The notes below the pieces were generated by a model. It was not told where the DNA came from. It ran no database searches and worked only from the letters and a program-made list of their open reading frames with translations. From Parafilimonas terrae (GTDB lineage Bacteria; Bacteroidota; Bacteroidia; Chitinophagales; Chitinophagaceae): a stretch of 64,000 bases of DNA. A program made the position numbers and the translations under genes. This document shows positions 1 to 64,000 of the stretch, piece after piece (positions within the stretch are counted from its first letter, which is position 1; each line of letters starts with the position of its first letter). The stretch is from assembly GCF_900115755.1 (NCBI RefSeq), contig NZ_FOXQ01000003.1:124001-188000 (forward strand), in the 5' to 3' direction.

Positions 1-435
1 AGTTATAAACGTTATGTGGAAGGTGCATGGGCTGCAACAAGCGTAAGCTGGGGCATAGAAAACAGAACAACCGCTTTGCGTGTTATCAATCATATTCCGG
101 CTGCTACGCGGCTGGAAACAAGGGTGCCCGGCGCGGACGCCAATCCATATTTATCTATGGCGGCAAGCCTTGCTTCGGGGTTATATGGTATAAAACATAA
201 ACTCAGCCTCAATCTTGAGCCGGTCAGGGGCAGTGCTTATGATATTAAATCTTTACAACGGTTACCGGCAACTTTGCAGGAGGCAATCCTTATTATGAAA
301 AACTCAAACATTGCAGCAAGCTTGTTTGGCGAAGCATTTACGGATCATTTCATCCGCACCCGCGAATGGGAATGCCGCCAGTTTGAGAAGCAGGTTACTG
401 ATTGGGAATTGAAACGTTATTTTGAAATTATATAA
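1..435 (+). CDS. Glutamine synthetase family protein, C-terminal part (5' end outside window)
   Basis: The frame is open from base 1, so the gene starts upstream and only about 144 C-terminal residues are visible. The peptide carries the glutamine synthetase C-terminal catalytic signature, with ENRTTALRV (the NRxxxxR active-site arginine region), then RLETRVPGADANPYLSMAASLASGLYG, typical of the type I fold and of gamma-glutamyl-amine ligases. Family members join ammonia or an amine to glutamate using ATP. The visible part cannot separate a true glutamine synthetase from a glutamylpolyamine synthetase, because the substrate-specific N-terminal half is missing. The next genes on the same strand are an APH-fold kinase and a HAD protein, separated from it by a 141-base gap that holds a dispersed repeat. 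Confidence 0.88.
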   Translation, partial: SYKRYVEGAWAATSVSWGIENRTTALRVINHIPAATRLETRVPGADANPYLSMAASLASGLYGIKHKLSLNLEPVRGSAYDIKSLQRLPATLQEAILIMKNSNIAASLFGEAFTDHFIRTREWECRQFEKQVTDWELKRYFEII

Positions 436-448
436 AAAAAGGTTTTGG

Positions 449-502
449 TTACCGGCAAATGAACTGGTATGAAGCACGGTTGTGTCACTCCCTTGTACTG
501 CA
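449..502 (-). repeat. Dispersed intergenic repeat, family 1, copy A
   Basis: Read on the minus strand this is TGCAGTACAAGGGAGTGAC followed by ACAACCGTGCTTC and ending in TTGCCGGTAACC. The same core and the same end recur near 8445, 22293 and 59148, with a more diverged copy near 3772. It lies in the gap between the glutamine synthetase and kinase genes and encodes nothing visible. Confidence 0.7.
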
Positions 503-576
503 TATCTTTATTCATCCGCGGTTTCAAATTCAAAATCTACATCATTTTAAAAAGTATAGGGATTAATATATAATTC

Positions 577-1650
577 ATGTTCAACATAAATGAGAATATG
601 CTGCAGTTTATAGATTTTACGGCCATTGTAAAAGAAGCCTGGGAAGCTTACGATGATACAAGAAAAATTATAAGCATTGTTGATATAAGCGCTAAAGTTT
701 CAACCAACCATGTTTACCGGGTTAAGTTTGAAGATGAAAGTTTCATTATCGCGAAGCTTTCCTATTACGGCAAGTTTGAGCACTTTGAACAGGACCATAA
801 GATTATTGATGTAATGAGCAACAATATGCCTGCACCTTTTGAAAACGTGCTGGCACGTTCACTCATGAAAGGCAATAAACTTTTTATTCACCGCTATAAA
901 ACAGATGTTATTGATGCGTGGGTTATATTTTATCGGCCCATTCAAATAAAAAAAAGGTCGCCAAGAAGATTGAATGAAGAGCAGATAGAAAAGTTTGCAG
1001 AACAGTTAGCACTGTTTCATAAAGCATGCTTCAACATTCGCAAAACGCTGCCCACATCATCCAAATCGTTCAAAACAGATATTCATGCCTTGCTGCAATA
1101 TCTTGAAACAGATGACGGGCGCTACGAACACCGCATGCATGAAAATGTTATTCGCGAACAATGCAATTTATTATTGCAGGAATTTGAAGTGTTCCGCCAT
1201 TCGGGCATTGAGCGCATGCCGGTTTTTGTAGACTGGAACATTGGTAATTTTTCCATTGCATCCACCACTTCATTCAAGCTTTTTTCCCGCTGGGATTACG
1301 ACTGGTTCCGCATGTCAACCCGCATGATGGATTTTTATTTTCTCAGCCGCGTTGTTTCAAATGTTGGCGACCGCACTGCATTCAGTTATTACATCGGGCC
1401 TTTAATGGAAGACAGGTTTATACGTTTTCTCAAAGCCTATCATGCCGTATATCCTTTAACAGGAAATGAAATTGTATTCCTGAAAGAAGTGTATCGATTT
1501 TTTATTTTGAATTATGTTGTGAAAGATGGCCGTTATTTCTTTCATGAAATGTTTGCCAACAAGCTGCAGCGTGAAGCTTTTGAAATATATCTTCCTTCCA
1601 TTGAGAAAGAATTCGATGCAGATAAATTATTAAAAGCGCTTAATTTGTAA
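577..1650 (+). CDS. APH/choline-kinase-fold phosphotransferase, substrate unknown
   Basis: This 357-residue protein has the layout of the aminoglycoside phosphotransferase/choline kinase fold. There is a glycine-poor nucleotide lobe with a candidate ATP-binding lysine in FIIAK (K60). The catalytic loop is VFVDWNIGNF, in which D219 and N224 match the D and N of the family HxDxxxxN motif and the usual His is replaced by Phe. The metal-binding segment is SRWDYDWFR (D240/D242). The substrate cannot be read from sequence; antibiotic resistance is not implied, since this fold also phosphorylates choline, fructosamines and homoserine. The stop is followed two bases later by the HAD gene start, so the two are probably cotranslated and may act on one metabolite. 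Confidence 0.72.
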   Translation: MFNINENMLQFIDFTAIVKEAWEAYDDTRKIISIVDISAKVSTNHVYRVKFEDESFIIAKLSYYGKFEHFEQDHKIIDVMSNNMPAPFENVLARSLMKGNKLFIHRYKTDVIDAWVIFYRPIQIKKRSPRRLNEEQIEKFAEQLALFHKACFNIRKTLPTSSKSFKTDIHALLQYLETDDGRYEHRMHENVIREQCNLLLQEFEVFRHSGIERMPVFVDWNIGNFSIASTTSFKLFSRWDYDWFRMSTRMMDFYFLSRVVSNVGDRTAFSYYIGPLMEDRFIRFLKAYHAVYPLTGNEIVFLKEVYRFFILNYVVKDGRYFFHEMFANKLQREAFEIYLPSIEKEFDADKLLKALNL

Positions 1651-1652
1651 GC

Positions 1653-2498
1653 ATGCAGATACAATCATTCCTTTCAATTGCAGAACAATTTAAAGTAGTG
1701 TTTCTCGATTCGTATGGCGTATTAAAAAATTACAATGGCTTAATTCATGGCGTGCGCCACACGATTGATTTTTTGCGCAGCAGGGATATTATTATCCGCG
1801 TGTTAACCAATGATGCTTCACGCAGCCAGTTGCAGCAGGCTGAAAGCTTTCACAGGCTTGGATTGCACGATATACAGGAACATGAAATTATTACTTCGGG
1901 AATGATGGCGAAGCAGTTTCTTGAACAAAAAATAACGAATGGCAAAATAGCATACCTGGGCACCGAAAATTCTGCTCATTACATTTTGCAATCCGGCCTT
2001 GAACATATACCGTTACGTGATATTGATTTGAGAAATTTAGATGATATAAGTGCACTGGTTTTTTTAGATGATGAGGGCTTTGACTGGAATACGGATATTA
2101 CCAAAACTGTAAACCTGTTGCGCCATAAAAACCTGCCTGTAATTGTTGCCAACTCCGATAAGTTTTATCCTGTTTCAAAAAATGAGGTAGCAGTTGGCAC
2201 AGGCGGCATAGCCAAGCTCATTGAAAATATGCTCGACAGAAAATTTATCCATTTTGGCAAACCCGATTCCCAAATGTTTATTTATGCCTATGATGAATTG
2301 AATTCAACAGGTAATTATAACAGGAGTGAGATATTAATGGTGGGCGATACTTTGCAGGCTGATATACTTGGCGGTAATAAATTTGGTGTAAAAACAACGC
2401 TGGTGCTTTCGGGCAACACGAGCAGGGAAGATGCTCCGCTGCAAATACGATCTTCAGGCATTATTCCAGATTACATCTGTGAATCTATATTAACGTAA
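1653..2498 (+). CDS. HAD superfamily class IIA (NagD/TIGR01459-like) hydrolase
   Basis: This 281-residue protein has HAD motif I as VFLDSYGVL (D19), where the second Asp of the common DxD is Tyr, as in the DxYGV/DxWGV branch of HAD-IIA proteins. Motif II is LTND, the motif III lysine is in FGKPDSQMF, and motif IV is MVGDTLQADILGG. The cap lies between motifs II and III, as in class IIA. Members are phosphatases of small phosphorylated metabolites, but the altered motif I makes the exact chemistry uncertain. The start lies two bases after the upstream kinase stop, so a kinase/phosphatase pair working on related substrates is a reasonable inference. Confidence 0.78.
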   Translation: MQIQSFLSIAEQFKVVFLDSYGVLKNYNGLIHGVRHTIDFLRSRDIIIRVLTNDASRSQLQQAESFHRLGLHDIQEHEIITSGMMAKQFLEQKITNGKIAYLGTENSAHYILQSGLEHIPLRDIDLRNLDDISALVFLDDEGFDWNTDITKTVNLLRHKNLPVIVANSDKFYPVSKNEVAVGTGGIAKLIENMLDRKFIHFGKPDSQMFIYAYDELNSTGNYNRSEILMVGDTLQADILGGNKFGVKTTLVLSGNTSREDAPLQIRSSGIIPDYICESILT

Positions 2499-2512
2499 GC
2501 TTGAAAGGCTGA

Positions 2513-3544
2513 TTAATCTTCCCAAACCGTTAAGCCTTCACTGCAGTTGGCGCAGATATCAATGTTCTTACGGCTTTTCATTAGCTCGCTGCGAAATTGT
2601 TTGTAGTTATCGTTGTGCCAAACTTCTTTAAACGACTGCGTACTTAAATTGCCTAAACGGTGCATGGCATCTTTATCAAAACAACAAGGCACAACCATAC
2701 CATCCCATGTTATTACATTGGCGTGGTGCAGTTTCCAGCAATGGTTTTTCATGCCGCTTTTGCTTTGCATAACACCATTTTTATCCTTGCGGTAACGGCT
2801 GTATTTATCAATAGTCGGAATAAGATTATGCGGGTCGTTTTCATAATCATATATCTGTGCTGTTTTAAAACGCACCTGGTCCACACCAATTTCTTTGGCA
2901 AGACGTTTTATATCTTCTATCTGGTGCTCGTTTGGTTTTACCACCAAAAACTGGAAGAAAACAAACGGTGTTTTGCTGTTGAGTTCTTTTTTCCATTTCA
3001 CAATATTCCGTGCGCCTGCCAATACTTTTTCAAGATTACCGCCAACACGGTATTGTTTATACACATCCTGCGTGGTGCCGTCAATGGAAATAATCAAACG
3101 GTCGAGGCCGCTTTCAACTGTACGTTTGGCTTTTTCGTCGGTAAGGAAATGCGCATTGGTTGAGGTGGCCGTATAAATACCTTTATCGTGCGCATATTTT
3201 ACCATGTCAAGAAAGTCCGGGTTCAAAAAAGGTTCGCCCTGGAAATAGAAAATAAGGTATAAAAGCTCTTTATGAATTTCATCAATAGTCTGCCTGAAAA
3301 AATCTTTTTTCAGCATGCCGGTTGGCCTTGTAAAAGCGCGTAAACCACTCGGGCATTCAGGGCAACGCAGGTTGCAGGAAGTAGTGGGCTCAAAGGAAAT
3401 AGAAATTGGGTAACCCCATTGTACGGGCCTTTTCAACAGTTTGCTCAACTGGTAGCTCGAAACCACTTTAGCAGCATTAAAAACGCGGCGAAAGGTTAGT
3501 TTCGAAAAAAGGTTTTTGGTATCGTTCCAGTTAAAATATGCCAT
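2513..3544 (-). CDS. Radical SAM protein with SPASM domain
   Basis: The protein is 343 residues if started at MAYFNW; an ATG 24 bases upstream (3568) is also possible, but its extra residues look non-native. The radical SAM [4Fe-4S] motif is CNLRCPEC (C57, C61, C64). A C-terminal SPASM-like region has CWKLHHANVITWDGMVVPCCFDKD and DICANCSEG, with cysteines for extra clusters. Such proteins include peptide-maturase, sulfatase-maturase and metabolic enzymes. No precursor peptide or sulfatase lies next to it, so no substrate is assigned. It is convergent with the HAD gene, with only 14 bases between the stops. Confidence 0.85.
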   Translation of the reverse strand: MAYFNWNDTKNLFSKLTFRRVFNAAKVVSSYQLSKLLKRPVQWGYPISISFEPTTSCNLRCPECPSGLRAFTRPTGMLKKDFFRQTIDEIHKELLYLIFYFQGEPFLNPDFLDMVKYAHDKGIYTATSTNAHFLTDEKAKRTVESGLDRLIISIDGTTQDVYKQYRVGGNLEKVLAGARNIVKWKKELNSKTPFVFFQFLVVKPNEHQIEDIKRLAKEIGVDQVRFKTAQIYDYENDPHNLIPTIDKYSRYRKDKNGVMQSKSGMKNHCWKLHHANVITWDGMVVPCCFDKDAMHRLGNLSTQSFKEVWHNDNYKQFRSELMKSRKNIDICANCSEGLTVWED

Positions 3545-3771
3545 AAAAAGAATGTAAAAGTACAACATGCGGCATTAATGAAATGTTTATAAAGTCAGCG
3601 GCATGTCATAATTAGGAACGTACGGGGGCAGGCTTACATGCGGCCGGCCCGCGCAGCGGCCTGGCCACAGAACGAAAGAACGCATGATTTCAAGTCATCA
3701 GGTTGGGTCCCCGATTCCGATGGAATTGCAGCTTCCTGTTTAAACAACGGTTTTTTTGCTGCCATGAAAAC

Positions 3772-3828
3772 ATGCAGTACAAGTGTTGCGACGCAAGGAA
3801 GATGCCACCTGTTCTGTTGCTGGTCACC
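3772..3828 (+). repeat. Dispersed intergenic repeat, family 1, diverged copy E
   Basis: The copy begins ATGCAGTACAAG like the other members. The middle then reads TGTTGCGACGCAAG, which contains the palindrome TTGCG-A-CGCAA, in place of GGAGTGACACAAC. It continues GAAGATGCC and ends GCTGGTCACC. Both ends match the family while the middle has changed. It lies just downstream of the APC permease stop. Confidence 0.5.
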
Positions 3829-3834
3829 AAAAAA

Positions 3835-5202
3835 TCATATTTCTTCTTTTAGTAAATCAGCATCCGAAAAATTATTATTGTTATTTCCTTTTTTACGAAA
3901 GATAAAATACAGTATAATAAAAACCGTTAATACGCTAATGCCTGTTACAGCATATTCGGGATTAGTTATGGCGATAACGGTACCTACAAATATATAAGCA
4001 AGTATAAAGATAACAGGCAGCACGGGGTACAGTCGCATTTTATAAATGCCGGTGTTATCAAGATGTTTGGTGCGTTTGCGCAAAATGAAAATAGCACCGG
4101 CTGAAGTGGCCATACCAATGCTGTCTAAAAATATGGTGAAGCTGAGTATTTGCTCGAACCTGTCTGCAAAAAATAAAACAATAACGCAGATGCCGGCAAA
4201 CACGCTGAGGCTTACCGTAAGCACATCTTTCTTTTCTTCTTTCTTTTTAAAAGCTTTTGGTAAAATGCCATCCATGCTCATAGCATACATTACACGCGGG
4301 TTGCTGAGCAATAAAACATTTACATACGCCAGCACGGCAAGAAATAATAATATGGAAATTGTATAGCCACCCGCAGCGCCAAACATTTTTTCTGCAACAA
4401 TAGCCGCAATGCTTTTTGTAGATTTTAATTCTTCAAAACCGATGATCTTATAATAAGAGTAATTTACACAGAGATATAATGTGATGATTGTAATAATTCC
4501 CATGACAATACCACGTGGCAAATTCTTTTGCGGGTTATGCACTTCTTCCCCAAAATTGATGGTTTGCTGATAGCCGCCATAAGTAAATGAGACGGCTTTT
4601 AAAGCAACCCCAAAAAGCAAAATATTATTGGTTGAAACGGCAGTGGTTGCTGAAGCAATACTTTCTGTGTTTACATGGTATAACTGCGGAAAGAAAAGTG
4701 CGGCAATTAAAACGAGTATCAAACACAGCTTAATGATCATAAGAACATTCTGTGTGTTTGAGCTCATGCGCAACCCCATGAGATTAACGCCATAAAATAT
4801 TACAATAGCCGCAATGGCCAGCATGGCTTCATTAAATGCTGTGGGGCTTTCAAAAATAAGGGGGGCAATATATTCACTGCCAATAAGCGCAACACCGGAA
4901 AGCGATGCAGCATTTGATATAAGAATAATGCAATTAATGCCAAAGGCAAGCGAAGGATGATAACAAACGGCAAATATTTTATAATAGCCTCCGGTTACCG
5001 GATAACGGGAACCAATTTCCGCATAAGTAAGCGCTCCGCATATCGCAATTAAACCGCCTAATATCCAAACGCCAAAATACATTGCGGGAGATGTGGACGC
5101 AGCAGCGGCATCTTTTGCTGTTCTAAAAATACCCATGCCTACTACGAGGCCAATAGCAATTATTGTAATATCGAACAGTGAAAGCTTCTGCTTATCCTTC
5201 AT
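3835..5202 (-). CDS. APC superfamily amino acid permease
   Basis: This 455-residue, highly hydrophobic protein has about 12 predicted membrane helices. The first helix shows IGLVVGMGIFRTAKDAAAAS, the glycine-rich unwound segment that binds the substrate amine and carboxylate in LAT/APC transporters. I start it at MKDKQKLSLF; an upstream in-frame ATG at 5232 adds ten unlikely residues. It would exchange or import amino acids at the inner membrane. It is the last gene of the minus-strand branched-chain amino acid cluster, 69 bases after ilvA, so a branched-chain amino acid or threonine substrate is plausible but not shown by sequence. Confidence 0.85.
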   Translation of the reverse strand: MKDKQKLSLFDITIIAIGLVVGMGIFRTAKDAAAASTSPAMYFGVWILGGLIAICGALTYAEIGSRYPVTGGYYKIFAVCYHPSLAFGINCIILISNAASLSGVALIGSEYIAPLIFESPTAFNEAMLAIAAIVIFYGVNLMGLRMSSNTQNVLMIIKLCLILVLIAALFFPQLYHVNTESIASATTAVSTNNILLFGVALKAVSFTYGGYQQTINFGEEVHNPQKNLPRGIVMGIITIITLYLCVNYSYYKIIGFEELKSTKSIAAIVAEKMFGAAGGYTISILLFLAVLAYVNVLLLSNPRVMYAMSMDGILPKAFKKKEEKKDVLTVSLSVFAGICVIVLFFADRFEQILSFTIFLDSIGMATSAGAIFILRKRTKHLDNTGIYKMRLYPVLPVIFILAYIFVGTVIAITNPEYAVTGISVLTVFIILYFIFRKKGNNNNNFSDADLLKEEI

Positions 5203-5271
5203 GCAGGTAAATGTAAATAAAACTGGCTGCAAAAGCTTTACAAGCTAAAACAAGTTTACACGTTGAAGGGG

Positions 5272-6549
5272 TCATACTACATAGCCAAACATGTTGTCAT
5301 CCTTTTTCAGCTCTGTATAATTAATATTGAATTTCTTAAGGTTTGATAACAGCGCCTTGTAATCTTCTTTTCTTTTTAATTCTATGCCAACCAATGCCGG
5401 GCCGGTTTCTTTGTTATGCTTCTGCATATATTCAAAACGGGTGATATCATCATCAGGGCCAAGCACATTATTAACGAATTCCTTTAAAGCTCCGGGGCGT
5501 TGTGCAAAGCGAATAAGAAAATAATGTTTTAAGCCTTCATACTGCAGTGACCGTTCTTTTATTTCATTCATGCGGTCAATATCATTATTACCGCCGCTAA
5601 CCACGCAAACAACGTTTTTGCCTTTTATTTCACTGGCATAATCGCTTAATGCACTCACCGTTAAAGCGCCGGCAGGTTCGGCAACAATGGCATCCTGCGT
5701 ATATAATTGTAAAATGGTTGAACAAACTTTTCCTTCAGGTGAAAGGTGCAGGTCATCCAACACTTCTTTACAAATTTTATAGCTAAGATCACCTGAACGC
5801 TTTACCGCGGCTCCATCAACAAAAGTATCTATAGTTGTTAATGTAACGGGATGACCTTCGCGAAAGGCTTTGTACATGGAAGGAGAGCCTTCTGGTTCAA
5901 CACCAATAACTTTTGTTTTGGGCGAATAGGTTTTAAAATAAGTGCCAACGCCCGAAGCAAGGCCACCGCCGCCCACAGGTACAAACAAATAATCAATGCC
6001 AGCTTCGCCTGAAGGAGCGCTATCTATTTGTTCCAGTATTTCCATTCCCACAGTTGCCTGGCCTTCCATTACACGCGGGTCATCAAAGGGATGAACAAAG
6101 GTCATATTATTGGCTTTCGTAAATTCCTTGGCCGCTGCTGCACATTCATCATAATTATCGCCCACCAGTTTTATTTCAATATTGTCTTCGCCAAACATTT
6201 TTGTTTGATTGATCTTTTGATTGGGCGTAATCACAGGCATGAATACAACGCCATGCACATTGAGTTTTTTACAACTATAAGCGAAGCCTTGCGCATGATT
6301 GCCCGCGCTTGCACACACTACGCCATTTGCAAGCTGTTCCGCCGGCAAGCTTTTCATCATGTTATAAGCGCCGCGCAGTTTGTAAGAACGCACTACCTGC
6401 AAATCTTCCCGCTTTAAATAAACATTGCATTTATATTTTTTAGAAAGATTACGGTTGTATTGCAATGGCGTTTTTATGGCCACATTTTTTAATCGCAGGG
6501 CAGCCGCCTGAAAGTCAAAGGCGGGCTTTGTATCGGTTATTGTGCTCAT
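5272..6549 (-). CDS. ilvA: Threonine dehydratase (threonine ammonia-lyase)
   Basis: This 425-residue PLP enzyme deaminates threonine to 2-oxobutanoate, the first committed step to isoleucine. The PLP lysine is K57 in VVRSYKLRGAYN, the phosphate-binding glycine loop is VPVGGGGLASG, and VVSGGNND lies near residue 310. After about residue 330 there is one ACT-like regulatory domain (LKHYFLIRFAQRPGALKEFVNNVLG), shorter than the double domain of the enterobacterial enzyme, so the protein is probably the feedback-sensitive anabolic form. Its ATG abuts the stop codon of the upstream PIN gene with no bases between them. Confidence 0.95.
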   Translation of the reverse strand: MSTITDTKPAFDFQAAALRLKNVAIKTPLQYNRNLSKKYKCNVYLKREDLQVVRSYKLRGAYNMMKSLPAEQLANGVVCASAGNHAQGFAYSCKKLNVHGVVFMPVITPNQKINQTKMFGEDNIEIKLVGDNYDECAAAAKEFTKANNMTFVHPFDDPRVMEGQATVGMEILEQIDSAPSGEAGIDYLFVPVGGGGLASGVGTYFKTYSPKTKVIGVEPEGSPSMYKAFREGHPVTLTTIDTFVDGAAVKRSGDLSYKICKEVLDDLHLSPEGKVCSTILQLYTQDAIVAEPAGALTVSALSDYASEIKGKNVVCVVSGGNNDIDRMNEIKERSLQYEGLKHYFLIRFAQRPGALKEFVNNVLGPDDDITRFEYMQKHNKETGPALVGIELKRKEDYKALLSNLKKFNINYTELKKDDNMFGYVV

Positions 6550-6975
6550 TTAATTCATAAATTTTTTTATAAAAGTTGCAGGGTCATAAACAGGCAATTG
6601 TGGCTTTGCAGCTTTGATGAATTTTTTATCTCTTGATAAAACGCAGTCAACTTTATGATGGAGTGCTGTATAATATTGAAGCGCATCTTCTATATCAATA
6701 AATCCAGATTGTATTGCATCTTTTACAAGATCATGGTTTGCTTCAATTATTTTTACATTAACCAATAAACTCAGAAGAATTTCTTTTGCAATTTGAAGCT
6801 TAACAGACTTAATTAAAAAGTGAGCGCATGTATGAATAATTGAAGTTGTTGAATAACACCTGAACTCACCCTCGATAATTTTTCTATAAATTGACTTAAG
6901 ATCTTCCAAATCATCTGACCGTTGCAGAGAAAGGTCAAGAATTATATTGGAGTCAAGCATAATTCTAAAAGCCAT
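6550..6975 (-). CDS. PIN-domain ribonuclease toxin of a type II toxin-antitoxin pair
   Basis: Starting at MAFRIMLDSN gives 141 residues of PIN fold. The first acidic residue is in LDSNIILDLS, the mid helix carries E/D in DLEDLKSIYRKIIEGEF, and the C-terminal acidic pair is in IDIEDALQYYTAL and VLSRDKKFI. PIN toxins are Mg-dependent ribonucleases. The start overlaps the antitoxin stop by 11 bases, the usual translational coupling of such pairs. The stop touches the ilvA start codon exactly, so the pair is embedded in the ilvC-ilvA segment. A longer reading frame from 7065 exists but would overlap the antitoxin gene heavily. Confidence 0.85.
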   Translation of the reverse strand: MAFRIMLDSNIILDLSLQRSDDLEDLKSIYRKIIEGEFRCYSTTSIIHTCAHFLIKSVKLQIAKEILLSLLVNVKIIEANHDLVKDAIQSGFIDIEDALQYYTALHHKVDCVLSRDKKFIKAAKPQLPVYDPATFIKKFMN

Positions 6976-7213
6976 ACTTCTTTGCCCTTTCTTTATAATA
7001 TTCTTCTTTAAAATCAAAATCCTTCGGATAAATTTCTTTTGGCTTAGGCAATTCATCCAAAACATCTAATAAAGATTTCTGTTTTGGCTTCTTTACAATA
7101 GTTTCAAAGTATTCTTCTACCAAATTAGAAATACTTTCATTATTCCTGTCGGCATACAGCTTTACATTCTTAAGCAAATCTTCATCAATGGTTAAATTCA
7201 ATCTCGTTTTCAT
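6965..7213 (-). CDS. DUF6364-like antitoxin (ribbon-helix-helix type)
   Basis: This 82-residue protein starts MKTRLNLTIDEDLLKNVKLYADRN, the N-terminal beta strand plus helix pattern of ribbon-helix-helix antitoxins related to DUF6364. The C-terminal half (KPKQKSLLDVLDELPKPKEIYPKDFDFKEEYYKERAKKYGF) is charged and probably disordered until it wraps the toxin. It overlaps the PIN gene. A 13-bp perfect inverted repeat sits 9 bases upstream of the start codon and is a good candidate for the site of autoregulation. An earlier ATG at 7231 lies inside that repeat and is less likely. Confidence 0.85.
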   Translation of the reverse strand: MKTRLNLTIDEDLLKNVKLYADRNNESISNLVEEYFETIVKKPKQKSLLDVLDELPKPKEIYPKDFDFKEEYYKERAKKYGF

Positions 7214-7221
7214 AAATGTAA

Positions 7222-7252
7222 AAATACGCATAAAATAAATTTATGCGTATTT
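7222..7252. promoter_or_regulatory. Predicted antitoxin operator: 13-bp perfect inverted repeat
   Basis: AAATACGCATAAA at 7222-7234 is repeated as its exact complement TTTATGCGTATTT at 7240-7252, with a 5-base spacer ATAAA. It fills most of the 57-base gap between the ilvC stop and the antitoxin start. Ribbon-helix-helix antitoxins bind such palindromes to repress their own operon. No second copy was noticed in the window. A role as an ilvC terminator is less likely because the arms are AT-rich. Confidence 0.6.
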
Positions 7253-7270
7253 ACAAGTTAATTATAACAA

Positions 7271-8323
7271 TTACACATTCTGATTTTCCGGCCTTAAGCT
7301 TCTAACCGTTTTACCAGCCTGCCACATTTCGCTTTCGCGTAATTCCTTTAATTCTTCATTTAATTTTTCGCGGTAATCCGGTTGTGAATTGCTGTCTATT
7401 GAACGCTGGCTTTCTTTACCTGTTGCTACACTTTCATATAACTCTTTAAATACGGGCGCTGTTGCATCACGGAATTTTTTCCACCAGTCCAATGCACCGC
7501 GTTGTGCTGTAGTTGAACAGTTGGCATACATCCAGTCCATACCATTTTCCGCAACCAGTGGCATTAACGATTGCGTTAATTCTTCAACGGTTTCATTGAA
7601 TGCTTCAGAAGGTGAATGGCCTTTGTCACGTAACACCTGGTATTGCGCAGCAAATATGCCTTGTATGGCGCCCATTAATGTACCGCGTTCACCGGTAAGG
7701 TCGCTGAATACCTCTTTCCTGAAATCTGTTTCAAACAAATAACCGCTGCCTACAGCAATGCCCAGAGCAATTACACGGTCTTTTGCTTTACCTGTGGCGT
7801 CCTGGTAAATAGCATAAGAACTGTTTAAACCACGGCCCTGTAAAAACATTCTTCTTAACGATGTGCCTGAACCCTTTGGCGCTACTAAAAACACATCCAC
7901 ATCAGCCGGAGGAATGATGCCTGTTTGTTCATTAAAAGTTATACCAAAACCATGAGAGAAATATAATGCTTTGCCCGCCGTTAAATGTTTTTTTACAGTT
8001 GGCCATAATTCAATTTGTGCGGCATCGCTCAGCAGGTAACAAATAATGGTACCTTTTTCCAATGCTTCTTCAATTTCAAATAAAGTTTCGCCGGGCACAA
8101 AACCATCGGCAACTGCTTTATCCCATGTTTTGGAATTTTTGCGCTGGCCAACAATTACGTTAATGCCATTATCACGCTGGTTTAATGCCTGGCCCGGGCC
8201 TTGCACACCGTAGCCTATTACTGCAACAGTTTCATTTTTTAAAATTTCCTGTGCTTTACTAAGCGGAAATTCTTCACGTGTTACTACGTTTTCTTCTACT
8301 CCGCCAAAATTTAGTTTTGCCAT
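7271..8323 (-). CDS. ilvC: Ketol-acid reductoisomerase (NADP+)
   Basis: This 350-residue enzyme isomerises and reduces 2-acetolactate or 2-aceto-2-hydroxybutanoate to the dihydroxy acids. The nucleotide-binding motif is VAVIGYGVQGPGQA (residues 34-46), followed by VIVGQRKNSKTW, whose basic and polar residues fit NADPH preference. The knotted C-terminal domain carries the Mg ligands in the LTGERGTLMGAIQG and NETVEELTQSL segments. It follows GH36 in the same direction, with a repeat-bearing gap of 188 bases, so it may have its own promoter. The product feeds IlvD encoded upstream. Confidence 0.96.
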   Translation of the reverse strand: MAKLNFGGVEENVVTREEFPLSKAQEILKNETVAVIGYGVQGPGQALNQRDNGINVIVGQRKNSKTWDKAVADGFVPGETLFEIEEALEKGTIICYLLSDAAQIELWPTVKKHLTAGKALYFSHGFGITFNEQTGIIPPADVDVFLVAPKGSGTSLRRMFLQGRGLNSSYAIYQDATGKAKDRVIALGIAVGSGYLFETDFRKEVFSDLTGERGTLMGAIQGIFAAQYQVLRDKGHSPSEAFNETVEELTQSLMPLVAENGMDWMYANCSTTAQRGALDWWKKFRDATAPVFKELYESVATGKESQRSIDSNSQPDYREKLNEELKELRESEMWQAGKTVRSLRPENQNV

Positions 8324-8327
8324 TTAA

Positions 8328-8356
8328 TTTGAGAATTTGATGATTTGAGAATTTGA
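8328..8356. repeat. Short direct repeat upstream of ilvC
   Basis: TTTGAGAATTTGA occurs twice (8328-8340 and 8344-8356) with TGA between the copies, five bases upstream of the ilvC start codon. Its AT-rich texture resembles the sequences bordering the four-helix-bundle gene at 43722-44170. It may be a tandem duplication or the footprint of a lost element. Confidence 0.45.
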
Positions 8357-8413
8357 AATTGTTTTTCTGTTTATTACTGATTGATCGCGCCGCAAGTTGC
8401 TGCTTTTATTTTA

Positions 8414-8500
8414 CTGTTCAGCATTAAGCGCTGAACAGCATTGCTGCAGTACAAGGGAGTGACACAACGGAAGCTTAATTTATATTCTATAGCCGGTAAC
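8414..8500 (+). repeat. Dispersed intergenic repeat, family 1, copy B, with adjacent hairpin
   Basis: The repeat proper (8445-8500) reads TGCAGTACAAGGGAGTGAC then ACAACGGAAGC and ends AGCCGGTAAC. Just before it, CTGTTCAGC (8414-8422) and GCTGAACAG (8430-8438) form a perfect 9-bp stem with a 7-base loop. The whole lies between the GH36 stop and the ilvC start. The hairpin could end or slow transcription from GH36, but there is no T tract after it on the minus strand. Confidence 0.65.
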
Positions 8501-8511
8501 ATAATTTCTTC

Positions 8512-10683
8512 TTAATTAACTTCAGTTAATTCCAAAATTGAACTTTGCAATGAACCGCGTAAATACCAGTTTAACCCTTCGTTCATTAAAAATTCACCGC
8601 TGAATGTTTTGCCGCTTTGCCTGAAAGCAGGGCGATTGTCATCTTCCAGGTTTATTTCTTTTACCACATATTGTTTAGCCGCATCAAGGCCATTCATTTT
8701 TATATTTTGAAACTGGTCGCCCATTTTTGTGTACATGTTGTAAGCAAAAACCACTGCTTTTTGTTTAGTGCTGTCAACAAACATTAGCGATGCAGCACTG
8801 TTATTATACGGTGCGATTAAACGATATAAACTACCATAGTTAATTACGCTTTGCAAACGCTTATAGTTATCAACTGCTGTTTTGCAGAATGTAATTTCCT
8901 TATCGCTCAGGTCATTCACTTTTATGTCAAAGCCGAGCTTGCCCTGCATGGCAACATCAATTTTATATTTCAAACTTTGCTTTCCCCAGTTGGTAACATG
9001 TGCGCATATTGTAGCTGCCGGGAAAAAGTAAGTGTAACCCCATTGCATAAAAATTCTTTCAACAGCATCGGTATTATCACTTGCCCAAAATTCATTGAAA
9101 TATTTCAATGCGCCATATTCTGCACGGCCACCGCCACCCGAACATAACATCATTTCAAGCTTTGGAAATTCTTTACGCACCCGCTGCAAAACATTATACA
9201 AGCCGTTTGCATAATCAACATATAATGCCTGCTGATTTGCGCCGAGGTACTGGCTGTAGGCATTCGTCATCGGGCGGTTACAATCCCATTTTATGTACGC
9301 AATACCGGGGTTTTCCGTAAGTAAATTATGCAGCACCCCATATACAAAATCCTGCACTTTAGGATTGGTAAGATCGAGTACCAACTGGTTGCGCGAAAGG
9401 TCTTCAGGCCGGTTGGGTAATTTTAAAATCCAGTCAGGATGTTGCTCATATAAATCGCTTTTCGGGTTTACCATTTCAGGTTCAATCCATATACCAAAAT
9501 GAATGCCTTTCGCTTCTGCATTTTTCACTAAGTACCCAATACCATCAGGCAATATTTTTTTATTCGCCTGCCAGTCGCCAAGGCCTGCTGTATCTGCATG
9601 GCGGGGATGGTTGTTACCAAACCATCCGTCATCCAATAAGAATAAATCAACGCCAATTTTTTTTGCACCATCAAACAAGTTTACTAAAGTGTCTTGTGTA
9701 AAATTGAAATAAGTTGCCTCCCAGTTGTTGAGTAAAGTTTGCCTGGTTTGATAGCCATTCCAAACACCATATTTCAAAGCCCATGCATGTAAATTACGGC
9801 TGGCCTGTCCCCTACCATTTGATGTATAAGTAAAGATGAAATGCGGTGTATTAAATGTTTCTTTTGGCTTTAATAAATAGTTGGAGGCATAAGCATTAAT
9901 GCCCGGAATAATTTTTAAAGAACCGCCGCTGCGCCCGTATTGAATATTCTCGAATTGCAGGTTGAAATTTCCGCTCCATGCCAGCGAGCCGGCAAACACA
10001 TCGCCCTCATTTTCCTGTGCAGGTTCACCCGGGGAAAGCATGAATGAAGGCAACTCAGAATTAGTTGCCCTTGTACCTAATTTAGATTGGATATTAAAGA
10101 TACCACCGGGCAGTTTTGTTTCTTCAAACTGCATTTCGCTGGCCCAGTCGCCATAAAAATGTGTGAGGTAAAAGTTATTATCATTCAAACTAATGAATGA
10201 AGATGCATAACGCATTAAAGTTACCGGCACTTTTTCTTCGTGATGAATGCTTGTCCATTCTTCAATTATATTCTCCTTATTATAAGCCGCAAAATTGAGC
10301 GTTACATAAAAAGGATAAACCGGGTCTTTTAAATTGATATGTGTGATGGTAACATCATCATTTGGTTTTTCTATTGAATGATCCACATAATTCAATTGCA
10401 AGGAAATATTGCCATCAGCATGCTGCACCTGCATGGCAGGTTCATTATTATAATTGATGCCCGCTGTTGGAAAAGCAGGTGTTCTTGCCATATTAAAAGA
10501 TGAATAAGCCGAAGTATCGGAAAAACGATTACCAAAATAGAGCTGTTGCAATTGTTTATTATTATTTACACGTAATGCAAGGGAAGTGCTTTGTGTCTGG
10601 ATGACGATGTTTTGTGCATTTCCGGTTATAGCAAACAAAGCAAGAAAACAAGAAAACAATATATTGGAAAGCAGCTTATTCAT
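8512..10683 (-). CDS. GH36 alpha-galactosidase, secreted
   Basis: This 723-residue protein has a signal peptide (MNKLLSNILFSCFLALFAITGNAQ), an N-terminal beta-sandwich, then a catalytic barrel from about residue 315. GH36 landmarks are LFLLDDGWFG (351-355), GIWIEPEMV (397-404), the nucleophile D467 in YIKWDCNR, CSGGGGR, and the acid/base D536 in EFWASDNTD. It should remove terminal alpha-galactose from galacto-oligosaccharides or galactomannan in the periplasm. It overlaps the glyoxalase-like gene upstream by 8 bases. Its place inside the branched-chain amino acid cluster is unexpected, although the mannan locus at 50-64 kb could use such an activity. Confidence 0.93.
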   Translation of the reverse strand: MNKLLSNILFSCFLALFAITGNAQNIVIQTQSTSLALRVNNNKQLQQLYFGNRFSDTSAYSSFNMARTPAFPTAGINYNNEPAMQVQHADGNISLQLNYVDHSIEKPNDDVTITHINLKDPVYPFYVTLNFAAYNKENIIEEWTSIHHEEKVPVTLMRYASSFISLNDNNFYLTHFYGDWASEMQFEETKLPGGIFNIQSKLGTRATNSELPSFMLSPGEPAQENEGDVFAGSLAWSGNFNLQFENIQYGRSGGSLKIIPGINAYASNYLLKPKETFNTPHFIFTYTSNGRGQASRNLHAWALKYGVWNGYQTRQTLLNNWEATYFNFTQDTLVNLFDGAKKIGVDLFLLDDGWFGNNHPRHADTAGLGDWQANKKILPDGIGYLVKNAEAKGIHFGIWIEPEMVNPKSDLYEQHPDWILKLPNRPEDLSRNQLVLDLTNPKVQDFVYGVLHNLLTENPGIAYIKWDCNRPMTNAYSQYLGANQQALYVDYANGLYNVLQRVRKEFPKLEMMLCSGGGGRAEYGALKYFNEFWASDNTDAVERIFMQWGYTYFFPAATICAHVTNWGKQSLKYKIDVAMQGKLGFDIKVNDLSDKEITFCKTAVDNYKRLQSVINYGSLYRLIAPYNNSAASLMFVDSTKQKAVVFAYNMYTKMGDQFQNIKMNGLDAAKQYVVKEINLEDDNRPAFRQSGKTFSGEFLMNEGLNWYLRGSLQSSILELTEVN

Positions 10684-11110
10684 TGGTTTTGGTATGAAGT
10701 TTTTGATTAAATGAGATTTTGTTATTGAACGGATCGTTCACCGTAAAAGCCAGTGCGCCGTAAAATGTTTCTTCAAGGCCCGGCCTGTTGTATTTATATT
10801 TTTTACCGATGAGTTCCTCATGATATGCTTTCACACCCTCGCACCATATAAACACATGCGTTCCGGGCGTTCCATCGCCATGATGTTCACTTAAATGAAG
10901 TGTAATATTGTCTTTTGTAACTTCCATATACACCGGCGTATTTTCTTCAAAATGATGCTCCCATTCAACTTTAAATCCAAGCCAGTCCACATAAAATTCA
11001 ATGGCTTTGTTGTAATCAAAAATGCGCAGCACGGGAATTACTTTAGCCGTCCCCAGGGCTCCATCCCCTAAAGGGAAGCATTGCACAGTATTTAAAAAAT
11101 CAATCCTCAT
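10676..11110 (-). CDS. Glyoxalase/bleomycin-resistance-fold protein
   Basis: This 144-residue protein has the single-domain vicinal-oxygen-chelate fold: KVIPVLRIFDYNKAIEFYVDWLGFKVEWEH, ITLHLSEHHGDGTPGTHVFI and LAFTVNDPFNNKISFNQ. This resembles the glyoxalase superfamily group annotated as bleomycin resistance-like. Actual resistance or an enzymatic substrate cannot be inferred. The first 22 residues (MRIDFLNTVQCFPLGDGALGTA) are atypical of the family and are encoded by DNA resembling the dispersed repeat in the leader at 59293, so the N-terminus may have been extended by a repeat insertion. The 3' end overlaps the GH36 start by 8 bases. Confidence 0.75.
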   Translation of the reverse strand: MRIDFLNTVQCFPLGDGALGTAKVIPVLRIFDYNKAIEFYVDWLGFKVEWEHHFEENTPVYMEVTKDNITLHLSEHHGDGTPGTHVFIWCEGVKAYHEELIGKKYKYNRPGLEETFYGALAFTVNDPFNNKISFNQKLHTKTNE

Positions 11111-11163
11111 TTATTTTGTATGCGAGTGGCCAGTAACTCACAACTGGCCATTCAACACTCACT

Positions 11164-11628
11164 TTATACAACCAGTTTTCTTTGCGCCAAAGCATAACCA
11201 TAATGCAATGACTCGTGCGCCAGTATGGCTGTAAGAATTTCTTCAATTGTATTCATTTCATACTTATACGTTGCCGTTGCATAAGGTGTAATTTTTTCAA
11301 ATACGCCCTGCTTTACATCTGCTTCAATGGTATTAATTGTAGAAAGAAGCAATTGCTTTAATGCATCAATCTCTTCCTGCGGTATAAAACTTTCCGGCTT
11401 TGAACCTTTCTGATATTTTGCTGCAAAACGTATTTCAATATCAGGTTTTACATTAGGGCGCACATAACACAAAGCCTGTGTGCTTACAACAATATGCCCA
11501 AAATTCCAGGCGATATTATTATTAAATCCTTCCGGAATTTTATTAAGTTGTTCAATAGTTAAGCCATTAACCAATTCTAAAAAAAGCTCCCTGTTTCTTT
11601 TGATATATTTAAATACGTTATCGGGCAT
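11164..11628 (-). CDS. DinB-family (DinB_2-like) metalloprotein
   Basis: This 154-residue four-helix protein has the His pattern of the DinB/YfiT superfamily: NIAWNFGHIVVSTQALCY near residue 40 and AILAHESLHYGYALAQRK near the C-terminus. The three histidines would bind a divalent metal. Members include thiol-dependent transferases and many proteins of unknown role. It follows ilvN after a strong hairpin. A second, distinct DinB gene (14181-14666) lies between ilvD and ilvB, so the ilv segment carries two of these. Confidence 0.75.
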   Translation of the reverse strand: MPDNVFKYIKRNRELFLELVNGLTIEQLNKIPEGFNNNIAWNFGHIVVSTQALCYVRPNVKPDIEIRFAAKYQKGSKPESFIPQEEIDALKQLLLSTINTIEADVKQGVFEKITPYATATYKYEMNTIEEILTAILAHESLHYGYALAQRKLVV

Positions 11629-11667
11629 ATATTATTAAATTTTTTTTGGATTAACACAGGTACATAA

Positions 11668-11695
11668 AATTGCGAAGCCTGAAGGCTTCGCAATT
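11668..11695. terminator. Strong hairpin, likely bidirectional terminator after ilvN
   Basis: A 13-bp perfect stem (11668-11680 with 11683-11695) has the arm AATTGCGAAGCCT and a 2-base centre GA. The minus-strand side continues into an A/T-rich tract with TTTT. It sits between the ilvN stop and the DinB start. The arm sequence GGCTTCGCA also occurs in the family 2 repeat near 41463, so it could be a reduced member of that family. Confidence 0.6.
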
Positions 11696-11703
11696 AAATT
11701 ACA

Positions 11704-12291
11704 TTACATGCTAAAAACTTTATCCTGCTGGTTTAAAAATTCATTCTCTACTAATTCTTCTGCCGGTTGCTCGCTTTCAAATTCTTTTAGTTTTGCATGA
11801 AAGCCTTTGCTGTCTTTAATAATAGCAATACGGGCAGTACGCACAAATTCAATCAGGCTATACTGTTCCAGCGCTTTTATCAGGCCTTCAATTTCTTCGC
11901 GGTGACCGCTCGTTTCAAATACAGTATAATCCTGGCGTATTGCTACAACACGGGCGCCTCTCTCACGCAGCAACCTTTCTACTTTTGCTTTTTCTGCAAT
12001 TACATCGGTAGGTACTTTATACAAAGCCATTTCCTGCCATATAATTTCATCGTTTGTATTGTAATAGGCTTTTAATACTTCCACCTGTTTTTCAATCTGG
12101 CGGCAAAGTTTGCGCACTACATCTTCCGTTTCATTAATTACAATAGTAAAACGGTGTACGGTATCAACTTCCGTGGGTGACGTGTTTAAACTATCAATAT
12201 TAATTTTTCTCCTGGTGAAGATGATAGCAATCCTGTTCAGTAAACCAATCTGGTTTTCTGTATAAACTGTTATGGTGAATTCCTGTTTCAT
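11704..12291 (-). CDS. ilvN: Acetolactate synthase small (regulatory) subunit
   Basis: The protein is 195 residues when started at MKQEFTITVYTENQIGLLNRIAIIFTRRKINIDSL, which is an ACT domain. An upstream in-frame extension to 12402 overlaps the ilvB end and reads as low-complexity sequence, so it is rejected. The second half (YKVPTDVIAEKAKVERLLRERGARVV...) is the ALS_ss_C domain. It binds the catalytic subunit and confers valine feedback and higher activity. It follows ilvB after 80 bases that contain an inverted repeat. Confidence 0.93.
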   Translation of the reverse strand: MKQEFTITVYTENQIGLLNRIAIIFTRRKINIDSLNTSPTEVDTVHRFTIVINETEDVVRKLCRQIEKQVEVLKAYYNTNDEIIWQEMALYKVPTDVIAEKAKVERLLRERGARVVAIRQDYTVFETSGHREEIEGLIKALEQYSLIEFVRTARIAIIKDSKGFHAKLKEFESEQPAEELVENEFLNQQDKVFSM

Positions 12292-12298
12292 TTTTAAA

Positions 12299-12367
12299 AA
12301 TTCAAAAGTTAAAAGCCAAAACTCAAAGACGTATCTTTTTTTACTTTTTAATTTTGGCTTCTGAATT
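12299..12367. repeat. Imperfect inverted repeat in the ilvB-ilvN gap
   Basis: AATTCA (12299-12304) and AAGCCAAAA (12313-12321) are mirrored by TTTTGGCTT (12352-12360) and TGAATT (12362-12367). The repeat occupies nearly the whole 80-base gap between the ilvB stop and the ilvN start. The arms are AT-rich with no following T run, so a terminator is unlikely. It may be the remains of an inserted element, or an mRNA structure. Confidence 0.5.
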
Positions 12368-12371
12368 AAAA

Positions 12372-14108
12372 TTATTTCAATCTTATCTCTGCTACGCTGC
12401 AACCCTGTGGCACCATAGGAAATACATTATTCTCTTTTCCAACCATTACTTCAAGCAGATAAGAACCTTTATGATCGAGCATTTGCTGTAAGGCAGCTTT
12501 TAAATCTTTCCTGCTATTGATTGATTTACCTTCAATGCCATAACCTTTTGCAATGGTTACAAAATCGGGGCTTTGAATGTCAACGAAAGAATATCTTTTT
12601 GCATTGAAGAGTTCCTGCCACTGGCGCACCATGCCTAAGAAATTATTATTGAGTATAAGAATCTTTACGGCTGCACCATACTGCATAATAGTTCCCATTT
12701 CCTGCAACGTCATTTGAAAACCGCCATCGCCAATAATAGCAACAACTTCTCTTTCAGGCGCACCATATTTTGCCCCGATAGCTGCCGGCAGACCAAAACC
12801 CATTGTGCCCAAACCGCCGGATGTTACATTGCTTTTTGACTGATTAAATTTTGCATAACGGCAGCCCACCATCTGGTGCTGGCCAACGTCGGTTACGATA
12901 ACCGCATTGCCGCCCGTTAATTCATTCAATACATCAACCACTTCTGCCATACTCATTTCTTCACCGGAAGGGTGCATTTCTTTTTCAATAACAATTTCTT
13001 CTTCCTGCTTTGTATGTTCTCTAAATTTCTGAAGCCATTCTTTATGTTCCTTCCTGTCAACCAGTTCCGTTAACAAGGGCAGTGTTTCTTTACAATCGCC
13101 CCAAACCGGAACGGTTGCTTTTACATTCTTATCAATTTCTGCAGGATCAATATCCAGGTGAATAATCTTTGCCTGTTTTGCATATTTATCCAGGCGGCCG
13201 GTAACGCGGTCGTCGAAACGCATGCCTATTGCAATGAGTACATCACATTCATTAGTTAACACATTCGGGCCATAGTTGCCATGCATGCCCAGCATACCAA
13301 CGTTTAAAGGATGATCAGTTGGCAAAGCACTCAAACCAAGTATCGTCCATGCAGATGGAATACCTGCTTTTTCAATGAAAGCTTTAAATTCATTTTCAGC
13401 CTGGCCAAGAATTATACCTTGCCCAAAAAGCACGAATGGCTTTTTTGCTTCATTAATGAGTTTTGCTGCTTCTTCAATATATTCTTTGCGAACAATTGGC
13501 TTTGGGCGATAGCTGCGTATGTGATCGCATTTTTTATACCCTGCAAAATCAAATTTTTGCACCTGCGCATTCTTGGTAATATCAATAAGTACCGGCCCCG
13601 GCCTTCCACTGGACGCGATGTAAAAAGCCTTTGCCAGCGCTGAAGGAATTTCGTTTGCATCGGTAACCTGGTAATTCCATTTGGTAATGGGCGTCGTAAT
13701 ATTTATTACATCTGTTTCCTGGAAAGCATCGGTGCCAAGCAGGTGTGCAAACACCTGGCCTGTAATGCAAACAACAGGCGTAGAATCAATCTGTGCATCG
13801 GCAAGACCGGTTACAAGATTTGTGGCGCCGGGGCCGCTGGTTGCAAATACAACACCTGTTTTACCGCTGGTGCGTGCAAAGCCCTGCGCCGCATGAATGG
13901 CGCCCTGTTCGTGGCGCACGAGTATGTGCTTTAATGTTTCGTCGTGATCAAACAGCGCATCGTAAATAGGCATGATAGCGCCGCCCGGATAACCAAAAAT
14001 GGTTTCCACACCTTCTGCAATCAATGCTCTCATTACCGCCTCGCTTCCGCTAATATTCTCAACTTTTGATGCAGTGGTTTCTTCTTTTATTAATTCAAGT
14101 GTTTCCAT
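12372..14108 (-). CDS. ilvB: Acetolactate synthase, large catalytic subunit
   Basis: This 578-residue ThDP enzyme condenses pyruvate with pyruvate or 2-oxobutanoate. The ThDP-activating glutamate is E67 in LVRHEQGAIHAAQGFARTSG, the FAD/ThDP region includes ATSGPGATNLVTGLADA, and the diphosphate-binding motif is IGDGGFQMTLQEM to LILNNNFLGMVRQW in the last quarter. Length and domain order are normal for anabolic, FAD-containing AHAS. It is preceded by a DinB gene and followed by ilvN. An N-terminal extension of about 20 residues before SGSEAVMRAL is ordinary. Confidence 0.96.
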   Translation of the reverse strand: METLELIKEETTASKVENISGSEAVMRALIAEGVETIFGYPGGAIMPIYDALFDHDETLKHILVRHEQGAIHAAQGFARTSGKTGVVFATSGPGATNLVTGLADAQIDSTPVVCITGQVFAHLLGTDAFQETDVINITTPITKWNYQVTDANEIPSALAKAFYIASSGRPGPVLIDITKNAQVQKFDFAGYKKCDHIRSYRPKPIVRKEYIEEAAKLINEAKKPFVLFGQGIILGQAENEFKAFIEKAGIPSAWTILGLSALPTDHPLNVGMLGMHGNYGPNVLTNECDVLIAIGMRFDDRVTGRLDKYAKQAKIIHLDIDPAEIDKNVKATVPVWGDCKETLPLLTELVDRKEHKEWLQKFREHTKQEEEIVIEKEMHPSGEEMSMAEVVDVLNELTGGNAVIVTDVGQHQMVGCRYAKFNQSKSNVTSGGLGTMGFGLPAAIGAKYGAPEREVVAIIGDGGFQMTLQEMGTIMQYGAAVKILILNNNFLGMVRQWQELFNAKRYSFVDIQSPDFVTIAKGYGIEGKSINSRKDLKAALQQMLDHKGSYLLEVMVGKENNVFPMVPQGCSVAEIRLK

Positions 14109-14180
14109 AAAAACATTTTTTATTGTGAACCCAGCCAGTGGGTTTTATTGTGAGATATATTTCAAAATTTAATACTGCTG

Positions 14181-14666
14181 TTACCTGTAATAGCCCAGCA
14201 AATCTGTTGAGCCAACATTTGCAAATCCTGATTGCCGCAACATAGTCACCAGTTGACCGCGGTGGTATGTTGCATGATTGACGACATGTGCAAACAACTG
14301 GTAAAAAGGCATTGAATAAGCAGTGCCGTTCAATCTTTTAAAATCAAGGTTTTTAGTAAGTTCCATTTCATTAAAATTTTCAACAAATAATTTGAAAGCT
14401 TCTGATGTTTTCTTCCAAAGTGCTATATGTTCTTCTTTTGTGCCTTTATATGTTGACTGCAACCATTTCACCGGTTCTTTCCTAAACCTTTGCAGCCATG
14501 TATTTTCTGCGCTGATGATATGTAAAACCGTTTCCTGTATGCTGTTAAAACTGCTGGTGATTGATTGATTCCATTGTTCATCAGAAATATTTTCAAGCCA
14601 GCCACAAACCATATTATTTGCCCATAAATTGTATTCAGCTAATTCTATAAAATATTGTTTCGTCAT
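14181..14666 (-). CDS. DinB-family protein
   Basis: This 161-residue DinB-superfamily four-helix protein starts MTKQYFIELAEYNLWANNMVCGWL. Its metal histidines are in ETVLHIISAENTWLQRF and LFAHVVNHATYHRGQLVTMLRQ, the latter being the HxxxHRGQ pattern diagnostic of DinB. The function is unknown; family members are metal-binding and some are thiol S-transferases. It lies between ilvD and ilvB with gaps of 115 and 72 bases, and the upstream gap carries a family 2 repeat. Confidence 0.82.
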   Translation of the reverse strand: MTKQYFIELAEYNLWANNMVCGWLENISDEQWNQSITSSFNSIQETVLHIISAENTWLQRFRKEPVKWLQSTYKGTKEEHIALWKKTSEAFKLFVENFNEMELTKNLDFKRLNGTAYSMPFYQLFAHVVNHATYHRGQLVTMLRQSGFANVGSTDLLGYYR

Positions 14667-14685
14667 TGTTTATTTTACAAGTCAG

Positions 14686-14735
14686 AGACGTGGTGCATAA
14701 TCCTGCGAGGTCCGGAGGCTCCACAGAGCATATTA
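14686..14735 (+). repeat. Dispersed intergenic repeat, family 2, copy 1
   Basis: The copy opens AAGTCAGAGAC, then after five variable bases has GCATAATCCTGC, then GTCCGGAGGCT and CAGAGCA. The same order occurs on the opposite strand at 41463-41515, with about eight differences over 50 bases. CTGCGAGG and CTCCACAG could form an imperfect stem around TCCGGA. It lies in the ilvD-DinB gap. Confidence 0.6.
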
Positions 14736-14781
14736 AATCTTCCAATCATTCTAACTCCACAGAATCATTGTTCAAACAGAT

Positions 14782-16470
14782 TTACGCTTCATCCGTAACA
14801 CAACCTTCACTTGCTGTTTTTACACTTTTTGCATATTTATAAAGAACACCGCTTGTTGCTTTTAATGCAGGCTGCTTCCATGCAGCTTTGCGCTTAGCAA
14901 TTTCTTCTTCACTCACTTTTAAAGTAAGCGTGTTATTGATGGCATCAATTTCAATTATATCATTGTCTTCAACCAAACCAATCAGACCGCCTTCATGTGC
15001 TTCCGGTGTAATATGGCCTACCACAAAACCATGAGTGCCGCCGCTGAATCTTCCATCTGTTATTAATGCAACGCTTTTACCTAAACCTGCGCCAATAATG
15101 GCGCCTGTTGGCTTCAGCATTTCAGGCATGCCCGGCGCTCCTTTGGGGCCGATGCCACGTATCACCACTACATCGCCTGCATGCACGCGTTTGCTTTGCA
15201 AACCTTCTATCAAATGCGCTTCGCCTTCAAACACACGTGCTGTGCCTTCAAAGCGCTCGCCTTCTTTACCGGTAATTTTTGCAACACTTCCTTTTTCAGC
15301 AAGATTGCCATATAAAATTTGTAAGTGACCTGTTGCTTTGAGCGGTTTTTCCAGCGGCATTAAAATATCCTGCTTTTCAAAATCAAGATCCGGTGCATCC
15401 TTTAAATTCTCTGCAACGGTTTTGCCGGTTACCGTTAAACAATCGCCATGTAACAGGCCTTTGCTCAATAAGTACTTCATTACTGCAGGTACGCCGCCAT
15501 ATTGATGCAGGTCCGCCATCATATATTTACCGCTTGGCTTGAAATCTGCCAGCATAGGCACTTTATCGCTTATCTTTTGAAAATCATCAACTGTTAAATC
15601 AACGCCCACGCTTTTTGCCACAGCAATCAAATGCAAAACTGCATTTGTGCTTCCGCCCAGCACCATCACAACTGTAATGGCATTTTCAAACGCCTTACGC
15701 GTCATAATATCTCTTGGCTTGATATCTTTTTCAAGCAATAATTTAATGGCTTCACCAACTGAATCGCATTCTTTTTGTTTTGCTTCACTTAATGCAGGAT
15801 TGCTTGATGAATAAGGCAAACTCATGCCCATCGCCTCTATAGCGCTTGCCATGGTATTTGCAGTGTACATGCCGCCACAGGCGCCGGCACCGGGGCAGGC
15901 GTGACGAACAATGCCCTTGAAATCTTCTTCACTTAAGTTGCCTGCTATCTTCTGGCCTAATGCCTCAAATGCAGAAACTATGTTTAAATCGTTTTGTCCT
16001 TTGTAATGGCCGGGTTCAATGGTGCCGCCATATAACATAATGGAAGGGCGGTTCAGTCTTCCCATTGCCATTATGCAACCAGGCATGTTTTTATCGCAAC
16101 CAGGTATTGCAACAATAGCGTCATAATATTGTGCGCCTGCATTGGTTTCAATACTGTCGGCAATTACATCGCGGCTTACCAAACTGTAACGCATACCATC
16201 AGTACCCATGCTTATACCATCGCTTACGCCAATCGTATAAAAACGTAAACCCAGTAAACCATCAACTTTATTTACACTGTCTTTTACACGGGTTGCAAAA
16301 TCATTCAAATGCATGTTGCAGGGGTTGCCATCCCAGCCCATACTTACAACACCCACCTGGGCTTTCTTAAAATCTTCTTCTTTAAACCCAATAGCATAAT
16401 ACATTGCCTGGGCAGCAGGCTGCGTTGGATCCTGCGTTAACGTTTTAGAATACTTGTTTAGTTCTGCCAT
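14782..16470 (-). CDS. ilvD: Dihydroxy-acid dehydratase
   Basis: This 562-residue IlvD/Edd-family iron-sulfur enzyme dehydrates 2,3-dihydroxy-isovalerate and its ethyl homologue to the 2-oxo acids. Cluster cysteines are C51 ([11 protein letters not shown]), C125 ([11 protein letters not shown]) and C198 ([16 protein letters not shown]). The C-terminal swivelling domain includes [22 protein letters not shown]. It is the first gene behind the leader-peptide attenuator and promoter described at 16501-16696, so its transcription is likely tied to the supply of charged Ile/Val tRNAs. It probably leads a transcript running into DinB, ilvB and ilvN. Confidence 0.96.
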
Positions 16471-16500
16471 TGTTTTTTTGTATAAATCTTATCTAAATAA

Positions 16501-16530
16501 AAAACCCGCCTCTGAGCGGAGGCGGGTTTT
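16501..16530 (-). terminator. Intrinsic terminator of the ilvD attenuator
   Basis: On the minus strand AAAACCCGCCTC (16530-16519) pairs perfectly with GAGGCGGGTTTT (16512-16501) around a 6-base loop, followed by TT, A and TTT. This is a textbook intrinsic terminator, yet it lies 30 bases upstream of the ilvD start codon in the same direction. It therefore acts either as the terminator after leuB or, more likely, as the conditional terminator of an attenuator. Confidence 0.85.
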
Positions 16531-16568
16531 TATAATCATTTATTTTTTATAAATTAAACACCACCTCC
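16518..16568 (-). promoter_or_regulatory. Predicted antiterminator pairing
   Basis: GGAGGTGG at 16568-16561 (last sense codons of the leader peptide) is complementary over 8 bp, with one G-U, to CCGCCTCC at 16525-16518, part of the 5' arm and loop of the terminator. The two structures exclude each other. A ribosome finishing the leader would cover the GGAGGTGG segment and allow termination. A ribosome stalled on the upstream Ile/Val codons would leave it free and block the terminator. Confidence 0.65.
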
Positions 16569-16646
16569 TGTAACAGAAATAATAATGACAACGACAATAA
16601 TTATGACGCTGTTATTAGTGATGTTATTGATTATTCTGTTCAACAT
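16554..16646 (-). CDS. ilv leader peptide (30 residues, Ile/Val-rich)
   Basis: The reading frame ATG at 16646 to TAA at 16554 encodes MLNRIINNITNNSV, then the run IIIVVVIII, then SVTGGGV. Nine residues are Ile, six Val and one Leu. The run VIIIVVVIII is encoded by AT-rich Ile and Val codons. It begins just downstream of a consensus promoter and ends 24 bases before a terminator hairpin whose 5' arm can pair with its last codons. This is the architecture of amino acid attenuators such as ilvL/ilvB leaders of enterobacteria. The peptide is presumably not functional itself; its translation is the sensor. Confidence 0.8.
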   Translation of the reverse strand: MLNRIINNITNNSVIIIVVVIIISVTGGGV

Positions 16647-16665
16647 GTTTTGTGATGATGTTGAA

Positions 16666-16696
16666 CAAATATATAACCGCCTTTCAATTATCCAAA
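16666..16696 (-). promoter_or_regulatory. Promoter of the ilvD attenuator operon
   Basis: On the minus strand TTTG (16696-16693) is followed after 19 bases by TATATTTG (16673-16666), an exact match to the Bacteroidota -33 TTTG and -7 TAnnTTTG elements. Transcription would start near 16660, about a dozen bases before the leader ATG. A 10-bp inverted repeat, TGTTCAACAT (16667-16658) with ATGTTGAACA (16646-16637), overlaps the start site and the leader ATG and could be an operator or an mRNA hairpin. Confidence 0.75.
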
Positions 16697-16723
16697 GAAC
16701 TTTTAAATAAAATATATAATCAC

Positions 16724-17845
16724 TTATATAATTGTTGACTTTCTTAATTGCACATTCTCAACATTGATCCTTTCATGATCAGTTGATTTTACATAATCAC
16801 TTATGAGGTCGCCGATGGTTGAAGTGAAATAAAAATTCACAGGCTCAATATCTTTTGATACAAACCCATTTTCCAATGTCCATTTAACAGCTTCACGCAC
16901 TAATGCTGCTTCAGTTGACAAACCGAAATGTTCCAGCATCATGGCGGCAGATAAAATAGAACCTAAAGGATTGGCAATATCTTTTCCGGCAGCCTGTGGA
17001 TAAGAGCCGTGAATCGGTTCAAATAAAACTGTTCCTGTTCCAACAGAAGCCGAAGGCAATAAGCCAAGCGAGCCGCTTAACACACTGGCTTCATCACTGA
17101 TTATATCGCCAAACATATTTTCTGTAAGCACAATATCAAATTGCTTGGGGTTGAGCATTATCTGCATGGAAGCATTATCAACAAACATGTAATCAACGGC
17201 AACATCAGGATATTGCTTTGAAATTTCCTGCACCACTTTTCTCCAAAGCCTTGATGTTTCCAGCACATTTGCTTTATCAACCAGCGTTAATTTTTTCCTG
17301 CGCTCCGGCTTTTGTGCATATTGAAATGCAAGGTGTGCAATGCGTTCAATTTCTGGTGTTGTATAAACACAATCATCACTGGCTTTGGTTCCATCTTCAC
17401 TTAATTCTTTCTTACCAAAATAAATGCCGCCGGTTAATTCACGAAAGATGATAAAGTCAACACCTTCTAACTTTTCAGCTTTTAAAGGAGCAAGATGCTG
17501 CAGCGCCGGATAAGTATTTACCGGGCGGATGTTAGCAAACAACTGCAAACTTTTTCTCAGTTTCAGCAAACCTTGTTCAGGACGAACTTTAGCGGTTGGG
17601 TCGTTATCATATTTTGGATGGCCGATTGCACCGAACAAAACAGCGTCGCTGTTAAGACAGCTTTCAATGGTTTCATCAGGTAATGGATTGCCCGTTTTAT
17701 CTATGGCCACAGCACCCATTAAATGATAGGTGTAATTAAATGTATGATTGAATTGCGCGGCAATAGCATTCAATATTTTTACTGACTGCCTTGTTACTTC
17801 CGGCCCTATGCCGTCGCCTTCGATTACTGTAATGTTTTTTTGCAT
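16724..17845 (-). CDS. leuB: 3-isopropylmalate dehydrogenase
   Basis: This 373-residue NAD-dependent beta-decarboxylating dehydrogenase makes 4-methyl-2-oxopentanoate for leucine. It begins ITVIEGDGIGPEV and has the metal/substrate helix LLKLRKSLQLFANIRPV (the R-K-x-L-x-L-x-A-N-x-R region), IIFRELTGGIYFG, the metal Asp region VDNASMQIMLNPKQFDIVLTENMFGDIISDE, and the NAD loop EPIHGSYPQAAGKDIANP. It follows the ABC ATPase by 31 bases holding a GC palindrome, and is the last leu gene before the ilvD promoter. Confidence 0.96.
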   Translation of the reverse strand: MQKNITVIEGDGIGPEVTRQSVKILNAIAAQFNHTFNYTYHLMGAVAIDKTGNPLPDETIESCLNSDAVLFGAIGHPKYDNDPTAKVRPEQGLLKLRKSLQLFANIRPVNTYPALQHLAPLKAEKLEGVDFIIFRELTGGIYFGKKELSEDGTKASDDCVYTTPEIERIAHLAFQYAQKPERRKKLTLVDKANVLETSRLWRKVVQEISKQYPDVAVDYMFVDNASMQIMLNPKQFDIVLTENMFGDIISDEASVLSGSLGLLPSASVGTGTVLFEPIHGSYPQAAGKDIANPLGSILSAAMMLEHFGLSTEAALVREAVKWTLENGFVSKDIEPVNFYFTSTIGDLISDYVKSTDHERINVENVQLRKSTII

Positions 17846-17857
17846 AAAGCATCCATC

Positions 17858-17871
17858 TCCGCCGCGGCGGA
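17858..17871. repeat. GC-rich perfect palindrome TCCGCCGCGGCGGA
   Basis: The 14-base palindrome stands out against AT-rich surroundings in the 31-base gap between the ABC ATPase and leuB genes. It is followed by TGTTTTTAA only on the plus strand, so it is not a terminator for the minus-strand transcript. It may shape mRNA processing or be a small REP-like sequence. Confidence 0.5.
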
Positions 17872-17876
17872 TGTTT

Positions 17877-19331
17877 TTAAACCGCTACTGCAGTTGTTTT
17901 TTTTATATTAATTGAATATTGTTTATGTGCATTATTTTCCAGCAACATTACTTTGTCAACACATTTCGGAATTTCATTTTCATAATGGCTTACATAAATT
18001 AATGTTGTGTTTGACTGATTGCATAAATCATCAACTAACGCAACAAAATCTTTTACCTGCTGCTCATCTAAACCCTGGCAAGGCTCATCAAGAATTAATA
18101 ACGGCGGATTTTTTACCAATGCCCTTGCCAGCAAAGTCAAACGCTGCTGGCTTGTTGAAATAGTATGCAGTTGCTGCTGTGCTTTGGCTTGTATGTTCAG
18201 GAACTGTAGCCATTCTTCCACTATCACTTTCTGTTCACCGCTTAATTTTTTGTACACGCCTATCGTATCAAAAAAACCGGAAGCGATAGTGTTATATACT
18301 GAAACAGTTTTATCGTAATACCAATGCAATTCTGGTGATACAAAACCTATTTTTCTTTTAATATCCCAGATACTTTCGCCACTGCCGCGCTTCTTGTCAA
18401 ACAAAAAAACTTTATTGGAATATGCCTGCGGATGATCGCCGGTTATTAAGCTTGTCAGCGTTGATTTACCTGCTCCGTTCACACCTTTCAACAGCCATCT
18501 TTCCCCGCGGTTTATCTGCCAGTTAACGTTGCTGAGAATTTTCTTTTCACCGTAAGCAACAGAAACATTTTCCAAACGAACGGCAACATCAAATTCTATG
18601 TTATTGTGTTGTTTGGGAATGGCGCCATTGAATATTGAATATTGATTATTGTTTATTGAATATTTAAACGTTTTAATGTTTGCAAATTGCTTCAGCTTAC
18701 CATTTTCCAACTCTGCAACATGCGTTATACATGCCGGTGCATCTTCAATATCTGCAATAATTATTATAGTTGATGACTTGCTTTTTTCATCAATAACTTC
18801 CTTTAAAACTTTACGGCTGTTAATATCCAGGCCAATAAAAGGCGTATCAAAAATAAAAACATCAGCATCCTGCAAAAAAGCTTTTATTAACTGGAAACGT
18901 TTATGCTCGCCGCTTGACAAATGCAGCAAGGCATCGTTTCTGCGATGGTTTAACTGAAGCTGGTTCAGCAAGGCATCAATTTTATTTTTATCTGCTGATA
19001 CTTTAAGCAGTTCTTCACTCACCGTTAATGCATCATTGTTATCACTGCTGTTATAACGTTGCTGGTAATAAAAATCGTTTGTATTAGAAAGTGTTTTGAA
19101 GAAATAGTGTTGCTCAACAAAAATTATTTCCGGCTTACTGTTAAATTCAATCGTGCCTTTATAAAATATTTTACCGGCAAGCGCTTTTGCCAAAATTGTT
19201 TTGCCACTGCCAGAGCTGCCTGTTATAAGCAAATGTTCGCCTGCATTTAAATTAAATGATACATTGTTCAGTAACGGGTTTTGCTGCTGGTTAATGTTTA
19301 TATTATTTACTATGATGGATGTTTGCGCCAT
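17877..19331 (-). CDS. ATP-binding protein with two fused ABC domains (ModF-like)
   Basis: This 484-residue soluble protein has two complete ABC domains. The first has Walker A GSSGSGKT near residue 38, signature LSSGEHKRF and Walker B DVFIFDTP. The second has Walker A GVNGAGKS near 280, a diverged signature ISTSQQRL and Walker B LLILDEPCQGLD. There are no membrane segments and no partner permease nearby. The duplicated layout resembles ModF/PhrA-type proteins of unclear role. The start lies 3 bases after the leuD stop, so it is cotranscribed with the leucine genes, though nothing in it suggests leucine synthesis. Confidence 0.82.
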   Translation of the reverse strand: MAQTSIIVNNININQQQNPLLNNVSFNLNAGEHLLITGSSGSGKTILAKALAGKIFYKGTIEFNSKPEIIFVEQHYFFKTLSNTNDFYYQQRYNSSDNNDALTVSEELLKVSADKNKIDALLNQLQLNHRRNDALLHLSSGEHKRFQLIKAFLQDADVFIFDTPFIGLDINSRKVLKEVIDEKSKSSTIIIIADIEDAPACITHVAELENGKLKQFANIKTFKYSINNNQYSIFNGAIPKQHNNIEFDVAVRLENVSVAYGEKKILSNVNWQINRGERWLLKGVNGAGKSTLTSLITGDHPQAYSNKVFLFDKKRGSGESIWDIKRKIGFVSPELHWYYDKTVSVYNTIASGFFDTIGVYKKLSGEQKVIVEEWLQFLNIQAKAQQQLHTISTSQQRLTLLARALVKNPPLLILDEPCQGLDEQQVKDFVALVDDLCNQSNTTLIYVSHYENEIPKCVDKVMLLENNAHKQYSINIKKTTAVAV

Positions 19332-19334
19332 GTG

Positions 19335-19988
19335 TTAATTGCGTACTGCTTCGTATGTTTCTATTTCATGTTTCATGCTCAATAAGTAATCAATATCATC
19401 GTAGCCATTAAGCAAACACGTTTTTTTGTAATTATTTATTTCAAAATTTTCCTGCTCGCCTGTTGGTACAATTTTGATGTATTGTTCTTCAAGATTTATT
19501 TCCAAAGCCGTAGCTGGGTCTTTCTTTACAGCATTAAAAATCTTTTCTAAAAACGCGTCGCTCACCTGCACCGGCAATAAGAAATTATTCAGCGCATTGT
19601 TTTTAAAAATGTCTGCGAAAAAACTGCTTACCACAGCATCAAAACCATAATCTTTAATAGCCCATGCAGCATGTTCGCGTGAAGAACCACAACCAAAATT
19701 TTTACCGGCAACTAAAATTTTGCCTGAATAAATTTTATTGTTCAGCGGAAAATTTTGCACCGGTTTATTTTCGTCATCGTTCTCATAACGCCAGTCGCGA
19801 AAAAGGTTTTTACCAAATCCTTCACGGGTAGTGGCTTTTAAAAAACGGGCCGGTATTATCTGGTCGGTATCAATATTTTCCAGTTCAACAGGCACCGCCG
19901 CAGACTGAATTATTTTTCTTTCACTCTGAAATTTTGCAGTACTTAAATTCTTCCGGCTTTCTTCTTCTATGGTTGTAATAACGCTCAT
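19335..19988 (-). CDS. leuD: 3-isopropylmalate dehydratase small subunit
   Basis: This 217-residue aconitase swivel-domain protein pairs with LeuC to isomerise isopropylmalate. Landmarks are [59 protein letters not shown] and a normal C-terminus. An N-terminal stretch of about 28 residues before [13 protein letters not shown] is longer than in many homologues. It follows the methyltransferase gene by 46 bases and precedes the ABC ATPase by 3. Confidence 0.95.
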
Positions 19989-20034
19989 TGTTTTTATTTT
20001 AATTTTCAGGTCAGAAACTCAAAGCATTTAAAGA

Positions 20035-20787
20035 TTATTTCTTAACTGCTTTTACTCTTAAACGTATATAATCTGCGTACCATTTGCCATTTTCATAATT
20101 GGTTTCTTTTAAAATGGCAACGGCTTTATCAACAATATTTTCAACTTTTTCTGATGGAACCAGCTTAAAGAATGCCTGGCAAAACTGGTTGATCCAGTTC
20201 TTCATGCCATCTTCACCAAGCAGTTCTGTTGGCCTGTCAAATTGTATAATGTTTGAAACAGTGAAACCAACTCTTTCCAACATTGTTGCCTGCTCGCCCG
20301 CAGATGAAAAATAGTTTACCTGTATATTCGAATTCAATTCAAAACCTTCTTCGTTTAAAGCTTGTTTAATAGCTTCGTGAATACTTTCAATATTATGTTT
20401 GGCGCCCATTTCATATACAAACCTGCCGCCATCTTTTAAACTGTCGTAAACACATTGCAAAGCATTTTGCTGGTCTTTTATCCAATGAAATGTTGCGTTG
20501 GAAAAAGCCGCATCAAACTTTGAATCGAAGTAAAAATTACTTGCATCTTTTACGAGAAATTCAATATCATCATACCCCTGCTTTGCCCTGGCAATCATTT
20601 CCGGCGATGCATCTATACCGGTAACAATTGCGCCGGCTTCTGCAATTTTTGATGTTAATGTTCCTGTGCCGCAACCTACATCTAAAATGTGTTCGTCTTT
20701 TTGTGGAGCCAACCAGCCTAAAACATCTTCGCCATATTTTGCAACAAAACTGTGTTTGTTGTCATATAATGTTGCGTTCCACTTCAT
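20035..20787 (-). CDS. Class I SAM-dependent methyltransferase
   Basis: This 250-residue Rossmann methyltransferase starts MKWNATLYDNKHSFVAKYGEDVLGWL. The SAM motif is ILDVGCGTGTLTSKIAEAGA, with acidic motif II GIDAS and motif IV FDAAFSNATFHWI. The layout resembles the Tam/ubiE-type small-molecule methyltransferases, including trans-aconitate methyltransferase. A trans-aconitate-like role next to an aconitase-family LeuCD pair is an attractive but unproven idea. Its ATG is one base past the leuC stop; a start at 20796 would overlap leuC by 8 bases. Confidence 0.82.
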   Translation of the reverse strand: MKWNATLYDNKHSFVAKYGEDVLGWLAPQKDEHILDVGCGTGTLTSKIAEAGAIVTGIDASPEMIARAKQGYDDIEFLVKDASNFYFDSKFDAAFSNATFHWIKDQQNALQCVYDSLKDGGRFVYEMGAKHNIESIHEAIKQALNEEGFELNSNIQVNYFSSAGEQATMLERVGFTVSNIIQFDRPTELLGEDGMKNWINQFCQAFFKLVPSEKVENIVDKAVAILKETNYENGKWYADYIRLRVKAVKK

Positions 20788-20788
20788 A

Positions 20789-22192
20789 TTAATCATTTAT
20801 CAGTTCTCTTATATCGCTTACTTCACCGGTAATTGCAGCGGCAGCAGCGGTTAAAGGACTTGCCAAAAATGTTCTTGCATTAGGGCCCTGCCTTCCTTCA
20901 AAATTCCTGTTGGAAGTAGAGATGCAATATTTTCCGGCGGGAATTTTATCTTCATTCATACCCAAACAGGCAGAACAACCTGGCTGGCGCAACATAAACC
21001 CGGCTTCTTCAAAGATTTTATTAATACCTTCTTCAATAGCTTGTTTTTCTACCTGCTTGCTGCCAGGCACCACCCAAACTTCAACATCTTTCGCTTTCTG
21101 TTTTCCTTTTACAAAACCTGCCACCATTCTTAAATCTTCAATACGGGCATTGGTGCAACTGCCAATAAAAACATAATCTACTTTCTTACCCTTCATGGCG
21201 GCGCCCGGTTCAATGCCCATGTAATGCAAACTTTTTTCGTAAGAAGGTTTGTCTTCCGCACTTATTTCTGTTAATGCAGGCACACGTCCTGTAATGCCGA
21301 TGCCCATGCCCGGGTTAGTGCCGTAAGTTATCATCGGCTCAATGTCTTCCGCTTTAATGTTAAGCTCTGTATCAAACTTTGCATCAGCATCACTGTATAA
21401 AGTTTTCCAGTAAGCGAGGGCTTTATCCCAGTCTTCTCCATGCGGTGCAAATTTCCTGTCTTTTACATAGTTAAATGTAATTTCATCAGGAGCAATCATG
21501 CCGCAGCGGGCGCCCATTTCAATGCTCATGTTGCAGATGGTCATGCGGGCTTCCATCGATAAATTCCTGATAGCTGAACCAGCATACTCTACAGCATAAC
21601 CGGTAGCGCCGCTGGCAGATATTTTTGAAATGATATAAAGAATAATATCTTTTGAAACAACGCCTTTGTTTAAGGTGCCTTCTACATTAATGCGCATCAA
21701 TTTTGGCTTGCTCTGCATTAAACATTGCGTTGCCAAAACCATTTCCACTTCACTGGTGCCAATGCCAAATGCGATAGTACCAAATGCGCCGTGGGTAGAT
21801 GTATGGCTGTCGCCGCAAACGATGGTCATACCGGGTTGGGTAACGCCAAGTTCAGGGCCGATAATGTGAACAATGCCCTGGTAAGGATGGCCTAAACCGT
21901 ATAATTCAATACCAAATTTTGCACAATTTTCTTTCAGTTTTTCAACCTGCTTGCGGGAGAGCTCTTCGCGTATGGGAAGATGCTGGTTTAATGTTGGCAC
22001 ATTATGATCGGCTGTTGCCACCACCTGCTGCGGGCGAAAAACCGGGAGGCCGCGTTTTTCCAAACCTGCAAATGCCTGCGGGCTGGTTACTTCGTGAATG
22101 AAATGTTTATCTATATATAATACTGAAGGCCCGCCTTCAATTTGTTTTACCACATGTTTTTCCCAAATCTTTTCGAATAAAGTCTTACCCAT
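20789..22192 (-). CDS. leuC: 3-isopropylmalate dehydratase large subunit
   Basis: This 467-residue aconitase-family protein carries the [4Fe-4S] cysteines C346 ([12 protein letters not shown]), C406 and C409 ([12 protein letters not shown]). The N-terminal part has [17 protein letters not shown] and [16 protein letters not shown]. With LeuD it converts 2-isopropylmalate to 3-isopropylmalate. It is separated from leuA by 159 bases that carry a family 1 repeat, and it is closely coupled to the methyltransferase gene downstream. Confidence 0.96.
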
Positions 22193-22292
22193 TTTTATTT
22201 TTTTGAACCACTAAGCCACAAAGACATCCAGGATGATTACAATTTGCGCCTTCGTGCCTTTGCGGTTTAAATTGTTGATTGAAATTCTGAAA

Positions 22293-22342
22293 GCACAAGG
22301 GAGTGACACAACCGTGATGCCATTGATACGGCTGCTCATCTC
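22293..22342 (+). repeat. Dispersed intergenic repeat, family 1, copy C
   Basis: The copy reads GCACAAGGGAGTGACACAAC, then CGTGATGCC, and fades after GGCTGCTCATC. Its first 30 bases are nearly identical to copy D at 59148. It lies in the leuA-leuC gap, with the core on the strand opposite to the genes. Confidence 0.65.
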
Positions 22343-22351
22343 CAAAAAATC

Positions 22352-23518
22352 CTAAGAAACAGCCTCCGGCTGATAAGCTTTAGCCAGTTCATGCAGGTCC
22401 TCATCTTTCACTTCTTTCTTTTTATCGGCAACATCTAAGAATTGCTGGTATAGCACATCAATATCGTTACGGTTAAAGCTGTAACCGATTTTTTGAAAAC
22501 GATGCGCCAAAGCGCTTCTGCCGCTGCGGGCAGTAAGCACAATCTTGCTGCCATCGGCACCCACATCTTCGGGCCGGATGATCTCATACGTGCTGTTGTC
22601 TTTTAAGAAACCATCCTGGTGAATGCCGCTGGAATGCGCGAAGGCATTGGCGCCCACAATGGCTTTATTCGGTTGAACGGGCATGCGCATGGTATCGCTC
22701 ACCAGGCGGCTAAGCGGGTTAAGTTTTTCTGTTTTGATATTGGTATAAAAACCAAGATAAGCATGCTGCTTCATCACCATCACTACTTCTTCGAGTGAAG
22801 TATTGCCGGCGCGTTCGCCCAATCCGTTAATGGTACATTCAATTTGTCCTGCGCCATTTATTACGCCTGCAATGGAATTGGCGGTTGCCAGGCCAAGGTC
22901 GTTGTGGCAATGGCAGGAAATAGTAGCCTTATCAATATTGGGAACATTATTTACGAGGTAGGCAATTTTTTCTCCATATTGATGGGGAAGGCAATAACCG
23001 GTTGTATCGGGAATATTCACCACCGTTGCGCCGGCAGCAATCACGGCCTCTATAACTTTTGCAAGAAAACCATTTTCGGTGCGGCCTGCATCTTCTGCAT
23101 AAAACTCCACATCGTCCACCCAATTTTTAGCCCATTTAACTGCCTGAACGGCACGCTGCAGAATTTCTTCGCGGGTAGCATTGAATTTTGATTTGATATG
23201 AGAATCGGAAGTGCCGATGCCTGTATGTATGCGTGGGCGTTTTGCATATTTCAGCGCTTCGCCGGCTGCATTTATATCTTTTTCTACAGCGCGGCTAAGG
23301 CCGCAAACGGTAGCATTTTTAATAACCTTGGAAATTTCTTCCACCGAAGCAAAATCGCCGGGGCTGGAAATAGGAAAGCCAGCCTCAATTATATCAACAC
23401 CCAAATCTTCAAGAGCCAGTGCAAGCTGTATTTTTTCTTTTGTATTGAGTTTACAGCCCGGCACTTGTTCGCCATCTCTTAAAGTAGTGTCGAAAATGTT
23501 AATCTTTTTTGTTTGCAT
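22352..23518 (-). CDS. leuA: 2-isopropylmalate synthase, short form without regulatory domain
   Basis: Starting at [21 protein letters not shown] gives 388 residues. The HMGL-like TIM barrel includes [42 protein letters not shown] and the subdomain [21 protein letters not shown]. The protein ends there, so the roughly 110-residue C-terminal leucine-sensing domain found in 500-residue LeuA enzymes is absent. Homocitrate or citramalate synthase is formally possible, but the adjacent leuCDB genes favour LeuA. It is the first gene of the minus-strand cluster and is divergent from the helical-repeat gene at 23698. Confidence 0.9.
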
Positions 23519-23645
23519 AGATCTTTGATTTTGCGGTGTACTATTTATGAACAATTGTTAGTAATATCAGGAAGAGCTAAAGTTAAACATATTACATTTC
23601 CACTAAAATGAATATGAGGATGCTTTTACGGTTATAAATAACCTG

Positions 23646-23653
23646 TAATTTTG
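23646..23653 (+). promoter_or_regulatory. Candidate -7 element for the 23698 gene
   Basis: TAATTTTG matches TAnnTTTG exactly and ends 44 bases before the start codon. I see no clear TTTG at the expected -33 position, so this is a weak call. Confidence 0.35.
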
Positions 23654-23697
23654 CTGAAAGCCTTTACAGATAAGTATTTGCGCAAATTTTATTTACG

Positions 23698-25263
23698 ATG
23701 CCTAACAGGAGTACAGACGAGTTATTTCAGTTGATAAAGTCGCTTGACAAGTCGGAAAAGAGATTATTTAAACTGCATGTGAAACGTATATCGGGCACAG
23801 ACGACCTTAAAATCCTGGCCTTATTTGATGCGCTGGATAATATGGCGGAATATGATGAAGATAAACTGCTGCGGAAAAATCCATCCATTCATAAACAGCA
23901 GCTTTCTAATATGAAAGCTTATTTATACAAGCAGTTGCTTTCAAGCCTCACCCATTCTTCGCCCGATATTGAAACGGTTTTGAGCGAGCATATTATGTAT
24001 GCAAGGTTGCTGTACAATAAAGGCCTTTATATGCAATCGCTTAAAATACTGGATAAGGTTAAGGCCGCCGCTAAAACACATGATCAATCTACCTATCGCC
24101 TGCAGGCTTTAATTTTTGAGAAGAAAATTGAAGCCATGCATATAACGAGGAGCATTGAAGGCAAGGCCGAAGAATTATCCAGAGAATCAGATGAAGTGAG
24201 CCAGCGGGTTTCAAGGCTAAATAAACTGGCCAGTTTTGCACTGCAATTATATAGCTGGTATATTCAGCACGGGCATGCGAGGGATGAAAAAGACGAGAAG
24301 GCATTGCATGATTTCTTTTTTTCGTATTTGCCCACCTGCCAGGTTTGCGGTATGGACTTTTATGAAAAGCTTTATTATTACCAGGCTTACACATGGTACA
24401 CATTTATACTGCAGGACCTGTTAGGCTTTTACCGGTATTCGCAAAAATGGGTGGACCTGTTTGAAGAAAACAGGAGCATGAAGGATACGGAATCCATTCA
24501 ATATGTAAAGGGATTGCATAATCTTTCAACGGCACATTTTGTTTTATCCAATTATAAAAAGTTTGATGAAGTATTAAATTTATTTGAATCGTTCTGGACA
24601 TCCAAGGCGGGGCAAAAAGATGCTAATACACAAATTCAAACTTTTATTTACATGCAGATTGCTTTACTGAACAAGCATTTCATGCATGGCACTTTTACAA
24701 AAGGGCTTTCGCTGGTGCCTTATATTGAAGAAAAAATTGAAGAATATAAACTGCATATTGATACGCACCGTATTCTCATCTTTTATTATAAAATTGCCTG
24801 TTTATATTTTGGAAGCGGGGATAATGAAAAAGCCATTGATTATCTCAACCTGATTATTAACCGCAGGCCCGATTTGAGGACTGACCTGCATTGCTATTCA
24901 AGATTATTGCACCTGATAGCGCATTTTGAACTGGGTAATTATGACCTGGTTGAATATCTTATTAAATCGGTGTACAGGTTTATGGCTAAAATGAATAACC
25001 TCAATATTGTGGAAGAAGAGATTTTTAAATTTTTGCGTAAATCTTTTAATTCAACGCCTGCAAAAATTATTGCTGAATTTGAACCGCTGAAAAACAGGCT
25101 TGAATCATTAAAAGGAAATCCGCTTGCTACAAGGTCATTTATGTATCTTGATATAATAGGCTGGCTGGAGAGCAAGATTGAAAACGTGCCGGTGCAGGAC
25201 ATTATTCATAATAAATACCTTAAAGCTAAAAAGAACCGGCAGGCGGCAGATGCCCTTAATTAA
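23698..25263 (+). CDS. Helical-repeat (TPR-like) protein of unknown function
   Basis: This 521-residue, soluble, almost wholly helical protein has no signal peptide. It begins MPNRSTDELFQLIKSLDKSEKRLFKLHVKR. Degenerate TPR-like helix pairs occur at about residues 85-135 (ARLLYNKGLYMQSLKILDKV), 270-300 and 365-400 (IACLYFGSGDNEKAIDYLNLII). I recognise no catalytic motif. It reads like a lineage-conserved Bacteroidota protein that may act as a scaffold or intracellular sensor. It is divergent from leuA across 179 bases, which could make the two genes share regulation. Confidence 0.6.
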   Translation: MPNRSTDELFQLIKSLDKSEKRLFKLHVKRISGTDDLKILALFDALDNMAEYDEDKLLRKNPSIHKQQLSNMKAYLYKQLLSSLTHSSPDIETVLSEHIMYARLLYNKGLYMQSLKILDKVKAAAKTHDQSTYRLQALIFEKKIEAMHITRSIEGKAEELSRESDEVSQRVSRLNKLASFALQLYSWYIQHGHARDEKDEKALHDFFFSYLPTCQVCGMDFYEKLYYYQAYTWYTFILQDLLGFYRYSQKWVDLFEENRSMKDTESIQYVKGLHNLSTAHFVLSNYKKFDEVLNLFESFWTSKAGQKDANTQIQTFIYMQIALLNKHFMHGTFTKGLSLVPYIEEKIEEYKLHIDTHRILIFYYKIACLYFGSGDNEKAIDYLNLIINRRPDLRTDLHCYSRLLHLIAHFELGNYDLVEYLIKSVYRFMAKMNNLNIVEEEIFKFLRKSFNSTPAKIIAEFEPLKNRLESLKGNPLATRSFMYLDIIGWLESKIENVPVQDIIHNKYLKAKKNRQAADALN

Positions 25264-25495
25264 GGCTTATAATAAAACTGCTGTTTTTTTGAATCCCTTT
25301 TTTAAATATATCATGCAATTTTGGCCTTGCACTAACTACCGTGTGTTTTTCCAAATCCAACACTTCATGGCTTAAGGTAAATGTTTCAAAAGACTCCATA
25401 TACGGAAATAATCTTTTTATGTTTTCTATTTCCCGGTTTATCTTTTTCTTATCAGTTTCACTTGTTTTAACTGTTATCAGTAATTCCCTTTCCAT
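25256..25495 (-). CDS. Small hypothetical protein
   Basis: The frame from MERELLITVKTSETDKKKIN encodes 79 residues rich in Lys/Glu, with a predicted strand-helix-strand pattern and no cysteines. It is convergent with the helical-repeat gene and overlaps its 3' end by 8 bases. I do not recognise a family. The absence of a competing frame and the plausible amino acid mix support it weakly. Confidence 0.35.
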   Translation of the reverse strand: MERELLITVKTSETDKKKINREIENIKRLFPYMESFETFTLSHEVLDLEKHTVVSARPKLHDIFKKGIQKNSSFIISLN

Positions 25496-25596
25496 AAAAT
25501 CATATTTATTATTTAATGGCAAAGATGGTTCCGAATTACGCATCCTTACTACAAAGACGCCTAAGCTGCTTTAATCCACAAAATGGGAAATAGAAT

Positions 25597-27504
25597 TTAC
25601 AATCCTGTAACAATAAATTCAGTGCGCCGGTTTAAAGCCCTTCCTTCTTCTGTAGAATTGTCAGCTACCGGTTTAGTTTCGCCAAAACCTTTTGAATTCA
25701 GGCGTTTTGCATCAATGCCTTTGCTTATCAAATAATCAACCACAGCTTTTGACCTGTTTTGAGACAGCAATAAATTATCTGCATCGCCGCCCACATTATC
25801 TGTATAACCGTTTATCTGTATTTTGATGGATGGATTATCATTCATTAACTGAACAAGTTTATTCAATTCAATCATACTTACCGGTTCAAGTGTAAAAGAC
25901 TTTGAATCGAACTGGATATTTTTTAAACGAACCGTGGCATTCAGCTCAACCGGTTCTAACGCAATATCTTTTACATAAACACTGTCTGAAGGCTTGTCTG
26001 CAAGATTAAAAACATCACTGTAAAATAAATAGCCTTTTCGGTTTACCGTGAAAGTGTAATTTTTATTTACCGGCAGCGTAATAAAATAATAACCGGTTTC
26101 ATCAGTTTGCACATTGCTTAAAACCTGCTGGCTGCTGTCAATGCTTAACTCAACAGAACATGGAAGGCCTTTATGTGTTTTAGCATCGGTAACGTAACCT
26201 TTTACATACAAAGTTTTTACAGGACTAACGTCAGGCCTTAATTTAAATTTATAGAGATCAAGAAAGCCTCTTGTATCAGCGCGGTCGCTGGCGTAATAAG
26301 CTGTTAAACCATCGGAAGCAACAAACAAGCTGCCTTCATTTTCCAGGGTATTGATTGGGTAACCAAGATTCTCCGGTTTGCTCCACTGCTTCTCCCCTGT
26401 TCTGCGCAGCATATAAATATCTGTGCCGCCATAACCGGGCAAGCCATTGGAAGTATAATATAATGTTTGATTATCGGCATGAATGAATGGTGCAATTTCA
26501 TCGCCAACTGTATTTATACCAGCGCCCATATTTACGGCAGGCTGCCATTTACCATTTACGCGATAACTTACGTACAGATCTTTGCCACCATAACCGCCCG
26601 GCCTGTCGCTACTGAAATACAATGCATTTTTATCAGGGCTTAATGATGGCGAGCTTTCCCAAAACTCTGTATTGATATTAGCGCCGAGGTTTACCGGTTC
26701 ACTCCAGCCGGTTGGAGTATCATAAGACATATATAAATCAAAATTGCCATAGCCCTTTCCTGCAAAATTTCCGGCAAATAAAAGCCATTCACCATCCTGC
26801 GAAATATTGATAGCGCCTTTGGATGGCTCAACATTTATATCGCCTTTAATTACTTCCGCTTTGGAATAACCGTCAGGCGTAAGCCTGCTTTCAACAAAAT
26901 CTTCCTGGATACCCTGGCCGCGACGGGTGAAGACCAAAATGCTGTCATCAATAGTGATAGACGGATAATATTCAGGCCGTGGCGAGTTTACATTATCACC
27001 AAGATTTACGGGAGTAAATTCATAATTAGCTGACGAATGCGAAGCTGCATACTGCAATGCAAATTCATAAGTATGCTTCCTATATAAAGCGCTCTTTTTA
27101 CTCTTCTCATTAAGCCTGGGCATAGTAAGAAAATCATCAACGGCGCTCAGCGCTTCATTAAATTTTCCGGCGCCTGCAAGGTTGATGGAATAAGGCAGCA
27201 AATAAAACTTTGAATAGCCGCTGTCGATTGTAAAAGCTTTCTGATAATTCAAAATGCTGTTGTTATAATCCTTCAATTCTCCGTAAACACCGCCAAGCGT
27301 AAGATAAGCATCCACAAAATTTGCATCGTACTCAATCGCCTTATCTAAAACAGGAATGGCATTGCTTACATCCATATCATTCTGCAAAATATCCATTGCC
27401 TTTGTGTAAGCATCCATCGCTTTTTTATTAACAGCTTCAGGATTATACTGCTGCGCCTTTGCAGCAATGGTTATACAACACAAACAAACCAATAGATGTT
27501 TCAT
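25597..27504 (-). CDS. OmpA-family protein with TPR and beta-propeller (PorE-like)
   Basis: This 635-residue protein has a signal peptide (MKHLLVCLCCITIAAKAQ), TPR motifs at about 25-125, and PD40/WD40-like propeller repeats at about 160-420 (SPSLSPDKNALYFSSDRPGGYGGKDLY and variants). A carboxypeptidase-regulatory-like sandwich follows near 430-500 (VKGYVTDAKTHKGLPCSVELS), then a C-terminal OmpA peptidoglycan-binding domain (IQINGYTDNVGGDADN to RALNRRTEFIVTG). This order is that of PorE, an outer-membrane-associated part of the type IX secretion system, but paralogues with other roles are common in this phylum. It stands alone. Confidence 0.8.
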   Translation of the reverse strand: MKHLLVCLCCITIAAKAQQYNPEAVNKKAMDAYTKAMDILQNDMDVSNAIPVLDKAIEYDANFVDAYLTLGGVYGELKDYNNSILNYQKAFTIDSGYSKFYLLPYSINLAGAGKFNEALSAVDDFLTMPRLNEKSKKSALYRKHTYEFALQYAASHSSANYEFTPVNLGDNVNSPRPEYYPSITIDDSILVFTRRGQGIQEDFVESRLTPDGYSKAEVIKGDINVEPSKGAINISQDGEWLLFAGNFAGKGYGNFDLYMSYDTPTGWSEPVNLGANINTEFWESSPSLSPDKNALYFSSDRPGGYGGKDLYVSYRVNGKWQPAVNMGAGINTVGDEIAPFIHADNQTLYYTSNGLPGYGGTDIYMLRRTGEKQWSKPENLGYPINTLENEGSLFVASDGLTAYYASDRADTRGFLDLYKFKLRPDVSPVKTLYVKGYVTDAKTHKGLPCSVELSIDSSQQVLSNVQTDETGYYFITLPVNKNYTFTVNRKGYLFYSDVFNLADKPSDSVYVKDIALEPVELNATVRLKNIQFDSKSFTLEPVSMIELNKLVQLMNDNPSIKIQINGYTDNVGGDADNLLLSQNRSKAVVDYLISKGIDAKRLNSKGFGETKPVADNSTEEGRALNRRTEFIVTGL

Positions 27505-27710
27505 CAGTGAATTTTTATTTTATTTTTTTGCCTGATGGAACGCCCGGTAAATTTTCCTTGTTTATAAAAATTTAAGCGTTTCATAAAGTAAAGATGCAAA
27601 CAAGTTGTTTAAATAAACTTCACTAAAAGTTAAAACTGAATATCGTGAATTTGCATGGAGATATAAGTTTTGAAACGAAATTTGCGCCAACATATTATCA
27701 ATTCATATAA

Positions 27711-28964
27711 ATGAGAAAATCAGTTTTTACCTTTTGCTTTCTTTTTATATTGGCAAGCTTATCTGCACAAGACACTGCGCAAAAAATCACCTATGGCCGT
27801 TTTAACAACGAAGAACAGCAGTCAAAGCCATATATTATTTTAATTTCTGTTGATGGCCTGCGCTGGGATTTCATTCAGAAATATCATGCGGAAAATTTAA
27901 TACAGCTTGGCAGCAGCGGCGTAACCGCATCTGCCATGGTCCCTTCTTTTCCGTCACTTACTTTTCCAAACCATTATACCATTGCAACAGGCCTTTATCC
28001 AGCACATCATGGTTTGGTGAATAACAGCTTTTATGATGAAAACAAAAAAGCATTTTACGCCATGAGCAATAAAGCGGCTGTGCGGGATAGCTCCTGGTAT
28101 GGCGGCACACCTTTATGGGTGCTTGCAGAAGAACAACACATGCTGAGCGCCAGTTTTTACTGGGTAGGTTCGGAAGCGCCGGAACATGGTATTTTCCCAA
28201 CATACACTTACAGTTATAATGAAGCCATTGGTATTGACAGGCGTATTGAAGTGGTAAAAAACTGGTTGCAGTTGCCTGAAGACAGGCGGCCACATTTTAT
28301 TGCTTTTTATTTTCCGCAGGTAGATCATGCAGCGCATTTATTTGGGCCTGATTCAAAAGAAACAGCAATGGCTGTTCAGTTTGTTGACAGCGCTGTAGCC
28401 AAAATGGTTGCTACAGTAAATGCACTGAATTTGCCGGTCAATTATATATTAGTTTCAGATCATGGCATGACACAGGTGGACACCATCAATACGTTGCCCT
28501 TGCCTGCTGTAATTGATACATCGAAATTTATTGTTCCCAACGGCGATGCTTTGCTGCAGTTATATGCAAAAGATAAAAACGATGTGTTGCCAACGTACAA
28601 ACAGTTAAAAGCAACAGCAAAAGATTATGATGTTTATTTAGCAACCAATACACCTGCTCACTGGCATTACAGCAAAAAAGATGATTATTATAACCGCATC
28701 GGCGATATTATCCTCACCCCACATTTACCCAAAGCTTTTAATATCAGGAACAGGAAAATAACGCCCGGCAAACACGGCTTCGATCCAAAAATTGAAGATA
28801 TGCATGCTACGTTTATGGCCTGGGGGCCCGCCTTTAAACAGGGAAAGAAAATCCGCTCATTTGAAAACGTAAATGTGTATCCGCTTGTTGCAAAAATCTT
28901 AGGGCTTAGTTACACAGAAAAAATAGATGGCAAATTATCTGTATTGAAAAACATTCTCAGATAA
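27711..28964 (+). CDS. Type I phosphodiesterase/nucleotide pyrophosphatase family enzyme
   Basis: This 417-residue exported enzyme (MRKSVFTFCFLFILASLSAQ) belongs to the alkaline phosphatase superfamily, NPP branch. The metal Asp is D48 in ILISVDGLRWD, the nucleophile T84 is in FPSLTFPNHYT, and later ligands are in FPQVDHAAHLFG, LVSDHGMT and PGKHGFDP. It should hydrolyse phosphodiester or pyrophosphate bonds outside the cytoplasm; the substrate is not evident. It is monocistronic by spacing. Confidence 0.9.
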   Translation: MRKSVFTFCFLFILASLSAQDTAQKITYGRFNNEEQQSKPYIILISVDGLRWDFIQKYHAENLIQLGSSGVTASAMVPSFPSLTFPNHYTIATGLYPAHHGLVNNSFYDENKKAFYAMSNKAAVRDSSWYGGTPLWVLAEEQHMLSASFYWVGSEAPEHGIFPTYTYSYNEAIGIDRRIEVVKNWLQLPEDRRPHFIAFYFPQVDHAAHLFGPDSKETAMAVQFVDSAVAKMVATVNALNLPVNYILVSDHGMTQVDTINTLPLPAVIDTSKFIVPNGDALLQLYAKDKNDVLPTYKQLKATAKDYDVYLATNTPAHWHYSKKDDYYNRIGDIILTPHLPKAFNIRNRKITPGKHGFDPKIEDMHATFMAWGPAFKQGKKIRSFENVNVYPLVAKILGLSYTEKIDGKLSVLKNILR

Positions 28965-29325
28965 ATATATCAATGCGGACAGGCACAATCTGGCATAAAC
29001 TTTTCCGAACATTTTATTGAATAACGGCTTATTAACTTATACGGGTAATAATCAACGGTATGGCTTTTGTTGGATAAAGGTTAAAACATTTGCTGGTTAA
29101 ACATTGCAGCAACGCTTTTCAAAGATTTACCGTTAATGTAAATCATAACTTTAAAAGGCTGGTTGAATTAATAATTGAATGAATGATGTAATAATCAAAA
29201 GGCTTTGTATTAAACGGGTATCCTTTAGTGTAATGCAGGAATGATGAAGTGCGATGTACCAGGTACCCCGTTATTTCAGGCCAACAACAAATAATTCAGC
29301 CAGCTTTTTACTTAAATATCTTATT
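28965..29325. other. Intergenic stretch, no gene seen
   Basis: These 361 AT-rich bases between the phosphodiesterase and the outer-membrane protein gene presumably hold the latter's promoter. I see no long frame, strong hairpin or dispersed repeat. The frame opening at 29254 is an unlikely N-terminal extension of the next gene, because a good signal peptide starts at 29326. Confidence 0.5.
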
Positions 29326-30051
29326 ATGAAAAAATGCCTTTTTCTTTTATTGCTTACACCGCTTTTCATTAAAACATCCGCGCAAAATGATAACATGACG
29401 TATGATCCTAATAAAGCTTTAATGGTAACAATTGGTGCAGGCGCTGGTTATAACGACTATAAACACCTGAACAACCGGCTGGATGATGCCGGCATTCTTA
29501 CCGTTGGCAAGTTTTCCATCAGCAACATGCTGGAAGCAGACATGCGCATGAAAAACCTGCTGATAGGATTGGGCACAGGAATGAATTTATCAGCCAGAAA
29601 AAATGATGATTATAAAACCTGGCTGATGAGTTTCTATGGCGGTGCACATGCTGCTTACTATATAGCCAATAGCAAAAACTTTCATTTCGGGCCACAGCTT
29701 GGTATTGGTGCGTATGGCTCGTTTGTAAAAATAACGGAGCGCAACGGCCATAATAATTTTAATGATTTAATAACCAGTGGCAACAGCACAACCATAAGCC
29801 AATATACACCTGCACTGGATTTTGCTTTACGATTTGATTTTGCTGATTTCAGCAAAAGCAAGACTGGCGTGGCCGGTTTACGGTTAGGTTACAGGCTGGG
29901 TTTAAGTAACCGCGGCTGGGGCGATGATGCAGGCACATCAGTGGTGGATGGATCACCCAAAGACAGGATTGGCCAGTTTTATGCAATGGCAACGATTGGC
30001 TTAACAGCATTGAAACCAAATAACTGGAGAGGCATGAAAAATATGCACTAA
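29326..30051 (+). CDS. Predicted outer-membrane beta-barrel protein
   Basis: The protein is 241 residues from MKKCLFLLLLTPLFIKTSAQ, a clear signal peptide. The mature part alternates short amphipathic strands with aromatic girdle residues (LMVTIGAGAGYNDYKHL, AAYYIANSKNFHFGPQLGIGAYGSF, GLRLGYRLGLSNRGWG, FYAMATIGLTAL), as in small OmpW- or OmpA-type barrels. No ligand or enzyme motif is visible. It is convergent with recR, with a 6-base gap. Confidence 0.65.
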   Translation: MKKCLFLLLLTPLFIKTSAQNDNMTYDPNKALMVTIGAGAGYNDYKHLNNRLDDAGILTVGKFSISNMLEADMRMKNLLIGLGTGMNLSARKNDDYKTWLMSFYGGAHAAYYIANSKNFHFGPQLGIGAYGSFVKITERNGHNNFNDLITSGNSTTISQYTPALDFALRFDFADFSKSKTGVAGLRLGYRLGLSNRGWGDDAGTSVVDGSPKDRIGQFYAMATIGLTALKPNNWRGMKNMH

Positions 30052-30057
30052 TAATTT

Positions 30058-30675
30058 TTAATGCGAGATATATTTATCAACCGGCATACGGTTTTGCAGG
30101 CTGCGGCCAAGCGTTAATTCATCGGCATATTCAAGATCGCCGCCAAACGCAATGCCGCGGGCTATGGTTGTGATACGACAATTAAAATCCTTAATTTTTT
30201 TCTGGATATAATAGATAGTAGTATCGCCCTGTATATTTGGGCTTAAAGCAAAAATGAGTTCTTCCGTTTGTTCTTTCTGAATGCGCTGTACCAGCGATTC
30301 TATCTGTAGCTGGTCTGGCCCAATTCCATCCAAAGGAGAAATAACGCCGCCTAAAATATGATACGTGCCGCTAAACTGCTGCGTATTTTCTATCGCAATA
30401 ACATCCCGCAGGTTTTCTACCACGCAAATCAAACTTTGGTTACGTAAACTATTAGCGCAAATAGAACATATATCAGCATCGCTTACATTATTACAACGCT
30501 GGCAAAATTTTATATCGCGGCGCATGCGGGCAATGGTTTCACTGAAATTTTCAGTGATCGATTCATCCTGTTTTAATAGATGCAATACCATGCGCAATGC
30601 GGTTTTTTTACCAATTCCCGGGAACCTGGCAAATTCGTTCACTGCATTTTCAAGAAGGGAAGAAGAGAATTGCAT
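30058..30675 (-). CDS. recR: Recombination mediator RecR
   Basis: The protein is 205 residues from MQFSSSLLENAVNEFARFPGIGKKTALRMVLHLL, the helix-hairpin-helix. The zinc finger is CQRCNNVSDADICSIC, and the Toprim domain includes ICVVENLRDVIAIENTQQFSGTYHILGGVISPLDGIGPDQL and IARGIAFGGDLEYADELTLGRSL. With RecO and RecF it loads RecA onto SSB-coated gapped DNA. An upstream ATG at 30690 adds five residues and is less typical. Confidence 0.96.
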   Translation of the reverse strand: MQFSSSLLENAVNEFARFPGIGKKTALRMVLHLLKQDESITENFSETIARMRRDIKFCQRCNNVSDADICSICANSLRNQSLICVVENLRDVIAIENTQQFSGTYHILGGVISPLDGIGPDQLQIESLVQRIQKEQTEELIFALSPNIQGDTTIYYIQKKIKDFNCRITTIARGIAFGGDLEYADELTLGRSLQNRMPVDKYISH

Positions 30676-31021
30676 GCGCAAATGTAGCAAATATCAGCCC
30701 TAACAAAACGCTATGATTAAGCAAAGAAAATATATAAAACGCCGTTTGTAAACCGTGAATTTTTTCCGGTTAATATTGCCATGCCTATGAATGTAAACAG
30801 GCAATGGATATTGCCCGTTTATATTGCTTGTATTTACACTAAAACTAATCGCTGCTATTTGCATGCAGGAAGGTTTAATGTTCAATGCAAAATTAAGAAA
30901 GGCAAAATCTATAATTGTCATTTTAACTTTTATTTCCTTTTAACAAACGCTGCAAGCCTGTAAAACCAATATGCATTCGCCCAAAACAAAAATTTAATTT
31001 AGCAGCCATTAAATATCCATT
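30676..31021. other. Intergenic stretch between divergent recR and SDR genes
   Basis: These 346 AT-rich bases hold the two divergent promoters. Short frames on both strands (for example 30700-30921 and 30781-30963) overlap each other and have no coding character. No hairpin or repeat was noticed. Confidence 0.5.
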
Positions 31022-31714
31022 ATGTCAAATTCCAAACACATAGCAATAGTTACAGGCGCTTCAGGCAATCTTGGTAAAGCAGTAATAAAAAAATTTATAG
31101 CAGAAGGTTATTTTGTTATTGGTACCCGGCACCATACTGATATATCTTTTGATGACAGCAATTTTGAAAGTATTGAAGCAGACCTCACCAATGAAGAAGC
31201 CGCCAGCGCATTTGTGAACGATGTTATCGCCAGGCACAAACACATTGACGTTGCCATACTTACTACAGGCGGTTTTGCCATGGGTAATATAGGCAGCACA
31301 AAAACAAGCGATATTGCCAACCAATACAAACTCAATTTTGAAACGACCTACAATGTTGCAGCGCCTGTTTTTAACCACATGTTGCAACAAAACAATGGCA
31401 AAATATTCATGATTGGTTCAAAGCCGGGACTTGACATGAGAAACGGCAAAGGCATGGTAGCATATAGCCTGGCAAAATCATTAATATTCCGTTTGGCCGA
31501 ACTCATGAATGATGAAGCCAGAGGGAAAAATGTAGTAACCAATGTAATTGTTCCCGGCACGATTGATACGCCGCAAAACCGGGCTGCTATGCCAGGCAGC
31601 AGTTTTGACAAATGGACAACACCCGAAGCTATTGCTGATGTTATTTACTGGTATTGCACCAGCGAAGCAAACGTTTTGCGCGAAGGCGTGATAAAGATTT
31701 ATAACCAGGCTTAA
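31022..31714 (+). CDS. Short-chain dehydrogenase/reductase
   Basis: This 230-residue classical SDR has the cofactor motif IVTGASGNLGKAV (TGxxxxxG), a catalytic YxxxK in MVAYSLAKSLI, and VPGTIDTPQNRA after it. The Asn-Ala-Gly motif is replaced by LTTGGFAMG. It uses NAD(P)H on an unknown carbonyl substrate. It is monocistronic by spacing. Confidence 0.88.
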   Translation: MSNSKHIAIVTGASGNLGKAVIKKFIAEGYFVIGTRHHTDISFDDSNFESIEADLTNEEAASAFVNDVIARHKHIDVAILTTGGFAMGNIGSTKTSDIANQYKLNFETTYNVAAPVFNHMLQQNNGKIFMIGSKPGLDMRNGKGMVAYSLAKSLIFRLAELMNDEARGKNVVTNVIVPGTIDTPQNRAAMPGSSFDKWTTPEAIADVIYWYCTSEANVLREGVIKIYNQA

Positions 31715-31824
31715 TGAATTGAAATTAAACCTCTCTTATTTCTGTATTTATGCAATATTAACCGCCTTATCTTGCGCAGGCAACCGTTATATAACCAGGT
31801 AATAGTTCTTAATAAACAAAGCTC

Positions 31825-34065
31825 ATGAAAAAATTTATTACAGTGCCCGCACTATTTTTAATAGCGGGTTTATTTCACACAGCAAAAGCGCAGCAATACA
31901 CTTCGTTTGTTGATCCATACATAGGTTCAGGCGGGCATGGCCACGTTTTCGTAGGGGCCAGTGTGCCGCTGGGCGCCGTGCAGGTTGGGCCTAACAATTT
32001 TATGCAGGGCTGGGACTGGTGTTCCGGTTATCATTATTCAGACAGCATCATCATTGGTTTTTCACAAACACATTTAAGCGGCACCGGCATTGGCGACCTG
32101 GGCGATGTGCTTATTATGCCTTATACCGGCGCCGTTAAAACAGGTAAAGCCACGCCTAAAAATTATACTGATGGTTATGGCAGCAAATTTTCGCATGCCA
32201 ACGAGAAAGTAAAACCCGGCTATTATGCGGTGAAGCTGGATAACGGCGTTAAAGTTGAATTAACGGCTTCTGAACGTGTTGCCTATCACCGTTATCATTT
32301 TCCCGCCAATAAAGATGCACGCATTTTAATTGATTTGAAAGAAGGTATTGGCGACAGGCCTACCGAAACCTATATTGAACAAACAGACGCCACCACATTT
32401 AAAGGTTACCGTTTTTCAAGAGGGTGGGCAAACGATCAGCATTTATATTTCGCTATAAAAATTTCCAAACCTGTTACCGATTTTGTGGTGTATGATGATT
32501 CCACTGCGCTTACTGCAAAGAATGGAAAAGCAAAAGCTATTAAAGGGCTGATAAGCTTTAAAAAGTTTTCGGGCGATGTAGATCTGAAAATAGGCATCTC
32601 TGCTGTAAGCGCAGAGAACGCCCTAACAAATTTAACCACAGAAATACCGGGCTGGAATTTTGAACAGGTGGCCGCCCTTGCCGATAAAAAATGGAACGAT
32701 GAGCTTTCAAAAATTAAAATAGAAACCAGCAATAATGCTGAGAAAAAAATTTTTTACACTGCCTTATTTCACACATTAATCAATCCATCATTATACAACG
32801 ATGTAAACGGTGAATACCGCGGTGCAGACAAGCAGGTGCATAAAGCTGCTTTCAATAACTATTCAGTGTTTTCTTTGTGGGATACTTATCGCGCCTTACA
32901 TCCTTTATACACCATTTTCCAACCCGGCAGGGTGAATGACCTTGTACAATCCATGCTTGTTATTTATCAGCAGCAAAACAAATTGCCCGTTTGGCATTTG
33001 ATGAGTTGCGAAACCAATACAATGCCCGGCGTAAGCAGTGCACAGGTTGTTGCAGAAGCTTACACAAAAGGTTTTAAAGGATTTGATAAAACACTGGCGC
33101 TTGAAGCTGTAAAAAATTCTATGATGCGCGATGAGCAGGGATTAAAGTATGATAAAATACTGCAGCAAATCCCTTATGATAGTGTACGCGAATCGGTTGC
33201 AAAAGCGCTGGAATATGGCGTTTCCAATGCCAGCATTGCACTGATGGAAAAGAAGGCCGGCAACATAAGCGACTATGAATATTTTAATAAACGGGCGCAT
33301 AATTACAAACTGTATTTTGATAGTTCGTCAGGTTTTTTTCGTGGCAGAGATGCCGCCGGCGCCTGGAACCCGGTATTCGATCCGGCAAGGTCATCGCATC
33401 CATATATAGATGATCTTGCAGAAGGCAATCACTGGCAATATATATGGCTGGTGCCGGGCGATGTGGAAGGCCTTATGCAACTGCTTGGCGGCGAAGCAAA
33501 GTTTACAGCAAAGCTGGATTCTTTATTTGTATTGCAGGCGCCTTACGATCCTAAAGCGCCACCGGATATAGCAGGTTTGATTGGTCAATATGCGCATGGC
33601 AACGAGCCCTGCCATCATGTGCTTTACCTGTATGCGTATGCAGGCCAGCAATGGAAATCGGCAGAAAAGGCCCGCTATGTTTTAAATAATTTATACGGCA
33701 CCGATCCCGATAATGGCGTTAGCGGCAATGATGATTGCGGGCAAATGTCGGCATGGTATATTTTATCATCGCTCGGTTTTTATCCTGTATTGCCGGCAAA
33801 CGGCGCTTATGTTTTCGGAAGCCCGTTATTTAATAAAGCTTCACTGAAAGTTTTCAACAATAAAACTTTTACTGTTGAGGCAGTAAACAACAGCCCTGAA
33901 AATATTTATATACAACATGCAGAATTAAATGGTAAGCCTTACACGAAAACTTATATTATGTATGATGATATTATGAACGGCGGCACTTTAAAATTGTTTA
34001 TGGGCAACAAGCCCAATTACGCGTATGGCGCTAATGCAGCAGACAGGCCAAAATCTGTTTATTAA
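31825..34065 (+). CDS. GH92 alpha-mannosidase, secreted
   Basis: This 746-residue protein has a signal peptide (MKKFITVPALFLIAGLFHTAKAQ). The N-terminal GH92 sandwich (YTSFVDPYIGSGGHGHVFVGASVPLGAVQVGPNN) is followed by an (alpha/alpha)6 domain with FSLWDTYRALHPLYTI, PVWHLMSCETNTMPG and GNDDCGQMSAWYILSSLGFYPV, the signature segments holding calcium ligands and the catalytic acids. Family members are calcium-dependent inverting alpha-mannosidases acting on N-glycans or fungal mannans. It precedes the rhamnose regulator by 88 bases and may be transcribed separately. Confidence 0.94.
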   Translation: MKKFITVPALFLIAGLFHTAKAQQYTSFVDPYIGSGGHGHVFVGASVPLGAVQVGPNNFMQGWDWCSGYHYSDSIIIGFSQTHLSGTGIGDLGDVLIMPYTGAVKTGKATPKNYTDGYGSKFSHANEKVKPGYYAVKLDNGVKVELTASERVAYHRYHFPANKDARILIDLKEGIGDRPTETYIEQTDATTFKGYRFSRGWANDQHLYFAIKISKPVTDFVVYDDSTALTAKNGKAKAIKGLISFKKFSGDVDLKIGISAVSAENALTNLTTEIPGWNFEQVAALADKKWNDELSKIKIETSNNAEKKIFYTALFHTLINPSLYNDVNGEYRGADKQVHKAAFNNYSVFSLWDTYRALHPLYTIFQPGRVNDLVQSMLVIYQQQNKLPVWHLMSCETNTMPGVSSAQVVAEAYTKGFKGFDKTLALEAVKNSMMRDEQGLKYDKILQQIPYDSVRESVAKALEYGVSNASIALMEKKAGNISDYEYFNKRAHNYKLYFDSSSGFFRGRDAAGAWNPVFDPARSSHPYIDDLAEGNHWQYIWLVPGDVEGLMQLLGGEAKFTAKLDSLFVLQAPYDPKAPPDIAGLIGQYAHGNEPCHHVLYLYAYAGQQWKSAEKARYVLNNLYGTDPDNGVSGNDDCGQMSAWYILSSLGFYPVLPANGAYVFGSPLFNKASLKVFNNKTFTVEAVNNSPENIYIQHAELNGKPYTKTYIMYDDIMNGGTLKLFMGNKPNYAYGANAADRPKSVY

Positions 34066-34153
34066 AATTATTTTTATAGAGATATGCTGAGGCACGTTTG
34101 CGAATTTGAATATCTCTGCATCACTTTGTACTTTGCCCGTAATATTTTAAAGG

Positions 34154-35185
34154 ATGAAACCTGTAGGCATTTATGATATTATACGGATTGATGAGTTTTC
34201 TTCCACACCCAAATACCAGCAAATCATCAATTCTATTCTTAAGGCTATTGAGTCGGGGAGACTGCAGCAGCAGGACATATTGCCTTCTATTAATGATCTC
34301 AGTTACGAGCTGGATGTATCGAGGGATACAGCGGAAAAAGGTTATCGCTACTTAAAAAAAACGGGTGTGCTTGGCTCGGTGCCGGGGAAAGGTTATTTCA
34401 TAAAAAACACGGTAGTTAACCATGTGCTGAATATTTGTTTGCTGTTTAATAAACTAAGCGCCCATAAAAAAATTATTTACGATTCATTTGTTGAAGCGCT
34501 TGGCAGCAATGCTGCAATAGATTTTTATATCTACAACAACGATTTCTCTTTATTTAAAAAATTATTAAGCAGCAAACAGGAAGATTATACGCATTATGTC
34601 ATCATCCCGCATTTTATAGAAGGCGGTGAAAAAGCCTGTGATATTATCAATACGCTTCCGAAAGACAAGCTTATTTTACTCGACAAAAAAGTGGCCGGCG
34701 TAGATGGCGAATATGGCGCGGTATATGAAAATTTCTCAAAAGATATTTATACCGCATTGCATAAAGCAAAGGAACAATTAAGCAAGTATCATTCATTAAA
34801 AATACTGTTTCCGCAAAACAGTTATTACCCGCATGAAATAACAGACGGCTTTTCCAGGTTTTGCCAGGATTATGCATTTAAGTATAAGGTGGTAAGCAAC
34901 ATTAAAACCGAAGAACTTAAAAAAGGCGAAGCTTATATTTCAGTAATGGAAGATGACCTTGTAACATTAATTGAACACATTCTTCAATCAAATCTTGAAG
35001 TGGGTAAAGACATTGGCATTATTTCTTATAATGAAACGCCGGTTAAAAAAATTATTCTCGATGGCATTACCACCATATCAACCGATTTTAAGAAGATGGG
35101 TAAAATGACTGCCGAATTAATTTTAAGCGGCTCAAGGCAACACATTGAAGTGCCGTTTATGCTTACCCTGAGAGCTTCTTTATAA
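34154..35185 (+). CDS. GntR-type regulator with LacI-like sugar-binding domain
   Basis: This 343-residue regulator has an N-terminal GntR winged helix at about residues 15-85 (PKYQQIINSILKAIESGRLQQQDILPSINDLSYELDVSRDTAEKGYRYLKKTGVLGSVPGKGYFI) fused to a periplasmic-binding-protein-like effector domain ending IISYNETPVKKIILDGITTISTDFKKMG. This arrangement is seen in Bacteroidota sugar regulators. Its position directly before the rhamnosidase and the rha genes suggests that it senses rhamnose or a metabolite and represses the operon. Possible promoter elements are TTTG at 34105 and TACTTTG at 34129. Confidence 0.82.
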   Translation: MKPVGIYDIIRIDEFSSTPKYQQIINSILKAIESGRLQQQDILPSINDLSYELDVSRDTAEKGYRYLKKTGVLGSVPGKGYFIKNTVVNHVLNICLLFNKLSAHKKIIYDSFVEALGSNAAIDFYIYNNDFSLFKKLLSSKQEDYTHYVIIPHFIEGGEKACDIINTLPKDKLILLDKKVAGVDGEYGAVYENFSKDIYTALHKAKEQLSKYHSLKILFPQNSYYPHEITDGFSRFCQDYAFKYKVVSNIKTEELKKGEAYISVMEDDLVTLIEHILQSNLEVGKDIGIISYNETPVKKIILDGITTISTDFKKMGKMTAELILSGSRQHIEVPFMLTLRASL

Positions 35186-35660
35186 ACCTGGAAGCAACAC
35201 ATATTTTTCAACTATCATCACCTTTAATTGCAGCACAGCACAGGACGGTTGAAAAAGTTACAAAAGATACTTTCGTTCTGCATCATATATTAAATGTTGA
35301 TTGCACTGAAAGTTCTGAATGCTGGTTAAATAAATTCATAAATCAGCTACTGTAAGCTTACTATAGTTTAAAGCATAACAGATTTTATTTATCGCTAAAT
35401 AAAACGATAGTCCTGTTGCCATAACCGTCATTTTTATAAATAAACCTTTATGCCAAATTATATGCCTGCATATTGCAGCGGCAGTTATTTGTTCATTATT
35501 GCCAGGGCAGGGTTTTCCCTTTTTTTAAAAGCGGCGCCTTGCTAACCCGTTGTGAATACACGCAGCCAAACTTTAATGCATGCATAATGAATGGTGCATA
35601 ATCATAAAACCCACAAGCCCAAAACAAGGCATCAATTATCTTACTAATAAATACCTGCTA
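35186..35660. other. Regulatory gap upstream of the rhamnose operon
   Basis: These 475 bases lie between the regulator and the GH106 gene. TTTTTCAAC near 35209 and GTTGAAAAA near 35248 form a 9-bp inverted pair. A possible promoter (TTG at 35249, TACTTTCG at 35268) follows, though the 16-base spacer is short. The frame from 35580 is an unlikely extension of GH106. An operator for the GntR regulator is expected here, but I cannot identify one with certainty. Confidence 0.4.
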
Positions 35661-38600
35661 ATGAAAAAAATAACTTTACTCTTCATGTTTGCTGCATTTT
35701 CAGTTACGGCATTTTCACAGCAAAGCCATACCGGCGATAGTATATACAAAAACTTTTTAACGCCGCCTGATGCAGCAAAGCCGCGTGTTTGGTGGCATTG
35801 GATGAATGGCAATATTACACAGGACGGAATTAGAAAAGACCTGGAATGGATGCACCGTGTTGGCATTGGCGGATTCCAGAATTTTGATGCTGCACTTGCA
35901 ACGCCGCAAATAGTTGAAAAACGTTTAACCTATATGACGCCTGACTGGCAGGCTGCATTTAAGCTAACTGCAAAACTCGCAGATTCCCTGCATCTTGAAA
36001 TGGCAATTGCAGGCTCGCCGGGATGGAGTGAAAGTGGTGGGTCATGGGTAAAGCCGGAAGATGGCATGAAAAAAATTGTGTGGACAGAAATGCGTGTAAA
36101 AGGCGGAACATCTAACATAAAAATCCTGCCACAGCAAGGCATAACAGGGCCGTTTCAAAATATTGTGATGCAACCTGGTTTTGGCGAAGCTGTTGAACCG
36201 GAAAAGCTTCCTGTTTTTTATAAAGACATTGCTGTTATCGCATACAAATTACCTGAAGCTGATAAATCGTTAACTGACCTGGGCGCAGTTGTTACATCAA
36301 GCGGCGGCAGCTTCACATTAGCCCAGCTTACAGATGGCGATTTAAGTACCACATCCCTTTTACCGAGAGATTCTGCCACAGGCTTCGGATGGATTCAATT
36401 TGCATTTCCTCAGCCGCAAACAATAAAAGCCATAACAATCGTTGGCGGTGGAAAGCCCGGCACATTTGGATTTGGCGCTGCTGCAAAAGACAGCCGCAAA
36501 CTGGAAGCGAGTGATGACGGTGTGAATTACAAATTTGTTTGCATCATACCTCCCGGCGCTATCCTCCAGCAAACAATTGCCATTACGCCAACCACCGCAA
36601 AATATTTTCGTGTTACAATAAACAATCCGCCACCGCCTGTTGATATGGGCGCTGCATTCGGAATGGGCGGAATGGGGAAGATAAAAGATCCCGGCGGTAC
36701 GCCTGTTGCAGAAATAAATTTACACACAGCAGATGTTATTAATTGTTTTGAAGAAAAAGATGCATTCGCCCCTGTTGGCGATTTGAATACAAAGCTTACC
36801 GCATCCTCAAACGATGCTGTTTCAACAAATAATATTGTTGACCTGACAAATAAAATGAATGCAGACGGAACAGTAAACTGGACTGCGCCTGAGGGAGAAT
36901 GGAAAGTTGTTCGTTTTGGATATTCTTTGTTGGGCATCACCAACCATCCTGCTTCGCCTGAAGCCACGGGCCTGGAAGTGGATAAGCTCGATCCCGTTGC
37001 TGTAAAAAATTATTTTGAAACCTATCTTGATCAATACAAAAGTGCAACCGGCGGTTTAATGGGCAGCAAAGGCGGCCTGCAATATATGGTTACAGATAGC
37101 TGGGAAGCCGGCGCACAAAACTGGACAGCCAATTTGCCCGCAGAATTTCAGAAACGCCGTGGTTACAGCATCATGCCCTGGCTGCCTGTAATAACCGGGG
37201 AGATTGTTGAAAGCGCTGAAGCAAGTGAAAAATTTTTATTTGATTTCAGGAAAACATTAAGCGAAATGGTTGCGGAATACCATTATGATGCATTAACAAA
37301 AATACTGGCAGCGCGTGGCATGAAACGTTATTCCGAATCACATGAAAACGGCCGTGCATTTATTGCTGATGGTATGGATGTAAAAAGAACGGCCGCAGTA
37401 CCTATGTCTGCTTTGTGGACGCCTAATCCGTTTATCAATCAAAATGACCAGACGGCACATACCATCGATATAAGGGAATCAGCATCGGTGGCGCATATCT
37501 TCGGACAAAACCTTGTAGCGGCTGAAAGCCTTACTGCGCTTGGCATTGGCGGCACTGCATGGTCTTATTACCCTGGAAATTTAAAACCAAGCGTTGACCT
37601 TGAATTAGCAAGCGGGCTAAACCGTTTTGTAATACACTGTTCCGTTCACCAGCCTGTTGATGATAAAATCCCGGGGCTTGGCCTTGGCCCTTTTGGACAG
37701 TGGTACACACGCCATGAAACATGGGCAGAGCAGGCAACGGCATGGAACGCTTATCTTTCACGCAGCAGTTATTTGTTGCAGCAGGGAAAGTTTGTTGCTG
37801 ATATTGTATATTATTATGGAGAAGACAATAACATCACAAATTTATTTGGCAAACATCCGCCTGCCATTCCCGAAGGATACAATTACGATTATATTAATGC
37901 GTATGCACTTATCAATTTATTATCTGTAAAGAATGGAATTCTGGTTACACCAAGTGGTATGCGTTATCGCGTACTTGTGCTCGACAGCAATGCAGCCAGG
38001 ATGAGTTTACCGGTATTGAAAAAAATAAATGAACTCGTAAAAGCTGGTGCAACTGTAACAGGCATTAAACCTGTAACAACATTAGGTTTGTCTGATGACA
38101 GGAATGAGTTTAATAAGCTGGTGAGCGAAACATGGTCATCATCAAACACAAAGGTTACTGAAGGAAAACCTGTGGGCGATGTATTGAATACAATGAATAT
38201 TGCTCCTGATTTCACCTACACAAAACCACAGGCGGATATGAAATTATTATACGTGCACCGCACATTACCCGATCGTGATATTTACTGGATAAATAACCGC
38301 AGCGATAAAAATGAAAATACCGAAGCCGCATTTCGTATAACCGGTAAAGTGCCTGTGATATGGCACGCTGAAACGGGTGCAACAGAACCTGCCTCTTACA
38401 ACATCTCCGGTGGTATCACAAAGGTTAAGCTGCACTTATCGCCGAACGATGCCGTGTTTGTAATATTTAAAGATAAAGCTGAAAGCACATCCTTTACACT
38501 GCCCGCAACAGAAGAAAAAGAATTAGCAACAATCGAAGGAAGCTGGAATGTAAGTTTTCAGCCAAACCGCGGCGCACCTGCCACTGCAACGTTTGATAAG

Positions 38601-39005
38601 CTTTCTTCCTACACTGAAAATGCAGATGAAGGGATAAAATATTTTTCAGGCACAGCATCCTATACAAAAACAATTGCGGCAGATAAAAGCTGGTTTGCGC
38701 CCGGCGCACATCTATGGCTCAACCTGGGTGATGTTAAAAATATCGCAGAGGTAATTGTAAACGGAAAATCCCTTGGTATTGTTTGGAAACAACCTTTTAG
38801 TGTTGATATAACCAGTGCATTAAAAGCAGGAGAAAATAAAATTGAAGTGAAGGTTACCAATCTCTGGGTAAACCGTTTAATCGGCGATTCACAGCCAAAC
38901 GTTGCACATAAAATCACTTATACAACCATGCCTTTTTACCAGGCGAGCTCAAAATTACTGCCATCAGGTTTGTTAGGGCCTGTACAAATTCTTTCAGTAA
39001 AATAG
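35661..39005 (+). CDS. GH106 family alpha-L-rhamnosidase, secreted
   Basis: The protein is 1114 residues from MKKITLLFMFAAFSVTAFSQ, a signal peptide. The N-terminal region has PRVWWHWMNGNITQDGIRKDLEWMHRVGIGGFQNFDA and GSPGWSESGGSWVKPEDGMKK, the hallmark segments of GH106-type barrels. A discoidin-like insert lies around residues 215-330, and the C-terminus has a beta-sandwich (WLNLGDVKNIAEVIVNGKSLGIVWKQPF). Members release alpha-linked rhamnose from pectin side chains or plant glycosides. It is followed at once by lactate dehydrogenase and rhamnose transport and catabolism genes, which supports the substrate. Confidence 0.88.
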   Translation: MKKITLLFMFAAFSVTAFSQQSHTGDSIYKNFLTPPDAAKPRVWWHWMNGNITQDGIRKDLEWMHRVGIGGFQNFDAALATPQIVEKRLTYMTPDWQAAFKLTAKLADSLHLEMAIAGSPGWSESGGSWVKPEDGMKKIVWTEMRVKGGTSNIKILPQQGITGPFQNIVMQPGFGEAVEPEKLPVFYKDIAVIAYKLPEADKSLTDLGAVVTSSGGSFTLAQLTDGDLSTTSLLPRDSATGFGWIQFAFPQPQTIKAITIVGGGKPGTFGFGAAAKDSRKLEASDDGVNYKFVCIIPPGAILQQTIAITPTTAKYFRVTINNPPPPVDMGAAFGMGGMGKIKDPGGTPVAEINLHTADVINCFEEKDAFAPVGDLNTKLTASSNDAVSTNNIVDLTNKMNADGTVNWTAPEGEWKVVRFGYSLLGITNHPASPEATGLEVDKLDPVAVKNYFETYLDQYKSATGGLMGSKGGLQYMVTDSWEAGAQNWTANLPAEFQKRRGYSIMPWLPVITGEIVESAEASEKFLFDFRKTLSEMVAEYHYDALTKILAARGMKRYSESHENGRAFIADGMDVKRTAAVPMSALWTPNPFINQNDQTAHTIDIRESASVAHIFGQNLVAAESLTALGIGGTAWSYYPGNLKPSVDLELASGLNRFVIHCSVHQPVDDKIPGLGLGPFGQWYTRHETWAEQATAWNAYLSRSSYLLQQGKFVADIVYYYGEDNNITNLFGKHPPAIPEGYNYDYINAYALINLLSVKNGILVTPSGMRYRVLVLDSNAARMSLPVLKKINELVKAGATVTGIKPVTTLGLSDDRNEFNKLVSETWSSSNTKVTEGKPVGDVLNTMNIAPDFTYTKPQADMKLLYVHRTLPDRDIYWINNRSDKNENTEAAFRITGKVPVIWHAETGATEPASYNISGGITKVKLHLSPNDAVFVIFKDKAESTSFTLPATEEKELATIEGSWNVSFQPNRGAPATATFDKLSSYTENADEGIKYFSGTASYTKTIAADKSWFAPGAHLWLNLGDVKNIAEVIVNGKSLGIVWKQPFSVDITSALKAGENKIEVKVTNLWVNRLIGDSQPNVAHKITYTTMPFYQASSKLLPSGLLGPVQILSVK

Positions 39006-39047
39006 ATTTAAAAAAATATGAACGCAAAAAAGATTATTGAATCTTGA

Positions 39048-39055
39048 TACGTTTG
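39048..39055 (+). promoter_or_regulatory. Candidate -7 element TACGTTTG before the lactate dehydrogenase gene
   Basis: TACGTTTG matches TAnnTTTG exactly and lies 23 bases before the start codon in the 73-base gap after GH106. No convincing -33 TTTG is visible at the right distance, so this may be a weak internal promoter or chance. Confidence 0.35.
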
Positions 39056-39078
39056 CAGCTATAACATAACTTAGAACC

Positions 39079-40233
39079 ATGCAGATAAAATACAATAGTA
39101 ATTATCCATCCATAGACGATCTTAGAAAAAGGGCGCAAAAAAAAATTCCGCGTTTTGCTTTTGAATACCTCGACGGCGGCTGTAATGAAGACATAAACCT
39201 CCATAAAAATACGGCTGACTTACGGGAGATAGAACTGATGCCTTACTATCTTCAAAACTATAAGCCATCCAACCTGAGCACAGAGCTTTTTGGCCACGTT
39301 TATGACGCACCGTTTGGCATTGCGCCTGTTGGCCTGCAGGGCCTCATGTGGCCCAATGCCCCTGAAATACTGGCCAGGGCTGCATTTGAACATAACATCC
39401 CTTTTATATTAAGCACGGTTACAACGTCATCAATTGAAAGAATTGCAGCAATAACAGAAGGCCGTGCATGGTTTCAGTTATACCATCCTGCAGAAAATGA
39501 AATAAGGGACAGCATTATAAACAGGGCTGCAGCAGCGCAAATGCCCGTGCTTGTAATTTTAAGCGACGTTCCAACATTTGGGTACAGGCCGAGAGATATT
39601 CGCAACGGCCTTGCCATGCCGCCAAAAATGACGCTGCAGAATATTTTGCAGATAATGGGAAAACCTGGATGGGCTTTAAAAACACTGATACATGGCCAGC
39701 CTGCATTTGCCACAATGAAGCAATACATGCCTAAAGGCTTAAACATGAAACAGCTTGGCTTATACATGAACAAAACTTTTTCAGGCAGGCTGAACGAAGA
39801 AAAGATAAAACCGATAAGGGATATGTGGAAAGGCAAACTGGTTATAAAAGGTGTGGCCAGCGAAGAAGATACAGACATGGCGATAAGATTAGGGCTTGAT
39901 GGCATTATTGTTTCCAACCATGGCGGCAGGCAGCTGGATGCCGGGCAATCGGCCATTCACTCGCTTCAAACAATTATAAAAAACTATAAGCATAAAATAA
40001 AAATTATGATGGACAGCGGCATCCGCTCCGGCCCCGACATTGCGAGGACACTGGCAACCGGCGCTGAATTTGCCTTTCTTGGAAGAACCTTTATGTACAG
40101 CGTTGCGGCGCTGGGCAATGAAGGCGGTAACCATGCCATATCTATCTTAAAAACGCAGGTGCAGCAGGTAATGGAACAGGTTTGCTGCGCAAACGTTGCA
40201 GACTTTCCCAATCATCTTATTAATAATGGTTAA
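39079..40233 (+). CDS. FMN-dependent alpha-hydroxy-acid (L-lactate) dehydrogenase
   Basis: This 384-residue TIM-barrel flavoprotein has LPVGLQG-type FMN contacts (FGIAPVGLQGLMWPNAPE), substrate-side WFQLYHPAENE, and VIKGVASEEDTDMAIRLGLDGIIVSNHGGRQLDAG with the catalytic His and Arg. The FMN phosphate loop is MMDSGIRSGPDIARTLATGAEFAFLGRTF. Family members oxidise L-lactate or glycolate. Rhamnose catabolism by RhaEW yields L-lactate, so its position between the rhamnosidase and RhaT fits a lactate dehydrogenase (LldD-like) feeding pyruvate. Confidence 0.85.
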   Translation: MQIKYNSNYPSIDDLRKRAQKKIPRFAFEYLDGGCNEDINLHKNTADLREIELMPYYLQNYKPSNLSTELFGHVYDAPFGIAPVGLQGLMWPNAPEILARAAFEHNIPFILSTVTTSSIERIAAITEGRAWFQLYHPAENEIRDSIINRAAAAQMPVLVILSDVPTFGYRPRDIRNGLAMPPKMTLQNILQIMGKPGWALKTLIHGQPAFATMKQYMPKGLNMKQLGLYMNKTFSGRLNEEKIKPIRDMWKGKLVIKGVASEEDTDMAIRLGLDGIIVSNHGGRQLDAGQSAIHSLQTIIKNYKHKIKIMMDSGIRSGPDIARTLATGAEFAFLGRTFMYSVAALGNEGGNHAISILKTQVQQVMEQVCCANVADFPNHLINNG

Positions 40234-40343
40234 TCTTTATTTAAAACATACATCGCATAATGCAGCAATAAGCATAACAGTACATAACGGTATAAGAAAT
40301 TTGAGAAATTAATTTTACATTATTCAAAAATCTTTCCTAACGA

Positions 40344-41423
40344 ATGCAGGTTATTCTCGGCATTATTTTTCATTTTATCGGTGGTGCTGCTTCAGGCAGT
40401 TTTTATGTGCCATATAAAAAGGTAAAGGGCTGGCACTGGGAAAACTATTGGCTCGTCGGGGGCTTGTTTTCATGGCTTATCGTTCCGCCAATTGCAGCCT
40501 GGATAACCATTCCTGGCTTTACTGAAATAATCGCGCAAACAGATGCATCTGTTTTTTGGTGGACGTTTTGCTGGGGTATTCTCTGGGGCATCGGTGGTTT
40601 AATGTATGGCCTGGGCATGCGTTATTTAGGTATGAGTTTGGGCAATTCGGTATTGCTCGGCTTTACATCTGCATTTGGCGCATTGGTTCCCGCCATCTAC
40701 TATAATTTTCATCCGCAGGATGGCAAAACAACATTTACCGACCTGCTTACCACTTCATGGGGGCGCATTGTATTGGCGGGTATTATAATATGCCTGCTTG
40801 GTATTTTTATTTGTGGCCGGGCCGGGGTATTAAAGGAAAAAGAATTACCCGAAGAAAAAAAGAAAGAAAGCATAAAGGAATTTAATCTTGTAAAAGGATT
40901 AATTGTTTGTATTATCTCCGGCATTCTCAGCGCCTGCTTTAATTATGGCATTGAAGCCGGATCGCCAATGGCTGAAGTTGCCAACAATTTATGGAAGGCT
41001 GAACATGCGGCTGAAACGACTAATTTTTTATACCGCAACAATGTTATTTACGTAGTACTGCTGTGGGGCGGCTTAACAACCAATTTTGTATGGTGCATTA
41101 TTTTAAATATACGCAATAAAACATTTGGCGATTATACAAGCCGCAGCTATCCTTTGCTAAGAAATATTATATTCTGTGCGCTGGCCGGTACAACGTGGTT
41201 TTTGCAGTTTTTCTTTTACGGAATGGGCGAAAGTAAATTGGGCAATGGCGCCAGTTCATGGATTTTGCACATGGCATTTATAATACTGGTAGCCAACATG
41301 TGGGGCTTTGCATTAAAAGAATGGAAGGATGTTTCTTCCAAAACAAAAACAACTATTATTCTTGGCGTTGTTACCATAATAGCATCTGTTGCTTTGGTAG
41401 GCGTTGGCAACGCAATGAAGTAA
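40344..41423 (+). CDS. rhaT: L-rhamnose/proton symporter
   Basis: This 359-residue membrane protein has about ten helices, starting MQVILGIIFHFIGGAASGSFYVPYKKVKGWHWENYWLVGG, the RhaT-family opening. GGLMYGLGMRYLGMSLGNSVLLGFTSAFGALVP and GILSACFNYGIEAG are further family segments. It imports L-rhamnose with protons across the inner membrane. The context of GH106, RhaEW, RhaI and rhamnulokinase supports the substrate strongly. Confidence 0.93.
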   Translation: MQVILGIIFHFIGGAASGSFYVPYKKVKGWHWENYWLVGGLFSWLIVPPIAAWITIPGFTEIIAQTDASVFWWTFCWGILWGIGGLMYGLGMRYLGMSLGNSVLLGFTSAFGALVPAIYYNFHPQDGKTTFTDLLTTSWGRIVLAGIIICLLGIFICGRAGVLKEKELPEEKKKESIKEFNLVKGLIVCIISGILSACFNYGIEAGSPMAEVANNLWKAEHAAETTNFLYRNNVIYVVLLWGGLTTNFVWCIILNIRNKTFGDYTSRSYPLLRNIIFCALAGTTWFLQFFFYGMGESKLGNGASSWILHMAFIILVANMWGFALKEWKDVSSKTKTTIILGVVTIIASVALVGVGNAMK

Positions 41424-41462
41424 TCTAAAAAAGAAACGCAGGAATGGAGCATTGAATGTTCT

Positions 41463-41515
41463 GCTCTGCGAAGCCTCCGGACTTTGCAGGATTATGCTAA
41501 AAGTCTCTGACTTTA
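41463..41515 (-). repeat. Dispersed intergenic repeat, family 2, copy 2
   Basis: On the minus strand it reads AAGTCAGAGAC, five variable bases, GCATAATCCTGC, GTCCGGAGGCT and CGCAGAGCA, matching copy 1 at 14686. CTGCAAAG and CTTCGCAG pair around TCCGGA with one mismatch. It lies in the rhaT-rhaEW gap. Confidence 0.6.
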
Positions 41516-41543
41516 TTAATAAATTTTAAAGAGATAAATTATT

Positions 41544-43712
41544 ATGGAATCAAAAAAAACAAATGCGCTTAACAACTCTCTTGCAGGAGATGAAGGTTTA
41601 AACGCCGGCAGCTTTAAACATGTTTCTTATTTATGGAATGATGAAGAAGCCGCAAAACTTGCAGGAGATGAAGTTGCATTATTGGTATATCGTTCAAACT
41701 TATTAGGCGCAGATTTGCGTTTAACCAATTATGGTGGAGGTAATACCTCATGCAAAGCCACGGCAAAAGATCCTTTAACCGGCAAAGATGTTGAAGTAAT
41801 GTGGGTAAAAGGCAGTGGCGGCGATTTGGGCACCATGAAGCGCAGCGGCCTTGCAGCTTTATATGTGGACAGGTTACGTTCCTTAAAAAATATTTATCGC
41901 GGTATTGAGCATGAAGATGAAATGGTGGAACTGTTCAATCACTGCATTTACGACCTTGCTTCAAAAGCGCCGTCTATCGATACGCCCTTGCATGGCTTTC
42001 TTCCTTATAAGCATATAGATCATTTACATCCCGATGCAGCCATTGCAATTGCAGCCGCAAAAGATGGTAAAAAAATAACGCAGGAATTATTCAATGGTTC
42101 CATTGGCTGGGTTGAATGGCAAAGGCCCGGTTTTGACTTGGGGCTGAAATTAAAAGCCGCTATTGATGAAAACCCCGGCCTGCGTGGTATCATGCTTGGC
42201 TCACATGGTTTATTTACCTGGGGCAATACTGCGTATGAAAGCTATGTAAACACATTGGAAGTAATTGAAAAATGCGCCCAATACCTTGAAGATAATTATG
42301 GCAAAAAAAGGCCAACATTCGGCGGGCAGAAATTACAATCTTTACCTAAAGAAGAAAGGCTTGCAAAAGCAGCAGCGCTGGCGCCGGTATTAAGGGGTTT
42401 CTGTTCATCCAAACAAAATATGATAGGCCATTTTACAGACGATGACCGTGTGCTTGAATACATTAATTCAAATGATCTTGAAAGATTGGCGCCAATGGGC
42501 ACAAGCTGCCCCGATCACTTCCTGCGCACTAAAATATCGCCGCTGGTTTTAAATATTTCAACAGATGAAGATGTAACGGATGTTACCGCCATAAAAGAAA
42601 AACTGGCGCCGCAGTTTGAAGCATACAGAAATATGTATGCTGAATATTATGAAACCTGCAAGCATCCAAACAGCCCGGCCATGCGTGATGCAAACCCGGT
42701 TATTATTTTATATCCAGGCGTTGGCATGTTCAGCTTTGCTAAAGACAAACAAACCACAAGGGTTGCTTCAGAATTTTATATCAATGCCATCAATGTAATG
42801 AAAGGCGCTGAAGCTGTGAGCGAATACACTTCGCTGCCGCGCCAGGAAGCTTTCAATATTGAATACTGGTTATTGGAAGAAGCAAAACTGCAGCGCATGC
42901 CAAAGCCAAAACCATTAAGCGGAAGAATTGCTTTAATAACCGGCAGCGCCGGCGGCATTGGCAAAGCCATCGCTAAAAAGTTTGCAGCAGAAGGCGCATG
43001 TGTTGTTATTAATGATATTAACGAAGAGCGCCTGCAGGGCGCAATGGAAGAATTTAAAACGCAGTTTGGAAGAGATACAGCCTCATCAACATTACTGGAT
43101 GTAACTAACAACGATACCATTGAAAAAGCTTTTACCGATGCAGTGCTTGCTTTTGGCGGCGTTGATATTGTGATAAATAATGCGGGCATCAGCATATCAA
43201 AATCCATTACCGATCATTCCATTGCAGATTGGGATAAGCTATATGATATTTTGGTGAAAGGCCAGTTCCTCGTTTCCAAAGCCGGTATTGAAATTATGCG
43301 CAAGCAAAATATTGGCGGCGACATCATCAACATCGTTTCAAAAAATTCTGTTGTTGCAGGACCAAACAATGCGGGCTATGGCAGCGCAAAAGCAGCGCAG
43401 GCGCACCTTTCACGTTTGCTGGCAGCAGAGCTTGGCAGCGATAAGATTCGTGTAAACACCGTAAATCCGGATGCGGTTATTGCAGACAGCAATATCTGGG
43501 CAGGAGGCTGGGCCGAAGGCCGCGCCAAAGCTTATGGTATAACTGTAGAAGAATTGCCGGCTTATTATGCAAAGCGCACATTGCTGAATGAAGCTATTTT
43601 ACCGGAAGATATTGCCAATGCATGTTTTGTATTTGTTGGCGGGCTGCTTAATAAATCAACAGGCAATGTTTTAAATGTTGATGGCGGCGTGGCGGCGGCG
43701 TTTTTGAGATAG
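41544..43712 (+). CDS. Bifunctional rhamnulose-1-phosphate aldolase/lactaldehyde dehydrogenase
   Basis: This 722-residue fusion has an N-terminal class II aldolase domain (about 1-430) with NYGGGNTSCKA, WVKGSGGDLGTM, DTPLHGFLPYKHIDHLHPD (zinc histidines) and GIMLGSHGLFTWG. The C-terminal SDR domain (about 455-722) has ALITGSAGGIGKAIA, VINNAGIS and YGSAKAAQ. This matches RhaE-W type enzymes, which cleave rhamnulose-1-phosphate to DHAP and L-lactaldehyde and oxidise the latter to L-lactate with NAD. It has no separate RhaA/RhaD-type partners and works with RhaI and the kinase downstream. Confidence 0.92.
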   Translation: MESKKTNALNNSLAGDEGLNAGSFKHVSYLWNDEEAAKLAGDEVALLVYRSNLLGADLRLTNYGGGNTSCKATAKDPLTGKDVEVMWVKGSGGDLGTMKRSGLAALYVDRLRSLKNIYRGIEHEDEMVELFNHCIYDLASKAPSIDTPLHGFLPYKHIDHLHPDAAIAIAAAKDGKKITQELFNGSIGWVEWQRPGFDLGLKLKAAIDENPGLRGIMLGSHGLFTWGNTAYESYVNTLEVIEKCAQYLEDNYGKKRPTFGGQKLQSLPKEERLAKAAALAPVLRGFCSSKQNMIGHFTDDDRVLEYINSNDLERLAPMGTSCPDHFLRTKISPLVLNISTDEDVTDVTAIKEKLAPQFEAYRNMYAEYYETCKHPNSPAMRDANPVIILYPGVGMFSFAKDKQTTRVASEFYINAINVMKGAEAVSEYTSLPRQEAFNIEYWLLEEAKLQRMPKPKPLSGRIALITGSAGGIGKAIAKKFAAEGACVVINDINEERLQGAMEEFKTQFGRDTASSTLLDVTNNDTIEKAFTDAVLAFGGVDIVINNAGISISKSITDHSIADWDKLYDILVKGQFLVSKAGIEIMRKQNIGGDIINIVSKNSVVAGPNNAGYGSAKAAQAHLSRLLAAELGSDKIRVNTVNPDAVIADSNIWAGGWAEGRAKAYGITVEELPAYYAKRTLLNEAILPEDIANACFVFVGGLLNKSTGNVLNVDGGVAAAFLR

Positions 43713-43721
43713 TTTGGTGAT

Positions 43722-43743
43722 GATATTTGGATATTGAGATATT
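43722..43743 (+). repeat. Left inverted repeat bordering the four-helix-bundle gene
   Basis: GATATTTGGATATTGAGATATT starts here, and its near-exact complement lies at 44150-44170 (one substitution, one indel; shared core GATATTGAGATATT). The pair brackets the small gene between rhaEW and rhaI and suggests that the block moved in as a unit. Confidence 0.65.
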
Positions 43744-43776
43744 ATGATATTGGATAATTTGCATTCAAACTGCTGT

Positions 43777-44151
43777 ATGAAAGAAATTATCCGTTTAGAA
43801 GATTTGGAAATCTATCAGCTTGCGCTTGAAATTGGAGACTATGTATGGAATATTGTTATACGTTGGGATTATCTTGCCAAAAGAACAATAGGGAGTCAAT
43901 TTATTGAAGCGGTTGATTCGATAGCAGCTAATATATCTGAAGGTTATGGCAGGTATTTCTTCAAAGACCGCAAGCAATTTTGTTATTATAGCAGAGGCTC
44001 TTTAATGGAAACAAAAACGTGGTCTGCAAAAGCGCATAATCGCCAGTTAATTACAAAAGAAGAGTTTGATCTTCTCAGTCAAAAACTTAAAATATTGCAT
44101 TATAAACTCAATACTTACATTAAAGCATTAAAAGATAATACCGGCAGTTAA
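43777..44151 (+). CDS. Four-helix-bundle protein (23S rRNA intervening-sequence protein family)
   Basis: The protein is 124 residues from MKEIIRLEDLEIYQLALEIGDYVWNIV. The FxDLxxxxxA-like opening, the central GSQFIEAVDSIAANISEGYGRYFFKDRKQFCYYSRGSLMET and the final helix are the signature of the S23/IVP four-helix-bundle family, which was first found in rRNA intervening sequences but is common as scattered single genes in Bacteroidota. The role is unknown. It interrupts the rha operon and is bounded by inverted repeats at 43722 and 44150, the right one directly abutting the stop. Confidence 0.88.
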   Translation: MKEIIRLEDLEIYQLALEIGDYVWNIVIRWDYLAKRTIGSQFIEAVDSIAANISEGYGRYFFKDRKQFCYYSRGSLMETKTWSAKAHNRQLITKEEFDLLSQKLKILHYKLNTYIKALKDNTGS

Positions 44152-44170
44152 TATCTCAATATCTAATATC
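44150..44170 (-). repeat. Right inverted repeat bordering the four-helix-bundle gene
   Basis: AATATCTCAATATCTAATAT plus C is the complement of the 43722-43743 repeat. It begins at the last bases of the four-helix gene and ends 13 bases before the rhaI start codon. Confidence 0.65.
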
Positions 44171-44183
44171 ATACTATCTAAAT

Positions 44184-45458
44184 ATGAACATCGAACAATA
44201 TAAGCTCAATGAATACAATCAATCAGCACTGAAAGATCATCAGCGCAAATTTGATTTTATTGCTGCTGATATAAAAAGTATTGAAGCCATCCTGCAAAAA
44301 CTTATCAATTTTCAGGTGGCCATTCCATCATGGGCATTAGGTACAGGCGGTACGCGCTTTGCAAGGTTTGCCGGCGGCGGCGAGCCACGCAGCCTTGAAG
44401 AGAAGATTGAAGATATTGGTTTGCTGCATGCATTAAACAAAAGCAGCGGCGCCATCTCTTTACATATTCCATGGGATATACCGGAAAATGCAGCGCATAT
44501 AAAAACACTGGCTGCACAGCATGGCCTTAAGTTCGATGCCATGAACTCCAACACTTTCCAGGACCAGCCTGGCCAGCAGCACAGTTATAAATTCGGCTCC
44601 ATGCAGCATGTAAATAAAGCTATTCGCAAACAGGCTGTTGAACACAATATTGAAGTAATAAAATATGGCGTTGAATTAGGCTCAAAATCGCTCACCGTAT
44701 GGCTTTCAGACGGTTCATGTTTTCCAGGCCAGTTAAATTTCCGGAAGGCTTTTCAAAACACACTGGAAAGTTTGCAGGAAGTGTATGCAGCTTTGCCTGG
44801 TGACTGGAAAATATTTGTGGAATACAAAGCTTTTGAACCCAATTTTTATTCAACAACAGTGGGCGATTGGGGCCAGTCGTTTTTATATGCAAACAAATTA
44901 GGCAACAAAGCATATACCCTGGTTGATCTTGGCCATCATTTACCCAATGCCAACATTGAACAGATTGTTGCTTTATTATTAATGGAAGGCAAGCTGGGCG
45001 GTTTTCATTTTAACGACAGTAAATATGGCGATGATGATTTAACGGTGGGCAGCATTAAGCCTTATCAGCTCTTTTTAATTTTTAATGAACTGGTTGAAGG
45101 CATGGACGCAAAAGGCATGAACCATGCTACAGGCCTTGGCTGGATGATTGATGCAAGCCATAATGTAAAGGACCCGCTGGAAGATTTGCTGCAATCTGTT
45201 GAAGCCATTATGATAACATACGCGCAGGCGTTGCTGGTCGACAGAAATAAACTTAATGAAGCGCAAAACAATAATGATGTTGTAACAGCGCAGGAAATTT
45301 TACAGCAGGCATTTCGTACCGATGTACGCGCCCTGGTGGCAGAAGCAAGATTGAGAAGCGGCGGCGCATTAAACCCGTTAGCAGTTTATCGCAGTGAAAA
45401 AGTAAGGGATAATTTAATTAAGGAAAGAGGCAGCAAAACAGTTGCCACGGGATTATAA
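44184..45458 (+). CDS. rhaI: L-rhamnose isomerase (RhaI type)
   Basis: This 424-residue TIM-barrel sugar isomerase contains IPSWALGTGGTRFARFAGGGEPRSLEEKIED, ISLHIPWD, FVEYKAFEPNFYSTTVGDWGQS, LVDLGHHLPNANIEQIVA and GGFHFNDSKYGDDDLTVGS, whose E, D and H residues bind the two metal ions. It converts L-rhamnose to L-rhamnulose. This is the Pseudomonas stutzeri/Bacteroidota type rather than the E. coli RhaA type. It lies between the four-helix element and the kinase, 49 bases before the latter. Confidence 0.92.
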   Translation: MNIEQYKLNEYNQSALKDHQRKFDFIAADIKSIEAILQKLINFQVAIPSWALGTGGTRFARFAGGGEPRSLEEKIEDIGLLHALNKSSGAISLHIPWDIPENAAHIKTLAAQHGLKFDAMNSNTFQDQPGQQHSYKFGSMQHVNKAIRKQAVEHNIEVIKYGVELGSKSLTVWLSDGSCFPGQLNFRKAFQNTLESLQEVYAALPGDWKIFVEYKAFEPNFYSTTVGDWGQSFLYANKLGNKAYTLVDLGHHLPNANIEQIVALLLMEGKLGGFHFNDSKYGDDDLTVGSIKPYQLFLIFNELVEGMDAKGMNHATGLGWMIDASHNVKDPLEDLLQSVEAIMITYAQALLVDRNKLNEAQNNNDVVTAQEILQQAFRTDVRALVAEARLRSGGALNPLAVYRSEKVRDNLIKERGSKTVATGL

Positions 45459-45506
45459 ACAATAAACTCTTGGAAAGTTTTAAACTTGCCAAAAGTTGTT
45501 AGCAAT

Positions 45507-46889
45507 ATGAACAATCAGAATGTCATCGCCATATTCGATGTAGGTAAAACCAACAAAAAGCTATTCCTGTTCGATGAACAGTATAACATCGTGCACGAAG
45601 AATCAACAAAGCTTAACGAAATAAAGGATGAAGACGGCTTTGAATGCGAAGATGTGCAAACGCTCACGAACTGGATACGTGAAAAGTTTATTGAGGTATC
45701 ATCCAATAATAAATACAATATACAGGCAATAAATTTTTCAGGCTATGGCGCAAGCTTTGTGCACGTTGATAAAAATGGCAAGCCGGTAACACCGTTGTAT
45801 AACTACTTAAAGCCTTACCCGCAAAAACTGCAGCAGGAATTTTATGCTGCTTATGGCGGCGAAAGTTTAATTGCAAGGCAAACTGCTTCGCCTGTTTTAG
45901 GCCATCTTAATTCAGGCATGCAGTTATATTGGTTAAAACACACAAAGCCCGATGTGTTTGCCGCGATTAAGCATTCGCTTCATCTTCCCCAATACCTGAG
46001 CTTTATTATTTCTTCAACGCCGTCATCCGATCTCACCAGCATTGGCTGCCATACCCAATTATGGCATTTCCAAAAAGGCAAATACCACAACTGGGTGTGT
46101 AAAGAAGATATAGATATAAAATTTCCGGCAATATTTAAAAGCAATGCGGTTGTGCAAATTGAAAGTGGCTCAAATAATATTGCTGTGGGCGTTGGCCTGC
46201 ACGATAGTTCTGCAGCCCTTATACCTTATCTCAAATTATTTAAAGAGCCTTTTGTGCTTATTTCTACGGGCACATGGTGCATTAGCTTAAACCCGTTCAA
46301 TGCATCTATACTTACCGATTATGAATTGCACAATGATTGTTTGTGCTATTTAACGTATGAAGGCAAACCCGTAAAGGCATCGCGGTTATTCGCAGGCTAT
46401 GAACATGAACAGCAGGTTAAAAAGCTGGCGCAGCATTTTAACACCAGCGAAGATTATTACAAAACAGTTTTGTTTGATAATGATTTAATGCAAAACCTCG
46501 ACCTGAAAATTGCTACCAAAACCATCAGCAATCAATCTGCAATGGTTCATCGTTCCGCATTTGAAAAGAGGAACCTGCAACATTTTAAAACTTATGAAGA
46601 GGCTTACCACCAGCTAATTTCAGATATTATTGCGCAGCAGGTTTTTTCAACAAAACTGGTGCTTACCAATACGCCCGTTAAACAAATATTTGTTGATGGC
46701 GGCTTTGGCAACAACGATATATATATGAATTTGCTTGCCGCTGCTTTTCCTAATATTAAAGTATTCGCTGCAAGCATACCACAAGCTTCGGCCCTTGGCG
46801 CTGCGCTTGCATTGCACGATCACACGCATGGCGCTTCGCCTGTACCCGATCTCATTCAGCTTAAATATTTTCCGGTTAAAAAAAATTAA
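45507..46889 (+). CDS. FGGY-family rhamnulokinase
   Basis: The protein is 460 residues from MNNQNVIAIFDVGKTNKKLFLFDEQ, which is the FGGY phosphate-1 motif. The substrate-binding QLYWLKHTKPDVF, the ATP-domain LISTGTWCISLNPF, and the adenosine motif KQIFVDGGFGNNDIYMNLLAAAFPNIKVF with ASALGAALALH are present. Sequence alone gives only an FGGY sugar kinase; the operon makes rhamnulose the clear substrate. An upstream in-frame ATG-like start at 45486 adds seven residues and is less convincing. Confidence 0.88.
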   Translation: MNNQNVIAIFDVGKTNKKLFLFDEQYNIVHEESTKLNEIKDEDGFECEDVQTLTNWIREKFIEVSSNNKYNIQAINFSGYGASFVHVDKNGKPVTPLYNYLKPYPQKLQQEFYAAYGGESLIARQTASPVLGHLNSGMQLYWLKHTKPDVFAAIKHSLHLPQYLSFIISSTPSSDLTSIGCHTQLWHFQKGKYHNWVCKEDIDIKFPAIFKSNAVVQIESGSNNIAVGVGLHDSSAALIPYLKLFKEPFVLISTGTWCISLNPFNASILTDYELHNDCLCYLTYEGKPVKASRLFAGYEHEQQVKKLAQHFNTSEDYYKTVLFDNDLMQNLDLKIATKTISNQSAMVHRSAFEKRNLQHFKTYEEAYHQLISDIIAQQVFSTKLVLTNTPVKQIFVDGGFGNNDIYMNLLAAAFPNIKVFAASIPQASALGAALALHDHTHGASPVPDLIQLKYFPVKKN

Positions 46890-46892
46890 TAC

Positions 46893-49148
46893 TTGCAAAC
46901 ATTTAAGTTTATGCACCGCAATCTTACAATTGTATTATTCTTTATTTTCCCAATATCGCAGTTATGCGCACAACAATCTTATTCGCCTTTTTTGGAAGAA
47001 CTCCAAACTGCCGACTGGCTTATTCAACCCGTTAATCAAAAAGCAGGGGTTTATTATACGGCAGATAAGAAAGGGATTATTTTATACAACGGCCTTACAA
47101 AAAGAACATTCACATTGGCGCCGGGCTTTGCCTGCATTGATTATAAAAATATGAGCAACGGCCAGCAGCTTTTACGTTCTGTGCAGCCTGAAGCGAAGCT
47201 TACTATTGATGACTCAGCATACAATGTTGGCGGCTTGTACGGGCAAACAGAAAATGCTTATCTGCTACCTTCATGGATAAATAGTTTTACAACAAACAAT
47301 GCAGGTTTTGTTTACAAAAATTTTTCGGTGAGCGATATGCAACCCTTTCTTAACTGGAAGTGCACCACATGGGCATTCAATAAAAAGCAGGCAACAGGTA
47401 AAATGCTTACCATTTATTTTGAAGGCAACCGCGAAGCTGTAAAAAACATTACTGTAGAAATTAAGTATGAAATATACGATGGCCTGCCGCTGATAACAAA
47501 ATCGCTTGTTATTAAAAATAACAGTAACAAAGCTGTAAAGCTTAACCGTGTAATAAACGAGGTGTTAGGTGTTGTGGAAGAAGGCAGCGCCGTTGTGGGC
47601 TCTGAAGAAAAAATGGCAAAGCAGCATGGCATTTATATTGAAAGCAATTATGCTTTTAATAATTCCATGAATTATAATGAAAGCGATCAAACCACGCATT
47701 GGCAAAAAGATACCACTTACACTTCGCAGGTAAATTATAATTTAACCACACCCTGTTTATTGCAGGTATATGCTGAAAATGCGCCAGGTATTGCATTACA
47801 GCCAGGTGAAACGTTTCATTCTATTCGCACCAACGAATTGCTGCTGGATAGTTACGACCGTGAAAGGCGCGGATTAATGGTGCAACAGATGTATAGGACC
47901 GTTGCGCCGTGGACAACCCAAAACCCCATCTTCATGCACCTCGTAAGCAAAAACGATGAAGAAGTTTACAATGCGATTGACCAGTGCGCAGCCACTGGTT
48001 ATGAAGCATTGATATTAAGCTTTGGCAGCCATTGCAAGATGGAAGACACATCGGCTGCCAACATTCAGCACTGGAAAAAAATAGCTGGTTATGCGCATAG
48101 CAAAAACATTTTAATTGGCTGTTATTCTTTATTCAGTTCAAGACATATCAGCGATAGCGATGACGTTATCAATCCTGCTACCGGAAAACCCGGCGGCGCC
48201 TTTTTTGGCAATGCGCCCTGTTATGGCAGTAAATGGGGATTAACCTATCGCGATAAGATAAAATATTTCTTTGCGCAAACTGATTTCAATATTTGGGAAA
48301 ATGACGGCCCCTACCCCGGCGATATATGCGCTTCAACAACGCATCCCGGCCATAAGGATAAAGATGACAGCCAATGGCGACAGATGGAAATTCAAAAAGA
48401 ATTATATCACTGGCTGAATGAAAGGGGCGTGTATATAAATGCACCTGACTGGTATATATTGGATGGAACCAACAAGTTGCCTTTAGGCTACAGGGAAGCA
48501 AATTTTTCATTGCCAAGAGATCAGCAAAAAATATTAAACAGGCAAAATATTTTTGATGGCACCTGGGAAAAAACACCATCGATGGGCTGGGGCTTTGTGC
48601 CGCTTACAGTTTACCAGGGCGGCGGCGCAGAAGCAGTACTGGAGCCACTTTCAGCGCATTTAAAAGATTATGAACAATTGATGATGCAGTATTACGGCGC
48701 CGGCATACAGGCTTGCTACCGCGGGCCAAGATTATATGATAATGATACAACCAAAGCAACTGTAATAAAAGTAATTAACTGGTACAAACAGCATCGCGGT
48801 ATTTTAAATTCATCTGTTATTCATTTACGCCGCGCCGATGGCCGCGACTGGGATGGCTGGATGCATATAAACCCATCATTAAAAGAAAAAGCGCTGGTAA
48901 TGTTGTTTAATCCAACAAAGGAAAAGATAACCCGCAACATTAAGCTGCCCTTATATTATGCAGGTTTAAATAACAAAGCATCAATAAGTATTATGGGTGC
49001 ACCTGCTGTAACAATGCAGCTTGACCGCAGCTATAACATTTCATTGCCTGTAACTTTAAATGCAGGTGAATATAAATGGATAGTGATAGAGCAAAACGGG
49101 TTTAATGAAGCGCATACCAACCAGCTTCAGCATGCTGCCGGGCATTAA
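46893..49148 (+). CDS. Putative secreted glycoside hydrolase, family not recognised (GH36-like architecture)
   Basis: The protein is 751 residues, or 745 from the ATG at 46911, which gives the better signal peptide MHRNLTIVLFFIFPISQLCAQ. The N-terminal third reads as a beta-sandwich (TVEIKYEIYDGLPLITKSLVIKNNSNKAVKLN), as in GH36/GH31-type enzymes. The centre reads as a barrel with YEALILSFGSHCKMED, NIWENDGPYPGDICAST and YYGAGIQACYRGPRLYDND, and the C-terminus as a small sandwich. D/E residues in WENDGPYPGD are candidate catalytic acids. I cannot name a family. It is 3 bases after the kinase stop, so a substrate containing rhamnose is likely. Its stop overlaps that of the convergent AraC gene by 4 bases. 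Confidence 0.65.
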   Translation: MQTFKFMHRNLTIVLFFIFPISQLCAQQSYSPFLEELQTADWLIQPVNQKAGVYYTADKKGIILYNGLTKRTFTLAPGFACIDYKNMSNGQQLLRSVQPEAKLTIDDSAYNVGGLYGQTENAYLLPSWINSFTTNNAGFVYKNFSVSDMQPFLNWKCTTWAFNKKQATGKMLTIYFEGNREAVKNITVEIKYEIYDGLPLITKSLVIKNNSNKAVKLNRVINEVLGVVEEGSAVVGSEEKMAKQHGIYIESNYAFNNSMNYNESDQTTHWQKDTTYTSQVNYNLTTPCLLQVYAENAPGIALQPGETFHSIRTNELLLDSYDRERRGLMVQQMYRTVAPWTTQNPIFMHLVSKNDEEVYNAIDQCAATGYEALILSFGSHCKMEDTSAANIQHWKKIAGYAHSKNILIGCYSLFSSRHISDSDDVINPATGKPGGAFFGNAPCYGSKWGLTYRDKIKYFFAQTDFNIWENDGPYPGDICASTTHPGHKDKDDSQWRQMEIQKELYHWLNERGVYINAPDWYILDGTNKLPLGYREANFSLPRDQQKILNRQNIFDGTWEKTPSMGWGFVPLTVYQGGGAEAVLEPLSAHLKDYEQLMMQYYGAGIQACYRGPRLYDNDTTKATVIKVINWYKQHRGILNSSVIHLRRADGRDWDGWMHINPSLKEKALVMLFNPTKEKITRNIKLPLYYAGLNNKASISIMGAPAVTMQLDRSYNISLPVTLNAGEYKWIVIEQNGFNEAHTNQLQHAAGH

Positions 49149-50029
49149 ATAAACGACCTTGTTCCGTAAGCATTATAGGCATCGCGAAATTCCTTTGGCG
49201 TGCAGCCTTTCTTCTTCCTGAATATGCGGTTAAAATTGGAGATATTATTAAAGCCGCATTTATAACCCACTTCGGTTATGTTATGCGTTGTATCAATCAG
49301 CATGCGGCTGGCCTGGCCTAACCTTATTTCGTTTACCGTATCAATAAAAGTGCGGCCGGTTCTTGCTTTAAAAAAACGGCTGAAAGAAATATCGGTCATG
49401 GAAGCAATGCGGGCCGCTTCAGATAAGGTTATGTTTTTAGAGAAATTAAGATTGATATACTCCATTACTTTTTCAATGCGCCGGCTGCCATAAGAAAATG
49501 CTTCAAGACTGCTGAATGCGCCATCGGAGAGAATGCGCATGTTACGAGAAGCAGAAAGATCGTGCAGCAGGCTCATCAGTTCAAGCACAGAATCAAAACC
49601 CTGCTTCTTTAAAAGCGCAAACAACCTTGGTTCAATGGCTGTAATTGTTTCTTTTGAAAACAATACGCCCCGCAGCGACCGTTCCAGCAGGTTTTTTATA
49701 AAATGCATCTGGTTGCGGTTAAGAAATTTTTCATCAAACAGGTCGCGGTGAAACTGAATAGTTATCTCTTTAATCTCTTTGCTTTTGCATTTATGATTAA
49801 ACCATCCGTGCTGCAAATTAGGGCCAACCAACACCAGCTCAAGATCATCTATAGCTTCAATATGATCACCAATAATGCGTTGTGCATTCCTCGCATTCTG
49901 AATAAAATTCAGTTCAAATTCTTCATGATAATGTAAGGGAAAATCAAACTTATCCTTTGTGCGGGAGAAGATAGTAAAACAGTCATTTTTTGTAAGCGGA
50001 ATAATTTCCCTCAGTAATTCAGCAGCCAT
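49145..50029 (-). CDS. AraC-family transcriptional regulator
   Basis: This 294-residue regulator has an N-terminal cupin-like domain (FPLHYHEEFELNFIQNARNAQRIIGDHIEAIDDLELVLVGPNLQHGWF) and a C-terminal double helix-turn-helix (MEYINLNFSKNITLSEAARIASMTDISFSRFFKARTGRTFIDTVNEIRLGQASRMLIDTTHNITEVGYKCGFNNISNFNRIFRKKKGCTPKEFRDAY). It is divergent from susC across 191 bases with two direct repeats, so it probably controls the mannan locus in response to a sugar, in place of the hybrid two-component system common in such loci. Confidence 0.9.
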   Translation of the reverse strand: MAAELLREIIPLTKNDCFTIFSRTKDKFDFPLHYHEEFELNFIQNARNAQRIIGDHIEAIDDLELVLVGPNLQHGWFNHKCKSKEIKEITIQFHRDLFDEKFLNRNQMHFIKNLLERSLRGVLFSKETITAIEPRLFALLKKQGFDSVLELMSLLHDLSASRNMRILSDGAFSSLEAFSYGSRRIEKVMEYINLNFSKNITLSEAARIASMTDISFSRFFKARTGRTFIDTVNEIRLGQASRMLIDTTHNITEVGYKCGFNNISNFNRIFRKKKGCTPKEFRDAYNAYGTRSFI

Positions 50030-50057
50030 TTTAAGTAAATATCGTTAGTTGTATGGG

Positions 50058-50211
50058 TAAAAAAGTATTAGTACAATGTAATAATAAATAACATATTTTA
50101 TATCTAAACGTAATCGGTTTATATTTTTAAAAGGCCTATTATAAAAATATGAATAACGGATAAAAAAGTATTGTTATTGAAACAGGTATTGTAAATATTT
50201 TTGTTGAAACA
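50058..50211. promoter_or_regulatory. Divergent AraC/susC control region with direct repeats and susC promoter
   Basis: TAAAAAAGTATT occurs at 50058-50069 and 50161-50172 in the same orientation, and TTGAAACA at 50177-50184 and 50204-50211. TATTTTTG at 50196-50203 matches TAnnTTTG, with TTG at 50171 spaced 22 bases away, so transcription of susC would start near 50210. The direct repeats are candidate AraC half-sites. Confidence 0.5.
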
Positions 50212-50220
50212 ACTTGTCGT

Positions 50221-53200
50221 ATGATGAAATTGATAAAACCAGGACTAACCTGTTTTTTTCTGCTTGCCCTTTTCCATATTTCTTTAGCGCAAACCAGAAC
50301 AATTACAGGGTCTGTTACAGACAGCAGCGGCACCCCGCTGGCGGGGGCAACTGTTTCCGTAAAAAATTCAACAGCTATTGCACTCACCGATCTCAAAGGC
50401 GCATTTTCTTTAAGGCTGCCGGCAAATGCCGAAACATTAGTGGTGAGTTATGTGGGTATGATTGCAAGGGAAATTCCTATCGGCAGCAACTCCTCTTTCA
50501 CCGTTACACTTCAATCCGCTGGCGCGCAGTTAGGCGATGTGGTGGTAGTGGGCTATGGCACAGCCAGAAAAGCCAATCTTACAACTGCACAAACTTCTGT
50601 ATCGGCAACAGCCATTGAAAAAACAGTAAATACAACGATTGAGCAGGCATTGCAGGGCCGTGCTGCCGGCGTGTATGTTACGCAAAATTCAGGGCAGCCG
50701 GGCGGTGGGTTATCGGTAAATATCAGGGGCATAAGTACTTTAAATGGCACTACCCAGCCATTATATGTAATTGATGGCGTACAAATACAGGCCAGTGAAG
50801 ATGTGTCGTACGGCAATGCCAGTTCTACTAACACACTCGCAGGTTTAAACCCCTCTGATATAGATGATATACAAATATTGGAAGGGCCATCTGCTACAGC
50901 TATTTATGGTTCCCGCGGAACAAACGGTGTGATAATAATTACAACAAAGCGTGGCAAAGCAGGTGAATTTAAAATCAATTATGGATATCAATACAACCTT
51001 CAAACACCGCCCGACCATCTTTCTGTAATGAACCTGCAGCAATATGCAAGCATGGTTAAACAATATCACAACCTTGCGGGAGGCGAAACCCCTGATGAAT
51101 TTTTAGACTCTTCTTTATTAGGAGAAGGAACAGACTGGCAAGGCGAGTTATTTAATAATGCCGCTATGAACAAACACCAATTAAACCTGAGTGGCGGAAG
51201 CGGTAATACCACTTACTATCTCTCCGGTGAATATTTAAACCAGGATGGTGTGGCAGAAGGTTCTGGTTTTAAAAGATATGGCGTAAGGCTAAACCTTGAT
51301 AACAAGCCAAGGCCCTGGTTAACTATTGGTACAAATCTTAGTTTCAATCAAACAAACGAAAACCTTGTTACAACCAATTATGGCGATGCCGGCAGCCCGC
51401 TTATAGCCAATGCATTAAGGTTAACGCCTCAAATACCGGTAACCAATTTTGATGGCTCCTGGGGAGGCAGCGACCCGGTGAATGGCGCTAACCAGTTTGC
51501 ACCTATTAACCCCATTGCACTGGCCAACCTCATTACCAATAAAAATATGAAAAGACAGTTTTTGGGAGGCCTGAATATTGGTATAACCATTTTGCCCGGC
51601 CTTGTGCTCAGGAGTTCTTTTAACGGCAACATCGGCAATGGCCTTTCTACTTATTATACGCCTACTTATAATATTGACCAGTGGCATATAAATACAATAG
51701 CTTCTTTAACTACCGGCACCTACTCAAGCTGGTATTGGAACTGGAACGAACTGATTGAATACAACAAGCAAATAGGCAAACATAATTTAGGCCTGATGAT
51801 AAGCCACGAAGCGCAGGAGTCTCAATGGAAGGCATTAAGCGCAGGCAGAACAGGCTTTCTCACAAACGATATTTTTGATGTAGAAGCTGGCGATCCGCTC
51901 TCGGCCACCAATAGCGGGGGCACTTATCCCTGGTCAATGGAATCTTATTTGGGAAGGTTGAATTATAATTATGATAACCGCTATTTATTAACGGCCACTT
52001 ACAGAAGAGATGGCTCACCAAATTTTGGCGCTGATAAAAGATGGGGCAGTTTTCCTTCCATATCAGTAGCATGGCGGTTAAGCCAGGAAAAATTCTTTAA
52101 TATTCCCTGGATGAGTGAAGCCAAACTGAGATATGAAACAGGTTTAACCGGCAACCAGGGCAACACCAGTTCAGGCGTTTACGCCGCTATGGCTACCGGC
52201 GCCACACAATGGGGCACAGGTTTTTTGCCATCAACCTTTACCAATCCTGAACTTCAATGGGAAGAAACCAATACCAATAACTTTGGCCTGAACCTGGGCT
52301 TTGTAAAAAACAGAATAACAGTTGATGCAAACTATTATACCCGTGATGTAAGCAACATGCTGATGCCTGCCAGCCTGCCCTGGTACATGGGCACCAATAA
52401 CAGCCCCGGTTCCGTTGGCGCACCCCAGGTTAATGCCGGCTCATTAAAAACAAAAGGCTGGGACATAACTATAAACGCAGCTATAATCGACAATAAAAAC
52501 TTTAAATGGAATTCCAACTTTAATATCTCACACTATAAGAGCACTATCACTTCCCTGAATTCAGACATGGCCTTCTTCGAAAGATCTTCCTGGTGGATGA
52601 ATAACTGGACGCAACGTTCTGCCATTGGCTACCAGCCCTGGCTGTTCAGGGGATATATAGCAGACGGCCTCTTTCAATCTGTAGAAGATATTGAAAACAG
52701 CCCGGTCCCTGTTGACAATACAGGCGCCAGGATACCAGCCAATCAAAGTACCGGCTTATGGGTAGGCGATGTGAAATATAAAGATATTAACGGTGACGGT
52801 ATTATAACGGTAGATGATATGACCAATATCGGCAATCCCTGGCCTAAGCTTACCGGCGGTTTTACAAACACTTTTAATTATAAAGGTTTTGAACTAAGCA
52901 TCCTGATAATAGGAACTTATGGCAATGATGTTTACAATTACATAGTACAGGATGCAAGCAATCCCAACAATATTAACCTGAGCAGGAATTTAATGACAGA
53001 TGTGATGGGCTATGCTAAGTTAACCGATGATGGCGCCGGCAAGGTAGCTATATCAAATTCTGGAACAAAAATACCAAGAATAACCAGTGGCCAAATAGCT
53101 GCCGACAATAACTTCAACAGGATATCAAGCCGGTTTGTGGAAGATGGCTCTTACCTGCGTATAAAAAACATCTCATTATCTTATGATTTTCCTGCACAAT

Positions 53201-53409
53201 GGTTAGGCTATGCCAAAGTGATAAAAGGCCTGCGGGCAACTATAGGCACACAAAACCTGGCTACGTTTACCAAATACAAAGGTTACGATCCTGAAGTAGG
53301 CTCTTACGTAGGCACCGGTTCAGCATCAAATAACCAGGCCATTGGTATAGATTTCGGCCGCTACCCGCTAACCAGAATGTATAACGTTGCGGTAAGCGTA
53401 AACTTTTAA
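50221..53409 (+). CDS. SusC/RagA-family TonB-dependent outer-membrane transporter
   Basis: This 1062-residue protein has a signal peptide (MMKLIKPGLTCFFLLALFHISLAQ), an N-terminal carboxypeptidase-like domain (RTITGSVTDSSGTPLAGATVSVKNS, about 25-100), TonB-box-like GDVVVVGYGTARKANLT, the plug with VNIRGISTLNGTTQPLYVIDGVQI and the SusC signature, then a 22-strand barrel ending in LTRMYNVAVSVNF. It imports oligosaccharides captured by its SusD lid. The SusD gene follows after 12 bases. Context with GH26 and GH130 points to manno-oligosaccharides. Confidence 0.96.
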   Translation: MMKLIKPGLTCFFLLALFHISLAQTRTITGSVTDSSGTPLAGATVSVKNSTAIALTDLKGAFSLRLPANAETLVVSYVGMIAREIPIGSNSSFTVTLQSAGAQLGDVVVVGYGTARKANLTTAQTSVSATAIEKTVNTTIEQALQGRAAGVYVTQNSGQPGGGLSVNIRGISTLNGTTQPLYVIDGVQIQASEDVSYGNASSTNTLAGLNPSDIDDIQILEGPSATAIYGSRGTNGVIIITTKRGKAGEFKINYGYQYNLQTPPDHLSVMNLQQYASMVKQYHNLAGGETPDEFLDSSLLGEGTDWQGELFNNAAMNKHQLNLSGGSGNTTYYLSGEYLNQDGVAEGSGFKRYGVRLNLDNKPRPWLTIGTNLSFNQTNENLVTTNYGDAGSPLIANALRLTPQIPVTNFDGSWGGSDPVNGANQFAPINPIALANLITNKNMKRQFLGGLNIGITILPGLVLRSSFNGNIGNGLSTYYTPTYNIDQWHINTIASLTTGTYSSWYWNWNELIEYNKQIGKHNLGLMISHEAQESQWKALSAGRTGFLTNDIFDVEAGDPLSATNSGGTYPWSMESYLGRLNYNYDNRYLLTATYRRDGSPNFGADKRWGSFPSISVAWRLSQEKFFNIPWMSEAKLRYETGLTGNQGNTSSGVYAAMATGATQWGTGFLPSTFTNPELQWEETNTNNFGLNLGFVKNRITVDANYYTRDVSNMLMPASLPWYMGTNNSPGSVGAPQVNAGSLKTKGWDITINAAIIDNKNFKWNSNFNISHYKSTITSLNSDMAFFERSSWWMNNWTQRSAIGYQPWLFRGYIADGLFQSVEDIENSPVPVDNTGARIPANQSTGLWVGDVKYKDINGDGIITVDDMTNIGNPWPKLTGGFTNTFNYKGFELSILIIGTYGNDVYNYIVQDASNPNNINLSRNLMTDVMGYAKLTDDGAGKVAISNSGTKIPRITSGQIAADNNFNRISSRFVEDGSYLRIKNISLSYDFPAQWLGYAKVIKGLRATIGTQNLATFTKYKGYDPEVGSYVGTGSASNNQAIGIDFGRYPLTRMYNVAVSVNF

Positions 53410-53421
53410 ACTACTGTGAAT

Positions 53422-55107
53422 ATGAAAAAGATAACATATATAAATTATTTGGTAATTGTATTGTTAGCTGTTGCAGCTTTATCAGGCTGTAAAAAAGACT
53501 TTTTAGAAAAACCGCCTGAAAGTGCAATCGTAGATGTCAACTTCTATCAGAATGATGAACAACTGGCGGCAGCTACATCGCTTTTATACAGCGAAGTTTG
53601 GTTCGACTATAACGACAAGGCCATGTATAACCTTGGCGATTTCAGGGGAGGCTCGGCTTTTTCTGCCTGGAATGACAGGGGCAATGTATTATTTAATACA
53701 ACAGGTGACAATGGTGAGAATGGCGCTTCATGGCGTGCATTTTTTAACGTGGTAGCACAATCCAATCTCGCCATATACAACATTAATCGCTTCGCCGGTG
53801 CAGATGTTACTGATAATGCCAAAAAAGTGGCTATTGCAGAAGCAAGGTTTATGCGGGCGCTGGCTTACCGTTTTCTTGTAATGAACTGGGGACCGGTGCC
53901 TGTTATTGAAAATAATGTTGAACAACTATTTGATACATCTATTACCAGAAACACTGTTTCTAGTGTATGGCGCTTTATTACCCGCGAAATGCGTGCTGCA
54001 GCCGAAGATTTACCAACCGCTTCTTCCCAGGAAGGAAGGCTTACCAAATGGTCTGCTGAAGGAATGCTTGCCCGTTTTTATTTAACCAGGGCTGGTGTAG
54101 AAGGCGGCAACGGCACAAGAAAACAGGAGTTTTTAGATAGTGCTAAATATTATGCACAGGACGTAATTCAAAACAGTGGTAAAAAGTTGCTTGATAATTA
54201 TGAAAGCCTGTTTAAATACCCTTATGATAATAACTCAGAATCCTTGTTTGAGTTGCAATGGGTTTTCTCCGGCCCCAATGCATGGGGCACAGCCAACAGT
54301 ATGCCTGAATACCTTGCCTACAGCCCGGATATTTCGTTCGGTGGATGGGGCGGCGATAAAGGCGCCACCTGGTGGTTGATTAGCCAGTATGACGGCTTCG
54401 CACCACAGGCCGATGGCACTTTAAAAGGAAGAACCTTGGACCAGCGCCTGCATGCCACCTTTATGTTGCCTGGTTTTACCTATCCTGAAATAACAAGCGT
54501 GGGTAACAAAGCAGCATTAGTGTTTCCCTTTACCGGTACAGATAATAATTTTCTCTCGGTAAAAAAATATGTAATTGGCTCTCCTGTAGATTTGGCTGGC
54601 ATAGCATCCCAGCAGCATTATCCAAACGACACTTACATGATGCGCCTGGCTGAATTATATCTTATTTATGCAGAAGCGGTAATAGGCAATAACGGTTCTA
54701 CCAGCGATCCCACGGCTGTTGAATACTTTAATGCAGTACATACAAGGGCCGGTTTGCCTGAATATGAGGTTGGCGGCGCCAACGGAAGCGGGCCACTTAC
54801 ATTAGATAAAGTCTATTCTGAAAGATTTAAAGAATTTGCAATGGAAGGCATGGCCTGGTACGATTTTGTGAGCCTGCATTACTGGAACCCCCAGAAAGCA
54901 TTTGATATGCTGAACGCACAGGACAGGGGCCTGTTTTTCGCACAGCCTGATCAAATGCCTAACCCAACTTTATGGACATTCACCAAAACATCCTGGTTTA
55001 CAGAAAGGCAAATTATTGCCAACGAAGGGAATTTTTTACTGCCTATACCAAATGCAGAATTAAGCCAGGCACCTAATCTTAAAAAAGAACCGGTGGACTA
55101 TCCATAA
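53422..55107 (+). CDS. SusD/RagB-family glycan-binding lipoprotein
   Basis: The protein is 561 residues from MKKITYINYLVIVLLAVAALSGCKKD, a lipoprotein signal with lipobox LSGC; the in-frame GTG at 53416 is less likely. The helical TPR-based SusD fold shows EARFMRALAYRFLVMNWGPVPVIE near the N-terminus and RLAELYLIYAEAVIG with YSERFKEFAMEGMAWYDFVSL near the C-terminus. It caps SusC on the cell surface and binds the incoming glycan. Confidence 0.96.
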   Translation: MKKITYINYLVIVLLAVAALSGCKKDFLEKPPESAIVDVNFYQNDEQLAAATSLLYSEVWFDYNDKAMYNLGDFRGGSAFSAWNDRGNVLFNTTGDNGENGASWRAFFNVVAQSNLAIYNINRFAGADVTDNAKKVAIAEARFMRALAYRFLVMNWGPVPVIENNVEQLFDTSITRNTVSSVWRFITREMRAAAEDLPTASSQEGRLTKWSAEGMLARFYLTRAGVEGGNGTRKQEFLDSAKYYAQDVIQNSGKKLLDNYESLFKYPYDNNSESLFELQWVFSGPNAWGTANSMPEYLAYSPDISFGGWGGDKGATWWLISQYDGFAPQADGTLKGRTLDQRLHATFMLPGFTYPEITSVGNKAALVFPFTGTDNNFLSVKKYVIGSPVDLAGIASQQHYPNDTYMMRLAELYLIYAEAVIGNNGSTSDPTAVEYFNAVHTRAGLPEYEVGGANGSGPLTLDKVYSERFKEFAMEGMAWYDFVSLHYWNPQKAFDMLNAQDRGLFFAQPDQMPNPTLWTFTKTSWFTERQIIANEGNFLLPIPNAELSQAPNLKKEPVDYP

Positions 55108-55148
55108 TTGGTTACCGCAAAAAATTTGAAAAAAGAAATATCATTCCA

Positions 55149-56294
55149 ATGAAACTTACAAAGAATATCTCATTAATACTGCTGATGCTTGCCATGACAA
55201 CATTCATGTTTGTCTCTTGCAAGAAAGATTCATCTTCAGGCGCCACACCCGTAGTGAATTATATAAGGATCACTAGTCCGGCATCTTCTGACTCCCTGCT
55301 CGCAGGCGCGGGCCAGGGCCAGCTTATTGCCATTGTTGGTGATAATTTGCAGAATGCAAGAGAAGTTTGGTTTAACAATCAACAGGCCAGGCTAACACCT
55401 ACATACATCAGCAAAACCAGCATATTGGCTTCTGTTCCCAGCAATATACCCGATTCTATTACAAACACAATAACCATAATCTTCAAAAACGGTTACAGGC
55501 TTGAATATCCTTTCGAGGTGCAAATAAGCAAGCCGTATATAAACAGTATGGTTTGCGAATTTGTAAACGAAGGTAATGTAGCAACCGTTTTGGGCAACTA
55601 CTTTTACGAGCCGCTCACGGTTACTTTTACCGGCGGTGCTACTGCCGAGCTTGTATCTGTTGAAGACGACCAGCTACAATTTAAAGTTCCCGCAAATGCT
55701 CAGCCCGGCCCCATAACCATTACCACCAATTTCGGGGAAACCAAATCTGATTTCTGGTTCAGGGATACAAGGAATATTTTTATTGGCAGCGACCCTTTTG
55801 AAGGCTGGAATAATGCATCGCTTGTAGTAACAAACCCCGGGCCGGGTGACCCGCCTAAAATTAACGGCAACTATTTCAGGATAAAGGGCGCAATTGGCGC
55901 CTGGAGCTGGAATGAGCTTGCCGATGGCGATGCCGGTTCCATGCCAAGCTACAGTAAAAATATTCCGGACGATGCCATTCTTCATCCTGAAAAATATTAT
56001 CTCAAGTTTGAGATAAATACCATGAAGCCTTATAACAACAGTATGATAACCATTAATGCCGGAGGCCAGGTAGTGCAGGATACAAAAGGCTACAAATGGG
56101 CGCCGCCTTATGACAGCAAAGGTGCATGGCAAACGGTGGTTATTCCTTATGATGAAGTTGTAGCAACCTATTCTGTGGCGCCTGTTGTAAATCCAAACGG
56201 ATACTGGGCCATGGTATTGCTGCAAGGCCCCGGCGACCTGGATGCCGATATGAGTTTTGACAACTTCAGGGTTGTTCCAAAAATTGACCAATAA
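55149..56294 (+). CDS. Surface glycan-binding lipoprotein (SusE-position, IPT/TIG domain)
   Basis: This 381-residue protein has lipobox FVSC at the end of MKLTKNISLILLMLAMTTFMFVSC. Two IPT/TIG-like Ig domains (about 38-200: GQLIAIVGDNLQNAREVWFNNQQARLTPTYISKTSILASVP and NEGNVATVLGNYFYEPLTVTFTGG) are followed by a C-terminal jelly-roll (about 210-381) rich in Trp/Tyr, typical of surface glycan-binding proteins placed after SusD. It probably binds mannan before GH26 acts. No enzymatic motif is seen. Confidence 0.78.
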   Translation: MKLTKNISLILLMLAMTTFMFVSCKKDSSSGATPVVNYIRITSPASSDSLLAGAGQGQLIAIVGDNLQNAREVWFNNQQARLTPTYISKTSILASVPSNIPDSITNTITIIFKNGYRLEYPFEVQISKPYINSMVCEFVNEGNVATVLGNYFYEPLTVTFTGGATAELVSVEDDQLQFKVPANAQPGPITITTNFGETKSDFWFRDTRNIFIGSDPFEGWNNASLVVTNPGPGDPPKINGNYFRIKGAIGAWSWNELADGDAGSMPSYSKNIPDDAILHPEKYYLKFEINTMKPYNNSMITINAGGQVVQDTKGYKWAPPYDSKGAWQTVVIPYDEVVATYSVAPVVNPNGYWAMVLLQGPGDLDADMSFDNFRVVPKIDQ

Positions 56295-56322
56295 TATTCA
56301 ATCAATTCTAACTACATATAAG

Positions 56323-57870
56323 ATGAAAATAATTTATAACGTGCGCTTGCTTTTATTGATTGCTGTTATGGCAACTGCGTCTTTTTACGCATGTAAAAAA
56401 GATACAGCCGATAAAACATCGGGCGAAACTGTTTTGCTGAGCTTTGGCCCAACCGGCGCACAACCCGGCGATACTATTCGCTTTTACGGTAATAATCTTG
56501 ACAAGGTTACCCAGATAGATTTCACCAATGCAAGCGTTGCAGGCAGCGATTTTGTTTCACAAACAAAAACAGAAATACATGTAATTGTGCCTGCGGAAAC
56601 AGAGAAAGGCTACGTTACTTTAAAAACGCCATCCGGCGACATCACGTCAAAAACGCAATTCAATATTGGCGTGGCCGCTGTGGTTTCTTCCATCACAAAC
56701 ATGGCGCGCCCCGGTGAAAATATATCAATCAAAGGTGATTATCTTAACTGGGTTACCAGCGTAACATTCAACAATGGTAAAGTGGTTACCGATTTTGTAA
56801 GCCAAAACAAAACGGAGCTGCAGGTAACCGTTCCGGTGGATGCACAAACGGGTACGCTGGTACTGGCTTACGGCGGCACAGATTCAAGCACAATTGAAAC
56901 AGCAGATACTTTGCATGTAACATTGCCAATAGTAACAGCTCTTTCGCCCAATCCCATAAAGCATGCAGATGAATTAACGATTACCGGAACCGATCTTGAT
57001 CTTGCTACAGCACTTCAATTTGCCGGTTCAGCAGAATCTATTACATCGTTTGTAAGCCAGACAGCAACACAAATAAAAGTAAAGGTTCCTGCCGATGCAG
57101 TAAGTGGTAATATTATACTAACCGCAGCATCCGGCATAAAAACAACTTCAGCGGAATGGCTTAATATTTTGATGCCAACATTTGCAACCATTTCGCCAAA
57201 CCCCGCCGATGCTAAAAAAGACATTACGATTACCGGAACTAACCTTGACCTGGTAACAGCAGTAGCGTTTACGGGCATTACCAACCTTGTTACAACTTTT
57301 ACAAGCCAAAGCCCAACCAAGCTGGTTGTTACCGTGCCCGACGGCACTTTAAAAGGAAAGCTTGTTTTATCGGTGCTTAATTCAACACTTAAAGTAACGT
57401 CTGATGAGGTACTCGATATAAATGGCGGCCTTCCGCCGTTGGCCGATTTTCCCTTAGCCATTTACACAGATGAGTTTGATAATGGTTTTCAAAACTGGAG
57501 CTGGGCTGCAAATGATGCCGCCAGCACAGAGCTAGTGCGCCAGGGTGATAAATCAATAAAAGCTACTTACGATGCAGGTAACGGCTATCAAGGCATTACT
57601 TTTCATAGTGGCGCAGATGTTATAACAGGTAGCTATAGCAAGTTTGAAGTGTCTATGTATGGCGGCGCAGGAACAGGTGGTAAGAAAATGAGTATTGTTA
57701 TCAATGGCAATTACGGCGCGCCTTACCAGGTAACTTTAACTGAAGGAGAATGGACAACCTATGACATTGATTTATCAGCATTAGGAAGTCCAAACCCTTT
57801 AACGGAAATAGTGCTGCAATCTGCCGGATGGGGCGGAGTGGTTTATATTGACCATGTTGGCTTAAGATAA
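56323..57870 (+). CDS. IPT/TIG-repeat surface lipoprotein with C-terminal carbohydrate-binding-like domain
   Basis: The protein is 515 residues from MKIIYNVRLLLLIAVMATASFYACKKD (lipobox YAC); the frame upstream to 56257 overlaps the previous gene and is rejected. Four to five tandem IPT/TIG domains each contain a segment like SPNPADAKKDITITGTNLDLVTAVAF. The last 140 residues (IYTDEFDNGFQNWSWAANDAAS to WGGVVYIDHVGLR) form a jelly-roll like a carbohydrate-binding module. It likely extends a binding module from the surface. It is 3 bases before the GH26 gene. Confidence 0.75.
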   Translation: MKIIYNVRLLLLIAVMATASFYACKKDTADKTSGETVLLSFGPTGAQPGDTIRFYGNNLDKVTQIDFTNASVAGSDFVSQTKTEIHVIVPAETEKGYVTLKTPSGDITSKTQFNIGVAAVVSSITNMARPGENISIKGDYLNWVTSVTFNNGKVVTDFVSQNKTELQVTVPVDAQTGTLVLAYGGTDSSTIETADTLHVTLPIVTALSPNPIKHADELTITGTDLDLATALQFAGSAESITSFVSQTATQIKVKVPADAVSGNIILTAASGIKTTSAEWLNILMPTFATISPNPADAKKDITITGTNLDLVTAVAFTGITNLVTTFTSQSPTKLVVTVPDGTLKGKLVLSVLNSTLKVTSDEVLDINGGLPPLADFPLAIYTDEFDNGFQNWSWAANDAASTELVRQGDKSIKATYDAGNGYQGITFHSGADVITGSYSKFEVSMYGGAGTGGKKMSIVINGNYGAPYQVTLTEGEWTTYDIDLSALGSPNPLTEIVLQSAGWGGVVYIDHVGLR

Positions 57871-57873
57871 AAA

Positions 57874-59010
57874 ATGAATAAAAAAGCAATATATCTTACG
57901 GTGTTTCCGCTTTGCTTTATGCTGATAACGCAATGCGTACATGCACAAAAGCAAACTGCTTTGCCCTGCGATAAAAACGCAACGCCTGAAACCATCAATC
58001 TTTACAACAACCTAAAAAGGGTGTTGGATAAAGGAATTATGCTGGGCCACCAGGATGATGGCGCTTATGGTGTGGGCTGGAAATATGAGGCAGGCAGAAG
58101 TGATGTAAAAGATGTTACCGGCGATTATCCTGCGGTGGTTGGGTATGAATTGGGAAGGCTGGAATTAGATCATGCGGTGAATTTAGACAGCGTGCCTTTT
58201 GATAAAATGCGTGGCTTTATACAGGATGCTTATAAACATGGAAGTGTTATAACTATAAGCTGGCATTTGAATAATCCGTTGACGGGCAAAACAGCCTGGG
58301 ACCCGGCGCCGGGAACGGTTGCCTCCGTTTTGCCAGGCGGTTCAGCAAATGCTTTGTATAATTCATGGTTAGATAAAGTGGCGGCATTTTTTGAAAGTTT
58401 AAGGGGAGATAAAGGTGAACACATCCCCGTCATCTTCCGCCCGTTTCATGAATTGAATGGAAGCTGGTTTTGGTGGGGCGGAAAAAATTGCACATCGGAT
58501 GAGATCAAACAATTATACCAATACACAGAAAAGTATTTGCGCGATGTGAAAGGCCTGCATCATTTATTGTATGCTTTTAATCCCGATAAATTTTATTCGG
58601 CAGATGAATTTTTAGAAAGGTATCCCGGCGATGATTTTGTTGATGTGATTGGCTTTGATATTTACCAGCGCGGCAGCAATGCTGAGTTTAGGAAAGATGC
58701 AGGCAATATGTTTTCAATGCTTGACAGCATTGCATCGGTGCACAATAAAATTCCGGCGCTTACAGAGTTTGGTTATGGCGGCCTGCCCGACGCAACATGG
58801 TTTACATCAACATTATTACCGGTATTAAAAAAGCACAAAGTTTCTTATGTGCTTGCATGGCGCAACGCAGGCGCAAAACATGATGGCAGCACTGAATTTT
58901 ATTTGCCCTATAAAGGCCATGCATCAGCAGCAGATTTTATTAAGTTTTGTGATGATGAGAGAATATGGCTGCAACGCGATGCAGCAAGGGAAAAACTATA
59001 TGAACAGTAA
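57874..59010 (+). CDS. GH26 beta-mannanase
   Basis: This 378-residue protein has an export signal (MNKKAIYLTVFPLCFMLITQCVHAQ; a lipobox ITQC or a cut after VHA are both possible). The GH26 barrel carries GIMLGHQDDGAYGVGWK, ISWHLNNP, the acid/base E193 in FRPFHELNGSWFWWG, and the nucleophile E298 in PALTEFGYGG. It cuts beta-1,4-mannan, in related loci releasing mannobiose. It is followed by a symporter and a GH130 phosphorylase that would take mannobiose or its epimer. Confidence 0.95.
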   Translation: MNKKAIYLTVFPLCFMLITQCVHAQKQTALPCDKNATPETINLYNNLKRVLDKGIMLGHQDDGAYGVGWKYEAGRSDVKDVTGDYPAVVGYELGRLELDHAVNLDSVPFDKMRGFIQDAYKHGSVITISWHLNNPLTGKTAWDPAPGTVASVLPGGSANALYNSWLDKVAAFFESLRGDKGEHIPVIFRPFHELNGSWFWWGGKNCTSDEIKQLYQYTEKYLRDVKGLHHLLYAFNPDKFYSADEFLERYPGDDFVDVIGFDIYQRGSNAEFRKDAGNMFSMLDSIASVHNKIPALTEFGYGGLPDATWFTSTLLPVLKKHKVSYVLAWRNAGAKHDGSTEFYLPYKGHASAADFIKFCDDERIWLQRDAAREKLYEQ

Positions 59011-59069
59011 TGATTTTTTGCCTTTTCAAGAATGGGTTTTGGGCAAAATGTTCTAAATAAAACAAGCAG

Positions 59070-59099
59070 AAAAGCCTGCAGTTTCCACTCCGGGCTTTT
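59070..59099 (+). terminator. Possible terminator after GH26
   Basis: AAAAGCC (59070-59076) pairs with GGCTTTT (59093-59099) around a 16-base loop, 60 bases after the GH26 stop. The stem is short and the T run is part of the stem, so strength is uncertain. Confidence 0.4.
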
Positions 59100-59147
59100 A
59101 AATGATTGATTGAGTGTATGAGCAGGAAACCGTAGCTGCCATAAATT

Positions 59148-59202
59148 ATGCAGCACAAGGGAGTGACACAACCGTGACGCCATCCGCTCATTAGCTGGCA
59201 AC
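59148..59202 (+). repeat. Dispersed intergenic repeat, family 1, copy D
   Basis: The copy reads ATGCAGCACAAGGGAGTGAC, then ACAACCGTGACGCC, and ends GCTGGCAAC. It shares the core with copy C and the end with copies A, B and E. It lies in the 317-base gap between GH26 and the symporter, which otherwise holds only the weak hairpin before it and the GC-rich leader after it. Confidence 0.7.
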
Positions 59203-59292
59203 ATAAAAATCAAACAATCTTTTGAAAAAAGATATTTGAAAATGAGACAAAAAATGAAACCTCAAATTATTACGAACATTAAAACACCTCTT

Positions 59293-59320
59293 CAGGGCTC
59301 GTCCCGACAAACCGGGAGGA
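59293..59320 (+). repeat. Family 3 repeat and unusual Shine-Dalgarno-like leader
   Basis: CAGGGCTC is followed by TCCCG-ACAAAC-CGGGA, a 5-bp hairpin, then GG. The GGGAGGA at 59314-59320 lies 8-14 bases before the symporter ATG and looks like a strong Shine-Dalgarno site, which is unusual here. A related sequence (CAGGGCTC, TCCCC-TAAA-GGGA) occurs at 11054-11076 inside the glyoxalase-like gene. Confidence 0.4.
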
Positions 59321-59327
59321 TGGGCGC

Positions 59328-61163
59328 ATGAAGTTACAACCGATAGACTACGCCGTGATTGTTATGTACCTCGTAACAATGCTTTTTCTCGGCTGGTTTT
59401 TGCGCAAAAAAGCAAGGCAAAACAAGGAGAGCTATTTGCTGGGCGGCAAGCGCCTGCCCTGGTATTTACTGGGGCTGAGTGATGCGTCTGATATGTTCGA
59501 TATAAGCGGCACCATGTGGATGGTGGCGCTGTGTTTTGTATATGGCATGAAGAGTATATGGATACCCTGGCTGTGGCCCGTGTTTAACCAGGTGTTTAAT
59601 ATGATGTACCTCTCAAAATGGCTGCGCCGTTCTAATGCCAATACCGGCGCAGAATGGCTGGCTTCGCGTTTTGGGCTGGAAGGCAAAGGCGTGAAAGGTT
59701 CGCACACTATTATTGTGGCTTTTGCATTAATCGGCTGCCTTGGTTTTATGGCTTATGGTTTTATAGGCCTTGGCAAATTCATTGAAATTTTTGTGCCGTG
59801 GAATATGGTGCAGCCGCATATTCCTTTCACTGTGGCGCCTGAATATGTGGCGCATTTTTACGGCATTATCTTCACTTTGTTTGCCGTGTTTTATTCAGTG
59901 CTGGGCGGCATGCACAGCATTGTTTTAGGTGACCTGATCAAGTATATTATTATGACGGTGGGCTGCATTGCCGTTGCGGTAATCGCCATGCAGCATTTAC
60001 AGGGCGATGCATCAAAACTGAATGTGCCTGAAGGATGGGGCAACCCTTTCTTTGGATGGCATTTAAATATGGATTGGGGCAAATACATTGCTGCAGCCAA
60101 TCAAAAAATTGCAGATGATGGGTTTGATCTTTTTGGTTTCTTTTTTATGATGATGTTGTTTAAAGGCGTATTTGCAGCGCTTGCAGGGCCTGCACCTAAT
60201 TACGACATGCAGAAAATACTTTCTTCCAAATCGCCCAAAGAAGCATCGAAGATGACGGGCTTTGTTTCTATCATTTTATTGCCCATACGTTATTCAATGG
60301 TGATTGGATTAACGGTGCTCGGGTTGTTATATTTCGACCAGCTTAACCTAAGCAATGGCAGCGGCGGTATTGATTTTGAAAGGGTGTTGCCGGGCGCAAT
60401 CAACAGCTTTTTGCCCGTGGGTATTTTAGGCATTGTATTAACAGGTTTGCTTGGTGCATTTATGGGCACTTTCTCAGGCACCTTAAATGCAGCGCAGGCT
60501 TACATTGTAAACGACATCTACCTTAAATACATTAACCCAAATGCATCCAATAAAAAAACAATTTTAGTAAGTTATGCATCGGGCGTGGTAGTGGTGGCAA
60601 CAGGTGTTATACTCGGTTTCTTTACCAAAGATGTAAACAGCATTCTGCAATGGATTGTATCCGGTTTATATGGCGGTTATATTGCTGCCAATGTTTTAAA
60701 ATGGTATTGGTGGCGCTTTAATGCCAACGGTTTTTTCTGGGGCATGCTGGCAGGCACTGCAGGCGCATTAATCTTTTCTGAAATTTTTTCCGGCATTGAG
60801 TTCCTGTATTTCTTCCCGGTGCTGTTTTTAATATCGCTTGCAGGTTGCATTATCGGCACATATACGGCACCAGCAACAGAAACATCAACATTAAAAAAAT
60901 TTTACAGCACCGTAAAACCCTGGGGCTTTTGGAAGCCGGTGCATGCATTGGTAGTGGCAGACAACCCAGGTTTTATTCCTAACAAAAGGTTTAAGCTGGA
61001 CATGTTTAACGTGGTGTTGGGCATTATAGCGCAATGCTGTTTAACCATTCTGCCCATGTATGTTGTGCTGTGGATGAAACTGCCTTTATTAATAACGATA
61101 GTAATTCTTATTATAATAATATTTATTCTTAAAAAAACATGGTGGAATAAACTTGAAGATTAA
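59328..61163 (+). CDS. Sodium:solute symporter (SSS family), probable mannobiose importer
   Basis: This 611-residue protein has about 14 membrane helices and the SSS core: [31 protein letters not shown] at TM1-2, [32 protein letters not shown], and [31 protein letters not shown], the sodium-site segment. The extended C-terminus (about 100 residues after TM12) is seen in sugar-specific members. It lies between GH26 and GH130, as in characterised Bacteroides mannan loci, which suggests uptake of mannobiose or mannosylglucose across the inner membrane. Confidence 0.86.
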
Positions 61164-61192
61164 AGCAACAGCCCGATATAAAACATGCACAC

Positions 61193-62401
61193 ATGAAAAA
61201 GTTTGATGAGCGTTTACAGCAGCTTGAAAAGGAATACACACAACTATTACAGCAAAAAAATGAGCCGCTTGCCGAAGCCGAAAGCAATGGCGTTTTCAGC
61301 CGGTACAGGCTTCCCGTTTTAACGGCAAAACATACGCCTTTATTCTGGCGGTACGACCTGAATGAAACAACCAACCCGTTTTTAATGGAACGCTTCAGCA
61401 TAAATTCTGTTTTAAATGCAGGCGCTATAAAATGGGATGGAAAATATTTGCTGATGCCGCGTGTGGAAAGCAGCGACCGGAAATCTTTTTTTGCTATTGC
61501 AGAAAGTGCGAATGGTATTGATAATTTCAGGTTTTGGAATGAGCCTGTTGTGATACCCGAAACTGATAATCCCGATACCAATATTTACGATATACGTTTG
61601 GTGCAGCATGAAGACGGATGGATATATGGATTGTTTTGTACGGAAAGAAAAGATCCGGATGCACCTGCCGGCGATCAAAGTGCGGCCATTGCGCAATGCG
61701 GTATTGCACGCACCAAAGATTTAAAAATATGGGAACGCCTGCCCGACCTTAAAACAAAATCGCCGCAGCAAAGAAATGTTGTGCTGCACCCTGAATTTGT
61801 AAATGGAAAATATGCTTTTTATACACGCCCGCAGGATGGTTTTATTGAAGCAGGCAGCGGCGGCGGCGTTGGTTTTGGATTAAGCGATACAATAGATGGC
61901 GCTGAAGTGAATGAAGAAATAATTGTTGACCCGAAAATATATCATACCGTCAATGAATCAAAAAATGGATGGGGGCCTGCGCCAATTAAAACGGAATATG
62001 GATGGCTGCACCTGGCGCATGGCGTGCGCAATACTGCAGCCGGTTTACGTTATGTGCTGTATATGTTCATGACCGATTTATATGATCTTGCCAGGATCAT
62101 ATACAAACCTGCCGGTTATTTTATGGCGCCGGAAAAAGATGAACGCATTGGCGACGTTTCAAATGTTGTATTCAGCAATGGCTGGATTGCCGATGAAGAT
62201 GGTAAAGTATTTATTTATTATGCATCATCCGATACAAGAATGCATGTTGCAGTTTCAACGGTAGAACAATTGCTCGATTATGTAATGCATACGCCGGAAG
62301 ATGGCTTGCGTTCTGCCACAACGGTTGAAAGGTTAATGAACATAATTGATAAGAATAAAACGTATGTAAAAGATCACAGGCTACAGCTTACTGAACAGTA
62401 A
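61193..62401 (+). CDS. GH130 4-O-beta-D-mannosyl-D-glucose phosphorylase
   Basis: This 402-residue cytoplasmic GH130 five-bladed propeller starts [59 protein letters not shown] and the catalytic Asp D133 in [20 protein letters not shown] match subfamily 1 (mannosylglucose phosphorylase) rather than the shorter mannoside phosphorylases. It cleaves mannosylglucose with phosphate to mannose-1-phosphate and glucose. That route needs a mannobiose 2-epimerase, not seen in this window and probably located beyond its end. The gene follows the symporter by 29 bases. Confidence 0.9.
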
Positions 62402-62479
62402 AACAGAAGTTGGATAATTTGCGCACAGCCTGCGAGGGTAAGTGTTAGAAATATTAAACCTGATGAATAAATCATGTAT

Positions 62480-62522
62480 CTATATTTTAAAACCTTGGCA
62501 GAAAAGTAGTTTTAAAATATAG
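62480..62522. repeat. 14-bp perfect inverted repeat after GH130
   Basis: CTATATTTTAAAAC (62480-62493) and GTTTTAAAATATAG (62509-62522) are exact complements around 15 bases. A competing pair, AACCTTG (62491-62497) and CAAGGTT (62523-62529), overlaps it. The block lies in the 262-base gap before the esterase gene. It may be an operator, an mRNA switch or an element footprint; a simple terminator is unlikely with such AT-rich arms. Confidence 0.55.
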
Positions 62523-62663
62523 CAAGGTTAGAATGCTTTATGGTGAAAACATCACTTAATAATTCCCCTCTAAATTTTTAGCAGCACAACAGGTTATAAA
62601 GAATAATTTAGCGCTTCAACTTTCAAAGCATTATTGCTGCCATTGTAACGAATAATTATCATC

Positions 62664-64000
62664 ATGAAAAAACTATTTGTATTTACGCTTATTGCTTTTG
62701 CATGTATTTCAGACACCTCAGCCCAATTAAAATTGCCTGCTTTTTTTAGCGACAGCATGGTATTGCAGCAAAATACCAATGCGCCTGTTTGGGGCTGGGC
62801 CAAAGCTGGTGAAAAAGTAACAGTAAGCGGAAGCTGGCCTGGCAAAACGGTACAGGCCGTTGCAGACAATTCGGGAAAATGGATGGTAAAACTGCCAACG
62901 CCAAAAGCAGGCGGCCCTTACGATGTAACTATTAAATCAACCGAAACAAAAACATTGCATGGCGTATTGATTGGTGAGGTATGGATATGTTCCGGGCAAT
63001 CAAATATGGAAATGCCCGTGCAAGGCTGGTCTGGCGCACCCGTTAATAATTCAGCCACAGAAATAGCCGAAGCAAATTATCCTTCCATACGTTTATTCAC
63101 AGTTGAAAAAAACATTGCCTTTTCACCGCAACAGGATGTAAAGGGCGCATGGTCTTCCTGCTCGCCCGCATCTGCAGGTTCATTCAGTGCAACCGCCTAT
63201 TTTTTTGGGCGCGAATTATATAAGCACTTACATATTCCTATCGGTTTAATACATACAAGCTGGGGCGGCACCATTGCTGAAGCCTGGACGAGCGAAGCTT
63301 CTTTAAGAACTATGGGAGATTTTAACAGCGGGCTTGATGTGGTTAATAAAATGGCTGCAAGCTTTAAAGAAATGCGGGTTAAAGACAGCCTGAACACCAT
63401 AGCCTGGCAGCAGGCGCTGGCCGCCAATAATAATAGCTATGCAGATGATGTCGCTGATACAAGCTGGCATACTATGGCATTGCCTACAACCTGGGAAGAC
63501 AAAGGCCTGGATATTGATGGCATCGTTTGGTTTAAACGCACTGTAGATATACCGGCAGCATGGCAGGGCAAAACATTAAAATTAGAACTTGGGCCAATAG
63601 ATGATAACGATATTACTTTTTTAAATGGCAGTGTTGTTGACAGCACAATGCAGGATGGAATGTGGATGAAAGAACGTAATTATACAGTGCCGGCCAATCT
63701 TGTAAAAGCAGGCAAAAATACACTTGCCGTTAAAGTAATTGACAATGCTGGTGGCGGCGGTATTTATGGCAAACCCGGTCAATTAAAATTATACGCGGAG
63801 GGCGGTAATGATACCATTAATTTATCAGGCAACTGGATGTATAAGGTGGCAACGGTGAAACCGCCGGTTGCATCAAACTCTAATCCAAACCAGCCTTCGG
63901 TTTTATACAATGGCATGCTTGCCCCGCTGGTGCCCTTTGCCATAAAAGGCGCTATATGGTACCAGGGCGAATCGAATGTGGGCAGGGCAAAACAATACAG
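62664..64000 (+). CDS. Secreted carbohydrate acetylesterase, sialate O-acetylesterase-like (3' end outside window)
   Basis: The frame is open from MKKLFVFTLIAFACISDTSAQ (signal peptide) to the window end, about 445 residues so far. The SGNH/GDS-like catalytic serine is S113 in IGEVWICSGQSNMEMP, with LIHTSWGGTIAEAW (Gly block) and IWYQGESNVGRA near the current end. A beta-sandwich insert lies at about 300-380. Family proteins de-acetylate sialic acid or plant polysaccharides; beside GH26 and GH130, removal of acetyl groups from mannan is the likely job. The catalytic His lies beyond the window. Confidence 0.88.
   Translation, partial: MKKLFVFTLIAFACISDTSAQLKLPAFFSDSMVLQQNTNAPVWGWAKAGEKVTVSGSWPGKTVQAVADNSGKWMVKLPTPKAGGPYDVTIKSTETKTLHGVLIGEVWICSGQSNMEMPVQGWSGAPVNNSATEIAEANYPSIRLFTVEKNIAFSPQQDVKGAWSSCSPASAGSFSATAYFFGRELYKHLHIPIGLIHTSWGGTIAEAWTSEASLRTMGDFNSGLDVVNKMAASFKEMRVKDSLNTIAWQQALAANNNSYADDVADTSWHTMALPTTWEDKGLDIDGIVWFKRTVDIPAAWQGKTLKLELGPIDDNDITFLNGSVVDSTMQDGMWMKERNYTVPANLVKAGKNTLAVKVIDNAGGGGIYGKPGQLKLYAEGGNDTINLSGNWMYKVATVKPPVASNSNPNQPSVLYNGMLAPLVPFAIKGAIWYQGESNVGRAKQY

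Follow-up and report, generated by a model that had tools for sequence, protein, structure and literature searches.

The gap between leuB and ilvD on the minus strand of the window (the whole 64,000-nucleotide stretch of Parafilimonas terrae DNA analysed here) contains, read directly from the sequence, a promoter, an Ile/Val-rich leader ORF, the segment GGAGGTGG, a terminator and a T tract. We conclude that this element very probably controls the ilvD(-ilvB-ilvN) operon by classical, ribosome-mediated transcription attenuation. The mechanism is almost certainly of the classic enterobacterial kind, which is already known, and what is new is a conserved element of this kind, outside Rfam, in a phylum for which the mechanism has seldom been documented.

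Organization of the leuB-ilvD gap

The leader runs from its ATG (16646-16644) to a TAA ending at 16554, and 16 of its 30 sense codons specify Ile, Val or Leu (Table 1). Given the I/V/L frequency of the window itself, the probability of at least 16 such residues in 29 codons is about 1e-4. Fourteen short frames with at least 8 I/V/L in 11 residues occur on the two strands of the 64 kb, and the ilvD leader alone precedes a GC-rich hairpin followed by a T tract. Near the end of the leader, GGAGGTGG is read in frame as the codons GGA GGT GGt. The terminator hairpin, made of 12 pairs and a 6-base loop, lies 30 bases before the ilvD ATG (16470), and the promoter stands in the context AGTTCTTTG...GGCGG..TATATTTG. 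The original prediction had placed the promoter, the leader, GGAGGTGG and the terminator here, and all these positions were borne out base for base on the minus strand. Its proposal that an antiterminator strand can pair with an arm of the terminator also held, for GGAGGTGG and CCGCCTCC, both in folding and in the permutation test described below.

Table 1. Coordinates of the parts of the proposed attenuator and of the neighbouring genes in the window
Feature	Position	Strand	Basis or remark
Bacteroidota-type promoter, TTTG-N19-TATATTTG	16666..16696	-	sequence
Promoter boxes, separated by a 19-base spacer	TTTG 16696-16693; TATATTTG 16673-16666	-	sequence
Leader ORF MLNRIINNITNNSVIIIVVVIIISVTGGGV-stop	16554..16646	-	sequence; I/V-rich frame kept in relatives
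Control codons, run VIIIVVVIII including three rare GTC	16578..16607	-	run ends 9 nt before region 2
Region 2, GGAGGTGG, antiterminator strand and proposed 1:2 partner	16561..16568	-	pairs with CCGCCTCC
Region 3, CCGCCTCC, common to antiterminator and terminator	16518..16525	-	
Intrinsic terminator AAAACCCGCCTC-CGCTCA-GAGGCGGGTTTT	16501..16530	-	folding and covariation; T tract to 16499
ilvD, dihydroxy-acid dehydratase, predicted first regulated gene	14782..16470	-	NCBIfam TIGR00110 above cut-off
ilvB, acetolactate synthase large subunit, downstream in presumed operon	12372..14108	-	NCBIfam TIGR00118 above cut-off
ilvN, acetolactate synthase small subunit, downstream gene	11704..12402	-	NCBIfam TIGR00119 above cut-off
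leuB	16724-17845		NCBIfam model above cut-off

NCBIfam models above cut-off also identified leuC and leuD, and no comparable leader was found ahead of leuA in the window. The real start of ilvN probably lies inside the listed frame. A DinB-like gene (14181-14666), an ABC ATPase (17877-19331) and a methyltransferase (20035-20796), named by eye, are found within the leu-ilv cluster, and an ABC ATPase likewise adjoins leuB at one other locus (L299). Two records titled Lactococcus (L074 and L086) carry an ilvD 75% identical to the window's Bacteroidota IlvD, which may reflect horizontal transfer or slow divergence.

Alternative folds of the leader RNA

The terminator hairpin by itself has a folding energy of -20.2 kcal/mol (z -6.1 relative to shuffled sequences). 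The antiterminator, that is the fold of the piece from GAGGUGG to the 5' arm without the 3' arm, reaches -14.3 kcal/mol (z -4.1), and none of 200 shuffles was as good. When the entire leader is folded, AACAUCAC pairs with GGUGGUGUU (the 1:2 hairpin) and the terminator forms. This 1:2 protector hairpin is the least supported part of the element: it folds here, its conservation in Chitinophagaceae is not above chance (mean z -0.33 against shuffles, with -0.17 at the window locus), and the signal is stronger in the phylum-wide set (mean z -1.41).

Conservation among relatives

Searches with IlvD picked out 69 of 100 Chitinophagaceae genomes, 80 database loci and 93 of 218 genomes across the phylum. 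A scan for an I/V/L-rich short ORF followed by a GC-rich hairpin and a T tract gave 72 first-pass calls and, after curation, 66 leaders; 38 more, from the phylum-wide sample, were used in the tests. Curation removed six calls: L018 (a duplicate call in the wrong frame), L070 (opposite strand), L033 and L136 (duplicate genomes), and L057 and L112 (uninterpretable).

A covariance model, R1, was built from an alignment (A1) of 53 relatives including the window locus, where it scores 102.6 bits, a value that is not independent since this locus is among the training sequences; genome-wide, the runner-up reaches 37.4 bits. This second match (G000:C19) combines the end of a membrane-protein gene with a terminator, and we rejected it as due to chance. 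R1 matches 56 of the 100 Chitinophagaceae genomes, in single copy each: 54 of the 69 with ilvD versus 2 of the 31 without (Fisher p 5e-12). No R1 match was found in the other 15 ilvD-bearing Chitinophagaceae genomes. In 52 of the 56, the match shares the strand of ilvD and precedes it, immediately in 19 cases and in 33 at a distance that would accommodate one gene, typically ilvE. Where the next gene could be read (59 leaders), it was ilvD in 14 cases and a member of the family assigned to ilvE in 43. The four other matches include one in the order leuB-element-ilvE (G044), and two matches (G048 and G077) are close to contig ends. In the fourth, from G005, the element (L297, G005:C1:2567727-2567857) is located away from ilvD, before a 98-residue ACT-domain protein that resembles the acetolactate synthase small subunit and scores below the cut-off of that model.

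The element is conserved in Chitinophagaceae with no tie to leuB, and its place before ilvE where ilvE precedes ilvD indicates that it follows the ilv operon. The original prediction had made its attenuator reading depend in part on whether relatives keep an Ile/Val-rich frame and stems at this position. They keep the frame, together with a co-varying terminator and antiterminator, which supports an attenuator and not merely a leuB terminator.

The I/V-codon run is conserved across the 66 leaders kept after curation. It is likewise conserved in other families of the phylum, whose similar leaders come with unrelated terminator sequences. Codon positions 1 to 3 of the leader have entropies of 1.03, 0.66 and 1.33, the third being the most variable, and all five internal gaps in the leader alignment are 3 nt long. 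Region 2 mostly lies 14-16 nt after the first nucleotide of the final I/V/L codon (45 of 66 leaders; mode 14-15 nt), about one footprint, or as far as a ribosome extends beyond its A site; at the window locus the last Ile codon is 12 nt from region 2, at the short end of the range. From region 2 to the leader stop there are mostly 7-19 nt. The usual end of Chitinophagaceae leaders is IIVVVVIIIPALHGGG-stop. Pro-Ala (CCT GCN, at codons -3/-2 before region 2) is conserved in most of them and absent from the window leader, and a nascent-peptide or spacing role is possible.

Complementarity between region 2 and the terminator arm is kept while the sequences change. As scores based on exact runs underrate mismatched pairings, duplex energies were used instead: each leader end paired with its own terminator arm gives a mean of -14.8 kcal/mol, versus -10.1 (sd 0.4) with swapped arms (49 arm types), and 0 of 20,000 swapped permutations were as good. 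Matched pairs across lineages include GGAAGTGGT/ACCACTTCC, CGGGGCG/CGCCCCG, GAAACGGC/GCCGTTTC and GTGAGGCACT/AGTGCCTCAC. In alignment A1, both partners have changed in five pairs of the terminator, and none of 500 shuffles did as well. Within Chitinophagaceae the antiterminator shows two double-changed pairs (33 of 500 shuffles as good), a weak covariation explained by the fact that GGAGGTGG hardly varies there; its strong covariation signal stems from the comparison between lineages. Some phylum-wide leaders have weak antiterminators (L196, L203 and L204).

The promoter TTCTTTG-N14-22-TANNTT[C/T/A], with one mismatch allowed, is found ahead of 48 of 104 leaders versus 3.3% of shuffles; nearly all these matches are within the Chitinophagaceae-centred set, with a spacing of mostly 19. 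Beyond the -33/-7 boxes, the promoters of relatives keep AGTTCTTTG and often GGCGG directly 5' of TATATT (16673-16700 in the window).

Two further arrangements were observed. In Chryseobacterium and some other families, tandem leader ORFs, each with its own terminator, are found ahead of ilv genes (L109:1583-1711 and 1795-1851; L194/L273, L212, L228 and L238). Most of these pairs also carry a matching antiterminator strand, and such tandem leaders would constitute a serial two-step attenuator. In Sphingobacteriaceae-like genomes, Leu-rich leader-like ORFs (LLPVILLNLLLL) are followed by a GCGTCC-type terminator (L196:238-420, L197:258-446 and L112:894-1055); this type, with its weak antiterminator score, is perhaps a Leu-sensing variant.

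Codon choice in the leaders

GTC represents 1.5% of the 1056 Val codons in the long ORFs of the window versus 3 of 6 in the leader (P 7e-5). In the leaders of relatives it was seen 102 times versus 31.7 expected from neighbouring genes (z 13.8), and in phylum-wide leaders 36 times versus 6.8 (z 11.8), z-scores which overstate the evidence because related sequences are not independent. Of the 53 aligned leaders, 36 have GTC seven codons ahead of region 2. The leaders also favour ATT over ATC for Ile and over-use CTA for Leu.

Among the tRNAs recovered from this genome, ARAGORN found a single tRNA-Val, with anticodon UAC, and none with anticodon GAC, although a GAC gene may have escaped detection. 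From the codon statistics we infer that stalling is tuned by GTC, a codon rare in genes and for which no GAC tRNA was found. More generally, the leaders may prefer codons read by wobble, in analogy with the rare CUA of the Salmonella leu leader. We see an even chance that Bacteroidota broadly control the BCAA operon by ribosome-mediated attenuation with leaders tuned by poorly decoded GTC, usually at codon -7. If true, in a genome whose sole tRNA-Val has the UAC anticodon, the switch would react to Val-tRNA charging long before ordinary genes.

Alternative explanations

Could the hairpin be nothing more than an intrinsic terminator that closes the leu operon at the end of leuB, and the short frame a low-complexity accident? 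The leuB gene of the window does end about 200 bases 5' of the hairpin, and a leuB end is close upstream in 47 of the 89 loci with enough upstream sequence, but none was found within 400 nt upstream in the other 42. Furthermore, the element is served by a conserved promoter of its own that lies past leuB, it travels with ilvE/ilvD, and a plain terminator needs neither the conserved frame nor the codon run nor the antiterminator strand, so that we consider this explanation very improbable. The short frame could also encode a functional small hydrophobic protein, the hairpin simply fixing a low expression of ilvD. Its conservation with third-position variation is what any coding sequence would show; however, it is I/V-rich in every lineage while the remaining peptide and its length are free (16 to about 60 residues as listed), and it lies directly before a BCAA-gene terminator with which a co-varying RNA element overlaps. 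Of all the explanations weighed here, we give this one the smallest probability.

Slightly more credible than either, and still very unlikely, is an attenuator devoid of codon-specific stalling, where a nascent peptide (IIIPAL-type), a regulatory protein or a small molecule would select the hairpin. The conservation of the residues that follow the Ile run (CCT GCA at codons -3/-2, mostly Pro-Ala and not I/V/L) would fit such a sensor. Yet Pro-Ala is missing in the window leader (SVT) and in other lineages, whereas the Ile/Val codons, the distance to region 2 and the complementarity are conserved, and no Rfam riboswitch or protein-binding leader matched above threshold.

Proposed mechanism

The locus combines a run of end-product codons in a short leader ORF, an intrinsic terminator between this leader and the first structural gene, and a terminator-excluding antiterminator, one strand of which lies close enough to the leader stop for a ribosome to reach, as in classical attenuators. 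Under the ribosome-mediated attenuation that we favour, RNA polymerase would start about 15-20 bases 5' of the leader ATG, and a ribosome would translate the leader ORF behind it. With ample charged Val- and Ile-tRNA, the ribosome would get to the stop codon and mask GGAGGUGG (region 2); the CCCGCCUC...GAGGCGGG terminator would then form and transcription would end before ilvD. When charged Val- or Ile-tRNA is short, the ribosome would stall in VIIIVVVIII, leaving region 2 free to pair with CCGCCUCC (region 3) while region 4 has yet to be transcribed; the polymerase would then continue and read-through into ilvD increase.

As classical attenuation needs a ribosome closely pacing RNA polymerase, these leaders lead us to predict that transcription and translation are coupled in Bacteroidota. 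The leaders would also be a natural reporter of Val/Ile-tRNA charging and, given their GTC bias, swapping codons in them would put theories of how control codons are chosen (PMC1183508) to a direct test.

Comparison with known attenuation systems

Rfam gave no family above threshold in the window. Its enterobacterial amino-acid leaders stayed below gathering (Leu_leader RF00512, 20.2/50 bits; Thr_leader RF00506, 26.2/55; Trp_leader RF00513, 23.6/41; Phe_leader RF01859, 32.7/55), scores expected for an unrelated element with similar parts. No T-box match was above gathering in the window, and none was found at E <=5 in the element stretch.

Lopatovskaya et al. reportedly surveyed attenuation across bacteria in 2010, Bacteroidetes included. 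Until they discovered one in Firmicutes, Naville and Gautheret (2010, PMC2965389) were aware of leader-peptide systems only in Proteobacteria and Actinobacteria. For Flavobacterium psychrophilum, a member of the same phylum as our host, the relevant passage of PMC9723704 speaks of 'strong clues' of leader-peptide attenuation upstream of amino-acid operons; it concerns one species and describes no individual element. In B. thetaiotaomicron, sORFs reminiscent of leader peptides were noted (PMC7366714). The remark in the original prediction that attenuation is far less documented in this phylum than in enterobacteria agrees with PMC2965389 and with that passage of PMC9723704. Where there was scattered suspicion (one Flavobacterium, unvalidated Bacteroides sORFs), our analysis defines, in a major phylum, a family that can be tested.

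The ilvB-II and ilvB-OMG elements (PMC10272879) likewise have a BCAA-codon-rich uORF and an antiterminator/terminator choice before a BCAA gene; ilvB-II precedes ilvB in Corynebacterium and ilvB-OMG is found in various phyla, whereas the window element has no Rfam match. In the Salmonella leu attenuator, rare CUA control codons raise the sensitivity to amino-acid limitation, according to the mention of Carter et al. (1986) in PMC1183508. Both systems, as far as that mention goes, use rare control codons, which in window-type leaders are GTC for Val, together with a preference of ATT over ATC for Ile.

Further close parallels are the ilvGMEDA and ilvBN attenuators, in which an Ile/Val(/Leu)-rich leader peptide and a terminator precede the BCAA genes and an antiterminator is mutually exclusive with that terminator. 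The leader attenuators of these operons in Escherichia coli and Salmonella are listed in PMC1183508. By description, the window element has the same type of leader, a terminator and an exclusive antiterminator; it belongs to another phylum, its promoter is of another type, its leader sequence is different, and its genes come in another order, with ilvE or ilvD first.

Follow-up and report, generated by a model that had tools for sequence, protein, structure and literature searches.

The window analysed here, a stretch of 64,000 nucleotides from contig NZ_FOXQ01000003.1 of Parafilimonas terrae, contains on its plus strand a 751-codon open reading frame (46893-49148) that opens with TTG and encodes a secreted, GH36-like and glycosidase-like protein, as judged from the frame itself, its relatives and a fold model. 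The protein has 66 relatives with 41-67% identity, a strong conservation indicating that this is not a chance ORF; the gene is real and its product is an exported protein of 745-751 residues. The ATG at 46911 (residue 7; MHRNLTIVLFFIFPISQLCA, followed by QQ) appears to be the likelier start, with a product of 745 residues, since the signal peptide (residues 7-26; 46911-46970, plus strand) then looks normal, with cleavage after LCA as read by eye from the sequence, and since the relatives start at comparable positions. The signal peptide reported by the first-pass annotation, made from the sequence alone, is thus retained.

Immediately upstream on the same strand lies the gene of the rhamnulokinase RhaB (45486-46889), preceded by genes encoding a GH106 protein, an FMN dehydrogenase, RhaT, RhaD and RhaI (35580-45458, plus strand), all assigned by profile matches; the GH106 gene at 35580 reaches 1075 bits to its family. 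A gene for a 23S rRNA intervening-sequence-type protein is inserted between rhaD and rhaI (43744-44151, plus strand), and a GH92 gene and a GntR-type regulator (31825-35185, plus strand) are found just before the GH106 gene. The first-pass annotation described our gene as following rhamnulokinase by 3 bases and being co-expressed with rhamnose catabolism; this distance applies to the TTG and becomes 21 bases from the ATG at 46911, a gap that would still be compatible with co-transcription. Downstream, a convergent AraC-type regulator gene (49145-50029, minus strand; ORF list and Pfam) overlaps the last 4 bases of our gene and stands opposite a distinct group of genes for SusC/SusD-like and sugar-processing proteins. 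The region 50221-62401 (plus strand) encodes SusC/SusD-like proteins (names assigned from sequence), two IPT-like proteins, a GH26 protein, a sodium:solute symporter and a GH130 protein, and has the appearance of an adjacent locus for mannan utilisation.

No Pfam or NCBIfam model covers the protein, in agreement with its earlier description as a member of an unrecognised family. The lone Pfam lead is a sub-threshold match to the GH36 N-terminal domain (PF16875; residues 181-220 of the plus-strand product, 19.4 bits for a cut-off of 27, E 0.0008). No NCBIfam or PHROGs entry matches the protein, Melibiase (PF02065) gives no match even at E 1, and neither Pfam nor NCBIfam yields, at E 1, a GH106 or rhamnosidase match of the sort that would place the protein in the alpha-L-rhamnosidase families GH78 or GH106. 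The Melibiase model works on this genome, since a canonical GH36 alpha-galactosidase encoded in the same window (8512-10683, minus strand), with all three GH36 Pfam domains, scores 353 bits. A PDB search with the single protein returned the GH36 N-terminal lead, a chance protease row and nothing else; a profile of the family reached the structure 2xn0 through the N-terminal domain (E 1.3e-06). Among the 67 members of our main alignment (the window protein and 66 of 67 long loci, L020 being omitted for an over-long frame), 54 match PF16875 at E 0.1 (best 1.3e-05) and three weakly match GH97 (best E 0.0053), to which the window protein itself has no match; the tally of families at this threshold does not include Melibiase.

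The related-locus search confirmed 73 loci, nearly all titled Bacteroidota and one Pirellulales. The family is present in 15 of 99 relatives' genomes (genome search), in 13 of 345 genomes sampled from the phylum of the window and in 27 of 294 genomes from that of the Pirellulales member; it is widespread in bacteria, including many Bacteroidota and Planctomycetota. Longer versions of about 940-1,040 residues or codons (L142, L153, L154, L157, L158, L159, L160, L100 and L101) carry an insertion of ~200 residues following model position about 180. We found no description matching this GH36-like family in the open-access literature; it is without a name as judged against Pfam, NCBIfam and PHROGs, and a CAZy or GHL name may exist.

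Fold prediction, proposed as a check by the first-pass annotation, gave a confident model: AlphaFold2 on the 67-row alignment reached a mean pLDDT of 87.1 and a pTM of 0.88. The best PDB rows in Foldseek correspond to GH36 alpha-galactosidases (E 7.5e-23), and VIA-align superposes residues 50-736 of the model on 2xn0 (Z 25.5, rmsd 4.4, 572 aligned residues), identity to the GH36 enzymes being 10-13%; families absent from the VIA-align list were not counted as excluded. The model comprises an N-terminal beta-sandwich (about residues 51-335; 47043-47897), also touched by the profile matches, a (beta/alpha)8 barrel (about residues 345-615; 47925-48737), in agreement with the fold searches, and a C-terminal beta-sandwich (about residues 640-735; 48810-49097), found again by VIA-align, all three on the plus strand. 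Judging from this model, the protein almost certainly adopts a three-domain GH36-like fold, and the three-part architecture first suggested from the sequence is borne out for each of its domains.

Two segments of the barrel contain the candidate catalytic residues. The segment NIWENDGPYPGD (48288-48323, plus strand), located by profile alignment and row conservation, lies at the end of beta-4 and includes Asp471 (48303-48305). The segment YINAPDWYILDG...GYREANFSLPR (48432-48518, plus strand), delimited by row conservation, includes Asp519 (48447-48449, beta-5) and Glu535 (48495-48497). Asp471, Asp519, Glu535 and Arg542 are identical in 107/107 rows, a count based on 107 of 111 rows (four without a barrel were dropped) that includes repeats: L091 is the window itself, L135 matches L072, and L086 and L098 show no difference over the regions displayed. 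Two further alignments used 39 of 41 and 67 of 92 rows. Over its full length, the protein could not be aligned globally with GH36 by profiles, and the local version of this alignment misplaced strands 4 to 7. A local profile alignment trimmed to the barrel, against the GH36 proteins of related genomes, gives a weak match (pairwise E 0.0011, probability 20%); it pairs Asp471 with Asp467, the KWD aspartate of the window GH36, and Glu469 with Lys465, and leaves strands 6 and 7 unaligned. Asp471 is the likely nucleophile by this pairing, and the WENDGPYPGD segment previously singled out as the best active-site candidate does contain it. Glu469 was also considered for this role and rejected: residue 469 is Glu in 104 of 107 rows and Thr in the other three, whereas Asp471 is invariant. 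Because the alignment stops short of strands 6 and 7, the role of Glu535 is a guess from its spacing to Arg542 (+7), which equals that between Asp548 and Arg555 in AgaA, where positions were located by the PDB mutant entries 4fnu (D478A) and 4fnt (D548N); with somewhat less assurance than for the nucleophile, Glu535 may be taken as the acid/base.

The GH36 motifs LDDGW, the KWD lysine, CSGGGGR and SDxTD are absent from the family rows examined, and the absence of the usual motifs recorded in the first reading is upheld. On strand 2, F-G-S replaces the D-D-G-W of GH36, with Phe377 and Ser379 identical in 107/107 rows, and the strand-5 CSGGGGR is replaced by N-x-P-D. In GH36 enzymes, the strand-2 aspartates and the strand-4 lysine bind galactose. 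Since these galactose-binding motifs are absent, the protein is probably not an alpha-galactosidase, and since it lacks both a match to the catalytic profile and the motifs for sugar binding, we call it GH36-like and not GH36. Residue 466 (48288-48290), which opens the strand-4 motif, is Asn in the window protein versus Asp in 79 of 107 rows. In a subgroup formed by L143, L145 and L146, FTHDG and YLRVPD are found instead of the usual LEHDG and YLNVPD; these two pocket positions have changed together and perhaps confer another specificity.

The operon position has been read as showing the function, the enzyme then being an alpha-L-rhamnosidase, possibly of a new type, or a glycosidase acting on rhamnose-containing side chains. 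The gene does follow rhaB on the same strand, with a GH106 gene in the same cluster, and it co-occurs with rhaB by genome: rhaB is present in 13 of the 15 genomes with the gene versus 20 of 84 others (Fisher 6e-06), and in 13/14 versus 13/26 among genomes of at least 4 Mb (p 0.013). However, not one of 110 related loci has rhaB, rhaI or rhaT next to the gene, and no GH106 gene is found within 6 kb in any of them (0.7 expected). These 110 loci (72 plus 38, as two of 40 fetched regions, L192 and L195, were dropped for having no target frame) probably count at least one genome twice, since the contigs of L059 and L174 have equal lengths. Among 30 rhaB loci (one in the window, 29 in relatives), examined with flanks of 1.5 kb and including a few contigs that end early, the gene follows rhaB in the window only. 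Other genes come after rhaB in two genomes of the same genus; in one of them, the following gene encodes a 313-residue protein that looks exported (L208, 3023-3964). In the 12 other genomes with both the gene and rhaB, the two were never seen adjacent, although the contigs of G007 and G036 are perhaps too short. When small genomes are left out, GH106 itself shows no genome-level association (8/14 versus 12/26). The rhamnose neighbourhood looks peculiar to this genome, the gene having presumably joined the end of the rhamnose operon there, and the substrate should not be read from this one operon; the proposal of a rhamnose-tied function fares poorly, and we consider a rhamnose-releasing enzyme unlikely.

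A tighter association is seen with GH29 alpha-L-fucosidase-like genes, found in 15/15 genomes with the gene versus 30/84 others (14/14 versus 14/26 among large genomes). They occur within 6 kb at 23 of the 110 loci, 11 of them within 300 bases, versus 2.6 expected from a density estimated on 15 genomes (G000 and its family and order relatives), which is rough for other groups, the rows being moreover related. The control families at the same loci and distance give 6 versus 1.2 expected for GH92 (5-fold) and 12 versus 4.1 for sulfatases (3-fold), in keeping with a general clustering of glycosidase genes; GH29 genes are the strongest recurrent neighbour found against this density control. In the phylum of the Pirellulales member, adjacent-gene Pfam tallies show no single partner family, and in the window itself the gene sits among rhamnose genes and not fucosidases. 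Fucose-bearing glycans can be put forward tentatively as the target, with the odds somewhat against.

The fold over the whole length and the alignment of the nucleophile could also correspond to an ordinary but divergent GH36 alpha-galactosidase or alpha-N-acetylgalactosaminidase. FpGalNase, a galactosaminidase of this fold, is among the VIA-align rows, and GH20 (7/75) and GH123 (4/75) are represented among the adjacent genes (75 of 79 used in one adjacent-gene alignment). Such an assignment seems improbable to us: PF02065 is missing both from the window protein and from the tally of the 67 members, the galactose-binding motifs are all gone, with other invariant residues in their place, and the window already encodes a canonical GH36. 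Hardly more probable is an inverting GH97-like enzyme in which the strand-5 Asp519 would be the general base and Asp471 would take part in substrate binding. Asp519 is indeed invariant, SusB (GH97) is among the Foldseek matches (E about 1e-15), and a strand-5 residue has a precedent in GH97, for which PMC1249566 describes a candidate nucleophile located on either strand 4 or strand 5. Inversion is possible given the weak GH97 matches of the three members, as GH97 includes inverting enzymes (title of 3wfa). Nevertheless, fold coverage favours GH36 (TM about 0.58 versus 0.43), and the strand-4 Asp is equally invariant.

We favour, with a probability of about 0.6, an exported exo-alpha-glycosidase that acts with retention and belongs to a GH36-like family within the alpha-galactosidase superfamily, one not covered by Pfam or NCBIfam models. 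Glycosidase activity as such is very likely. Catalysis by this enzyme would probably be a retaining double displacement in which Asp471, at the end of the fourth barrel strand, would attack the anomeric carbon and Glu535, in the strand-6 region, would protonate the leaving group. The sugar pocket appears to have been rebuilt, Phe-x-Ser replacing the strand-2 Asp-Asp, Glu469 the strand-4 Lys and N-x-P-D the strand-5 CSGGGGR; the substrate would therefore probably be a sugar in alpha linkage that is not galactose, perhaps cleaved off glycans also bearing fucose or a similar deoxysugar. More speculatively, and with somewhat less than an even chance, the family could constitute a new GH family of this superfamily, present in Bacteroidota and Planctomycetota, defined by its Asp/Glu pair and by a rebuilt strand-2 pocket for a sugar not known so far as a substrate in the clan, e.g., a deoxysugar or substituted sugar in alpha linkage that caps fucosylated glycans. 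New carbohydrate specificities come from highly conserved glycosidase families that are still uncharacterised; here, the predicted fold, candidate nucleophile, invariant pocket and GH29 partner narrow the substrates and mutants worth trying to a few.

Among known systems, the GHL1-GHL15 families of Naumoff, cited in PMC5352709, resemble this family by description, the level at which they were compared, as hypothetical and uncharacterised glycosidase-like families. GH97 enzymes share a fold match and the weak profile matches of a few members, and differ by poorer coverage and TM. GH27 enzymes, which belong to the same clan (GH-D), superpose through the barrel and the C-terminal domain (Z about 21, about 325 residues) at about 10-12% identity; they lack the large N-terminal beta-sandwich, in agreement with the VIA-align aligned lengths. 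FpGalNase, the alpha-galactosaminidase of Flavonifractor plautii (9awt, 9ayu), was retrieved in both fold searches (Z 22.7 for 9ayu) and, compared at the fold level, shows about 10-12% identity and a poorer superposition (rmsd 8.3 for 9ayu). The closest resemblance is to the GH36 alpha-galactosidases (AgaA/AgaB, 2xn0, SpAga and AgaSK), from which the family is separated by its low identity and by the loss of the Melibiase match and of the four motifs, and with which it shares the three domains at a Z of about 25, a nucleophile Asp aligned with Asp471, and the acidic-x6-Arg spacing in the acid/base region.
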